From Polytrichum commune (lineage: Eukaryota > Streptophyta > Polytrichopsida > Polytrichales > Polytrichaceae), in assembly GCA_950295325.1 (NCBI GenBank), contig OX485803.1, forward strand, positions 28,336,001 through 28,400,000: a stretch of DNA of 64,000 nt. Reading direction: 5' to 3'. Both the position numbers and the translations under genes were made by a program. The notes below the pieces were generated by a model. That model was not told where the DNA came from. It saw only the letters and a program-made list of their open reading frames with translations, and did not search any database. Shown here piece after piece: positions 1 to 64,000 of this stretch (the first letter of the stretch is position 1; each line of letters starts with the position of its first letter).

Positions 1-3000
1 TCTATGATGAGACATTTACAAAAACCAGATTGAAATTTGGACCTTCCCTGATTTAGTTACAGTTATCAAAAGTGCATGTTTGTTGATTTCTTAACCGGAT
101 ACACATGTCCTCCCAATTGTGTTCACTATTGAGTGTAGAGTAGTTATTAACATTTGAAGATGTAGTCCAATCTCTTTTAAACATGTGTCTTTATGATGTT
201 TGCTCTTCGATCCTCATTGATCCAAATACCAATGAAATCCAGGGGTCCAATTCAAAAAATGAGCCACTTAAGACCCATCTACCTAAATAGGGCAGATGTA
301 TTTGAGTGGTACAATCCACTCTCGATATGTGTTAGAGTTGGTTTTCATGTAGGCCGCTCGCCCACCAGAGCGGCCTATATGGAAACACACCCTTACCCCG
401 ATAAGTGTTAAAATTGCATGTGTGTTAAGGAAAATTGCATTCCCCCAAAAAAATTCAAAAATGCAGTGTGAAGTGTAGATTGTTAATTGTTAAAAGAATT
501 TATAAAAATCATGCTCCCCTCTTCAATGAATTCAACTCAATTAGTGTTAATTTGGATGAAATTGAGGCTATAACATATTATAACTTGGATGAAATTGACA
601 AAATCCTTAATCCTAAATCCTACTATCTAACTGGAACAACTAGCATTGGTACATGCAAAGAGTGAAACTAAACCCATTATGAATGCACATGTGATCATCA
701 ATTATAAATTGGAATTTGATCTTAACAATCCTACATACCCATTGAGGAGGAAAATATAAGTAATTTAAACAATGAAGAAGTTTACAATATGCCAATTGGT
801 GATGTGATGGTAGATAGAGTAGGATTCAAGGATGTTGAAAGTGCATTAGTGACCTTCAAATAATTCTTGGAACAAAGACCTACTAATGTTTGACTAGCTT
901 CTCTAGAACATTTGAACACTTTGAAGAAAAATAGGATCTTGGCATGCACAAAATCATATCAAGTTACTATAGATTTGTAATTCGATTACATTTAGATGTA
1001 TGATGACATTCATATCTTATTACTTTCATCTTTTATTTATAAGTGTTGTTGCTTTGATTATGTAGTCACATAAGTGGTATTCATGTAAGTGTTACAAATT
1101 GTCTATGCTACCCCCAAAAAGTCCTAATGTGTTAACACCACATAAGTGCTATAAGTTCCCTTGCTCCAAAGTGTTAACATATTTATAGGATGGAATGTAT
1201 GTGGTTTGGTGTAGCTCCAAGAGCGGACACCAAAAAGACATTTGTTTACACAAGATTGGATTGTTTGCTCACAAATATGAAAAAATTTCTAGGTTCAATA
1301 GTCCACATAATTCGGGGACCTACATGACCATTTAGGGAGCACGATAATCTTCAATATGATAATGAATAAGATATTCATATTAGCTCCAAATTTTATGAGC
1401 AAAGTGTCTAAAGTCTCAAATTGGATTTGCTAACCATTTTGTACATAATACATATTTCACAACATGAGAGAAATGGGCTAGTCACAAAAAGTAACCCTTG
1501 AAGACATGTCTACCTTAATAACAATGGATTTACATTAGGGTCTGGGTCCAAGACACCCCTGGAGTATACTTTACATTTGGACTCGAAAGTGGATCATTGG
1601 ACACAAGCTTGAAGCAATTTATTACGAGTATTTCCTTGAGTGGGAACCGTCAAGATTTGGTGGGAATGTGATATCACATTAGTGCCGCTTCATTTTTCCA
1701 TACCTTGACTAGAACTTTAGTGTAAAACATTTGTTTTCATAGAACATTCTCAACCAAGAGGAAAGCTCAATGCGAGAGTTTCTTTGGTCTTGGACCCTAG
1801 TGTGAACATGCCCTAGATTTTCATATTAAGGGTTAAGTTTATCACTTATGGAATACAAATTGGTGGGTGTCAAAGATTAACAAGAAAATCGTGAGGGAAT
1901 TCTTTTTTGTTGGTTCTTCATCCAAGGGGGAAAACCACTTGGGAAAATCACGAAAACAAATGGGAGAATGTCAGACTCATGGACATGTATTATGTGGTTG
2001 GAGTCACACCAATCACATATTTAGAATTCGGAGTGTTGATCAACATCATCTCCTAGGAAGACATCACATATTGTGTCACAATTGGCGACGTCCTGCATTG
2101 CACATGTTGTGACTTCACAAAAATATCATCTCAAGCATTGGGAAAGAAAAGAAAATGGGTTATTGCATGCATTTTTGTAATGTGTTTAGATTTTTATGCA
2201 AGGTAAATTACAACAATGACAACTTCATTCTGGCACCAACATTCACCTACAACGAGGTCATGTGACTACTTGAACGTGCCGTTGTTGTAGAGTGTGAGTA
2301 ACGTTCCCAGTATATGTTCATCTTCGAGAAGAAGTCTATGGGCGATGAAAACAACTTCTGGCTTCTGGTGAGGCCACGTCGCCTGTGCTTTCTTGACCGT
2401 CGGATCTGACCCTCTCTCCTAATCTCATCCGTCCAGTGCTTAAGTTTAAGAATGTCAATAAGTGACATGTATTTGTGTGTATTGTTATAATAAAAGTCAA
2501 CAATGGACTGATAGTTTTTCAAGTACCCATGGTAAAAGGCCCCTTCACTCTTATCATTCAAAATGTCAGTACTCTGAAATGGTAAAATGACAAATAAAGG
2601 AGTGCCAAACTTAGCATATGTACTTTCTAACCATTGGTATTTACTAAATTAGGCTTCATTGCTCACATGTTATTGTTCATGTCTTAGCTTCCCTCATGTT
2701 GCTAGTCTACATCTAGAACTAATATTTATTATCTCTATCATAGGGTCCACCAATACAAGTGCACATATACATTTTCATTATGTCCATATTCTTGCATAAG
2801 TCTAGATTTACTTTAAACATTTAATAAGTGTGTATGTACATGTTGTGGGTAGGACTGGGGATTTGTGTACGTATTGGGTGTCTTTACTTTAGAGTTGTTA
2901 AATTTTTTTTTCCCATTTTGATGATGATAGTATGAAGATTTTGTATATTTGCATTTTCATGATTTTGGATACACCTCACATTCTACAAATACATCTATTG

Positions 3001-5890
3001 AATTTGGAAACACGGATTTGCACTTTACACACCTAGCATGCCCAAATGAGATCAAATCACAAAGGACCTCAAGTGCTCAATGTCCACCGCAAGCCTATTA
3101 AATTTTATCTAAGGTGTAAATGCAACGAACTAAAATAAAACAAAACTACTTTCTTTGGTTAATTCAACTCCACAACTAACTTAAGAGACTACGCATTAGT
3201 ATGAGACCCAATTATGATGAATCAACCTTAAACTTATCACTCATTTTTTTATCCGCCAGACGCCATATACCACACGTTCGAGTACATTGGGCATGTTTAG
3301 GTCTAATATTTTATTTCTAGAGCCATGGATGATTTAGGGCCATTTTGCATCATGGCCATGGGGTCATGACCGTGAATTTGTGAGGGCTCTTGAAACTTGT
3401 TTGAAGGTCACATTAGAGAAAACTAAAACTAAATTTTGAGTGGTCACATGGCTTCAAGTGAAGTGTAAACACATGTGCAAATGACTTTTCAAATAATTCC
3501 ATTACCATATGAAATATGAAGCATGTTGAGATTTTTAAATGTCATGGGGTCTCTTCGTTTTGTGTTAGGCCCACTTACTTGATTTGGGCTTGACGAAAAA
3601 TCTTGTTAGTCATTATTTTCTTTAATCCAAAACATGACAAATTACCACTATCCTCATAATTGTGTGGGTGCTTGTGGGCAATTAATTATAGGATGATAGG
3701 TGGAGATTAATTCGTTTGGAGTCGTGTTCGACGAAGAAAAGGTATAGTATCAAGCAAAATTTTACCTCCAAAATGGATTTTGAGGTTTGAAAAAGTATAT
3801 TTGCACAAGTTGTGCACAAATGTATAGAAGATGATCATGAGGGCTTCATATCTAGTTTACATATCCCACATGCATTATGAATAGTACTCCACTCCACTTG
3901 TAGAAAGGGTAGGGTTTTCCTCCCGAACTTCACATTGAATAGATGTGCATTATCGATGTCATAAACGAATTGAAGTGATTGCATAACATTATTCAATTTC
4001 TATCAAGCATTCCATTATAATAATATTCAGTGGCAGTGCTACATCCAAATCTCACTCGTTTCCCAGGTTGAATAAATCTAATGAAAAACATATGTAGAAT
4101 ATAATTCTAGCTCCTTAGATGATATATTCTCATGCCCACCCAACATGGTGACTTATCTTAATAAAGTTATGCATATTTTTAAGAAACAAGTGAAATACTT
4201 GCGGACATATTGATGAGAATAATATTTAAGCATGTTGGCAAATTTTTCCGTTGATGGCCATCCTTGTTTCTAATGAGAAAACCTAAATGTGTGGCCTTGC
4301 CAAAATAATCAAGGTCATTGGAATCCTATGATATCCATTGTAAGACATGTAATATTCCATGTCGCTCTCCTAAACCATTCTCTATAAATTTCAATATCAT
4401 TTTGGGTGACATCCTACGAAATGAAGACGAAACGAAGTGGAACCACCACTCGTTTCTCAACCAATGAGAGAATTTAGAAAATATTGGTCATGACCCTTGG
4501 TCATTGGCAGGGTCAAGTTCCATGGAGCGAACCGGGCATCATGGTCCAAACTATTTTGTTGGCTTCATGGGTGAGGGTGTGATCACGAGGTTCATTGAAT
4601 GCTTAATGTTGAACCCCCCGCCTTCCTTTGGATTCGAAGGTCTTATATATACTATGAGGTCCATTGACCATGCCACATGTGTGGTCAAGTGAAATGTAAA
4701 GTTGTGATTGGAGGATAGCTTGCATGTTACATAAAAAAGGCGACACCCTAACAATTGAATGGAGGGAAATGATGACAAAGTGCACACTGCACACATTCTC
4801 ACCCCTTTTCATGGACTTTGTGAGTTTGTGAGGGCATGGAAAGGGAGGGGGTCTATAATGGAAGGGAGCATTTACATGCATATAAAAATGCTTGCCACTC
4901 CCTCTCATGGAACTTGTTCCTTAGATAACTTGTTTAGAACCATTTTCTTTTTGACAAATGGTATTTTTGTTTGATTAATTATGATAACTTTCAACACTCG
5001 TGCATATAGGTGACAAACAAAGTATGATAAGATTCTTATAAGATGAAACATGTCAGTGCTTTAAACTTACTTAAAACTTAAAGAAATCTATAAGACTTTT
5101 CTATTGCACTCAAACATGAGAGCATAAGGGGGTTTTGACCCAAATTCAACACCCAAATTTCAGTTGACTCTATTAGGCATGTAGTTGTTGTTGTTTGCTT
5201 TCCCTCCCTTTGAATCAATTGAGGCCACTTTACAATAGAATTTGAGGGCCCTTGACCCATGATATTCACATTATGCGATTGGTCAAGAAACAAGAGACTG
5301 TCCAAGTTCACTTTACACTAGACTATTAAGGCATGTGGAGGGACCAAAGAGATTTGAATGGTTGAAAAATCTTCATGGAGCAACATTGATAACAAGTGGA
5401 TATTGTTTCATGGTCTAATGGACATTATGTTAGGCCTACCCAAAAAAAGTGGAATCAATGCAAAACTGGGGCCATGGCAAACAACTAATAAATTGCCATT
5501 AAGTCTTAGAAATACGATATTACCATGATGGAATCCCATACTACCTACTATTTTGAATTGTTTATAGAATATGGTACCGTCCCTCAATGTGGTCCACTTT
5601 CTCTTTACACCGAGCTTGAGGACCCATTAATTACAAAACTACATCTATTTCCTACAAGACGGGCTTAATTTGGATGATTGCTGAGGGCCCTTAAAATTTT
5701 TATGGTCACGGCTCTTGGTCTGTGTGTGTAGAGAGGCCCTCATCTTCAGAACATATATTAAACTCCTTAAACATTTCAACAAACTGAGAAAATAATTAAA
5801 TGACGCCCAATCGGAACCTCGCGTAGGGTAGCCCTGGCAGGCCGCCAGGTGTGGCGTTTTTGAAATGACGGGGCCCACATCGAACACTAA
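1..5890. other. AT-rich intergenic spacer
   Basis: No supportable gene is visible. Open frames are short, lack recognisable domains and are interrupted at random. A minus-strand frame at 2247-2561 (104 codons, Arg/Lys-rich centre) is the longest, with no family resemblance I can name. A slightly GC-richer patch at about 2270-2450 may be a remnant of an older insertion. One strong hairpin near 350-377 is listed separately. Confidence 0.6.
350..377. repeat. 10-bp perfect hairpin
   Basis: TAGGCCGCTC at 350-359 and its exact reverse complement GAGCGGCCTA at 368-377 enclose an 8-nt loop. The stem is GC-rich in an AT-rich setting. It could be the centre or the end of an old inverted-repeat element, but no matching outer ends were found. 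Confidence 0.6.
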
Positions 5891-6745
5891 GCTACCATAT
5901 TTGGTCGTTATACTGTAGCCTTAAATTCAGATCGCTGACGTCTGAGCCAGAACATACGTATACGAATACCAAATACATACGATACCGCTGAATGGGCGCC
6001 AATATTTGAATTATGCTGCCGGTATTCAGACGTTTTTCGAGGGCCAACGTCCTTGGCTCGTTTTCTGTCCACCCGTCGCTACGTTCATCCACACTCGTAA
6101 GGTCACTCAGGCCTCCTCTGCGGTTTCATCTCCCATTTCTTCATCACTCGGTGGATGATTTCTTCTTGCTCGTGCTCGTGCTCTTGCTGCCTCCCGTAGC
6201 CCGACCTCGCGGTTTGCGATTGCTGCGTGCCTACCAGCATGCGGACACATTGTTCGCAACCTCTCCAGTAATCACCAGATCACTCATTTCGATGCGCTTT
6301 CCGTCGTGGCCTTTTTATAAAGTCTTTTGGTTGAGTAATGCTTCTGCTATTTTGAATTTTACAACCTCCTCGTCCTCCTCGTCCTCCTCCTTATGATGAT
6401 GATGATGTTGCAAAGCTATGGTATCCTCCAGGAGTTTCACATGTTATGTCCACGTGACATTGTTCAGGGAACATTTTTAGGGATGGGAAATCGGATGCGC
6501 AATGGAGCAATTAGCGGTAGGCTCGAACGAGGGTTAGGATTTGGACAGGTGATGGATTATTAAGGCATTGGAAGCAGTCATGTTTGGAATGGAGGATATT
6601 GCAATGCTGACTGCATACGGTACACAAAATGGGGGAGTGATACAATAATGGTGCAAGCGCATGGAATAGGGAATTGAGAACTTCGTCTTCCTTCTGTAGG
6701 AAAGAGTTTATGACGGAAGTCCATGGGTATTGACAGAAGAAAATA
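5891..6745 (+). promoter_or_regulatory. presumed promoter and 5' leader of the KIN-7O kinesin gene
   Basis: This stretch lies directly upstream of the kinesin ATG and is GC-richer than the spacer before it. It contains an E2F-type motif in reverse orientation at 5996-6003 (ATTGGCGC on the minus strand), about 740 bp before the ATG, and a CTC/CGT plus ATG trinucleotide microsatellite at about 6362-6405. A 127-codon frame at 6013-6396 has low-complexity, promoter-like composition and is not taken as a gene. No transcription start can be placed. Confidence 0.3.
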
Positions 6746-9700
6746 ATGGAGAAGATATTTGTAACAATTAGAGTGCGACCACTTAGCAAGGTTGAAGCAG
6801 CGAAAGGGAGCCCATGGAAGCTTGGGCCAAATTCGATTTCTCTCTGCAATTCTTCGGGAGCTGTAGTTCCGGGCCAGTCGTACACATTTGGTACACACTT
6901 ACAATTCACACCGGGTTGAATGTGACATGTGACATGTGAAAGTCCACTGAGATGTTCTTCTATGTGTTCCTGAGTGTGATTTTAGATGCGTCTGGCAAGA
7001 ATATCTTTGTGATGTGGACATTGGGATGCAAATTAACAAGCATGTAGTTCCCAGATAAATATGTCAATTGTTGATGAGTTGCAGCTTGTGTGTGTGATTG
7101 TGGTTGCAGATAGAGTATTTGATGCTGAGTCGTCCACATTGCAAATATATGAAGCCCATACACAAGACATCATCGCATCAGCTGTGCAAGGGTTCAACGG
7201 TGTGTTTTTGTTGGCCTGTGCTTACAGTGTTTTAATTTAATTTAATTTCTTGCATGAGTGACGAACCCTCTTACTCGTGTACATCATCAGATTATTCTGC
7301 TGGCTAGGTGGAGCTCATGTGAGAAATCCAGATGAAACTGTCTGCAGCTTGGATTTAGCGTTCTCGGTTTGACCACCTTCTGTTGTGAGTGAATTCAGGC
7401 ACAGTGTTTGCTTATGGGCAAACAAGCAGTGGGAAGACTTACACCATGCGTGGGTCGCCGCAAGAGCCTGGCATTATACCCTTGGCTGTCCAGGAGGTGT
7501 TCAGGAACATTGAAGAGGTAATTTGGCTGTGTCCATACTCATAACAATAACTTCTGATCTTGATTTTCAGACACAACATTCTGCACGTGTTATAGCTTTC
7601 AATATTTTGACAGCTAAGATGATGTGTCAGGCTGAGGATCGTGAATTTCTCCTTCGTGTTTCCTACATGGAGATTTACAACGAGGAGATCAATGACCTGT
7701 TGGCTCCTGAAAATCGAAAACTTCAAGTTCATGAAAATCTTGAGGTGTGTATGCCCTTCCCCCCGTTTTTTTTTTTCTGCATTCCTGCTATGCAAATCCT
7801 TCATCTCAATATAGACCTGCACACAGCTCACTCTCCTTGTCTGAAAAACTACTTGGGACACATGATGAGAATACTTGCATTGATTTTTTTTGGGTCTCTG
7901 TCTCTGTCTCAACTTATTCGCCGTTTTGGTTGTGAACCTCCATGCTTTTATTGCAAATGTTGCATGTCAAACTATAGAGTGTCTGCAACTTTTTGAGATG
8001 GTTTTGTTGATTGTCTGCAGAGGGGAATCTTTGTTGCTGGTCTGAGGGAAGAGATTGTGGTCAGCCCTGAGCAAGTCCTCGATCTTATGACAGTTGGAGA
8101 GAGTACAGACATGTCATTAATCTCATTTCTGCCTTAACTATCTTAATGCTTATTATGGTTTCCTGCTATGAATCATTGAATATTGCACATGGATCATTTT
8201 CCTTTCCCTTACAAGATTGTACTGAACTATAATCTTCATATGCAGCATACCGCCATGTTGGGGAAACAAACATGAACCTCTATAGTAGCAGGTCTCACAC
8301 AATATTTCGAATGGTGCGTACCGACATAAAATATCTCTAAGTGATATATTGAGTCATGTATAGTCTTTCTGTATATCCTTATATTCTACTTATTTGTTTT
8401 GATTTACTATTTATTGAGCTTTTACAAGAGATCCTCTTCCTGTCTGTTTCTATAGCAATACTTGAATGTGCTGTAAGACAGAATTTGGTTACAGTACTGA
8501 TAATATAAATGTTGAACATCATAAATGAAACAACTGAAATAAACTGTTCTTTTAGAATCAGTATCACAATATGGTATTTTGAATGGAAATTATGCAGGTG
8601 ATTGAGAGCAGAGATCGGAGCCAAGATGACCCCTCTGGCCCTGCAACGGTGCAAAGCTGTGATGCTGTCAGAGTTTCAGTCCTGGTATGGTGAATGAACT
8701 TCCTTTGAGTTTCATGTCTTTGTCATTGATCTGTAGTCAATATTGGAGGACAGTAAGGTGTGCAGAGAGGTCACATCCAGAGATTTGAAGCACTGGAAGG
8801 CATCTGTGATCTCTTGATTGTGATACAAGTATCTGACATTTGTGCCAGGGTCTAGGAATCCTTTCATCAGTTGTATCCATTACTCTACCTAGCTTAATTC
8901 TTGATGTAGAAGCTTGCTTTGTTTTCTGCTTCATGTAGAAAGGCTCCAGCTTTCAAACAACCTTTACAAATACTGTTTTGCCAAAGATTATCATATCAAA
9001 TTCGTCAATTTGGTCTCGTTTGCTGAGCAGAATCTGGTAGATTTGGCTGGATCGGAGCGTGTGGCAAAGACAGGAGCTGAGGGAGCCCGCTTGAAGGAGG
9101 GCACTCATATCAACAAGAGTTTAATGACCCTTGGAACTGTTATCAACAAATTGAGTGAAGGAGTTGAAAAACAAGGGTAAATTATGCCATCATGTACATT
9201 TTGGATATGCAAGAAGATTGTAAAGATACACTTGCAAGCATAGGGGTTTGGCCTTATAGTATAGTGTGATGGCTCTCAGTATGAAGTATGATACTGTGTA
9301 GAATAGGAATGGATTTTTTAGATCAATGCTTATAATCTATGTTCCAGCTTCTGCCAATGTATTGCAGAGAATGTTCAAGTAGGACGTGTAATAAACCATC
9401 AAATTGAGTGCCTTTGATCATAGGAAGTCTGGGTGGAGTGCAGTGCTGTACTGTCAGTAATTTTCAGTCTCCTTTATTTTCTTCCTTGCCTGAGGGAGAC
9501 TATGATAGATTTCTAGCCTCCAAGTTGTAAGTAAATGCTGTTAATCGTTTCTAAACTTTCCTAAATAAGACTTCTACATCCTCAATTTCTTGCAGAGGGC
9601 ACGTTCCTTACCGTGACAGCAAGTTGACAAGAATTTTGCAACCAGCTTTGGGAGGCAATGCAAAAACGGCTGTAATATGTAACATCACTCCAGCTCAGGT

Positions 9701-9979
9701 ACACTAACTTCATTAGCATTTTCTCTGCTGGTAATCGTGTGCTAGATGCTGCTAAATAAACAATTCCAGCTTCACAAGTGAATAATGAAAATTTACTTTC
9801 TCTAATCTACGCTGGTAAAACCCACAACTAATCAGTGTGCACTTGCTTAAGACACCAGCTTGATGACACCAGCTGAAGACTGCAATTTCTATGTTCAGGT
9901 CCATGTCGATGAAACAAAAGGAACACTGTTTTTTGCAAGCAGGGCCAATCGTGTCACTAACTGTGCGCAAGTCAATGAG
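6746..9979 (+). other. KIN7O: kinesin motor domain, exons 1-10
   Basis: Exons: 6746-6890, 7110-7199, 7399-7517, 7631-7744, 8021-8102, 8246-8313, 8598-8684, 9031-9176, 9596-9698, 9899-9979. The P-loop reads [10 protein letters not shown] in exon 3. Switch I reads N-L-Y-S-S-R-S-H in exon 6. Switch II reads D-L-A-G-S-E-R in exon 8, followed by H-I-N-K-S-L. Exon 9 carries [10 protein letters not shown]. All nucleotide-binding residues are intact, so the motor should be active. Introns after exons 1, 2 and 5 are phase 1, the one after exon 8 is phase 2, and the others are phase 0. Confidence 0.92.
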
Positions 9980-12900
9980 GTACATCACACGGTTCCTGAG
10001 CATGACTTGTTGCATAAAGTAATCATTGGAGTTCCTTGTATTTGTTTGGGACGTTCACTAATGATATATTTCACCATTCATGTGGATTTAATTAAATATT
10101 GTTGCTGAATTCTTGATTTGGCCTGTCCAGATTATGACAGATGCTGCACTTCTCAAGCGTCAAAAGAGGGAGATTGAGGAGCTCCGCAGCAAGTTACAAG
10201 TGAGAATATAGGATGAACATTGAATTAACATGATGTTTTCATAGATGAGGATGAGTGTTTGTTGTAGCAAGAGAATCATTTTATTCAAAGAAAATGTCAT
10301 GTTACTTCAATGTGGTCCCTCAACTGTCTTGTAACCCTCTTTTATTGACAATTAGTTTTTCTAATCCCTCTCTAGAGGGAGATGCTTGGTTTAGAGATGC
10401 TCTTTCACAATTTTCTATATCTAACAGAATGCATGGTATTCACGTTGCCAGGACAACCATTCCGAGCACTGGGAAGAAGAGGTCTTAAATCTAAGAAATG
10501 CTCTTCTGAAGGTAAGGGATCAATGTACCCATTCATAGCTTTGAAAGCCACTCTGCAATTTCCAGAATCATTCTAGTTAATTTTGTTGCAGCTCTGATGT
10601 TTTTTTGTTGGTCCAGATTGAGCTGGAGCGAGAATGCATGGCATTGGCTCTACAAGAAGAGAAAAAGGCACAAGCAGAGCGTGAGCGGCGCCTAAAGGAG
10701 CAGGAACAGAAGATTGAGAATCTCAGCACTATGGTCATTAATTCTGCTGTAGATGACCGAGATTTTGACAAAAGGAACAAAAAGGTGTGGTCTTTCTCCC
10801 TTTGCTTTAGGTTACATTCTAATCAGCAGGGTGCCTCCAACCCGTATTGAGTGTCATGTTGGAGAAGCCAAGCCAAGTCAGACTGCTAGATACCTATGTT
10901 GTATTATAGCGAACAGGCATATTAAGGTGGTCATCCATTTCTTAAAGAATTAGAACATCTCTTTTAAGTATCAGTGCAACCCCTTGCACATTCTTGATTT
11001 CTTTGTATCATATAACTTGGTTCTTTACATGGGATAATCTTATATTACATCCCAAGTTCCACCTTCCTTCAGAAATTGGGCGACCCAACATGTGACCTTC
11101 AGAAATTCTGTGACCTTCGGAAATTCGACCTTTCTCAGGAATTGCATTGTCAAGCGGCTATCACCTTCTCTTTGCTTTGACAATTGAGGTGTTTGCTCAC
11201 TTTCATTTGTTTGGAAGTGTAGAATAATCGACGGGAAACTTGGTGTCCACGAGTTCCCTCTGCTGGATCTGATATGGAGGTAAGAACCAGCTCAATAATG
11301 CTTATACTAGTTTCTATCCTGTTTTCTAATATTTGGTAGTCATAATGCTTGTGGTGTAATGATTGCACTCAGAATACATGATGAATTGCAGACGTAAATA
11401 TCTGTGCCTTTGTTTGCCTCTCTGCAGCCCCAAGAAAACATAAGGCCTTTCGTTAAGGAGTCTCCTGGAGGACCGTTTACTAAGTCTGTTCTTCCAAGAC
11501 GAAGAGACAGGCTTCCACCTATGCCACCGCCATTTGAGAGCCTGATGGAAGAAGAAGGGATGGTATCACCCTTAGTGGAGCTTGACGAAAACACAGTTGA
11601 AGAAAAATTTCACAGAATATCATCTGCTACAAAATTAGACTCCATCTTTAAGGAGCCACCGCCTGCTCAATACACTGAAAGGAAGAGACGCTCAGCAGAG
11701 AAGTCAACGGATGTTGACGTGAGTAGAACCGTGCCTGTAGATTTAAGTGTCTTTACTTTGCTGAGTGTTGGCGCTGGAGCATCACCAGTGTTCTCATCAT
11801 GAGACCTGGACGAGGTAGATTTGATGAGTCAGGTGAAACTTCAGGAGCAAGTCAAAGAATTCTCTAATTTACAAACTACCTGAATGATTCATTATGACCC
11901 ATTGATCATATTCCTCTGTATTTGATCCCCTTATTATGACCTGATTACGCTTGATGCTAGTTATGTTTTATTCACTATAAGCGGCTATGATGCTTGAACA
12001 AATTTGTCATATAAACCTCTCAACATGTACTTGCGAAATGAGTTAGATTCTGGTTTTGTACTTGTGGTATCCCACTAAAATCGGTTCAAGATTGCATGAT
12101 GGGTCAGAAGTTTCAAGTCACCAAAAGCACCTGAAGATGATAAATGTCCTGTGGTAATGTTTTATGCAGTTGAATCAGCAGCTGGGAGACCTGCAAGTGC
12201 AATACGATGAGCTTCAGTTCGAGCATGAACTCAAAGTTAGTACACACTCTTGTAGTATGCAGGCAATATCTGGAACAACTTTGTGTTATTGCTTCATGTT
12301 CAAAGAAGTACCACTAAATAGAACTGGCTGCCTATCATGTCTGCTTCCATGTGGGTGTTTGATGCACACTTTCAGCATTTAGTAAATCTTTGATTGCAAC
12401 CTCCTATAGTTCAAGAACTCAAACATAGATCACTAGGTTGTAAGTTGCAAAAGCAGATGTCTTTACGATTAGTGATTTTGTTAGAGTGCTGCATGGCATA
12501 TTATGTTGGGAGGGTTCAAATCCCCAGCACATACATTACTCACCAGAATATTAATTCCAGAAATTTTTAGAACTTTGGGAATCCGGATCTATGTTGTCAT
12601 GCTGACGACACATTCTTTCGGTCTAGATGAGGGACATCATGCTTGAAATGGAGGAGCTGAAGAAGGAAGTTGCATGCGCACAGTTGGCTGCAAATAAAGC
12701 ACGAAAATTAGAGGATACATGCCATCAAGGTTCCGAGGACAGGAGAGGAAAAAGCTTGGATGGCTGGGAGTTGGAAACTAATGTAAAACAGCTGAGGGCC
12801 CAGGTATACTGCTTCCTTCTTAAGGTGTTTGTATCTTGTTAATATTGCAATGCTATTGTAACTGCCCTGTGTTTTAAAACTAGGCAGCAAAGGAGATTGG

Positions 12901-15900
12901 TGGTATTTTACTATCACAATCAACACCTTCAGAACCAAAGACCATATATAGCTGCTGTTGTACTGTTACCATTGATAATCACCTTTTATATAATAGCTAA
13001 TGGGATTTTCGACTTTGTGGACAGGTCCAAAATTTGGAGTTGGAGAAGTTTTACATGCAAAAAGAGCTAAATAGTGTTACAGAGCATGCTGCAAGCCGAG
13101 CAGCATCAGCAAATGCGGAGTTGGAAAATGTAAATGAAGTTCATTCATGGTGTTTGGCTCTGGTTTGGGTGGCTGTAATTATATTGCATTATATTGTCGG
13201 ATCTGGACAAAACCCTAAGCTCCATTGAAAGTAGCTCAGTGCTTAAATGTTCATGATCTTAATTCAATTGTCTTGATAATGGCGTTTCAGTTGGAGCAAC
13301 AACTCAAAGAAGCAAGGAAAGAAGCTCAGGATACAAAATTGGAGTTGTGCCAGGCACTCTCGCAGATCGATCAGATGCAGAAGGAAAAGCAATTAGACTT
13401 GGACCAACAAGCACAGTTGATTACCTCCTTCAATGAGCTGAAATTGGAGGTTGAAGCCACAAAGAGCAGCTCGCAAGCCTATCACCTGGGTGCTGTTGAT
13501 AGTGCACATGCTCTGAAGTCTGATATTATGAACCTTCAGGTATAGTTTATACGTGCATTTCTTGGTGCAAGCATCCTGATGATTCCTTCATTTCTTCTAA
13601 CACCAGAGTATGAAATCAGTGTTGAGAAGGGCGTTTTAACACAATTGCACCTTAGAGTGGGAACATGTAGGCTGAATTTCTCTGCTGTGTAACACCTCTT
13701 GATATATTTATGCTGCTGAGTGAAGTTTATTTTGAGATCAAGTATGTGATGAGTTGTCATATATCAAATCCTATCTTAATATAAGGACTTACTGCAAAAT
13801 ATTTTGAATAATTGGCAGCATGTGGGAAGTTTAGTGAACTAACCTGCGTGGTTCTTTGTGTCAAGCAGGAATCTGTAGTTGATGTGAAGGCCTTGAAAGC
13901 TATTCTCCAAAACAATCACCTCCTAAGTCCTCAAAGTGATCTGGCAGCTTTGACAAAGGAGTACAACTCATTGTTAAACAGCCTCCAAATGGTGCAAAAT
14001 GAAAGAGACTCCTTCTGCCAGATTTCTAAGCTAGCTCAAGCTGACTTGAAATGCTTTGAAGAAGAGATGAGTAGGAAAAGCAAGGAACTTGAAGCTACTG
14101 AAGAGAACCTGCATTCTGCAAAGATCAAGATTGTGAATGCTGGTAATGAAGTTGCTGACCTTCAATTACTCTTATCAGAACGTGAGAAAGAGCAACAAGC
14201 TCTTGAACAGAGAATCAAAGATTTGGAAGGTGAAGCTCTTGCTGAGATGTCCGAGGCTGAGAAAGACAAGCTTAAGGAAAGGATAGCGGAACTTGAGGAA
14301 GAGCTCAAAATAGTGGCTGAAGAAAAGGCTAGTCTTATTTGCAAAGGAGATGCTATGCATGCTACCATTCAGGTGATTAGCTTTCTGACATTTGATATCC
14401 CTGCAACTCTTGATCCTCTTTATCGTTGCTATAATGTTTTGTTCCTGATGAAATGACATTCCCAGCATAATGGTCTTACTTAATTTATGATTGTTCTTAG
14501 AACATAAATTGTAAAATCAGTTGTGCACACATTGTGGACACCTATATAATAACCCCCAACATGAAGATGTGATTCCAGCTTCACAATAGTCTGAACAACC
14601 ATGGAGACGTGCCAGAAACCAAATGATGAACTGTTATTAGCTGTTTATAGTTCTTCTTTGGAGGCACTTTGAAGCAACTACATTTGGATATCCTGCTTAT
14701 TGTATTGGCAAGGTGGGTGTGGGTGGAAATGATCTTGGAAATCATGAAGTTGAGGAGTCCCTGTACGTTTAAAAAAAATATAGTTCTTAATGTCCAGGTT
14801 CTTGAAGGCGAGAGGGACGCATTGATGGAGACTTCTAAACAAGCACAAGCTGATATGGATCGTCTGCAAGGAAAGCGCAGACAAGAGCTTAAAGATGCTC
14901 AAGACAAGCTAGAGACTGCACTGTCTGAAACAGATGCTGCTAAGGAACAGTTGATATCAATGCGAGCCATTCTTTCAGAGAAGAGTGAAGAACAGCAGAT
15001 CCTACAAGATAAAATGCATACTCTTCAAGCTGAAAGTACATCATTAAGATTAGCTCTGGAAGAAAAGGTCCAGGCTCTTGAGACTGAGAACTTGATGACA
15101 AGGAATACACTTGATGAAGAGGTTAGGGAATTTGAATCATCCCGGCTCGAATATGAACAAGAGAAGTCTGCGCTTGAGCTGAAGTTGGAAAATCTGCTAG
15201 CCTGCGTTGAGACCCTGAACAAAGAGAATTGTAAGTTAAGTGAAAATTTCGAGATGTCCCAGGTGGAGAGTAAACGTCTGCAAAGAGAGCTTGACTGCCA
15301 AATTGGAGATTTTGAATCATTGAGGGCCCAGAATGTAAAGGATGAAAACCAGTTAAGTGAACTGAAGCTGGCACTGTCACAGCAGCTTGATGAAGTTCAA
15401 GGGTATAAACGCAAGGTTGTGGACCTCCAAGCAGAAAAGGCACGTGATAACCCTTTCCCTGTCCTTTGTGGCAAGATATTCTGATGATGTGTGCGTCCTA
15501 TACAGCTACTCTGATTATACGGATTCCATCATTGATCACTACCATAGAGGTTGTGTCAATGTTTAGCACTACATTCAGCTGAACCACACCTTATTTGATT
15601 ATCTTGTCTGAAGATTTTGACAATTGTGACAGAGTGCAATGGAAACCTGCCTTGCTGGAGAAACTCCAGAGTCCATTAGCAATGTTCTGCTGGAAAGAAG
15701 CCTGCAGCTTTCAGCTGCTCAGTTTTCACTACAGTCAAAGGCAACTGAGCTTGAGAATGTAAAGAGGGACCTTGAGCTGTTACAGGTAACATACCTTATC
15801 TGCATACAAATGTGTATGTATATTCTGGTCTTGAAGTTGTACAAACTCTGAGGATTTTCCTTTTCATTCTGGGTCCTATCCTCTCTACTCGTTTTACTTT

Positions 15901-18900
15901 TTGTTTACTGCAGATAATGAGGATCTAGAATCATTAACAACAGTTTTCAGTATATGCAAGTAATCCCACTTCCATTTGCTGCAAGTGTACTGAACATTGA
16001 ATGCATTTGTACCGTCACCATTAACTTTTTATTTTGATATAGCATGGATGTGCAAGAAGATACTTCTATAGGTCACTGTAGTCTGCATATTCTGTATAGC
16101 CTTACATGGAATTCGAACCAGAACTCTCCTTGCAGTCTTCATGTTTTGTTTGCCCTTTGTCAGTAATATTCGCTTGCTTCTACTTGTCAATGTTCTTTTG
16201 AACGGCCCTTAGCAGTCCCTACTTTTTGTCTTTGCTTCTCAATAAACAGGTAAATTATGATGGCCTTACAGGTTGGTGCTTGGGACAATAACATCTGGCT
16301 TTTGTTATATTTAGTACAAGCCTCCATCATGGGTTTGCATTTTTATGAGTGCTTTGCAGGAGACAAAGGCTGCTTTGGAAGTAGAGGTTGCAGAAGCCAA
16401 AACCTACGGTGTAGCAGTGGAGGAAACTCTCATGGAGGCTGTTGGTGAATTGGAAGCATCTAGCCAAGAGAAGATGAGTCTAAAGATGGAATTGGAGAAA
16501 GTACTTGAAGAATCTTCTTCAAAAACTTCTAGACTTGTGGATCTTGAAAGTGAATGCTCTGCACTGGTAAGTAGATATTTCATTCATATTGTCTGTCTTA
16601 AGTTATAATTGAATTGGTAATTTCGTCCTTAGTCCTTCAGTGAGAGAAATTTCCTTACATTGTAACAGCCATGCTAGTGCACAATTGCTGGATCTGTGTT
16701 CCCTTGACTTTAGAAAGCAGTGCAAATATGTCAGCGGCAATAGGTTGGACTGACAACGGGCTTTCAGGTTGGTAGACTGGCATCTATGAAGGTGGCGATG
16801 GAGGAGAGTGCTAGATGGAACCAAGAAGTGCAAACCCACAAAGCAAACTATGAGGTGGCCATCCAAGAGAAGCTTGAACTTATTGAGGAGTGCAAGGCTT
16901 TAAGGGCTGCCCTTGTTTCTGTGGAAGAAGAGCGAGAGGCTTTAAAGGAGCAAAACTATCAAGCTCAAGTTGAACTTAAGGAATTTGATGTTGAGGTTCA
17001 AAGACATCGTGAAGAAATCAAGGTCGCAGAAAAGGCACTCAAGGTGGCAAACGAAGAGAACATGAGGGCTGGAGATGTCATTGTAGAGCATCAAGCATTA
17101 CTTTCTGAGAAAACAAATGAAATCTCTTTTCTTCAAAACAAGATCCAGGACATGGAGAGAAAGGCGTCCTCTCTTATGGAAGACCTCAGGAACCAGGAGG
17201 CACAGTATACTGGGCTGAGAGAAGACATAGACAGCAAGGTAGTTGAGATGGAGCAGCTTGTTCTCATCACTTCTGCTGAGCGGGCACTTCTTGTGGAAAA
17301 GAATGAGGCTGCAGTTGCTGCCTTTCAGAAAGTAGAAGAGGAGCGAGATAATCTGCTAGTGAATATCCAAGAGGTAAAAAAGGAGGTCAAGCAACTCACT
17401 GAGGCTCTTGGTTTTCAAGAAATCCAAAATGAGGAGGCGAAGGCAAAGCTTGAAATAGCTGAGGATCACATCCATAAATTTCAACTCTTATTGGAAAAGA
17501 GGACATCAGAGAAAGAACAAATGGAGCAGGAACAAGATAGGTTGGTACAAAAATTGCTGGTTGCCGAGACTCTCCAGAAGGAAGCGCTTGAGACAAAAAT
17601 CCGAGCTGAGGAAGCAATCGTGTCAAAGCTTGAAGCAGTTACCTTGGAAGCACTTAGTGCTAAAGAGTTGTTGAAGCAAGCACAAGTTTTATTGAGCGAG
17701 AGGACAAAAGAAGTTGAGAAACTAAAGGCGGAAGAAAGTAGCTTATTGGATTCTAAGATGCTTATGCAAGATACCATCAAGTGTTTGAATGAAGAACTCC
17801 AAAATCATCAACTGCAGTTGGAGGAGGTGGAGGGTAAGTTAGAGGCTGCAAAGTGTGAAGTTGATGATGCAGGTAAGCAGTTGAACGAGGTTCATACTTT
17901 ACTGTCAGAAAAGCACCAAGAGCATTTGATGTTGCAACGGAAGCTCGAGGAGCTGGAGACCTCAAAGGTTTGTACTTTCCCAAAACTATTAATATGGCCT
18001 ACACTGTAATCATCTAATGCTAGGAATCCTGCACCAATATTAGGAAGTTGGATATTGTGATGTCTTTATGTAGTCCATTTATTTCACATGCTGTCTGCTG
18101 TATTTGTGATAAATGCATGCCTACAAATGTATGCCAGTTCTGGCTGTACAAATGTACAATTCCATGTATGCATTATATGGTTGAGAACCCTGAGTATTTG
18201 GCAATCTGTCAGGAAATTGATCAGTTAATATCCTAGTAGGCTTTGACATGTGTAGTCACTACTTATGTTCTGAATGGGGACTTTCTTTGCAGTGTGCACT
18301 GGAGAAGGCATTAATCGATAGAGAAGCTGAATTGGCCTCAAAATCTGAAGCTTTATCATTATTAGCATCAAAGTTGGAGGTGAGATGTGTGTCCTTCCAT
18401 CTTCTCCAAATTGTATACATCACTGCTTGGATGTAATCTGCTGGAAGCCCTCTATAATATGTCTAGTTTTTGGTATGCGTCATCTGTTTTTGAAATTGCT
18501 TGATATTGATGATAGGAAAGGAAGCTGCTTCTGTCTTTGGAACCAGTCAATTTGAGGACCAAGAATGAGATTCAGCTGGATGTGCTTCTCATTGTCCCAA
18601 GACTAACAAGCTATTCCAGAAGATTGACATTCATTCAAATGAAACCTCTGGTAACAAGTTTCAATTTTGGTGTATGGACATGTTCAGGCCTCCCAACACC
18701 TACACAACAGTGAGTCTTCGCAGTTAAAGTCAGATATCCTGGGACTGCGCAAAGAGCTAAAGGCTGCAAAGGCTGCACCTGCTTCCTTGGAAAAGGAACG
18801 GGATGGGTTAAGAAAGGATCTGGAGAAGCTGAAGAATAAGATGGGTGATGTGGAGGCAAAGCTCAAGTCAACCTTGATTGAGAAGAGCAAAGTTGAGGTA

Positions 18901-21900
18901 ATTTTTGTGTGAAAGGGACAGTAATGAGGGGTGTGTGTGTAACTTGCATTAAGAGATGTCTTTAATAGCATTTTTGGAAGTTGATGGTGTTTGGGTGAGT
19001 ATTTGTGCATGATGATGGCATGAGGACCTTGTATGCCCAGTTGCCCAGTACTCTTACAAACTGAATTTTATTAGCATCTTGGTTTCCGATATCTTGGTGA
19101 TGTGATGTTTGTGTCTTCAAGCTGAGATTGTTGAAGTGGGCATGGGGATGTACAAATGTCTGTCACATTTAAAACTAAGTTTTTTTGTGTGATGTGCAGA
19201 CAGAGAAAGTAAACATTGAAAGGGAAGTAAAGCAGCTGCGTCAGAGCACAGCTTTGCTCAATAAGCGGGAATCAATTGTAGACAAGCGTCGAGAATCTGT
19301 AGCCTGTGGTCTCAACAAGACTAAGCTTCAGCTGTCATCTACTGAGCATGCGTTGCAGATGAAATCCAATGAACTTGAAAAGACAGCTTTTGATCTACAA
19401 CTTCTCCAGGTTGTGACACATGATTTCCCTTCATGTATTGTGTACCATGTGTAATTAACTTGACTTTAGGAGACTATAGTGTTGTAATCATTCTTGCTTT
19501 ATGACATCTACATAGACGACTTCAATTCTTTTACCAATTAGTGCCAAAATCTCCTTGATTGGCCTTCAAATGAACACTAAAGATTATTCTCCTTAAGTTT
19601 GTAGCCTATTGTGCTGTCTTTTGGTTGTTTTTGCTGTTCCAGGATGCTAAGGTGGTCTAACTTCCAGGTTCTACTCAATATGCAGGATAAAGTACACTAA
19701 TGTGAACAGTGCTAATGCAACCTGATAGAGTATTCTTGTACATGGTACCCTAAATGATGGGTGATCTGTTGTCACGTTTGTTTACAAGAGACTGTTATGA
19801 TGTAATGGGTAATGAATCATGAAGATGTGCTCATTCAGCTACATGACTTTGTTCTGCTGGGTTTCAATTAACAAGAGAATCTGTGGTTACAGGATAATTA
19901 CGCAAAGCTTGAAGCTGACATGTGTGAAACAGAAAAGGCCTCAGTAAATTTGAAGGAGAAGCTTGATGAGGCTGAGACTGCTATATCCCTCTTAAGAGAT
20001 GAGAAGGCAACTGCTGCTTGCAGCATTGAAAAATTTGCTCAAGATCTTGAAGACGCACTAGAGCAAAGATCGCTGATGAATACCCAGCTGGAGGCCCTTC
20101 GTACTGAACATGATGCTCTGGTTAGAACTAAAACTGAATTTCTAGTTGAGACTGACTTACTTGATGCCTTCCACTCAGCACATGTCTATAAATTTGCCAT
20201 ATTTTTGGGGTCCGTATTTATGGTCATTGAAAACACATTGACACTAAACTAGCATCATATGATATTCTATGTACAGGTGCTGTCAATTTTGGATGGTGTG
20301 AACTTCAATAATATGTCAATGCCTTCTGCTATTGTGCTTGTGCTGATATTCCAGTTGAAGAACTATGCAGTGAGAATTGTGGTTAGATAGAATGTTGTAC
20401 CAGTAGGAATTCTTCAGTTGAAGGGGAGATGCTACTTGTACTTCAGTTGCACTTATGATTCCCTATGCTAAACTGGTGATGGTACTGGATTTTGATTGTT
20501 TTGAGTTCTCTTGAGATATTGAAACGTCTCATCCTTGATGCAGATGGATAAGTGTCAAATATGCCAACGTGCCTTTGAAGAGGCAGATTCTTTAGCAAAA
20601 TCAACTGCCTTGGAGAGGGATGACTTAGCTCAAGTAAGTGTCAACTACAGTTTTCAATATCCCATAGAAGAGGAAGATAAAGGTATTGTGGGTGCAGTCA
20701 AGATATAATTTTGTATCAAAGTCTGGCGTTGGTAACATACATAGGTGCTCATTAACATGTTCCATTTCTGCTCCTTTCTTGTAGTGAGTGTCTAATTTCT
20801 TAAACTACACTGTTGATGTATTCTGCAGCAACTCACGGATTCACATTGTGAGTTTGACGTGGAGAAGGCAGCATGGGCTTCACAAGCCAATGAATATGAT
20901 GCAAGAATCCAAGATCTTGGACAGGAGATTGTGAACCTTTCTGACCAGCTCCAGCAGGTGCAATTGCAACTGTAAATCCCCCATGAGAGTTTGGAAGTTG
21001 ACAATTTCACTTTAAGACCCAAATTCTATACACAAGCATAAAAAGTCACTCTCTTTTGTAGATGTTAGTACATTGGTTTCTTTTATGACACACTGCCTCC
21101 GATTAATATTGTGCTTTTTAGGAATAAAAAATGGGGTTTTTTATTCTGTATGATCACCTCTGCTTTAGTTTTCTGTTCAATATAATATGATAACACAAGT
21201 ACGAGATCCTTTTGCCTGAGGCGGGCTCTCTGTACAAACACATCAATTGATATTTCTTCATTTGCAGACTCAAAGAGGACAAGAGGAGGCAGTTGCAGCT
21301 ATGGATGTTGCCCAAGATCAAGTTATGCAGTTGAAGCAATCTTTGCAGGAGAGTGTGGAAGAATGTGTTCGGTGCCAAGAACAGGTACATGTCTCAGAGA
21401 GCCATGGGCACTGCTAAAAGTAGTTCTTGTATACATATATTTTTCTGCAAGTCTATAGCTGTACACAGTTGATACTGTCAGTGCCACTATTATCAAGATT
21501 TGTCATGACATGTATAATAAGTCTACGTGTACAGAATCTGCAACATTAGGACCTGTTGACCTTTAGGAGCAAGTGTGCACAGACGATTGTGGGTTCCAAT
21601 ATTCTTGGATTACCAGTTCATACAGTGACTGTAGATCGAAGCAGTTCTGTCACTGAGGCATCTGTCTCCTTTACAAGTGAATGATCATGTGATCACGTGG
21701 GCTGGTGGGATGTCATCACTCAACACTATACATGTTTAAACACATATGCCTCTGCCCAGAATGAGGTGAGCCTGTGATTGGTCTGGACTGTTACTTGTCC
21801 TGCTCCTGACATATAGTTGTTTCCAAAATGTTTGTCTATGTTACAGATCCAGGAGTTGAATTTGACTCTTCAAGAACATTCTGAAAAGCATCAACATTTG

Positions 21901-24900
21901 GAGGAGAAAGTTGCTGCTGACAAAGAGAAATACTGTGCACTTGAAGAAAATTATCAAAAGCTAGAGCAATTATTAGTTGCGTCTGAATCCAGTAGAATTG
22001 AAGAAAGCCAATCCAAAGCTGATCTTCTTGAGGAAACCGAACAACTTAAAGAGATGCTTCAAGTGGTGAGACAAAATTGTAAAGATCTCGAAGCACAGAT
22101 CTTAGAGTCCAAGGCCATGATCAGAGAAGAGACCAATGCAAAGATGACACTGTTGGAAGACAGGCAAGACTTGGCCAAGACAATTGAGTGTCATGAGGAA
22201 AGATGTAAGATGCTGGAAGAGCAGATTTTTAATGCTGAATCCATTATCAATGATGAGAGAGAAAGTAAATTGAAGCTTGCAGAGGAGGTCCATCAGTTGA
22301 AGGAAAGTCTGCAGCAGAGCATGACAGACTTTTCTCAGGTACAAGACCGAGTCACATGCAGAGTTGCATATGAAAGCACCACTCTGCTTGCATTTCTGAA
22401 TTGAAGTATTGGAATTGGTTCTATGTGATATACTTTTCATTGGCCACATGAGCTTGGCAGCTGAACATAATGGAATTCAGAACTCTAAGCTTTATTCTGT
22501 CTTATGCAGCAAGAGGCCTTGAATGTCAACCAACAGAGATTGCAGGATCACATTCTCCAGCTGGAAACCAACTTATGCAATGAGCGAGAATTGAACTCTG
22601 CAGCCAAGAAAGAGGTGTTTGTGTCTCCTCTGTCTTTTGTGTTGTTCGGATGACCAGGCTTAGTGGTCCTCCCTTGCCTGTGTTGGCTGGTCTATGCAAT
22701 TGTGTTCCTGAATGACAGTATGTAGACTGAAGTTCGTTAATTCTTCATCACAGATATTAGGTCATCTCTTTTTATGGCTAGTTCAGTTGCTTGAAGAAGA
22801 ATTTTGTCAATGTGGAAGTCAATGGTTACAGGGATGATCTGAAAGAACTCCCACCTCATGTTTCAATTGATTTCTGAACAGGTTGAAAAACTTCAGTCCC
22901 AGTTAAATTGGACTCCAATAGAGTTGGAGTCGCGTCAGGCAGAACTGGATAAAGCGCTTACAAAATTGAAGAGTCTGAGCTCGGAGGTGGATGAGACACA
23001 GGCAGCTTTGGATAAGGCTAGACAGGAGAGTATTATTCTGAGGCAGCAAGTTGGCGAGTTGCATGCCAGGTAAATGTTCAGTGCTTGCTTAGACTACTAT
23101 TTGAGATAAGGGCAATTTTGATCAAGGTTGAAATCACTGAAAGTAGATGGCCATCCCATAACTGAGCATTCTTTGTATATTTTGGTAAAATCGATCTCTT
23201 CAATTTTTGCATGAATTCACTCTGATCCTAGATATCCTGGAGATTCTCCAGTTCAACCTGGACATCCAAAGAGTAGAGACACTCGAAAACTTGTAACTTG
23301 AGTCTTGAGAAAAACCTCAGGGAATATGCTTTGCCAAGTACTATCACGTGGCCACTTAAGGCGTTCCAGGTCAATCAAATTTCAATGTCATACTTCATGT
23401 GCCCTACATAGATCAAGTAGTCTTCATAGTTCATTGATAACTTTATTTTTTCGAATTTCATATAATTTATTCATGCCAAGGTGCAGAATATGGGTCCTAA
23501 GATGTTGAAGTAAAATGTGACAGGATTTCCAGCCTTCAGAATATGAATGAAGAACTGCAGTTCAGGGAGTCCTGTCAAGTGAAGGTACATCTTCCAAATT
23601 GCAGAATTCTCAGTTTTTGGTGGGCATTCTCCCAATGTATCAGTTGTCTGTCTAATATAGTTCAGTTTAAATGGAATGGTTGGAATGCTGTTCCTGGCAA
23701 GGACACTCCAACAAAATCTATCAAATATTAGGACTAGTGGTAGTCACTGAAAGTTGTGGCTAAATTATCTTTGACTATGCAGCTTCCTTGAAGTAGATTC
23801 TTTCCTGAATATCATCTTTGTATCTGAATAGTCTTGTACTGGTTCTTTTTGATGGCTTGGTAGTTTTCTCCATCAGATTGTATAAAGCAAATGTAGCCAG
23901 CATGAACCAGACAAACATCATAGTGCAAGTGAAGTTCATTTCTTTGATTCATTTGGTTTAATTGTTTGAATACAACATTGCCTAGTATGTTTTGATACTT
24001 AATGTACTTCTATCAACACTTATTTACAGGACAACATGGGCTGCTTGGTTTCAATTTGTAAACTCCAAAAGGCATTGGATGTAACGAAAGGTTGGCTCCA
24101 GTTATACAAATCACGGCGAGACAAAGCTGAAGAGCTGATTGTGATTTTGAATGACGAGAACAAGAGTGTTAAAGCTATGGTGGCTGGATCTAAAAAGGAA
24201 GCCGACGAGCTTCGCGTTGAACTGGAGAATCTGAGGTAGTGTAAATATACTTGAATGCTATCATTGAAGATTGTTCACCAGTTATGGAAATCATGTTCAC
24301 TCAAGTGCATGTCTAGTCCAGGCTTGCAAGAGTTTAAGTATGATGGCTCACCTAGCATGTGCTTGACGGTGGCAGTACTTTCATATTCTACATCTTGCTT
24401 CAATTAGCTTAATTCAGTCATTTCTACTGTACTCGTCACCCCTGCCATTTGTATTTCATTGGGTTTTTGGATTTTGATTTGCAGCTTGGGAATCCGCTGC
24501 ATTGTGAGAAAGATGATTAACCTCGTGGATACATATTTTAACTCCTGGATAAGCCAAGTCATTCTTAAGTGGAGCTGAGACCATAATTTCTGTTGATGTT
24601 GCAGATATCGATGTAAGAGATATGAGCAGGATATCACACAATTGAAGAGCACAAGAACGTCAACTGCAGAACAAGAGAGAGGATTGGCTGAGGTCACGCA
24701 GCTGAACAATTTGCTACAGCTGCGCTTACAAAATGCAGAAGAAAGTGATCAGGTGCTCATAGAGCAGAAAATAATCTATTGTCATTCTACTGTGTCCCTT
24801 GCTGATTTTTTTTTCTAGCAATTTAGAAAAATTGTAAAAAATAAAAAATAAAGAAAAATGCTCTCCAGATTTAGGTGATGTAGATTACTTTTTATGTGTG

Positions 24901-26666
24901 TTTCATGACTTAAGTTCCTACATGCAGGCACGTTGTGAGGAGCTGAGGAAAATGCGCCTAATTGTGAAGGGGAAAGAAGAGGCTATAGTTAAACTTGAGG
25001 TATTACCTTTCTAATACTCTGCCAAATTGTGTCACTCTGCTACCCTAGTATCATCAAAAATTCTGCAGAGGAAATGGCTTAATATGAAGCAAGGTGATAA
25101 TATTATGCAAGTTTCAAATGTTTAACCATGGAAAGGGAGATATTTTTGAAAAACAATAGCATTCAGCAATCTGGTGTCTACAATATGAATATCACAGGCA
25201 GCTCTGGAGAAGGTACAGCGGAAGGTGGTGAAGCTAGAGAGGGAGCTTTATGCAAAGGATGAACCCCGAACTGCACAGAAGCCAGAAGGGTCAAAGGCAT
25301 TCAGGCGAGAATCCACGAAGCTACAGGACACAGTCATGAAGGCTGAGCCCCAAACCACACAATGGCCTGGAGGGCCAATGTTGGATGTGGGGGAACTTAT
25401 GACTCCAGTTGCATCAAGACAAGGAGACGATGACTGGAAGAACACTGATGAAACTGTGTCTCTATATAGTGGCAACCTTGCCTCTAGAACCAAATGGGAA
25501 CAGTTGAAATTGCAGGTACTGTTCTGTCAAGCATGTCCTGTCCATAGGGTCTTCATTTGAGGCAATAGATGACTCTCCAAATTGGCCATCAATTCATATT
25601 GTGCTTGAAGATTTGACGGAGTTCAGATACATACGTACCGAAGTGGGTAGCCAGAAGTTGCCATTTGAAGTAGAGTTAGAATTTGTTCGACTGTTTTTAA
25701 TTTGCAGAAACGAGACAGATTATGTTCGATTAGAAAGTCTCTTCTATCTTGGCTGGCTGTACACTTCAAAATTTTGAGTACTGTTGGATATCTTACAGTG
25801 TGAGGTTTGCATCTGTTAAGATACTAATTGATTACTGGATTGATGCAGAACCAGAGTTTGCTGCAGAAGTACAAGCAACCATGGCGGATACAAAGGTCCC
25901 CAGGAGGCAGTGTGGGCCAATTAGATGCATACGAAGATCAACCCCCTCCACCGTCAGCCACTCTTCATTCGCAGCAAGAAAACTTGACTGCTCCGGTATG
26001 CTAAACTTTTGAATTGAGACCTGACTGACTGACCTGACTTTCAATGATTGATTGTTTTACCATGATAATATTGCCTCCGGAAATTAGTGAAGTTAAGATT
26101 GTAATTAAGACATGACTTTTCAGAAGGATTCCAAGCTGGATGGTGATAATGCCTTGAGATACTGCCTGAGAGGCTGTCAGGTCCTTCAAGGAAGTTTATA
26201 TTGAGCTAGTTTCTGAAACACCTGACTAATATATGAACACAGACTTCTCATAATACCTGAGTAATATATGAACAGACTTCTCATAATACCTGGGTGCTTT
26301 TCCGCCATTGCTTTTAAGCATGTCTCTCCACATTCAGGAAGCTTGACAATCTTGGATTTCCGTGTGCAGATATACACATGGAAGAAAGCAACGACAACTG
26401 GAAGAGTGTCTAATTCAGAATTTCCTCAACATTCTGGTAGTGGTCTTAGCATAGATAACCCAAAAGCATCACTAAAATCTCGGAGTGCACAACGGGCTGC
26501 CCTTGCACCTGTAAACAGATTGTCTACAGATAGGCTTGACAGGAGATTACAAGCCAAGCTTCCAATGCAGGAAGTAGATTCAACTGAAGGTAAGGCCTCA
26601 TTTACAGGTCTACCGACACCTCGTGAGTTTAGATTTAGTCAGCCGCTTGAAAAAGAAAATCTGTAA
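6746..26666 (+). CDS. KIN7O: giant KIN-7O / CENP-E-like kinesin, 42 exons, about 2,706 aa
   Basis: A kinesin-7 motor expected to walk to microtubule plus ends and act at kinetochores or in the spindle, as CENP-E does; the role here is inferred from family. The start codon at 6746 ([15 protein letters not shown]) opens directly onto the first motor strand. Hand splicing gives an open frame of 8,121 nt ending at TAA 26664-26666. Order: motor (1-345), neck and early coil with E-E-V-L-N-L-R-N (346-444), Pro/charged linker with R-R-E-T-W-C (445-571), coiled coil (572 to about 2450), basic Ser-rich tail ending E-K-E-N-L. Motor and linker motifs match plant KIN-7O as I remember it, but Arabidopsis KIN7O is about 1,270 residues, so this tail is more than twice as long and close to human CENP-E in size. 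Boundaries around exons 15/16 and 22/23 are the least certain; the rest join in frame at GT-AG sites. Confidence 0.88.
10131..11832 (+). other. KIN7O: kinesin neck and linker, exons 11-16
   Basis: Exons: 10131-10199, 10452-10511, 10617-10784, 11223-11279, 11428-11722, 11804-11832. Exon 11 holds the KIN-7 neck ([12 protein letters not shown]). Exon 12 must be read in the frame giving [14 protein letters not shown]. Exon 15 is proline-rich and basic and ends with K-R-R-S-A-E-K. The donor of exon 15 is uncertain: using the GT at 11723 joins in frame to an exon at 11804 reading L-D-E-V-D-L-M-S-Q, while the GT at 11719 does not. Exon 16 probably ends at 11832 (CAG before gtgaaa) but could run a few codons further. 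Confidence 0.7.
15440..15632 (+). other. candidate GC-AG intron in the kinesin gene
   Basis: The coding frame of exon 22 ends ...Q-A-E-K at 15439 and resumes in phase 0 at 15633 (S-A-M-E-T). The only donor that keeps the frame exactly there is GC (AAG followed by gcacgt). A GT 24 nt downstream (CCT followed by gtcctt) also keeps phase 0 but is a poor match and would add eight residues without coil character. GC-AG is therefore preferred. Confidence 0.5.
21952..22329 (+). repeat. three gap-free 42-residue tandem repeats in kinesin exon 33
   Basis: Coding units 21952-22077, 22078-22203 and 22204-22329 (residues about 2065-2106, 2107-2148, 2149-2190) align without gaps. The shared pattern is K-x-L-E-x-Q/L-I/L near the start, a Ser/Ala-Glu-Ser core, then an acidic stretch, S/A-K-x-x-L-L/A-E, and Q/D-L-K/A. 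42 residues equals six heptads, so the coil register is kept. DNA identity between units is low, so the duplication is old. Confidence 0.8.
25849..26666 (+). other. KIN7O: kinesin C-terminal tail, exons 41-42
   Basis: Exons 25849-25995 and 26370-26666. The coil gives way to a basic, Ser/Pro-rich tail of about 150 residues with [13 protein letters not shown] and a final E-K-E-N-L before TAA. In CENP-E-type motors the tail is the cargo or kinetochore-binding part; that is inference here. In exon 42 an alternative frame ([10 protein letters not shown]) soon hits a stop, so the frame continuing the long open stretch was chosen. Confidence 0.75.
26219..26285 (+). repeat. 33-34 bp tandem duplication in the last kinesin intron
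   Basis: Two adjacent units (about 26219-26252 and 26253-26285) share CTGA(C/G)TAATATATGAACA followed by GACTTCTCATA, and a third partial start follows. It lies within the intron between exons 41 and 42 and does not affect the splice signals. Confidence 0.8.
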
Positions 26667-28462
26667 TTGTAGAGCTCGTGTACAAGATTTACTTAGGTTG
26701 TAAATCAGGTTACTAAGTTTCAAAAGCTCCTCTTTGTGTACAATTGCGTGAGATTGTCTCCCATTTAATTCATCATTATTTTCATTATGCTCTCCCACTA
26801 CATCGTGTTCCTGTTTGGTAACTCTGTTCTGAACACGAGTTTTTCATCGTCTTCTCTGCTGGGAATCAGGATGGAGTGATTGTAGATTCAAAGCTTCATG
26901 CTTTGATAGACATTTCAGATGTTGATTCAATTCAGTGAACCCGGTACAAGCTTTTTTCCTTGTCGCTTACATGGTTGCCAAAGTCCTCATTGCCCACAAT
27001 TATGGTATAGATGGCCTCTCTTTGGAGGCTTTGGCTGGGCAAATGTTCTCATATTTACATAATGTTTTCTATACTACACTCGGCAGGCAACGAGGACCTT
27101 TAGTTATAAGCGGAGGGACAAATATGCGTCTTACCTTGAAAAGCCTCAAAAGTTAATTGTATGCCATTCATAAGTTCAAATAGTGTTTGCCACATTAATT
27201 TTAGGCATCCACATTATGAGATCACCAATTACTTTTGCTGACAAAAAAGTGATGAGAAGTGCACGTTCGCCAAGCAACAAATCATGCCACTTATGACTAG
27301 GTATGTTAATATGGCACCTTAATACGTGCTTTACTCTAGTTCTAACGTATTTGATAGTTGATGTAAACCACTCCACATATTATCCACACTTGAGATGAAA
27401 ATGGTGTAGCAAGAAACTTTGAAGAAATTGGTGTGCACACTGTTTTTAGTCCAGTACAATAAATATTTGAATTAGTGTGAGCCACACTACGTATTCTTCA
27501 TTGGCCCACATTAATTTTCTTCCAAGCATTGGGCAATAATTATAAAGGGTGTCATATGCTATTTGCTACTACATGATAAGTAGCATCAACATGGCACATC
27601 AATTTTAATGCCACATTAATTCAAATGATTAGGATGGATTTACATTTTAGATCCAATCTAAGACTTAAAGTTGAAAAGCAAGGTCCATTAAGAAGTGGGT
27701 CGGACCCCAAATTTCTTGAACCTTGACCCAAATGTAGACCCACCATCAATATATCCTTATTGTACACTAATATCTGCAGTTAGGTTGCCCCACACTAATT
27801 TATTGACATTTCATGTTATTTTGAATATTTATTAACACAATAAGGAATGGATTTGTTAATGCAGTTGCTATACATGGGAATAAACAAAGTTGCGAGTGTT
27901 TGTGATATTGTTTTGACCCAAGATAATTTGCATGGGTGAATAGATTGAGGCAACCTATTTGTGAAGGCAACCTTATTGCACATATCAGTGTAATAATTCT
28001 CCCACTCCCAGCCCAAGCCCACTCAGCTAGGGGCGCCAGCTCAACGCTGAGTTGGCAGAGGTTATAGACACGTCACCAACGCGTTAGATCATAGGCAGCA
28101 GATCTTTGTTTCCTGTGCATGGATCGATTCACGGAGCGGGACTTCGCTCCGATTGCTCGCCAATTCTGAATGCTACCGACGATCGGACGCGTATGTATTG
28201 GAAGAAGATTTCACACAGGGAATCGATGCCCTCCTCATATGAGTTAAGTCGGTGGTAATATTGGTTGGTTGGAGCAACGTTTTGCAATCAAGATTTGCTT
28301 AGCCCTAGGTTGTGCTTGACGGACTCACCAACGGGGGGTTAGGGTAACAGTGTCATTGCGGTCTGTTAGGTCGATTCATTACAATTCCTTGCGTTTTCCA
28401 ATTCTGCCAAGTTTGCATCCGGGGATCATCAGTGTGTGTGCAAGAATCCAATTCCAAGCGCC
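26667..28462. other. kinesin 3' flank and upstream region of the ankyrin gene
   Basis: No gene is seen. AT-rich sequence between about 27180 and 27830 repeatedly shows CCACATTAATTT-like words (27188, 27507, 27612, 27791 region), possibly a decayed repeat. A near-palindrome around GCTCAACGCTGAGTTGG lies at about 28025-28050. GC content rises from 28030 to the ankyrin ATG, which fits a promoter and leader. No polyadenylation signal could be assigned to the kinesin. Confidence 0.4.
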
Positions 28463-29206
28463 ATGGAGGCCATGGTGGGAGTTCTGCCAGACTCCTCTTC
28501 CAAAACCCTAGACAGCGAGACACTCTTCGAAGCAGCCGGGAGCGGCAACATCGCTGTGTTTGATAAACTTTCAGTCGAAGATCTTACTAAGTCTCGTCTC
28601 CTTCGCAACGAGGATGAGAGGACGCTTCTCCACGTGGCAGCCGCGGCTGGCCATGTCATGGTGGTGAAGAAAGTGGTGGAGAATATGCACGATGCCAAGA
28701 GCGTGGTGAATGTAAGCGACGAGGAGGGATGGACACCGCTACACTCTGCTGTGAGCGGAGGACGAGATGCTGTCGTGGAAGTGCTTCTTGCCCTTGGAGC
28801 AGACGTGGGAGCCACCAACAAAGGAGGCCGAACTGCCTTGCACTACGCTGCCAGCAAAGGGCACATTGAGATTGCGCATATGCTCATAAAGAGCGGCGCC
28901 AAATTGAACAGGAAGGATGAGGTAGGGTGCACTCCGCTACACCGAGCTGCGAGTGCGGGGCATGCTGAAATGTGTGAAACATTGCTGGAGGAAGGGGCTG
29001 ACGTGGAGGCGACCGATTTGTTGCTACAAACCCCTCTTATGCATGCTGTTATCTGTGATAATCGCCGTGTGGCATTGCTTTTGGTTCGCCATGGAGCAGA
29101 TGTGGATGCTTTGGACAAGGAGGAGTATACTGTTCTTGGCCGGGCTACTGAGGAGTTTCGTCCTATCCTCATCGATGCTGCTAAAGCGATGCTCGAGAAT
29201 TCCTGA
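28463..29206 (+). CDS. ankyrin-repeat protein, PSMD10/gankyrin-like, 247 aa
   Basis: Intronless frame of six to seven ankyrin repeats, the length and layout of the plant protein annotated as 26S proteasome non-ATPase regulatory subunit 10 (gankyrin; Nas6 in yeast), an assembly chaperone that binds the Rpt3 ATPase. Repeats with T-P-L-H or T-A-L-H signatures start near residues 52, 89, 122, 155, 188 and 221; the last is shortened and ends A-K-A-M-L-E-N-S. An N-terminal helix pair (L-F-E-A-A-G-S-G-N) precedes them. I chose the ATG at 28463, which sits in a good context (gcgccATGG) and begins M-E-A-M-V-G; an in-frame ATG at 28436 would add nine residues. No nuclear signal or membrane segment is seen. 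Other small ankyrin proteins have the same fold, so the proteasome link rests on length and overall similarity. Confidence 0.82.
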   Translation: MEAMVGVLPDSSSKTLDSETLFEAAGSGNIAVFDKLSVEDLTKSRLLRNEDERTLLHVAAAAGHVMVVKKVVENMHDAKSVVNVSDEEGWTPLHSAVSGGRDAVVEVLLALGADVGATNKGGRTALHYAASKGHIEIAHMLIKSGAKLNRKDEVGCTPLHRAASAGHAEMCETLLEEGADVEATDLLLQTPLMHAVICDNRRVALLLVRHGADVDALDKEEYTVLGRATEEFRPILIDAAKAMLENS

Positions 29207-31187
29207 TGATGTCTGTTGCTGCAAACTCTAGGGTCGTCGGTTGGGCTGGACATTGTAACTTCGAAGACCACAAGGCGGCATCAGAAGCCATCTTCACCTT
29301 GGATGTGAACATTGGCATGAAAGATGGGCAGCGATGGTATGTGGGGAGTGCAAAGTTTCATCATCAGGACCAGCAGGAGGAGACACGGCATAATATCATG
29401 AGGGATGTGCACTGGAAGATGACCTCAGGTGTCGAGTGCATCTCAAGTGGATCGTATGCTTAATCATCAAGAGGCGGGAATCATCGTGTGTCTACATATT
29501 TTGGAAACATTTCATGTTACTCTTGGAGCGTAGATGCAAAGTTTTGCAACCGCTAGAGTTCAAGATTTTGAAAGAAGGCGCAGGCATCAAATTCCTAGCC
29601 TGCTACTTGCTTTTGATGGGTGCCAAGAGTATCTGTCCAGTACATTTTGATGTCTTTAATTTCTTGCCCCCTGTTTTGATGGTCAACTGCAATATTTCGA
29701 CTTGCAAATGAATAGCAAGGAGTGACTTAAGAGGTGGGAGGAATTATAGTTGAAAGTTCAATGACAAGCATGAATTAGAACCCTTTTAAGGTAGAACCAG
29801 CATGTTTTTGCGAGGAATTGAATACAGTTAAGTTGTGGCAAGAAATTTGTCTATCGCTTGCAGCGGATGCGGTACCTTGATGCGGTACCTTGCAGCGAAT
29901 GCATTCCTTACTGGAAAAGTTAGGATGTTCGAGGGTACTGGCCGAAGACCGTCAGGTTTGGTTGTTGCTGACTGTTAATAGATTGCCTCAAAGCGCCTTC
30001 ATTAACCTATTCTCTTAATAATCGGCTTTCCAGGTTTTGTCCACCAAGTACAAAAGTTTGTACATCGCTAATAAGAGAGAGGCAACCCTGAAAATCCTTT
30101 CCAACCTGCGGAATGGGAAATCATTAAAACTTATTCCCACTTATTCAGAAATACTTGAAACCCTGAAACAGCTTTGTGAATATAGCTTGAACTCGCCTTG
30201 TTTGCGTGCCCTGACATTGTCTATAGTTCAATGTGTAGTTGTTTATAGCGGTGAGTCACTGCATGTTGACATTCTATCATGCAACTTAGAGAATAACACC
30301 GTATTCATTTCTCAAAGCCGTGACTTCGTCGAAAGCAGCGGTCGAAATGGCTGCAGAATGAACGAATTTACTGTTATAATGCAACGTGTCGTGATATCAC
30401 ATGCTGAAAAATAGCCAATAGACCAATTATTAATTTGAGCTCAATGTGCTCAACTCATTGAGCTGAAAACCCTAAGCCTTTTGGCTTCGCGGCCTTCATA
30501 ATCAATTTCATTTCATCCCATTGGAATATCGAGCGAGTGTCCCTAAATCTGAGTTCACAGCAACTGTATGCTATGCAACTATTCATAGAGTTTCAACGTA
30601 AACATTTGTTTGTGCACCGGATGCTACGTGAAGGTTTAAGCGAGAAGTTTGAACTCATCGCCTGTCAGTTTAACTGCAAAATAAGTGCCTGAAAAAGCTC
30701 CAATGTGGAGTAATTAGTGTTCACAATTACAATGGCCACATCAATGGCTCATAATTTCTTAGAGAGTATGAATGAATAAGAATGACTATACAGTAAATTA
30801 AGTATTCGGCCAGCTAGGTTTGTGTCGGAGGACTCTCTCATCTGTGTTCTCATTGTCGCAGTTTTCTTTCAGGAGAGCAAATGGCAAGGATTTCAACCAA
30901 GAATTTCCTCCGGAGTTGGGCCAAATCCTTTCACCAAGGTGGTACAACTCTAACCTTCGGAGGTGCTTGGGTCACGAGTTGCCTTCCTCGTCTGGTAGCC
31001 GAGGTAACACAACCCAACAACTAATTGCTATTGGTCATTGTTAGGAGTGAGGTTAATATATGACTCCGCTCATATTGAGCTTTCTACAATTGTCGCCACC
31101 AAAAATAAGAGTGAGGTAAGCACGGACAAGCAAATGCTATGTCTGCCTGGCGTAGCCCGAAGAACACAACCAATGTCTGCCGGTCTC
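29207..31187. other. 3' flank of the ankyrin gene and spacer
   Basis: The first few hundred bases are probably 3' UTR. Open frames at 29206-29463 (85 codons) and 30037-30414 (125 codons) have no recognisable domain or supporting context. A short direct repeat of GATGCGGTACCTT lies at about 29868-29893. A telobox-like AAACCCTAA occurs at about 30466 and promoter-like sequence follows, but no gene starts there. Confidence 0.4.
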
Positions 31188-31530
31188 TCATCCAAGTGGA
31201 GAAAAGAGCACTTCCAACAGCTCACTTGTGCTTTCCGATCCATGCGAAGAGCAATTCATTCGTGACCTCCGTCCATGAGGAGACCGGGCGATGCCCCATA
31301 AATGATTCTCTCATTCAAAGTGGAGAGAAAAGCATTTCCACCATCTCCGATGTGCTTTTCAATTCACGCAAGGAGCACATCATTCATGAAATCCGGTTTG
31401 TGTCAATGTGCAGATCGGTTATGGACCCCAGAAACTGTCACTCGTCCAGAGCGGAGAGAGCACTTCCAACAGCGCCCTCTGCTTCTCTATCCATGCAGAG
31501 TTGGTGGATGTCTTGCTGCTATCCAAGCAA
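31188..31530 (+). repeat. three-unit degenerate tandem repeat, about 125 bp each
   Basis: Units begin near 31188, 31311 and 31440 with the shared pattern CTC(A/G)T(C/T)CAA(A/G)GTGGAGA, then GCA(C/T)TTCCA(A/C), then a C/T-rich stretch and TCCATGC or TTCACGC. An apparent 140-codon frame across them (31139-31561) is a by-product of the repeat. Related single copies occur at about 55151 and 55327, so this is a dispersed family. The array abuts the 3' end of the minus-strand AP2 gene. Confidence 0.65.
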
Positions 31531-31546
31531 AACCCTAGATTTGACC

Positions 31547-33586
31547 TTAAACTCCACATGATGTGAGTTGCTGTGAAGTGAGGGGCTGTACAAAGGGATC
31601 CCAGTAGGAAACACCTTGGGAATCCGCCACACTTGTCATTCTCCCTGCACCTTCGTCAACTAGTCTCTCCGGAGGCCCAAAGCTCGAAGGAAACCCTAGG
31701 TCATGGTGGATGTGTGGGCTAAACATTTCCGGGTTCCCGGTTGCCTCATCATACAAATTATGCCCGCCATCTTGAGAGCTTCCGGCTTCATGAAGAAACT
31801 GTGGGCCCATACTGTGGCCCCCAACCTGATCCAAGCTGGAGTTGTAGTTAGTGTCAACTTCTGTGGCCTGCACATGAGCAAGAGAAGAAGTGCTACGCTC
31901 TCGCATGCTCTTGAAGATGGAAGAACTCAACACTAAGCTCAGGGCTGTTGGGGCGGAGGAGCTCATGTCCTTGTGGGGGTTGGAGTGTAATACACCGAGT
32001 GACGGTAGCTGGTAAGGCTCACTGGCTTGGCCTGGCCAAGCTTGGTGTGGCTGCTGAGGTGCTTCAGGAGGGGACAGGTGGTCATCTTGCAAAGTAGGCC
32101 CCTCGTCCCAGGATTTGTCTGGACTTGCGTCCCCCTCCTCCTCCTTTGGTAAGGAAGAAGGAGCTACAGCACTCGCTGTTGCAACCGCTGTTGTATTGGT
32201 ACCTGCTGGTGGTGCTGCTGTTGTGCTCGTGTTGTTTCGCTCCGGACGTAACCACCTGATGTATCTGCCGAGTTGCCAAAATAGAAGGGAAGCATGAGAC
32301 ATCACAAGAAGCCCAAAACTACACTTACAGGACAGTCCTGAGATTTTATGATTCATTTCATGGAGTTGATTTTACGAAATTAAATGAAATCAACAGCGAA
32401 GGTCCTGAAATCTACATCGCCAAGCTATATGTCAAAATCATGTAGATCGTCCTGCAATACTATCCACAACGAGAATGGACTGGAAACAAATGTAGACAGA
32501 TCAAAACAACATAGATCACTAGTTTCCTGTGTCAATCGAAGCTCTGCTAAGTAACCAACCTCACCATTTGCATCATGCACTAAATTCTACATCGTGAAGC
32601 CACCCAATGTGTGGAGTCCTACGTGAGTGACAAGAGTCAGATTCTTCTACCCACCATTGAACAGCTTCAAGCAAGCAGAGGAGCAGTTAGCAATGTAGCA
32701 CTAATCCGCATCGGTCACTCTGTCGGTATATAGAAAGTATGATCGAAACCAGAAAACTAATGACAAAGATTTAGCAACGGAGTCCAATTCCTTACAGATT
32801 TAAGGTGCTTCCACCCGCCCTTAAGAATTATATCAAAAGCAAGCTGGGGAGCAGTTGGCTACTGTTCATGTAGGATTGAGAATACCTGCTGAGGTCCAGG
32901 TTGGTGACAGCATTCAACCCTCGGTACTCAAGAGCCGCCATGTCATAAGCCACAGCGGCTTCTTCTTGCGTCATCATGCTGTTCGGAGTCGACCCAGCAA
33001 GGTAAAGGTACTTGTTCCCCAGCACCTGGCCAATACGGGACTCCCACCTGCCCATTTGGTTCCTGGACCCACCCGCTTTGAATTTGGAAGAACCTCGAGA
33101 GAATCCACTCCCCTTCCGTCGCAAGGAAGCCAAATACTCTTCCCTTGAAACGGACTGCATCTCCTCCACATCCCGCGCATAGTCCGTCACAGGGAAATTG
33201 ATCAAAGTTCCCGGCCCCCAGTACTTGAGAGCTGCCAAATCATAAGCCCTTGCTGCTGCTTCTTCGTCATCGTAAGCTCCCAAGTAAACTTGCTTCCCCT
33301 TCTTGTTCTGGGCCTCATTCCACGTGCTCTTGTCCCACAGGTGAGCCTCGTAACGACCCGTCCACCTGTGCCGAGTCACTCCTCGGTAGATCGAGCTCCG
33401 TTTACCTGGCACGCAGGCTGGCATCTTGCTGATGCGTTCCTTAGCTGAGGAGCCCCTGTCGCGACGACTTCTTTTAATCCCCCGTTGTTGCTCCACTTCC
33501 GCCATAGCTGGTCTCGGGTGGTGATGGACTATCTCTTCGCTCCCTGTCTCGCTTGGGCCCTTCAACTTCATCTCCGTGGGTTCCAT
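31547..33586 (-). CDS. two-AP2-domain transcription factor, AINTEGUMENTA/WRINKLED type, two exons, 472 aa
   Basis: Exon 1 is complement(32886..33586) and exon 2 complement(31547..32264). The donor follows CTCAGCAG (GTATTC), the acceptor is GGCAG before ATACATC, and the phase-2 join restores the family motif [11 protein letters not shown]. The first AP2 domain (residues about 66-132) is intact: [12 protein letters not shown], then K-Q-V-Y-L-G-A-Y-D and [14 protein letters not shown]. The linker (E-E-M-Q, Y-L-A-S-L-R-R, G-F-S-R-G) is typical. The second domain (167-235) has lost its Y-R-G element (F-K-A-G-G) and has extra residues after Y-L-Y-L, but keeps Q-E-E-A-A and [10 protein letters not shown]. 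The C-terminal half is Ser/Pro/Gln-rich, as in activation regions. Such factors control organ growth, meristems or lipid synthesis; which one this is cannot be told. WRI-type genes in other plants have several introns inside the AP2 region, none of which is present here. Confidence 0.85.
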
Positions 33587-33622
33587 GTCTAGAGTTTGAC
33601 CCCAACCACAACTAAAATACTA

Positions 33623-34115
33623 AAACCTCCCTAACGCTTTTCACAAAAATGCAAAGTCCACCAAACCTCCTACCAATTCATCGATCGGTTCCCACCGCAA
33701 CCACAACACCGAAATCTTCCTAACGGTTCCCTCACAGAAATGCTAAGTCCACCGAACCTCCTAGTAATCCACCAATCACTTCCCACCGCAACCAGAACAC
33801 TTGAACCTTCCTACCAATTCATCGATCAATCGGCATTGCTCAAGCAGTTTATGACTGATTATTCGCCCCTAGTTTTCCTCAAAACTACTTTCCACTTAAG
33901 TCCGCTTCTGTTGGCTCCATGTCGGGATTCAGAATACGCAGAATGTACCAAAACCTCCTACCAATTCATCGATCGTTTCCTACTGCACTAGGACACCAAA
34001 ACCTCCCTAACGATTCCCTCACAAAAATGCTAAGCCCACCGAACCTCTAGTACTAATTCATCGATGGATTGCCACTGCTCAAGCAATTTCTGACTGAATA
34101 TGGATCCCTAGTTTT
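33623..34115. repeat. degenerate tandem array upstream of the AP2 gene
   Basis: Units of roughly 90-150 bp share AACCTCC(C)TAACG, CTCACA(A/G)AAATGCTAAG, CCACCGAACCTCCTA and AATTCATCGATC. The 18-bp core CCTACCAATTCATCGATC is exact at 33669-33686, 33810-33827 and 33957-33974, and a variant lies near 34049. A second module (CTCAAGCA(G/A)TTT(A/C)TGACTGA...CCTAGTTTT) appears at about 33839 and 34075. The array starts within 40 bp of the AP2 ATG, so it must lie in the 5' UTR and proximal promoter. Confidence 0.75.
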
Positions 34116-34684
34116 TTTTCACTCAAAAGTAGTGCCATTCTTCACCCTCAAAGGTTCCAGCTCCTTCTCCAGCCCCGCAAGAAACACACATGCCACCATC
34201 TTCATCCTACAACGGTAGGAACTGAATCTGCATCAGGCTAGAATCTCATCCTACAACGGTAGAATCTGAATTGCAGCTTCTCTTCCTTCTCATCTTACAA
34301 AGCTGCAATTCTGACTTGCAGCTCAGAATGCGAGAAATTTTGTTGCATTGTAAAACGAGATGTGGAATTAGAGTGAAGCGAGTGATGGATCGGCAAATGC
34401 AGGGAGCGAGTGAGGTAAGGAGCACACGACAAAGAAAGGTGTCTCGGAGGAGTGACAACATGACCGTTGCAACGGCTCTTCGATAACTAATCACTGTCCA
34501 TGCCCCTTAATCCTAATTAAGAGGGGCGGACGAATGAAAGGAACGATGGTTCATCCACTGGTCCAATCTCTGTTCATCCTACGGGTTACTGTAGCGACTG
34601 CAGCTCAAGCTGTGGATGAACAATGCGAGTGTCATCCAAGTGGCCATGTGTTCTGTTCATCGTCAGGGGCTTCCACAGTAACTA
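34116..34684. other. upstream spacer of the AP2 gene
   Basis: Contains a short direct repeat (CATCCTACAACGGTAG at about 34204 and 34247) and two related runs of GCAATTCTGACTTGCAGC-like sequence. No gene is seen. Confidence 0.4.
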
Positions 34685-35052
34685 CACTAAATATGATGTT
34701 TAGTGTCACCAATTCTAACTGTCTTGCTCAATATTAATAGTAAACCACGGTGTAGGATCACCAACACAAAATTTTTAACATTATTTGTCATTCCTTGTAA
34801 ATTGTTTGGAGGATTGTAGGTATACAGTGTTGCAATGACTGTTACTAATAAAGTGACTTTTTATCCAAATTTCAGTCATTTATGACAATACTTCATCATC
34901 AGTTGTTGAGAAGAGAAAGTAGGGTTTGGGCCGATGGATGAACTCATCCATCATCCATGACAATATTTGTCCACTCATTCATAAGAAGTGTAATCTAGAA
35001 AGTTACCCTAGTCACATAAAATACCATATGACACTAAATATCATATTTAGTG
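34685..35052. mobile_element. MITE with CACTA-type ends, copy 1
   Basis: The 368-bp element starts CACTAAATATGATGTTTAG and ends with the near-exact inverse of that sequence, so the terminal inverted repeats are about 24 bp. Each end is itself partly palindromic. A second copy at 46034-46395 is alignable along its whole length. CACTA/TAGTG ends are characteristic of the CACTA (En/Spm) superfamily. No coding capacity. The expected 3-bp target duplication is not exact (CTA left, CAC right). Confidence 0.75.
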
Positions 35053-35969
35053 CACTAACGAAGTGACCATTGGGGGCCCTCAATAGAGTAGTAATTAACC
35101 CCTAAATGCTCCAATGTGTTTTGGGTCAAACGGGTGAGATTTAAGTTAAGCCCAGGTTTAACGTTTTTCAAGGGCAACCGAGTGAGGTTTAGCAAACTCT
35201 TACCATATGGATGTAACTAACATGAAGTCTTGATACTTTATAGTTTTACTTGGACCCATTGAAGTGACATAGTCTAGGATATTTTGATGGTTATTTGGTT
35301 GCATGTCTCATTTTGGTGATTTTGCACACTATTTTCAGGTAAAAATGAAAAGTGATGGATTCTATATCAAATGTTATGAGCAAATCTATGCTTGGAAGTG
35401 ATAAAAACCCAATGCAAGAACCTAAGTTTGTTTCGTTCCACTTCCATGGGATTTTTTTCTCAACTCTTGCAATGTCCAAACCCTTGAAAGGGCCTAGTAG
35501 AAATTTTATGCATCTATTTTTGTATTGTTAGAAAGTCAAATGGTAAATGTTCTTACAACAAATTTAAAAAAGAAAATCATAAATATTCAAAGCATTTGGG
35601 AAAAGAATTATTACGAGAATGACCTCCCCAAAGTACAGTTGAAATGGTCTTCAGGGCTCCCCCCCCCCCTAAGATTTGCAAAGTCCTTCATCTTGTCATA
35701 TTGTGATTGATCACAAATAAATGTGTGGAGGTGATGTGTTATGAGTGTGGGATGTACAAAATTGTGGGCGTAGATGAAACAATGACAAGTGAATGTTGAC
35801 AGTGGAAAGAATGCACTTTGCACAAGAATGTTACTTCCTAGCAAGAAAAAAATGTACCCCGAGTCAATGCCACTCCCGATCTACTATGGAGAGAAGCATT
35901 TGTAAAAACATTTTCAACAATAACCACCATTTACCCCCCACGAATCTTTTGGTTTCCTAGGGCTAATGA
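35053..35969. other. AT-rich spacer
   Basis: No gene is seen. A C10 homopolymer lies near 35659-35668. The last part runs into the decayed coding fragment listed next. Confidence 0.4.
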
Positions 35970-36371
35970 GAATCATCACTACATTGTACAAGTAAATCTA
36001 GTGGCAATGATCCCATGGAAATCTATTGGAGTTTGTATGTTGTCAAATGTGCCTTTGCTGAAGACCCTAGTGTGGATGTTGCCACTTTGGAGGATGTCCA
36101 TGGTCATCTTGAAGACATTGCGGTTGCATGGAGGAAGCCCCTTCAAGGCTCCAAATGTACAAAGGATGCTCAAGCCAAGGAATAGGGTTGTGAAGTCGCG
36201 ACTAGGGGGAACAATTTTGCCACCATAGACAAGGCAAAGGCGATGTGCCAAATAGTGGACATCCTTTCTAACCAACAAGCCCTCTACATGTTCATAATGT
36301 GCGGTGAAATCTTCACATCCCCCTTGACCCAATAGTATGTGGCTCTACAGCAGGAGGAGGTCCGACCTTGA
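35970..36371 (+). pseudogene. decayed coding fragment of unknown family
   Basis: One plus-strand frame stays coherent for about 133 codons with only two in-frame stops (TAG at 36183 and 36333) before a TGA near 36371. The translation has protein-like composition: Y-W-S-L-Y-V-V-K, L-E-D-V-H-G-H-L-E-D-I-A and Q-A-L-Y-M-F-I-M-C-G-E. I do not recognise the family. A longer open frame on the opposite strand is probably its shadow. It may derive from a transposon or an old gene copy. Confidence 0.35.
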
Positions 36372-37244
36372 CAACATCAATCATCGCAATCTTCACTTAC
36401 ATAGATTTTTTTTTTGCAAGTATGCAAAATTACGTAATGATATTTTTGTCTAATTTCATTTGATTGTCATTTTAGACTATGGGGTGAGCATGAATAGACA
36501 AATGAAGGGTCAATATAAGCTTTTGAAAATTGTGGAAAATGTGGAATGTTAGGGTATTTAACATCACAACCCACCAAATCTATGTGGTTCGAAAACACAA
36601 TTATATTGGTTCCCAATCATTTATACCATGCATTATTTATTTTAATTAATTAATTAAATTTTAATTTTGTTTTGAAGGGCACTGAATATAATAAAATCAT
36701 GTGAATTATCATGGATTTACAATGTGATTATAGATGTTTGTAGAGGTAAGTAAAGAAACATCAAAGGGGGGTTACCTAGTGTAAAATGTTGCATATATGT
36801 GCGTTATTCAAACTATTGTAAGGGAATTATTATTATTGTTGGCATACATTTTGAGGACCCTATAATTACATAATATTGAAATTCAATCTTTTTGATAGGA
36901 TGATGTGTTAATTCAAGAAATTTAGAGCTTTTCTATCCATAACGTATATTTATTTTAAGAAATTAAAAACTTTGAAAGTGAGACTAGAAGTAATAAAGGC
37001 ATTTTTCAAGTTTTCAATACACAAGAACATAGCAATGAAAATTGCTTTTGGTTTACATTTATTGATGAGATGTAGTGTAAAGTTGCATCACAAATGGTTC
37101 AATTATGAACCAATAAGGTCTAGTATACACATAGACAACTTAGCCCTGAGCAAAAACAAATTATGCTAGACACTTAGCATCATTGCTATCCAATGCATAC
37201 CAACTTGGAGGATGGTAGATATGTCATTGTCACAGTTGCTATAA
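36372..37244. other. AT-rich spacer
   Basis: No gene or strong repeat is seen. There are several ATTTAATTAATTAA-like runs near 36635-36665. Confidence 0.4.
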
Positions 37245-38055
37245 GGGGGCATTCACGGTTGGGGTACTACTTTTGGGTGTCTAATGGTTAAAGGACTAAA
37301 TTAGATAACTTTACATAGTTGGTGTGCTTAGATTTGTATTGTGAAGCATATTTTGGATCATACCTACATTTAATATTCCATATTGAGTACACTGACAAAG
37401 TTAATTTACAAGGAATAGGGTTATCTGAGATATCATTTTGATTCCTTAACGAACATTCATAGGTGTTGTCAAAATTGTTGACCTTAGTATCAAGGAATGT
37501 AAAGGACAACAAAAATTAATTGATATGATTTCAATTTTTTTCCTCACAATTATCGTTAAATTGTGTACCGATAGAACTAAAAATGTATTGCATACCAATT
37601 GTATAGCTTTACATATGACATCAAACATGGCCAACATTACACAATAACATGGCTACATGAAAAAGGAACGTTTATTATTAGAATTGGACATAAAAATATA
37701 TATGTATGGACACATGATACTTACACCAAGGTACTAGGATGGAAAACATGAAATAATTCACCTTCGATGTACACTTTAATAATGAAATTGCTATTGATGT
37801 GGCCCAAACAAGTCATATGACCTCTTTACAAGTCCTAGGACCTATCTACTCATTTCATAAAGGATTTATCTATTATTGGTGATTATTTAATAATAAATAA
37901 TATATTTCTTGATAAGTCCTATGACCTATCTACTTACTTATTTAAAATTTATTGAAGAGATAATAATAATAAATCATAATAAACGCCGAGATCCACTGCG
38001 ACATAGTCCTTAATTCCTTTGTCCCAAAAGTAATACTCCAATCGTGAATGGCCCC
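37245..38055. mobile_element. 811-bp inverted-repeat element
   Basis: The left end (GGGGGCATTCACGGTTGGGG, continuing TACTACTTTTGGG) and the reverse complement of the right end (GGGGCCATTCACGATTGGAG, continuing TATTACTTTTGGG) match over roughly 50 bp with few differences. ATAA flanks both ends directly (37241-37244 and 38056-38059), compatible with a TAA-type target duplication as made by PIF/Harbinger-like elements. No transposase is seen. Confidence 0.65.
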
Positions 38056-38064
38056 ATAATTGAA

Positions 38065-38277
38065 TCGACATCTATCCACTTAGAGTTTGAAGCATCATAT
38101 TTGTACTTCAAATAACCTCAAGCTTTAGAGAAGCAATACAATAAGACCTTATTGTTATAGCTAGACCCAATTTTCTTCCCATTGCAATTGGATGATGGGT
38201 TGTTAAAAGGTCCACAGGTTGTCACAATCTTCCCCATTTTGATCCAACTTTTCTTTGCATCTTCTGCACCCTTCCTA
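38065..38277 (-). pseudogene. possible decayed coding fragment
   Basis: The minus strand reads K-G-A-E-D-A-K-K-S-W-I-K, then G-K-I-V-T-T-C-G-P-F-N-N, and on to S-N-S-K-W-I-D-V-D-S with a single stop after about 50 codons, directly next to the 811-bp element. Composition is protein-like, but the family is not recognised and chance cannot be excluded. Confidence 0.22.
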
Positions 38278-39387
38278 TCCAACAAGATCAGACATCCTCA
38301 AATGACATTGCACACTAATTATAGTTGCAACTCTACCCCTTGTTCACTTCCCATAACCTTTGTAGTAGATGTCTACAATGTGCTCCCCTTTTGCACAAAG
38401 TATGCTCCACAATCTAAGCCCAATTCCAATAAACAAGTAGAACTAGAAGAAACAACATGTGTATTGACGGTAGAATTATTGAAATAACTAATTTTTCTAC
38501 ACAAGTCAACCTATCTTGCTGAAGAAAAGGTCTTTATTTAATTGAGTAACTAAGGTGCTTTTATTTATGACATTTTTTGCGAATTCAATAATATAGAAAA
38601 TAACATCACATGCACCACATTAACAACAATATTTGGTGTACATTCTTGACTATCTATCATTTGGTTTAGTGTATCTCTTACCTCACCCTCCACAAAATTC
38701 ATCTCATGACAACCATCATCAAAGAGCTCTTCTTCCAATTATAGTGTACTATTCTCCAAAAATATCATTGTTGTACCAACATCCTCATTGTTCATTAAAG
38801 GAATTTACGCCAATTTATTCCTTAAAAACTCCCCATTGCCATTATCATATGCCACCCTACTTGGAATTCATACAAATTCTAGATGTTGAGGGTCTTCCAA
38901 ATGCTAAAACCCTAGCACATGTAAACCACACATCTTCCCCCTGGTTTGAGTGTCATATTCAAGATCTTCATTGAGCTTCTTGAAGCCTTTTTTTTGAAGA
39001 CTAGAACAATGTTATTATCTATTGTAACTCTTATTTTGTCTGTTAGGTTATACAAAGAATCCAATATTTAAAAAAAAAATTAATTTAATTTTTCATAGAT
39101 GCAATGCATCCCAAACTTGTACAACCATATGAGCTCATATACCCTTATTAGTCACACTATACATGACAGAGATAAGTACAAATGAACCCCCATTGTGCTT
39201 TTAGGAATGTCATTTTTTTTCTAAGGATTTTCTTCAATGGATGAAATATTGAATGATATGAATGAAATTAATCTCATTATTTAGTATATTTAATTAAATT
39301 TTGGCTTGCAAAGTACACATATGAGAGGGATATTACTTCCCCCTGGCTTTGTACAAATAAATAAAATGATAGGATTTTTTGGGAGCA
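38278..39387. other. AT-rich spacer
   Basis: Two plus-strand open frames (38182-38487 and 38633-38974) have low-complexity, Pro/His/Leu-rich translations without domains and are not taken as genes. Nothing else supportable. Confidence 0.35.
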
Positions 39388-39730
39388 TGGGGGGTGGACT
39401 CTTCATGCCACATACAAATTAATGTGAATATAAGAAGGGGTATTATTTGAGGCACTAGCATACATGTTATACATAAGGGAGAGGCATATTGTCCCTTAGT
39501 GTGTACATCTAAAAAGGCTATTAACTGCTTTGAAAATAAAAGTAGAATTACAAAAAGGGGCCCTAAGGTTTGGAGAAGAAAGTGACAATAGATGTGTTAG
39601 TGTCATGCAATTCTTATTTTCATCCGTGATTGTTATCATATGGTCATAGTCCTCAATGACTAGCATGTATGTTCATGTTAGGGTTTGCATTCAAGTTCTA
39701 GGGTTTTACAAACTATAGGCTCTTGTGTAG
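39388..39730 (+). repeat. dispersed repeat, uninterrupted copy
   Basis: Aligns with 45836-46033 plus 46396-46560: GGACTCTTCAT, CATACA(A/T)G(T/A)TATACATAAGGG, AGTGTGTACAT, GGGG(C/A)CCCTAAGGTT, GACAATAGATGTG and then CATATGGT follow in the same order in both. Here the sequence runs through 39591-39604 without the CACTA-type MITE present in the other copy. Confidence 0.7.
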
Positions 39731-41938
39731 TGAAATTTATATGTTTGTATATGTCATCCCCATAGCGTCATACTTCAATGAGTATGTCAATACAAAGTGA
39801 TTCATGAGCATATATCCAAGAAATGTAACATTTTCCCCTCAATTGCTTATAGTTTGCATACATAATTGAGGCAATTTACTCTAGGGTTTTTGTATACATA
39901 CAAAGACTTTATTGTAGTTTATAATTCGTGGGTGCAAAAAACGAGCCCCCTTATTCATACCTCAATGGATGGAAGTAGGAGGGATAAGGAATGAAGTCTT
40001 ATCATAGACTTATCACCTTCACCTCTATGACATTTAAAAATGAGAGGATATTTGGGAGATGCCATATCATGAATCATTTAATGCTCCACATGCACAAGTC
40101 TACCTTTCTAGCCCGCTACTATGTTTGCTTCATAAAATTATGTTTAGTGGCCCACTTGCTCGATAGATGTCTCAACTTTGTAGAGTTTAGGCCCCACTTC
40201 TAGTCATTCAAAGTTGTGAAGATTTTGAAATCAAATCTATGTGTGTATAAGTTAACAAATTTCTTTAGCATTTCTCGAAACGCGAGTTGATCTTGACCAT
40301 TTTTGTTTTTTTACTTGATGTTGAAAGATAAGAAAGCTTTGTTTTATTGACAAACTAAGTAATATGATGTAGGCTTCCAAACCATCATCAACATCCAAAT
40401 ATATTGGCAATTGCAATACATGTTGAAATAGAGACATGACGGTGTCGTTTCAATAGATGCTACATTTAACACCAACCACATTAAATTCCACCTTTGTACA
40501 TTAATTATTTTATCACAAGTGGTGCAATGTTGTCCCAATTGCGTGGTTATATCCCTACGTCAAACCAAAGGAGATTTAATTACAAATTTGTTGTCATTGC
40601 AAAGGAGGACGATTTCTCACATGTCCACTTGTAGGTTGAGTTGCTTCATTATGGATGATGCACTTCACAAATGACAAAGCTTGAAGTAAATAAACATTCC
40701 ATTATACACTATTTGATTTTGTCCTATGTGTAATTTTGTTCCTTCTAATTCTTACATTATACTCTCTCTTATGATAATTATAATTATATTATGTATTGCC
40801 ATACCATTTTGCCTCCAATTTTTTTTTTTAATATACTACCAAGTAACTTCAATCATTTCCATTGCAATACATGTTGCAACATTTTTTGTTTTGTTTTTCT
40901 ACGGATATATTTTTTCTTGTTGGCATGAGGCATCATTCAATTTCTTTCAAAATATTTTCAATGTGTTTTTATTCTTGTTGTAGTTGTTTTTGGCTGAAAA
41001 TAATATTCCAAGTTTTAATGCACAATACATGTGCTAAAATGTTGGCTTAGAAATTTATATTTTGTATTGGCAAAATGGATGTACAGTGTGTTGATTTTGA
41101 CACATTGTGCAATGTCATGTACTAGTCCTTTCTAAATGAAGAGGGGGTGGAATATTCTATTGCAAAGCTACATCAACAATTGTGCCATACATGAGAGCAT
41201 AGCAAACAATGAGAATGAGGAGATGAGAGATGAGGAGAGGCTGATTGGGGGACTACAAAAGTAGGAATATATAGTGGGCCTATGAGATAAAACGATATTT
41301 AGAAACATGATTCTAGTTTTAGTCGACGTGAGACATCCCTCCCAAACTTGCTTCCAACCTTCACTTGTCCCAATATGAATGAGGGTGTTGATTCTCCCAA
41401 GTCCATGTGAAAATATAGGTCTTTATTCGTAGAGATCGAATGGGTGATCTACATATTGAAAGATTTCAAGGAGTTTGGAATGCTAGGGAAGCATCAAATA
41501 TAATTAGTTTACAATAGTCACTTGTTAGAATTTAATTCATTTGGCATTACACTCTTAGTTATGTAATGTGGATTTCATTATTTTGAAAGTTTGTTATTAA
41601 ATTAGGTATCTTGCTCTAATTTAATGTGATACACACCATAGTAGAACACCACAATAGATACAAAATAGAGAAATTAGTGTGGACTTAAAATTGTCAAGTA
41701 CTCACAAACATTCTAAACCATGTTATTCATGTCAAGCAATGTCAACATCAAGGCATGACAAATTGTCTTGAGATTTTTGGGATATTGTTTATTTTGAGAC
41801 TAAGTGGTGACTATGTGCAAGGAGTGGTGGTCAAAAAATTGAGACAAGGGCCAGGCAATGATGCATGCATACAAAAATAATTTATTGATCCACTTTATTC
41901 ACAAAAAAATGTGGTTTGAACAAAGAGTTCATAGTGGA
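39731..41938. other. AT-rich spacer
   Basis: No gene is seen. A Phe/Ile-rich open frame at 40726-40983 reflects T-rich DNA rather than a membrane protein with support. Confidence 0.4.
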
Positions 41939-42545
41939 GGGCGCAAGCACGGTCAAGTACACGCCTCCAATACCCTTCATAAGTTCACGTGAAAGTGATT
42001 CAAAACTACATACTAACTTTGAATTTTGTGAAGGGAAAAATCGTAAACATTTGAGAGACACATTGATATATGAAGCCAAGCAATTTCTGTTGACAAATTG
42101 TTTTTGAAGAAAAATCTACATATTTTAGAAGACAATGCAAGTAATGTGCAAGTAGGTGATATTGAACATGTAATTGTCTAAAATTTGTCCAGAATATGAT
42201 AAAGTTACATTAAATGTCCACAAATTTTGGTACTGGTGCCTTCAACTTTATAACAAATTTAAGGAATATGAAGAAAATTCCAACTTCAAAATATTTCAGG
42301 TCATAAAATCTACATCCAAAACCATATTTAGCCATTACCTTTTGAGCATCACTTTTAGCAATAACTTTTGAAGATATCATCTTGATATTCTATATTGGAG
42401 TACCCAACACAACAATAGAAGTCGCCATGAAAAAAATCCAATTTAAATCAACATTTTATCACTACTTCCACGCGTTTGACAAAACAATTTTTTGGTTTTA
42501 GTATATTGGAGCGCTTTTTCTGTATACTTGATCGTGCTTGCTCCC
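41939..42545 (+). mobile_element. 607-bp MITE, GCAAGCAC family, copy 1
   Basis: Begins GGGCGCAAGCACGGTCAAG and ends with the inverse CTTGATCGTGCTTGCTCCC. The inner sequence aligns, inverted, with 45179-45795 throughout, for example CACGTGAAAGTGATTCAAAA near one end and ATATCAAGATGA(G/T) in the body. No coding capacity. The flanks show no clear target duplication, so the superfamily stays open. Confidence 0.75.
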
Positions 42546-43130
42546 TAGAACTTGAGGAGAATATGTCAAGCATTCAATGAAGAGGCGATTTCAACTTTCT
42601 CTTGAAGAGTAGGTAAGAACCTCCATAAGATGAGGAGCTCACATAATTTGAAGGAAGAGCAGTCTATGAGAACCTAGAATAAGATGTATCGAAGCCTTGA
42701 GATCACCAAAGGCAAGGTCGACCATGGCCAACCTCTCTCTAAAGACACCAAATGGATTGGGCATTGCATTAAGGCTAACGTGTATGTGCAAACTTTCTAG
42801 ACCAATATCATCATCTTTCACCATGTGTAAAAGTGACCGTTCCAACTTGTGCGAGTCAAGCAACTTAAGCACAAGGTAAAAAACGGAGTATGAAAGCTTG
42901 TGGATTTTCACAGTCTTTCCCCAACTCCCACTTACAACACATCTATACAAAGGGAAGGAGATGCAGATAGATAGAAACTCCAACCCCTTTCAAGCAAGGG
43001 GCCGGCGTGAATAAAGTGTCCGTTCGTAATGCCAATGACCCGATGCCCACCGGACACTACTCTCCCCTTTCGAGGATGGACACTATAGTGACACACTATA
43101 CAAGTTCCTAGCTAGCCACTAGTGCCTTGA
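42546..43130. other. spacer
   Basis: No gene is seen. Open frames on both strands at about 42640-42980 are shadows of one another without domain support. Confidence 0.35.
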
Positions 43131-43312
43131 AGATACCGGACATGGTATCCCCCCAAAGGGCTTTGAGGTACCCATACAACAAGGTCCAAGGACCCCCCCA
43201 CCATAGTTGGGTGGACTAAGGTGGTGAGCACCACACCGGCATGGGGAATGGAACCCACACCCTCCTCATTGGGGGCCATGAGCCCTGACCACCAAGCCAA
43301 GGCCCGTGGTGC
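43131..43312 (-). mobile_element. candidate tRNA-derived SINE
   Basis: The minus strand from about 43312 reads GGCACCACGGGCC, then an A-box-like TGGCTTGGTGG (43299-43289) and a B-box-like GGTTCCATTCC (43255-43245). The 44-nt offset between box starts equals the spacing in tRNA genes. The A box differs from TRGCNNAGTNGG at one position and the B box from GGTTCGANTCC at one or two. The block is GC-rich in AT-rich surroundings. No second copy was found in the window. Confidence 0.4.
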
Positions 43313-45178
43313 CTGAAGGAGATGCATACACATGGCGTGCACCTCATGTCAAGAAGGTGGAGGCAAGTGATTATGATGGTGCCTCAAAAGTTGTCATGGC
43401 AAAATGTAGCCATTATGGAGAATAACCAAAACATCCCCAACACACATGCATATGAACCTTGAATGTGGGTGGGTTGGTGGGTAGTTGCTGATTGATTGGT
43501 AGACTTGGCACATTACGCGAACTGGATTATGCCACATGAGCACAATTGGTCAATATCCTAACAAAAAAAACAAGGGGTTTACTAGTCCAGGCGACTTGAA
43601 TTTTTAGGGTGATTGGTCAAAACAACCAATCAACTAGGCAAGTTGACATGAATTTTTGGGTTGATTGGTCAAGCCAACTAGTAAAGCGAACCGGTCAGTG
43701 AATCTGTTTTTACAAAATTTGCTATCCCGTCCAATGAAACAACACTGAATGAAACTAACATGTGGTAGAAAGGAAAAATAACGAGCCTAAGGATCATGAA
43801 AATTGGGGAAGAAAAATCCATACTACTAGTTGCTTGGTGAAGGATGCCCAAATTACTACAAGGGTGACACAAATTCCATCTAGGGAGTGGCCACACCGAG
43901 CTAAATGGCAGCTACTAAAAGCCATAAACAAGCTCATTCTAAGCAAGGATCAAGAAAAAGAAGAGACACTTGCCCAAGTTGGAGAGTTTGCGCAACTCTT
44001 GATCTATGGGCTCTCTAATTTGTGATTTCCCTCTCATTGCAACCCATCCCAACGACCTAGCTGCATTATCCTAGTGTTGAACCTTCACTTAGGTCCTAGG
44101 TTGCGAAAAGTGGAGTGTGGGGAAGCAAACTCAGCCAACAAAATCAGTGTAACCAAGGTTGGATGACTACTAGACTGACTCCAATAGAGATTTGCCCAGT
44201 GTGGCCTTTACCCTAGGCCTACCAACTTTGAGTCTATATAGACATCAACAAATCCTTATCCAGTTTCAAACAACCCCATAAACGTTTTTTCCAAACCGGT
44301 TCCAACCATGATCCGCCCAAAGCGATCAAGCCTAATTTAGAAGGCTCGTTTATGCCTACATATCGACCCCATATCAACAACATTGCTCGACTCACAAGCT
44401 TAGACATTGTTGAAATAATCTCATTTTGGAAATCCAAGCATCTGATTCTTGTGAAAACTTCATTTGATCCTGCAAAAGCTCGTTAGCGGGTCTTTAGCAT
44501 GTTGCCCATCAATCAAAATGGTAGCACCTTAACCTAGTAACTTACCAAGAAGCCAAAAGTAACACAAAAATAAATAAATAAATAAATATGTGTGTTTCCC
44601 ATGTGTTGATTGACCTACATCTATGTGGATGTTTTTCAATGTAGCAAAATGTGCCCATCATCTTCAACAATGCAATGCACCAAATCATTTTGAAATATTT
44701 GTTCAAGGATACCATTTTAAAGCCATCTACTTGCACTCTTGTTTGTCTTTCAGGCAAAATTTGATAATACACTATGTAACTTGGAAGGCTAGATCCAAGG
44801 TTATTCTTGTGTCCAACTTTCCCCAAAATTTGCAGGAATATTTCATAACTTTTGGAAAATTTACAAGGACAGTTAGGATGGATGAAGAGTTTGGATGAAG
44901 ATTTAGTTTCTACCAGAAAGATGAAAGTAGCAATCAAAATAACTTGACATCGCAACCTAACCTTGCCAAGAGACCACACTAGTGGGTATCACAATATTCA
45001 AATCCCGACCATGAGAACTACTTTGTAGAATCATTCTCAACTCTATGGTTACCAATCCATATAGTCTACTTTTGTCATTCATTCCCAAATTACATGTACA
45101 AAACTACAATAATAACTATTAATTATGGGCAAGGTTTGGGTGTTTGGCTTCATGAAGTTAAGGGTTGATTGGGTATTA
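43313..45178. other. spacer
   Basis: Frames at 43762-44025 (87 codons) and 44623-44898 / complement 44542-44979 lack recognisable domains. A repeated word (TGATTGGTCAA with AACCAATCAA, AACTAGT) occurs between 43550 and 43700. No gene is supported. Confidence 0.35.
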
Positions 45179-45795
45179 GGGAGCAAGCACAGTTGAGTAT
45201 ACAAAAAAGTGCTTTGGTATACTAAAATCATATTTTTTTGGGTCAAACGCCTAAAAGTAGTACTAAAGTGTTGTTTAAAATGGATTTTCTTTCATGTTGC
45301 TCTTTATTGTTATGTTAGGTACTCAAAAATAGAATATCAAGATGAGATCTTCAAAACTTATAATTAAAAGTATTGCTCAAAAGGTAATGGCTAAATCTGG
45401 TTTTGGACATAGATTTCATGACCTTAAATATTTTGAAGTTGGATTTTTTTTCTTCATATTCTTTGAATTCATTATAAACTTGAGGGCAACATTACAAAAA
45501 TTTGTAGAAAAACATCAATTTAATGTAGTTCTATAATGTTTAATTTTTTTTTGAAAACAATTACGTGTTCAATATATCTACTTGCACACTACTTGCACCG
45601 TCTTCTAAAATATGTAGACTTTTCTTGGAAATTTTTTTGTCAACATAAATTTTCTTGGCTTTGTAGGTCAATATGCTTTTCAAATTTTTATGATTTTTTC
45701 CTTCACAAAATTCAAAGTTAGTAAATAGTTTTGAATTACTTTCACGTAAACCTATGCAAGGTAATAGAGTTGTGTACTTGACTGTGCTTGCGCCC
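45179..45795 (-). mobile_element. 617-bp MITE, GCAAGCAC family, copy 2 (inverted)
   Basis: Starts GGGAGCAAGCACAGTTGAG and ends CTGTGCTTGCGCCC, the inverse arrangement of the copy at 41939-42545, with which it aligns end to end. Differences are spread evenly, so both copies are old. It sits directly before the dispersed repeat at 45836. Confidence 0.75.
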
Positions 45796-45835
45796 ATTTG
45801 TTAGTGTTGTATGTTGGTAGGTGTTTTCCCTAGGG

Positions 45836-46560
45836 GGCGGACTCTTCATATCACATACGAACTAACGTGAGTGTAATAAGGGTTTTAGGCATTACCATAC
45901 ATGATATACATAAGGGAGAGGTATTGTTTTTCTCTAGTGTGTACATTTGCAAAGACTGTTAATTTTTTTGAAGTAAATTTAGATTCACAAAAGGGGACCC
46001 TAAGGTTAATTTTTTTTGACAATAGATGTGCTACACTGAATATGATATTTAATGTCACCCATTGTAATTGTCTTGCTCAATACTAATGGTGTAGTGTCAC
46101 CAACACTAAATGCTAACCAGACATTATTTGTCATTCCTTGTAAATTTTTTTTGGGATTATAGATTTACAGTGTTGCAGTTATTGTCACTTACCAAGTGAT
46201 TTTTCATCCAACTTTCAATCATCCATGACAATATTTTATCACAAGTTTCTGAAAAGGGAAGGCATGGTTTTGGCCAATGGATGAGCTCATCCATCATCTA
46301 TGACAATATTTGTTCACTTATTCATAAGAAGTGGCATCCGAAAAGTTACCATAGTCACATAAAATACCATGTGACATTAAATATCATATTTAGTGCAGTT
46401 TCATTCAATTTACATTTCCATCCATTGTTGGCATATGGTGGTAGTTTCCAAATGACTTGTACAATACATGTAACGAAGGCTTATTTATTTCAAAATTTAT
46501 ATATTTGTATAAGTAGTGGAGGCATTTATCACATTAAACTGGGAAGCTTAGTATAAATAC
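45836..46560 (+). repeat. dispersed repeat interrupted by a CACTA-type MITE
   Basis: Second copy of the repeat at 39388-39730. It reads in parallel up to GACAATAGATGTG (about 46030), is interrupted by the MITE at 46034-46395, and resumes with TTTCATTCAATTTACATTTCCATCC, matching GTGTCATGCAATTCTTATTTTCATCC of the uninterrupted copy. Confidence 0.7.
46034..46395. mobile_element. MITE with CACTA-type ends, copy 2
   Basis: A 362-bp copy of the element at 34685-35052, starting CACTGAATATGATATTTAATG and ending ATATCATATTTAGTG. Internal landmarks match in order: CATTATTTGTCATTCCTTG, GACAATATTTGT, CTCATCCATCAT, CACATAAAATACCAT. Confidence 0.78.
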
Positions 46561-46935
46561 AAGAGTCTATTTTCTAGCCTACCATTAGTACGTATACATT
46601 TTTTCTCTCTATAAAATTCTCATATACAGGGGTTTTATTTATAGTCGCCCACGCATGTCATTTAAGTTTCCAATGAAGAGTCCACTCCCCAAGTTGTTTC
46701 CAAGAGAAAGAAGAACTTGATGTGATAGGTTTGATAATGAAGTATTGATAGATTTTTGTCTATGATAACAACACTCAAAAGTGGCTCATGTGCAAAAGTG
46801 ATCCCTAAAGATTCCAACTGCCTAAAATGAACATGGCTTGAACGTAAGAGTCTAGGGTTGGTTTTGGAACAACCCTTCATCAACAATTCAAATGACATTT
46901 ATTCTTACGTGGAGTCCAAAAACTACGTACTAAGC

Positions 46936-47906
46936 GCCGGTTTACACTATGGACCATGAAGTCGGACCATGAAAGAGGGCCTTTTTCAAATGGTCAAAGT
47001 TCATGGTCCAACTTCCATGGTCCGACTTCTTACACAATCAGTTTCAAAAGCCTTGGGCCCCTCACTAGGTGTAAACCGAATGTGGACCAAGAAGAATGAC
47101 CATGCACCAAAAAGTGAATGTGCTGGTTTTTTTAATATATGCCCAAAAAGGGCATTTTTGAAAAAAATCAAATTTGCTCATTCTCTTGTCTTCTCTTGGG
47201 CTTTACTTGTCTTCACTTCTTGTTAAATGTGTCGAAGATGTGGCTTGCAAATCTTCTCACAACAGTTTTTACAAAAAAAAATGAGCTATTTATTTTTTAC
47301 ATGTTCAATGTAATTAATTTACATTTGACATGTACCTTGTGTTGTACATTGAGCATTATTTGCAACCCACTTCACCATGTGTACTCATAATCTTGAGTTC
47401 TAGATGTCCCACATTGTTTTATGAAACATGTGGGAGCAAGTTTAAGGGGTAGGGCATGGAAGAAATGTTATGTCTCATGGGTGATGATATGATCTAGGCA
47501 CATAGAGGGCTGACTTGTTTCTTAAGATTCATTATATCATATAGATGTTGAAAAGTGTGCCTTGTGAGCCTTACCTAATGGGAAGAGTTTTTATATATAA
47601 CCCCCCCAAAAAATTTCATGGGCAATACACATTATAAAAAAGTATTATAATGGCATTTCTCTACCATGGGCCCCTGCCTTTTCCTATCAAACCACCTCTC
47701 TTGCCTCTCTCACCACAAAACCCGTTGGACCATGTGAGTGTATAATTTAGGCCTTAAAATATGTCTTTTGGGGACCTTGACCTCCATGGTCACTCTACCA
47801 TTTTTTCCTTGGTGTGAACTGAAGTGGTCCTGGGACGAGTTCAACAACCAATCAACGCTCTTATAACGCCCTGGGACGACTTCGTGGTCCATAGTGTAAA
47901 CCAACC
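46936..47906. mobile_element. 971-bp inverted-repeat element
   Basis: The left end carries GGTTTACACTATGGACCATG then AAGTCG, and the right end carries its inverse (CGACTTCGTGGTCCATAGTG then TAAACC), a terminal inverted repeat of about 26 bp. CTAAGC flanks both sides (46930-46935 and 47907-47912). Inner sequence repeats the motif again (CATGGTCCAACTTCCATGG at about 47006-47025). No transposase is seen; superfamily not assigned. Confidence 0.7.
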
Positions 47907-47912
47907 CTAAGC

Positions 47913-50760
47913 TGTTTTGCTGTGTTGAGATCCTCTTTTGATTTCCAACAAAACTCAACAAGAATGAAGGTGCTCTTATACTAAGAATAGATATGCTTTG
48001 ATGGTGATGAGGGCGATGATTATAAGTATAGTTATCAGTGTTGAACTGTCATTACTTTTTGTTTTATTTTTTGGGATTCCACTTGATTAGTATCTATAAT
48101 GAGAATTTTCCATTTGTTTCCGATTACAGCCCCATACTTGTTGTCTACTGGGTAGGGATTTTTAAAGACATTCGAAGACGTTGTGTACCACTGTGCAAGG
48201 ACCTGTATGCTTATCAGGTATAAATGGCCCTAGCATGATTAATCTGATATTAGGATGATATTGATTTGAATAAAGGCTTGGATGCACAAGATTCTCTTAT
48301 CTAGTGCTAGTACCCACCCAATTTCAATATTTGACTTGGGTTGGGCTAGTGGTCCAATCTTGATTCCATATTTCATGGGTGAGTTCTTTGATTCCACAAT
48401 TGACTTTTGTGTAACGATGCCATGCATTCACCCATATACCAATGTTCCATTCCAACATTGGTATACTGGTAGTTGTCATTCACCTTATTGACTACGTTAC
48501 TATGACTTAATATTTGCTCATTAAGAGTCATGCCAAGAGGTGCTATGTTAAGTTTGGTTCTCAATGAACTGAAATAGATTTCTCTTCAACGATATTAATT
48601 CAAACACCAACTTTGACCATGCACCACAAGTGGGAAGAAATTATTACTTTCACATATACAAACTAACCAAAATTTGAAAAGTTGCGGGGGACCAACTCCT
48701 CACGAAAACTCCCCTTGAGTTGAAGGACGACTCTACTACATGACTCAAATAATAGGTTATACTATTAGCCCGCCCAAAAAAATAAAAGAAGAAATAAATC
48801 TAGAGAGGACTCAAACCTTGGCACACCTTGAAAACACATATTTGAGCCTTCAAGCCCCCTTAAGCGAGGAAGATGTACCAATCTATTTAGTAGGATTTTT
48901 TTTCACTATAGTCTATCCTAGGATTGCATGGATTAAGGCATTTAAGAAAGTGGAGGAGGCCTCCAACTAGGACAAAGTTTTGGACTACTAAATAACAATC
49001 AAGCGACGAGAGGAGAGTGGATGATACGTGTGGGTGTGGTGAATCATCCACCTCCTTGAGTTGGTTATTGGACATAATCGATCAGCTCAGGAACATAATC
49101 TTGAAATTATGGATGATATCCCGCCTACACAAGGAGTTCTCAGTGATCGGTCATGGACAACTTCAACATGGTGTGGGGGAGGAAATGACCTCTTTTGCAA
49201 ATCTGATTCCAATACTTATCTCTTGAAGCCTCCAAGTCGTCGTATTCTAGCTTACTAAGTTGATCATGATGCTTCTAGGACCATGCTCTTCTTGAGGTTG
49301 TCGGGACTCTAGTTCCACCATGTGTACCCTAGAGAGTTACCCTTTCTCTATTGCAGATCATGGTGGCCTTGTAAGTTTTTTGGTGATGAAAGTAGGTGTC
49401 TTGCTTGACTCAAAAAACAAGGAGTTTAAAGGAACACATCTTTTCTTCTTCAAGCAAGAAACTAGACTTCAAAATTTGGCATAAGGTAGATGGGTCTTGA
49501 ATGGCTCGTTTTCTTAATTGGACCCCTATATTTGATTCACATGTGGTTTGGTGAGGATCAAAGAGCAAACATTATCAAGACACATGTGTAACAAGATTGG
49601 ACTACATCTTCAAAGTTTAATGAGCACTCTAAACTCAATTGTGAACACAAGTGGGAGGACCTATGCATTCAGTTAAGAAATCGACACACATGCACTTCCG
49701 ATAACCATAACTAAATCAAGGGAGGTCCATTTTCAATCCAATTTTTGCACATGTTCATCGTAGATTTGCTAAAGCAGCATGAGTTTTGTTGTGTAATCTA
49801 ACTGGTAGAAGTTGGAGAACATGAAAACGAACCAAATAACACCCACATGCCTTGAGTTAATCCCCAATCCCCGGCCACAAGCTGCGGTGTAAACTACAAT
49901 AAGAAAAGACAGAACTTTTGCCAAGTTCCTCAATCATCGTTAGTCCTTACTTGATTCAGGCTAGGGAGCGAGCCATTATCGCAGTGAATACTCGTGGATG
50001 GCAGTAGTGAACTTCGTCACGGCTCTAATTCTTGGTTGTAGTGAACTTAGTCTTGGTTGCGAGGCTGTGGAGTCCAGATCATCACAAGTTCAACATTAAA
50101 CAATCAAAAGTTATAGGTAAGATCGCCGTGTCTACACTGTACTTACTGCAGACGTTGCAGCAGTCGGCATTCAAACCTGCTAGGTCCTATGACCGTGAAC
50201 ACTTATTTATCCGAATGAACCCGTGCACTCGAGTACACAAATCAAAACAATCTAGGTTCTCGAACGAATAACAAGTTGCAGGTCTTGCCAAAACGCCCTT
50301 CCTCGGAAAGCTGCAGACAAAAAAATTAGATTTGTGATTGTGAGGTTATATTGTAGGGCTGCTTCAGGTTCACGATCGTAACCCTACAGGTGTTCAGAAC
50401 ATTTAAAGAGTAACCAAGAGTCTTGTCAAAACCAAGCCTTCCTCGGAATGGAAAGGCTGGCTGAAATTTCTGTGTGTGCAATAGTTATTGTGTTGCTTCT
50501 TCCGGTCCTGTCATTGACTGCTAATAATTCCGTGAAGATTGCTGTTCAGATCACCCCCCTGGATGTTTGTTATAATCCGTCTGTGTAAATCGCTATAGGC
50601 GCTTGATATCCTGTAATGTTGAGGCAGAGTCAGGCTATCAATATTTGTGTATGTGTAATTGCAGAACTTCTTACCAAATTCTCTGTGGCTTTGTTTGTCC
50701 CTAGCGCAGTGTTGTTTTTCCCCGTTCTTCTTTTCATAACTTCTTCAGCGAGCTTGCGTT
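47913..50760. other. spacer with one hairpin and the upstream region of the small gene
   Basis: A perfect 12-bp stem (TATACCAATGTT / AACATTGGTATA, 7-nt loop) lies at 48435-48465. Sequence around it resembles 55850-55975 weakly. A direct repeat (CTTG(C/T)CAAAAC followed by CCTTCCTCGGAA) occurs at about 50283 and 50430. Open frames at 49017-49258 are not supported. The last 200 bases are the presumed promoter and leader of the gene at 50761. Confidence 0.4.
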
Positions 50761-51111
50761 ATGAACCATCAGAATCAGATAGATGCAGGCGCGGTGGCGC
50801 CCGCAGTTGCTCACCTTGGCAATCAACCTCCAGCACCTCCAGCACCTCCAGCACCTCCACCGCCGGTACATAGGTGAGATTAAGCGGTGTATGTAGACAG
50901 GTAAGGAGGCGGCTTCTAACCCCATTTTCAGGGTTGTTTCTTTCTATCTTCTACTACACCGATATGTGCATTGTTGTGGTTGGGCAGGGCTCCGAATAAC
51001 GTCATCATCATCCCCGACAACCCGCCACAGGCCCGGTTCGACCTTTGCAACCTCGCGGCGGCTGACCCTAGCGGTCTTGAGATGATGCCCTACCTCCCAG
51101 AGGAGTACTGA
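50761..51111 (+). CDS. small two-exon gene, proline-rich protein of 78 aa, family not recognised
   Basis: Exon 1 is 50761-50873 and exon 2 is 50988-51111, joined at a good donor (AG before gtgaga) and acceptor (gggcag) in phase 2, TGA at 51109-51111. The N-terminus is M-N-H-Q-N-Q-I-D-A-G; then comes a P-P-A-P-P-A-P-P-A-P-P run encoded by a 9-bp repeat; exon 2 reads N-N-V-I-I-I-P-D-N-P-P-Q-A-R-F-D-L-C-N-L, is GC-rich, and ends P-Y-L-P-E-E-Y. There is no signal peptide or membrane segment. The contrast in base and codon use with the surrounding AT-rich spacer and the clean splice join support a real gene. A different frame over exon 1 (50616-50873) is longer but loses coding character in exon 2. 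More upstream exons cannot be excluded. Function unknown. Confidence 0.5.
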
Positions 51112-51157
51112 TTAGGCCGTCGTCTCTAAACAATGACAAGTAAGTGCAGAGTGAGTG

Positions 51158-51890
51158 AAACCTTAAGCATTTGAACACAGTGACCATTATTAGAACACCT
51201 CACTGTCTGTTGGGTCACGGTGGTAGTTGAAATCGGATTTCACACATGACGGCGAGTGAGGAAACTTATATGAATTATGAGTTATGAATTTCCGAAGTGT
51301 TGGTTATTATAGGCCGGGTGATTGTAAGTGACCCTAGCCTGTCATGTTCCAACCTTGTCATCAGTAGGAGGTTGTGTAAGGATATATACATGTAGTCGTC
51401 CTTTTAAGCATTTGAACAGTACTGTTACCTTTATCAGATCACCTCAGTTTCTGTTGGGTCATGTTGGTAATCGAAAGTTTAATTCAGCACATCTTAGCAT
51501 GTCGTTTTCGGACATGGTATGAGTGAAGTATGAACTTTTGAAGGGTGGAAGGCTATATGTGTGTCCAAGACTGGTCCTGCTAGCCTTTCATGTTCAAACC
51601 ATCCATGTTCAGTTTAGGAAATTGTGTACTGAAACTTTATCCTCAGTAGATTGTGTAGGTATGTACACCTATAATTATCTTTTTCAGCATTACCATTATC
51701 AGATCACCTCAACTTCTGTTGGGTCATGTTGGTAACTGTACGATGAGTTCAACACATCTTAACATGTAGTTTTTGAACACAGAATGAGTAAATTGTAGGT
51801 GTAAAAGGATATAGGTGTGACCAAAACTGAACATAGCCTTTATATTGTTCAACCATCCATGTTCACTTTAGCCAAGAACCTATAGGAGTC
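51158..51890 (+). repeat. three-unit degenerate tandem repeat of 240-265 bp
   Basis: The anchor GATCACCTCA..TTCTGTTGGGTCATGTTGGTA occurs at about 51196, 51436 and 51700. Each is preceded by an AGCATTTGAACA- or CATTACCATTATCA-like segment and followed by CACATCTTA(G/A)CATGT, TTTTGAACA/TTTCGGACA and a TATAGGTGTG-like stretch. It lies immediately 3' of the small gene, starting within 50 bp of its stop, so it may be part of its 3' UTR. No coding frame is preserved. Confidence 0.75.
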
Positions 51891-52078
51891 ACTTTTGGGA
51901 AATGGTCACAATAAGGTGCAGTTACCGATGTTGCCTTAACCTCAAGGTGATCTTTGAAAAGAATTTGTATTATGTGTCTCATCGAAGATTGTACTGGTTG
52001 ATGATATACTGCAAGTTCACATTAAGGTTTTACTGTTCCGTGCCCATCTTGGACTCGATCATTCGTCCTGTTTGCAGC

Positions 52079-52213
52079 AACAGGGCTCTAAAGTTCATGA
52101 CCTCTATCCAGTATCTAGGATAATGGTAGATGTACTACTTTCATCAGTGGTACCATCTACCTCTATCCTAAATGGTGGGTCAGAGGTGATGAACTTCAGG
52201 GCCATGTGGAAGC
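52079..52213. repeat. inverted repeat with about 53-bp arms
   Basis: The arm CAGGGCTCTAAAGTTCATGA... at 52079 is matched, inverted and with mismatches, by ...GATGAACTTCAGGGCCATG ending near 52207. The short spacer includes GTGGTACC. A further related copy lies at about 52936-52965 (GGGGCCTTGAAGTTCATCAC). Confidence 0.65.
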
Positions 52214-52339
52214 TGTGCAGATTCGAAAACCTAGGATTTATCTTGTGATTTAGGGATTAATGTTACAGGAAGACTTAGCCTATATCATCGTAGACTAACT
52301 CAAAGTTGTCAATCACACATGACTATCGTGCATGGCAAT

Positions 52340-53010
52340 GGGTAGTGATTACAGTGGCCGCTTACTGGAGTGAAGGGCTACCCACACACAGCTTGAGCTC
52401 CAGCTTACAGGTTTGATGGGCCAAGGGAGAAGAATTGGATCCTTAGATATGCCTAAAATGGTGGAGCTTTGGTTTCTCGTTAATTTGTATTGATTTTCAA
52501 GTTCAAATCCAAACTCAAACTTGTAGTCATTGGACTTGACATGACACAAGTTTAAGTTCCCTGAAAATGCAAGTCAATTCATAAAACACGGGGACCAACC
52601 TTGAGACAACACTACTAGAAAACGTGTCTTAGAACACACTTTGCACTTGACATGGGCAATCATTGACATCACCCCATTTACATGTGACTAGTCCAATCTA
52701 CAACAATTGTAGATTGGACTCGACACATGTAAATGGGGTCATGTCACAATGACTGCCCATGTCAAATGGAAAGTATGTTCTAGGCCCCACATTCCTAGTA
52801 GTGCAAAGCTCCATCATCTTCAACAGATGGAAGGGCTCAATTTCTTTTAACTTGGCCACCAAACTTGCAGCTTGAGGTCAAGCTCAATTTGTGTGTGGCA
52901 ACCCGATGATTTTCCGGTAGAAAAGTTACACAGGGGCCTTGAAGTTCATCACCTCTGTCTTAATATGATGCCTGTGCTAGATTGGATCCAGTTTAGCCGT
53001 TGTAATCACT
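52340..53010. repeat. large imperfect inverted repeat around a CACTA-type MITE
   Basis: Blocks left of the MITE (GTAGTGATTACA at about 52347, CCCACACACAGCTTGAGCT at 52380, GATGGGCCAAG at 52415, ATGGTGGAGCTTTGG at 52459) recur inverted on its right (CAAAGCTCCATCAT at 52804, CTTGGCCACCAAAC at 52852, AAGCTCAATTTGTGTGTGG at 52882, GTAATCACTAC at 53001). The fold-back MITE at 52610-52803 lies between the arms. Confidence 0.6.
52610..52803. mobile_element. fold-back CACTA-type MITE, 194 bp, with 3-bp target duplication
   Basis: Starts CACTACTAGAAAA and ends TTCCTAGTAGTG, flanked on both sides by CAA (52607-52609 and 52804-52806), the 3-bp duplication typical of CACTA elements. The whole element is nearly palindromic; the arms meet at about 52700 (CTACAACAATTGTAG). 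A second, split copy is at 57918-58715. Confidence 0.85.
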
Positions 53011-56000
53011 ACCAACTGCTATTCATACAACATGCCTTCTGCTGCACACAAAGGGTCTATAGGGAAGTAGGTCTATCCACCCAGAATAATAGTTGCCAAA
53101 AATGGCCAATGAGAAATTATGCAAAATGGTGAATGTACCAGTCCATCGTGGATTAAGGTCAACCCAATTTTGTCATTTTTTCTTTTTCTTTTTAAATAGA
53201 AATATGAAACATTCAAATCACAAGGATATTTCACTGGGTTTCTTTGTGCTTACAAGGTATAAGTGAGGTCATTCCACGTTATGGATCCACGAAAATCAGT
53301 ATAACAAGGCCTGCTATACTTGCGCATCTTGTATTTAGAAAAAACTGGAGATGCCCACCTGACTTTGTTGTGAGGCTCGAGCTGGTAAACCGATTTCTCC
53401 TATTTGGGACATAAAATCTAGTGAAATGAAATCCGGAACATGTTCCTATCAGCATGAAGATACTTGTGTCATCATTTGATATTGCAGGGATGTCGTACTC
53501 ATGATGGCAATAAGGGACTTGGAGTTAAGGCATCCAAGTTCTCCGTCGGCTGCATCGACAACCGTAATCAACAATTCTAACGTACTATCTAATGTTTGCT
53601 TCTCAACTTGCCTGCGGACATCATAGTGGGTTTTGAACGGATGTCCATTCCTTATTGCTATTTGTACGTGTTAAATTTCTACGCTAATAGGACTGCTGTG
53701 TTGCAAGTAAATACTAGGTGGCTTCAATATTCACCCTTGACTTACATTTTGCCTTCCTAGTACTTAGTAATCAGTATTTAGTATCCCTACTTAAGAGTAA
53801 TCAGTAAGAGGCTGTCGGACATGCCTCCCAGGCTTCTGTGAACTCTCCCCACACATCTAGCAACCTTGAGACTACGCTTTGGGTAGGTTCCCTGAGAGCA
53901 ATCTCGGAAGGCACTGAAGGTTGGCCCTTCCATGTATTTAAGCCCACCCACTTAATAAAAAAGGCATCTCTTGCTTACTGTCAACATGCTTATAGTACTA
54001 ATTTCATTCCTAAGGGTACTTCTATATTAATATATTTGCAATTATACTGTAAATATTCTGTCGAAGCTCTGCAGAGGCTCGTCAACGTGCTCAAATTGCA
54101 AGTCAATTAATTCTCAAATGATCATATTTCTCTATGTTGTAGTAGTCTAAATCTGTTGCATTTTAATTAGTGCAAATTAGCTATATCAGGTTGCTCAAAC
54201 TTACGCGTGCCTTTGATTGTGTGGGTAGAGCCTTCATTGATGATCTTCTCAATCTGAATTGCTCACTCAACTGCAATGGCTCAAATGCCATCTGATTGAG
54301 AAACATATATATAGCGTTGAAGCCCAGATTTTTCCAGTTTTCAACACATGCATCAGGTTCACAGGATCATGTTGTTTTCAGTAAAGTTACATACATATAT
54401 ATATAGGGCCTTTACACATATCTATCTATCTACCTACGTGTGTGTGTGTGTGTGTGTGGAGGCCTAGTGATCACTTGCACATAAAGATTGTCATTTAGCT
54501 TGACCAAATCATGTGGGTACATAAACATCGATGACAGCATTGACGGCCACAAATTTCTTGGAAACAGATTCTTGAGGTTGTTTGTCCTGGATAGTCAGAA
54601 TGCAGTGCTGTTGGGTTTCCGATCATCACAAGTTATTAGGTCTTCTCTGAGCTAGAATCATGGTCAGTGACGAAGCAATGACAATTAGCGGGTGTTAAGT
54701 TCAGGTGGAACTTTAATCTCTAGGTATGCAGGCTTCCCAACCAATTCGCCGATTCATGAAGCTGATTGTTGATGCAATACGATGTAAGTTTCACCAGTTT
54801 TAACTCTAATCATCATTCGTGTCAATTCTTCATTTCTTCAAATAAACAATGAAGAGAGAAGGTATGTTAAGAGTCAGAAAGGTGGTAATAACAAGTGAAG
54901 ACAGCTCTCGTAAAGAACTCACCTCTTCGTTCAGTCATTGAGTGTTTTATAGTACATGGTGAGAAATTTGTTGAACGTGGCTTAAACATGTTTCTCAAAC
55001 ATTTTTCTGTTTTTTTCCTCAAAGTGTACTTCAACCAAGGAACATAGAAAGATACCACCATGAAATCTATAGCCATTAACGAGTAGATACCATTTTTCTG
55101 AATCACCATCTCTTTCAGGACAGAGCAGATCATCCCACCATAACCGTTGCTCATCTAAGTGGAGAGCACTTCCAGCAACTTGCATGTGCACACACATCCA
55201 TGCGGATGGGACTGAAACAGGTTTTGCATTGTTAACGTAGTTACACATACCAAAAACCACCACTATGTACGAGTTTCATACATTGAAGCCCCAAAATGCA
55301 TGATTGTGATACATTGAAGTGGAGGGATCATGCAAGTGGAGGGCATTTCCAACAGCCTTTTATCCTTTTTAAAACCCACAGAGATGACATTTCATCCATA
55401 ATCTATAGTTTACATCCATGAACAAATCATGTATGTCTCTTAAGAGGCGAGAGTCGATGGATGTCTTGCTACTATCATAGCTCATCATCCACTCTCCTCT
55501 TGCATGCTATGTAGTCCATAGTCCGATTTTGTTGGTTTTGTCTCCTCTCACTCCTATGTAGTCCATATTGTTTGGTATTGGGTAATATGCGTACTTTATG
55601 TTCTTAGTTTTTCCTCAAACTCGTTGCATTGACGTCTAAAGCTCCATTTGAGAATCGTTGTACATCTCACCACTATATATGTGAATACCATGTCCTTCAT
55701 CCTAGAAACTCACCTAGAAACCTTCATACCTAGGTAATATCTTCCTAGTATCAACATGGTTTAGAATGGTATTGACCGAATTAATAACTCAAGCATAGAA
55801 AAGTTCATCCACCTTGGGATATCTACCAATATATCCATATTTGATTGCTATTACAAATTTGAAACCCACATGTACATTTTTTGATCCTATAATTGATTTT
55901 GATAATTGATTCCATACATTCACCTAAAAACTCCTCCAACATTGTCTTGATTGGTATGCTTGATAGTGTGTACGAGAATAGTGACTACGGTAAAATAGAA

Positions 56001-56988
56001 GGTAGCTCGCCATTCCCACGGAACACTACCTACTATTTATAGTATCCACTATCCTCATGCCCACCATCTAGTATGTAACATTATGCAAGTGGTGGAAATA
56101 ACTTACCTTGGAAAACAATTAGTGAGGGTCCCACTAAATGAGAACCACAATTCATCAAGAGCAACCAACCCCCTAAAGTCATAATCCTACCCATCAACAC
56201 ACTACATAAAAATCAACACTTTCACGATGAGCTACTTGGTTGAGAACTTTCATAGCATTTGTGAAACTCAGAATTTCCTTGTGGTTTGTGAACAGCGAGA
56301 TGCACTACTATGAAAAAAACCTCCCAAATAACCTATGCTAGAATCGGAGCTATAATTGTAAAAATGAAATTCAGCTGGTCCATTGCACAAATCAACACAC
56401 TTGGGCAGTACACAACTAAATAATCTTAGCTGAGAATATGGTCAAAAGGAGGTACTAGATTCCTACCACCAAAAATAAATTGCAATATTTACGATTTAGC
56501 ATTATGGTTTATGGATTAAAATTTTTAGGGTTTGGGGTTTAAGGTCTTTGTAAAGCAACATAGGTTATCTTGAATTCGTTTGGGTAGATTTATTTTGGAC
56601 CACATCTTTGCATTACTTATTTTAATTGAACAAAAAGTATTTATAGGTCAATGTCTCTATTTGTGTATTGTTTATTTTTAAAAAAAACTTCCAACACGGT
56701 ATATGTTCTAATGCAAATAATCAGTTTTCAACAGTGGCTTGTCTAGCTACCCGTGGGGTCTATCTTAATGGGAAACTCATGACAATCCAACACCATCAAT
56801 AATCACATTTGATGATCTTAAGTATTATCTTGCTAGAGAGTGGAGCTCTTTCCATATCTCAGGGAACAAACTACATTAAATATTGTAATTAGTGTCACTT
56901 ACAAATTGGAATTACGTATTGGTATTAATATTTATTGTATACCTCATTTTTTGCCAACATGTATATAACATACTCTCGGGTCATGGGG
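53011..56988. other. spacer with microsatellites and dispersed repeat pieces
   Basis: A (GT)n microsatellite lies at 54438-54458. Two single copies of the 31.2-31.5 kb repeat family are at about 55151-55215 (CTAAGTGGAGAGCACTTCC...CATCCATGC) and 55327-55400, and GGATGTCTTGCTACTAT at about 55458 matches the end of the 31.5 kb array. CTACATTAAATATTGTAATTAGTGTCAC at about 56872 resembles one end of the 368-bp CACTA-type MITE. No gene is supported. Confidence 0.4.
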
Positions 56989-56996
56989 GATGTAAA

Positions 56997-57650
56997 CCCG
57001 GGTACGCAACTCCCATATTATATGGCCCTAATTATAATGCATTTTAGTCCAATCTCAAGTGATATATATTTTTGTAATGTAGATAACTCTTGTAGCGCTT
57101 CTAACAAGGAATTCAAATTGTAATTATGTATAGGAAATGATTATTCCTTGAGGCATATAATTACATTAAAAACCTAATTATATGATTTTCTAATATATGT
57201 ACCATAGGCCAAACTACCCAACTTTTTGGGAATCAACTTTGTTAATTGATTGAAACGTTTCTGAATTTGCGACAAGTCTTAGCATTAGTATGAGTTCGTT
57301 GACCACGTAAGGGCAATCCTGCTATAATATTTTTAAATTATAAATAAAATTTGCCAATGAATTTTGATTTTAATTGGAGGCAACTACTCATGTGGATTTA
57401 AAAAAAATCATGCATAGGCATAGGTTAAGAAAATCGGTGTTTCAATTCATTATATACGCTATGGAGTTTTTTTTAATAATAAATATGAAATCCAAATTTT
57501 TTTGCATCTCATTTTATTTAATTTGGTCTTCACCCAACTTTTTGGTCTTTTTATTTTTGTAAAATTTGATATAATTTTTGAAAATTCCATTTTTTAAGCC
57601 ATTTTATTGTTGATGCCCCCTGCATATAATATGGGAGTTCGGTATCCGGG
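56997..57650 (-). mobile_element. hAT-like MITE copy A, 654 bp, with 8-bp target duplication
   Basis: Starts CCCGGGTACGCAACTCCC and ends with the inverse GGGAGTTCGGTATCCGGG. It is flanked by GATGTAAA on both sides (56989-56996 and 57651-57658). Inner sequence is the inverse of copies B and C (AAACTACCCAACTTTTTGG, ATATAATTACATTAAAAACC). It is the most diverged of the three copies. An 8-bp duplication with short inverted ends fits the hAT superfamily. No transposase. Confidence 0.85.
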
Positions 57651-57917
57651 GATGTAAAGAGTTCATATATTGAGAATGTAGTATTAGGTAGCCTCAAGTG
57701 TTTCTTTCAATTGGATCATCAAGTTGATATTAGCTTCTACCTTACAGAGGCTACTAGACTCCGCCACTCTAGGAAATTAGCCAGTTTGACGCCATTCCAG
57801 TGTAGTTTAACTTCCATAAGCATGTTGGCTTCCCAACTTTAATATCCATTTCATTTCAATCTTGAGTCAGGTGACCCTACACTAACCATCAAACTAAGAA
57901 CAATTGTGTGTCGATAT

Positions 57918-58715
57918 CACTACTAGAATTGTGGGACCTAGAACACACTTCCCATTTGGCTCAGGTGGTCATTAGGACATGACCCCATTCACATATGTCG
58001 AGTCCAAGATTCAATATCAATTGTGGATTGGACTCAACACATGTAAATGGCCCGGGTACGCAACTCCCATATTATACGCAGGGGGCATCGTACTTAAAAC
58101 GGCTTAGAGGACGGCTTTTGTAAAAATTATATCAAATTATATCAAATTAAAATGATCAAAAAGTTGGGTGAAGACCAAATTAAATAAAATGAGATGAAAA
58201 AAAAGTTGGGTAAAGACCAAATTAAATAAAATGAGATGAAAAAAAAGTTGGGTGAAGACCAAATTAAATAAATGAGATGAAAAAAAAGTTGGGTTGCATA
58301 TTTATTAAGCCTCCCATTAAAATTATAAGCCACGAATAGTTGCCTCCCATTAAAATTATAATTCATTCACAATGTTAAAATTTTATTAAAAAGTCCAAAA
58401 AGTTGGGTAGTTTGACCTATGGTACCTGTATTAAAAAAAATCATATAATTAGGTTTTTAATGCAATTATATGCTTCAAAATATATTCATTTCCTATATAT
58501 AATTACATTTTTGGATTCCTCGTTAGAAGGGCTACAAGGGTTTCTTACATTAAAACAAATTGTATCACTCAATATTGGACTAAAACGCATTATAAGTGAT
58601 TATAATCAGGTCCATATAATACGGGAGTTGCGTACCCGGGGTAAATGGGGTCATGTTACAATGACCGCCTGTATCAAATGGGAAGTGTGTTCTAAAACCA
58701 CATTTTCTAATAGTG
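57918..58715. mobile_element. fold-back CACTA-type MITE split by hAT-like MITE copy B
   Basis: Left part 57918-58050 (CACTACTAGAATTGTGGGACC) and right part 58641-58715 (ending TTTTCTAATAGTG) together match the 194-bp element at 52610-52803. The flanks are TAT and TAC, a 3-bp duplication with one difference. Without the inserted element and one copy of its duplication it is about 200 bp. Confidence 0.78.
58051..58640 (+). mobile_element. hAT-like MITE copy B, 590 bp, with 8-bp target duplication, nested
   Basis: Ends are CCCGGGTACGCAACTCCC and its near-exact inverse. GTAAATGG flanks both sides (58043-58050 and 58641-58648). Inside, a roughly 47-bp unit (AAAAAGTTGGGTGAAGACC followed by AAATTAAATAAAATGAGATG) is repeated three times at about 58156-58300, and CCTCCCATTAAAATTATAA occurs twice. 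Confidence 0.88.
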
Positions 58716-59118
58716 TACGCAACCGAAATCCTCAACATGGGGTGATACAAAAGATAGATGACACTAATTCTGCATCTGCATTGAATCAGGAATATCATGT
58801 CTTAATTTTGCAGCTATGTACACTGCAAATCAGTGTCCGGGGAGGTTTTTGAACATAATCGGTCGATATCCTACTGTTTTCAAGTCCAACTGGTTACATG
58901 TTGACATCTTCCGGTTCAAGTAACCGGTTGGATTTGGAAACAGTACGATATCCCCATTCATTGCTGCAAACGTAACCAGTTACATGTTGACAATGTCCCT
59001 GTTCATTGCGTCAAATGCCCTCTCCAAGGTAATAGCTATGCATGATCCTTGCCCAAGGCACCATCATGAGGGTGCATTGAACCTGAAAAGTAGAAGACAT
59101 GATGAAGTCCCACTGTCG

Positions 59119-59139
59119 CCCCCCCCCCCCCCCCCCCCC
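59119..59139 (+). repeat. C21 homopolymer
   Basis: An uninterrupted run of 21 C. It could be real or could carry a length error; open frames across it are not meaningful. Confidence 0.8.
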
Positions 59140-59156
59140 AGTATGAGTCTTCAGAA

Positions 59157-59825
59157 ATGGGAATGAAGAAAAGACATAAAACGTCCAGATCATCTCCGTC
59201 TTTACTATATATGAAAACCCAGTATGTATTCAGGTCACCAGATATATGCACTGACTATGCTAGAATTGCTTGGGACGAAGTTCTCAAAAACTCAAAAAGG
59301 GAGGCTATTTATGACCCCGGGTACGCAACTCCCATATTATACGCAGGGGCATCGTACTTAAAACGGCTTAGAGGACGGCTTTTGTAAAAATTATATCAAA
59401 TTAAAATGATCAAAAAGTTGGGTGAAGACCAAATTAAATAAAATGAGATGAAAAAAAAGTTGGGTTGCATATTTATTAAGCCTCCCATTAAAATTATAAT
59501 TCATTCGCAATGTTAAATTTTTATTAAAAAGTCCAAAAAGTTGGGTAGTTTGACCTATGGTACCTGTATTAAAAAAAATCATATAATTAGGTTTTTAATG
59601 CAATTATATGCTTCAAAATATATTCATTTCCTATATATAATTACATTTTTGGATTCCTTGTTAGAAGGGCTACAAGGGTTTTCTACATTAAAACAAATTG
59701 TATCACTCAATATTGGACTAAAACGCATTATAAGTGATTATAATCAGGACCATATAATACGGGAGTTGCGTACCCGGCTTTATGACGACGACTTTGTTAA
59801 GTTCGGCGCTATGTGGGGGCAATAA
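59157..59825 (+). pseudogene. possible coding fragment split by hAT-like MITE copy C
   Basis: Upstream of the MITE one frame reads A-R-I-A-W-D-E-V-L-K-N-S and on to I-Y-D; just downstream of the second target copy the same frame continues D-D-F-V-K-F-G-A-M-W-G-Q and stop. Element plus one target copy is 471 bp, a multiple of three, so the frame is unchanged. The flanking residues look exon-like (from about 59234, after an AG acceptor), but the family is not recognised and the piece is short. Confidence 0.28.
59316..59778 (+). mobile_element. hAT-like MITE copy C, 463 bp, with 8-bp target duplication
   Basis: Ends are CCCGGGTACGCAACTCCC and GGGAGTTGCGTACCCGGC. TTTATGAC flanks both sides (59308-59315 and 59779-59786). 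It is nearly identical to copy B outside a deletion: only one of the three 47-bp internal units and one CCTCCCATTAAAATTATAA remain. Confidence 0.88.
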
Positions 59826-60047
59826 CAACCTTCTTTATCAGAGGTCCGATTCTAAAATCTTATGGAACAACCGAGCGTCCCATGTTGGCTTAGTTAATCA
59901 TGCTTCGGTTGTTCATTCTTGGGGTTTTGTGGTTCCATCGAATACACTCAAGAGGGTTTCCCGCTCTCTTTCCTCGAGATCCGATGGCCTTGTTTATTTT
60001 TTGAAAATGAGATGAATCTTGTCTTGTTTGTTTTATTAAATATATAT

Positions 60048-60122
60048 ACAGTGACATTTGCCTAGGGTCAGAAGAGATAACACATTGACATTTGCCCGGG
60101 GTCGGAAGAGATAACACACTGA
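60048..60122 (+). repeat. two-unit tandem repeat of about 38 bp
   Basis: TGACATTTGCCTAGGGTCAG and TGACATTTGCCCGGGGTCGG, each followed by AAGAGATAACACA, stand head to tail. Confidence 0.8.
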
Positions 60123-61142
60123 ATGCAAATATGGCCAAGGAAAATCTAAATTAGAAATTGCGACAATAGCTACTAGCCACTCAAAAATCAAGAATAGACT
60201 GAACTCGAGGAATATTGATTAGTAATGCAAAACCTGCAAACCAAGGGGTTATGTTCATAACCTTTACTTAACTGATGAGTTGTGTTCAGTTGTCCTAACT
60301 TTAGATTCCGTCTAAAGCACTGAGATTCCAACATCCAAAGTCTTTATTCTCGAATCTATTGTTGGGCACATGAACACAACTCATGGGTTTAGTAATGTTA
60401 TGTTCAGAGAAGGCCGGTGCAAAAGCTACATTACCCACCTGAACACCCTAGAGATGCATGACATGACAATTACAGTGGAACTGGGAAATGGATCGACCTT
60501 GCAAGGAAACACAGTTGGATGTTACTTCTGGCCATGATCCTCTGCCGCTGTGGTTGAATTTGAGAATTTAGGTGTTGCACTCTCAACACTGATGAAATTG
60601 CACAAGACGTTGTGAAGAATTCCTTCAGACTATTACTGCGTTAATCTTTTGGCAATGGACATGTATATATATATATATATATCCCCTTGTTCAAAGCATC
60701 ATGTTTCATCTTTCCTGTCTGTGTGCATCATGTCTTGGTGATCACCTCCATCACTCGATCCTGATTCCTCACAACTCAATGCCACAACTTTAAAATTAAG
60801 ACAACTTCGTAAGACTACAACTAATTCCCCCACCACATTAGCCTTGTGGTACAATCACAAAGAGTAGATGATCTGGACCAAAACTTGCATTGGTGATTTC
60901 GTACCACCAGGATTACCCTCTAAAAAACTATAGCTCAGATCAAGGAGTAGGACAAGGTAGTTGCTCTGAGTACTCCTCAAACATCCACGTCTGCCAGTAA
61001 TTTCAAAGAGGCGATACCTATCAGTGCAGGTCTTGCTGTTAAACTACTGCATGAATTTTATCTACAAAAAAATATGCTGCATGAATTCTGACAATTCATC
61101 ATTCACAGTTCGAACCTAGCTAATGTACACTCTCAATTCGAG
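60123..61142. other. 3' flank of the ERF gene and spacer
   Basis: No gene is seen. A (TA)n microsatellite lies at 60664-60682. The part nearest 61142 is the presumed 3' UTR of the minus-strand ERF gene. Confidence 0.4.
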
Positions 61143-62273
61143 CTAGAAACTCCACAGACTGGACTCCCACCGCGAGGTGCTAATACCTTCTTCATGATCC
61201 TCGGAGGAAGATGAATACGAGTCAGCTGCAGGGACCATGGAGACGTCAGCTGGAGGTGGCAAACACATTCCGTCGTAAAGACTTGCCATCACATTTGGCA
61301 TGTTAAAAATCATATCCTCGTCGACATAATCCACCTCCTGATGATGATGATGATGATGATATTGGCCTACTTTCGAACCTCCATCATCTAGTCCATCACC
61401 TTGTTTTGAAGTGAATGAATTCTCAGCCATATGATGATGACTTCGCTGCTGCAAGCTGATACTCCTCCCGTTAATGGTACTACATTGACCGACGATATTC
61501 TTCTGTTGTATCCTCTTAGTCTCTATTTCTGGTTCTTTGCTTGCAGTTGGACCTAAGGAGCTTCCCGAAACGCTCAAACTCTTGCCAATCCGGTGAGAAG
61601 TAGTTGCGGGCAAATCAGCAAGACCGACCACTAGTGGTTTAATGTCTTGCAGTTGATCCAACATTAATGTGACTGAATTGTTACCATATTGAGCTGGACA
61701 ACTACTGGATACAGAAGAAATTACTGGCTTGCAGTCCGCCGAGGTTGAGCTGTTCCATCCGGAGGTGTATACCTGCAAAGTATCTGCATTCCGAGCTGCT
61801 GACAGATGATGACGATGATGATGATGATGATGCAAACCTGAATTAGCTCCGGTAGCTTCAGATGATGCGGAGTAGCTTCTTTGGAGGGGGTTTCCTCGTG
61901 GTGATGACGATGATGATGTGGACATCAATACCCTGTTCGCAGCTTCGGTGGCAGCAGCCTGGATGGATTTGTCTGAAAGATCTGCAGGGCGTGGCAATGA
62001 GTGAGCGTAATCGGGGAAATTCAGATTTGCATTCGAGCCACGGAGAGCGAGGGCTGCTGAATCGTACGCTCTCGCTGCCATTTCGGCTGTGGGAAATGAG
62101 CCCAGCCAGATGCGAGATTTCTTCTTAGGTCGTCGAATTTCGGTCACCCAGATGCCCCATGGCCGTCTTCGGACACCGGTGTACACTGGGTGGCGGATGT
62201 CCCCCACTGGCTCGACGCTACTCTGAGTACATTGCCCTGAAGAGTTTGATGTTGAGGAATGATCGGTACTCAT
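61143..62273 (-). CDS. AP2/ERF transcription factor, DREB subfamily, 376 aa, intronless
   Basis: A single AP2 domain at residues 30-87 ([19 protein letters not shown], then [25 protein letters not shown]) is followed by [16 protein letters not shown], a DREB signature. A C-terminal acidic motif ([10 protein letters not shown], 318-327) and the end S-S-L-W-S-F resemble DREB A-4/A-5 members, so it should bind GCC- or DRE-type promoter sites in the nucleus and probably activates. Val at the DREB position 14 is present, but position 19 is Arg instead of Glu, and the usual Y-R-G is Y-T-G. Two histidine runs (148-156, one Arg inside, and 306-311) come from CAT/ATG trinucleotide repeats. The ATG at 62273 is the first in frame. 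Exact orthology is open. Confidence 0.88.
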
Positions 62274-62362
62274 GATTTTCTTTCTTCTCTTTTTTTCCCA
62301 AAAACTTATACTGTATCAATCTCTCGGATTCACTATCGATGATGTTGTAGTTCCATTGCGTC

Positions 62363-62875
62363 TCCTCCCTCGCTCCAAATAGTGTTCATGGTTATTCTTT
62401 GAAACAGGTGTACAAAACTGAGAGTAGGAGCTCCCTAGCGCTTAATCCCTGCGCTGTGATCTCGGTCCCTTTCTATTTATTTTTACATCATTATTTTAAA
62501 GCCTTGTGATGTCGGGAACTCCTGGATTCCAAGCATCGGGATTCGGGATATTCAATTCACAAGCTCCTATGCACCTATAAGCCTACACCTTCAAACGTAA
62601 AGCCTTCACAGATCCTCAGGTTCAGGCTTACAGTTGCACACTACTATTAAATCTCCTTTTACATAACTTTTGATGCTTGCATCAAAGTGCATTTGATTCC
62701 CGGCACTCCCACGGACCGCTTTTAGGATCTGAAGCTCAACAATGCTATTAAGCTCTCGAAACTATAGGTGGAAATGTTGATCGATCGCAGCTGATCCCTC
62801 GCTCCACATAAGCTTCATGGTTGTCTTTTGGGGCAGAAATAGAGACCGGAGAGTAGCTGGAGCTACGAAGCGCTC
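62363..62875. repeat. duplicated segment upstream of the ERF gene
   Basis: TCCCTCGCTCCA(A/C)ATA, TTCATGGTT(A/G)T, GAGAGTAG and GAGCT(C/A)...(A/G)GCGCT appear in the same order at about 62365-62445 and again at about 62791-62873. The first copy lies about 90 bp upstream of the ERF start codon, probably within the 5' UTR, and the second about 430 bp further upstream. No protein frame is shared. Confidence 0.65.
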
Positions 62876-64000
62876 ATTTCCGGCTCCTCCTCTGCTACTG
62901 CATGGCGACGAGTGAATGGGTGTACTACTGCTCAACCAAATTGGGAAAAAAATCTCTCCAGAGGTTGAGTACAGCGGCAGAAATCTGGAGCTGAGTACCC
63001 GTCGTGATGAGAGCTCAGCGAGGCTAATTGAAGAGGAAATAATGAAGATGCAAGGAAACGTCTGCATTGAAGTCTTTCCTACCATTGTCACGATGCAGGA
63101 AAAAAAAGATGATTACTACTAATCTTTAGAATTCGATGAGCTTCGTATTAGCCGCCTAGGTACTTGGGATGCATGCGTAGTCTAATTATGAAATCCCTGA
63201 TCTTTGGATCGTCTAAAGGTCACCAGAAACTTGGAGACTGTCTCAGATCGTTCGATCGGTTCAGCAAGATTGCACGCGCAGTAATTTAGCAATCACCTCA
63301 TTCCTGCATGAATTCCAATTCCAAGTACACGCACCATACAGTGACCTAATAAAAAGCCTGCATCTGGATTGTCTTGCATCCAGGACAACCGGATCTTTAG
63401 TCCTGTGCAGTGTGAATAAGGAACCTATCTATCTATCTGTAGAAACCTTGAATAGAACGGGTGAGCGAGGAATCATTTCAACTTGAAGACACGATGAGGA
63501 GCAAATTTTCCATTCGGATCGTTCTGTTCCAGCATGAAAATTAAGCAGATCTTGGCTTCGATTGTTAGCTTTTACAATACCTGTAAAGTTCCACAATGAT
63601 GCAAGTGCAGACCAAACAAAAACATGTGCTTCTAAAGTATCCTACGTACACTGAGATTGACTGCAGGTCAACCTCTATTGTGGTTGGAAGAACAGATTGT
63701 ACAATATTTTCTGCGATTCGAGGACAAATCGCTCAAATACGGAGCTTACGATTGACGAAGACTGTTCTGTCTGGTACTTGTCTCTCTCTCTCGATCATTT
63801 GTCCGTGGATAAGACCGGTGCCCTCATCTGCAGCAGGACGGACGACCCAAAATTATACGGAACTAAAAGACTGTCCGTCTTCTCCCTCATGAAATCAGAA
63901 GGAATAAATCATCTGTGATCTACCACCAACGCAGATGTTGGGCATCATCTACATTAGACCCTCTGCATGATTATTCTTAACTGCTGGCACTGTTGTACTT
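62876..64000. other. upstream spacer of the ERF gene
   Basis: No supportable gene. Overlapping frames at 63596-63892 and 63697-63918 have no domain and no splice or codon support. A short CTAT microsatellite lies at about 63425-63437. Confidence 0.4.

Follow-up and report, generated by a model that had tools for sequence, protein, structure and literature searches.

According to the available text of the papers cited here, human CENP-E is a protein of 2,701 residues with a coiled coil of about 230 nm and a prenylated C-terminus (PMC6028960), and the CENP-E-related kinesins of mosses fall into classes III and IV, both with Arabidopsis orthologs, class III being the one with by far the longer coiled coil (PMC3472504). 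Moss kinesin7-III is reported to co-localise with Mis12 (PMC11794483). The Arabidopsis protein At3g10180, called CENP-E, was obtained with kinetochore baits, its recovery being less robust than that of others, and has at least 1,225 residues, as its residues 1200-1225 are cited (PMC12595034); the available portions of PMC1434745, PMC5371999 and PMC8905165 give no length for plant KIN-7O. The gene described here lies in a window of 64,000 nucleotides from Polytrichum commune (contig OX485803.1, forward-strand positions 28,336,001 to 28,400,000), and all coordinates and features below are given on the + strand of that window. Arabidopsis KIN-7O, taken here to be At3g10180, is a CENP-E-type kinesin-7 of about 1,270 residues, less than half the length of the window protein, and its motor, neck and linker motifs agree with those of the window gene; the original prediction of a stalk over twice as long as is usual in plants draws on this Arabidopsis figure and is provisional. 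Positions 6746 to 26666 are explained with good confidence by one intact gene for a KIN-7O (CENP-E-type kinesin-7) protein of about 2,730 residues, the middle of which grew by an old intragenic duplication.

A complete kinesin-7 motor is encoded by exons 1-10 (6746..9979, residues 1-345), which when joined form a 345-residue open frame without a stop, and the motor motifs were located in it, including a 13-residue motif and DLAGSE. Among the best 60 of 158 PDB motor matches, CENP-E structures rank first (1t5c, 326.6 bits; 6m4i, 324.2 bits), followed by KIF3B (274.7 bits), and the motor matches Pfam Kinesin at 3.4e-110, which bears out the earlier assignment to kinesin-7/CENP-E. These closest structures are presumably of the human protein, with which the window protein also shares a nearly equal total length and a long coiled coil; the narrower name KIN-7O is putative, assigned from motor, neck and linker motifs. 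The window gene is a member of a known family and an otherwise expected kinesin-7, not a new kind of protein. We infer that it belongs to moss class III, and the Physcomitrella kinesin-7 of that putatively matching class is likewise CENP-E-related with a long coiled coil, the available text of PMC3472504 giving neither a residue count nor an internal duplication for it; should the window gene fall into class III, a long stalk would be no surprise in bryophytes. The equation of class III with KIN-7O is uncertain because the available text of PMC11794483 places moss kinesin-7 alongside At1g59540 and not At3g10180.

The gene model was derived with a self-trained splice Viterbi run over 6001-28000 with the start fixed at 6746, for which the best end was the stop at 26666. 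Several motor exons were wrong in this first path; the motor exons were set by homology, and the remaining exons were then re-run with the splice model. Extension of the model to 30 kb joined an ankyrin frame (28491-29206) to the kinesin gene; this fusion was discarded, and because of it the last exon was set by hand to 26370-26666, as in the 6001-28000 run. The final model comprises 43 exons and 2,731 residues, so that the start and stop first proposed stand, and the accompanying counts of 42 exons and 2,706 residues are revised. The gene appears to be intact, with its frame open across the spliced exons. Its log-odds are 1050 on the + strand, a score inflated because the scoring was trained on this same gene, and 21 on the reverse strand; ten dinucleotide shuffles gave at most 30.8, and the two strands of the control stretches 28000-50000 and 42000-64000 gave 98 and 105, and 21 and 21, respectively. 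The 42 introns have 41 GT donors, one GC donor and 42 AG acceptors; 36 are in phase 0, and an in-frame stop follows upon retention of 41. The 5' end is the weak point of the splice model, because with a free start the upstream ATG at 6483 was favoured and an unconstrained two-gene split landed inside the motor (+6). Support is weak for exons 14, 26 and 33, as well as for the exon 41 acceptor and the single GC donor, that of exon 21, and exon 18 is not the same in the first (6001-28000) and re-run models.

Taking any other stop up to 26700 as the end of a single gene costs at least 9.9 log units. Unpenalised splits within the stalk score about the same as one gene (+2.5 at 22740/22858, +1.4 at 11883/12164, +0.7 at 23791/24036, +0.1 at 26004/26112, others below), so the coding statistics are compatible with two genes in the same orientation, the first a shorter CENP-E-type kinesin that stops inside the stalk or shortly beyond it, the second a coiled-coil gene of its own, and the stretch past exon 35 has no clear homology to the rest. 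However, no gap between coding exons exceeds the 574 bases of the longest intron, which leaves little room for a terminator and a promoter; a split near exons 15/16 is opposed by the model of paralog A (see below), in which a similar proximal stalk follows the linker, and the block duplication speaks against one between exons 22 and 23, since each copy of the block runs across that intron. Two genes are considered unlikely, and a single transcript probably carries the motor and the full stalk.

The surrounding genome has the look of a seedless plant's; it contains exons of a dynein-type AAA family, a family tied to axonemes, and a contig of plastid type. Two paralogs in the same genome, A (C1:13.45 Mb) and B (C1:36.86 Mb), both presumably KIN-7N-like by their motifs, were modelled with the window protein as a guide; the models ran into neighbouring genes and their 3' ends are therefore provisional, paralog A reaching some 1,480 residues by the last of its exons that is confidently placed. 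Their motors are 70% identical to that of the window gene (238/339 for A, 239/341 for B) and 75% identical to each other (260/345), and over exons 1-13 most exon lengths equal those of the window gene (9/13 in A, 10/13 in B). The neck and first short coil (exons 11-13, 10131..10784, residues 346-444) are common to all three genes (identity 59/79 with A, 54/76 with B), and the proline-rich linker (exons 14-15, 11223..11718, residues 445-560) leaves traces as short local matches (16/35 in A, 9/11 in B). The proximal stalk (exons 16-19, 12170..13539, residues 561-762) is partly alignable with A (52/147 identical, 35%, z 4.8) and gives z 0.0 with B; beyond this part, unlike in the motor and neck, A and B have no clear match to the stalk. 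A copy of exons 1-13 about 203 kb upstream, at 94-98% identity, matches only window positions 5456-10885, the match starting where the compared sequence itself starts, so that it may reach further upstream, and its exons carry 2-, 11- and 4-base deletions. It was rejected as a complete paralog against which the stalk might be checked and, being a broken fragment, carries no information on the stalk.

Intragenic duplication gave rise to part of the stalk. A block that spans several exons and about 490-510 residues is present twice, as copy 1 (exons 20-23, 13869..16566, aligned residues 772-1264) and copy 2 (from the remainder of exon 24 through exon 29, 17236..20120, residues 1421-1931), separated by the first part of exon 24 (16768..17235, residues 1265-1420). 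The two are diverged copies with 139/469 identical residues (about 30%) and an alignment score of 327, compared to a mean of 200 and a maximum of 255 in 200 shuffles. The phase-0 introns after residues 1195 and 1264 of copy 1 coincide with those after residues 1855 and 1931 of copy 2 under all 16 combinations of matrix and gap settings; random intron placement produced at least two coincidences in 0.1% of cases and at least one in 5%. A blastp self-comparison of the protein gave nothing off the diagonal, and internal repeats were sought instead by our own diagonal and Smith-Waterman scans, in which units of about 130 residues recur within the stalk, at about residues 804 and 931 in copy 1 and from about residue 1316 in exon 24; unit pairs with residues 1450-1545 are not significant (z 1.1-1.8). 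In a whole-genome query with exon 24 (31 candidates scored), the only matches at E <= 0.001 were exon 24 itself and, at E 1.6e-5, exon 20 of this gene. The probable order of events is that the 130-residue units were duplicated first and the block of about 500 residues later.

The original prediction offered a choice between survival of a long ancestral CENP-E stalk in this lineage and regrowth by duplication, and the duplication part of it holds. If the stalk were instead the CENP-E stalk of the plant-animal ancestor, its internal similarity would be only the generic likeness of coiled coils, to which composition is common; the total length close to that of human CENP-E (PMC6028960) agrees with this, as does one control pair, residues 1421-1931 versus 1936-2478, whose score of 224 exceeds the maximum of 214 in 100 shuffles (z 3.6), presumably raised because coiled coils resemble one another. 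The claimed block pair, in contrast, reaches z 8.6 and 9.1 compared to -0.9 to 1.4 for five of the six other stalk-block pairs, and together with the two exact intron coincidences in 16/16 alignments this makes generic likeness an improbable account. Duplications within this genus or family would fit a neighbourhood with recent duplication, as in the copy about 203 kb away, but the stalk copies are only about 30% identical, a divergence resembling that between paralogs, and DNA self-comparison of the gene (E <= 0.01) lists a single repeat, which lies in the last intron and is arranged in tandem at an offset of 34 bases; recent regrowth is very improbable. The identity of the copies, near the 35% of the proximal stalk with paralog A, points to an old duplication rather than regrowth in this lineage, and with the duplication supported and apparently old, the stalk may both have survived from an ancestor and have grown by duplication.

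The duplicated blocks form part of the predicted long stalk, which was recovered as residues 561-2480 with 0.3% proline and a heptad power of 1.8-3.2 in five segments, compared to about 1.0 in shuffles (100 each). From the N-terminus on, the protein would consist of the motor, a short neck, a linker rich in proline, a coiled coil of about 1,900 residues and a short tail. Two chains most likely pair along the coil, the motors would walk to the plus ends of microtubules, and the end of the tail, by comparison with relatives, would most likely hold the kinetochore, so that the protein would act as a long flexible tether taking chromosomes to the spindle equator. In animals, CENP-E localises to kinetochores and binds BUB proteins. 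If continuous, the coil would measure at most about 285 nm (1,920 residues at the textbook rise of 0.1485 nm per residue), compared to about 230 nm for CENP-E. How CENP-E reaches microtubules may depend on the length of its tether, a point on which plants can be compared with animals. We tentatively raise the possibility that the CENP-E-like length is convergent, ancient exon-block duplications in the plant lineage having built the stalk of about 1,900 residues, with later shortening in flowering plants such as Arabidopsis; if so, stalk length would reflect what the spindle physically requires and not common descent. The duplicated exon block and its two conserved introns provide a mark for dating the long plant CENP-E stalk and for asking whether flowering plants lost part of it.

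The tail (exons 41-43, 25198..26666) has no heptad signal, is rich in Ser, Thr and Pro, and is mildly basic at its end, where KENL precedes the stop with no C-terminal prenylation motif, unlike the prenylated end of human CENP-E. The distal stalk (exons 30-40, 20544..24999, residues 1932-2478) is without clear homology to the rest. A Pfam scan found no family for two of the three stalk exons tested, nor for a piece of the tail; exon 34 (21847..22338) gave one match below the cut-off, to HMMR_N (17.8 versus 30.1 bits). The same exon may have an internal period of 42 residues, since at that offset an 80-residue window scored 114, above the highest value of 82 from 40 shuffles, but a 40-residue window scored 69, below its null maximum of 76.

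Starting from the ATG at 6746 on the + strand of the window (C1:28336001-28400000), a purpose-written splice Viterbi, with the window gene itself as its training set, chose the stop at 26666; several motor exons were misread, so all ten motor exons were set by homology and the remainder was re-run. When the re-run was carried on to 30 kb, it took an ankyrin frame lying downstream into the gene, and the last exon was therefore ended manually at 26666. The resulting model encodes 2,731 residues in 43 exons, near the 42 exons and 2,706 residues of the original prediction. It scores 1050 log units on the + strand and 21 on the reverse strand, against at most 30.8 in ten dinucleotide-shuffled controls, and two other stretches of the window scored 98 and 105, and 21 and 21. 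All 42 introns end in AG and 41 start with GT, the sole exception being the GC donor of exon 21 (GCACGT, window 15440); 36 are in phase 0, 41 would bring in an in-frame stop if retained, and their length has a median of 259.5 and a maximum of 574 bases. The weakly supported parts are exons 14, 26 and 33 and the acceptor of exon 41, and two runs disagree on the end of exon 18. With a free start the splice model favoured ATG 6483 over 6746; the latter is favoured here because the models of two paralogs, A (C1:13.45 Mb) and B (C1:36.86 Mb), open likewise, both having been built with the window protein as guide. The ankyrin-repeat frame downstream (28491-29206, + strand, about 238 codons) resembles the proteasome subunit PSMD10/gankyrin.

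Pfam assigns the motor to Kinesin (3.4e-110), and among the best 60 of 158 matches to solved structures, CENP-E leads (1t5c, 326.6 bits; 6m4i, 324.2), followed by KIF3B (274.7 bits). In the genome (407.8 Mb, 64 contigs), complete motors of the same type are present at the two paralogous loci; the window motor is identical to that of A at 238/339 positions and to that of B at 239/341, compared with 260/345 between A and B, and 9 of 13 exon lengths in A and 10 of 13 in B equal those of the window gene. We read the window gene as KIN-7O and A and B as KIN-7N, tentative labels based on Arabidopsis motifs rather than on a tree. We also tentatively equate KIN-7O with moss class III because of the long coil ascribed to that class in PMC3472504. 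This equation is not made easy by published naming: a review (PMC11794483) treats moss kinesin7-III as a potential CENP-E and, for the kinetochore kinesin KAK1, gives At1g59540 together with a moss gene, in conflict with PMC12595034, where At3g10180 is CENP-E, earlier reported as KAK1. Among the search listings and passages covered, neither a residue length nor a description of internal stalk duplication appeared for a bryophyte class III kinesin-7, which is weak evidence of absence.

The stalk (residues 561-2480) holds six prolines, and a hydrophobic period of 3.5 residues reaches 1.8-3.2 in five segments of it versus about 1.0 in shuffles (100 per segment); neither the motor (1.1) nor the tail (0.6) has this period. 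At the textbook coiled-coil rise of 0.1485 nm per residue, the predicted coil of 1,920 residues would reach about 285 nm if continuous. Human CENP-E is 2,701 residues long, and its coil measures about 230 nm (PMC6028960).

Part of this length probably arose by duplication within the gene. Residues 772-1264 align with 1421-1931 at a score of 327 (maximum of 200 shuffles, 255; identity 139/469), and the intron after residue 1195 is the exact counterpart of the one after 1855, as is the intron after 1264 of the one after 1931. Both coincidences hold under all 16 matrix and gap settings, in each of which longer input segments extend the alignment beyond the second shared intron; under random placement, 0.1% of trials show at least two coincidences and 5% at least one. 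With windows of 40, 80 and 150 residues, ungapped diagonals in the stalk reach scores of 89, 120 and 132, above the maxima of 76, 82 and 109 in 40 shuffles that kept the heptads, and 38 of 1,378 pairs of 100-residue tiles exceed the top score of three shuffled stalks. Units of about 130 residues starting near 804, 931 and 1316 are alike pairwise (z 6.7, 9.5 and 7.9; 300 shuffles each), with a further copy near 1584; residues 1450-1545 alone fell below significance against these units (z 1.5, 1.8 and 1.1). Six control pairs of stalk blocks gave z of 1.4, 3.6, -0.2, 0.3, -0.9 and 0.1; because the raised pair, 1421-1931 with 1936-2478, scored 224 against a maximum of 214 in 100 shuffles, a weaker homology between these blocks is conceivable. 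Among 31 candidates scored from the whole genome, exon 24 had just two matches up to E 0.001, itself and, at E 1.6e-5, exon 20 of the window gene. A period of 42 residues is possible in exon 34: at this offset, 80-residue windows give 114 (null maximum 82) but 40-residue windows give 69 (null maximum 76).

A long stalk could also be predicted by joining two genes. When one gene could end and a second begin 100 or more bases further on, at no boundary cost, the best splits within the stalk differed from the single gene by +2.5, +1.4, +0.7, +0.1 and lower, and by this score one gene and two are equal; ending the single gene at any other stop up to 26700 loses at least 9.9. One gene is favoured by the short gaps between coding exons (at most 574 bases), by the similarity to paralog A, which covers the linker and proximal stalk, and by the block duplication, which spans the exon 22/23 intron in both copies. 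Exons 36-43 have no clear tie to the remaining gene, and if the single gene stopped after exon 35, 2,256 residues would remain.

Paralog A can still be aligned to the proximal stalk (561-762), at z 4.8 and with 52/147 residues identical, and paralog B cannot (z 0.0); beyond 762 there was no clear match to A (maximum z 3.6, at 1265-1420) or to B (maximum z 3.7, at 1421-1931). Arabidopsis orthologs of both moss classes III and IV are reported in PMC3472504, so the split between the classes predates the divergence of mosses and vascular plants. Assuming that A and the window gene are those classes and that coil segments change at similar rates, the block copies, at about 30% identity, may be approximately as old as that split; divergence can be quicker between duplicated copies.

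By family knowledge, two chains would pair via the predicted coil, the motors of the dimer would walk on microtubules, and the distal end would attach to the kinetochore. According to PMC12595034, kinetochore baits recovered the Arabidopsis protein, though not as robustly as others, and its coil at residues 1200-1225 is a predicted BUB3 contact. The window protein ends in KENL and lacks the prenylation motif attributed to animal CENP-E in PMC6028960.

About 203 kb upstream of the window gene, a copy of window 5456-10885 (upstream DNA and exons 1-13) lies at C1:28137001-28143680 with 94-98% identity; the match starts at base 1 of the genome piece L001 (L001:1-6680), and its upstream extent is thus a lower bound. 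An insertion of about 1.2 kb precedes the start, the exons have lost 2, 11 and 4 bases, and differences occur at 11 of 1,315 aligned exon bases and 50 of 2,699 intron bases; it is a recent broken fragment. The initial 1.34 kb of paralog B (piece G000, C1:36867901-36869240) has at least four other full copies at 98-99% identity and several more partial ones among the matches listed, on C1, C2, C3, C4 and C5, as if spread by a mobile element. Of 66 listed matches, from 40 of 2,747 candidates scored, 56 cluster at bases 260-633, in intron 1 of paralog B (66-79% identity), and thus this intron probably contains a repeat element. Downstream of paralog A, in piece L008 (C1:13474.6 kb onward), the splice model entered another frame, which resembles an IRE1-type kinase. 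The genome is probably that of a plant with motile sperm, most likely a seedless one: exon matches to a dynein-type AAA family, linked to sperm axonemes, number 29, and one contig carries what appear to be rbcL, tRNA-Arg(CCG) and an accD-like frame.
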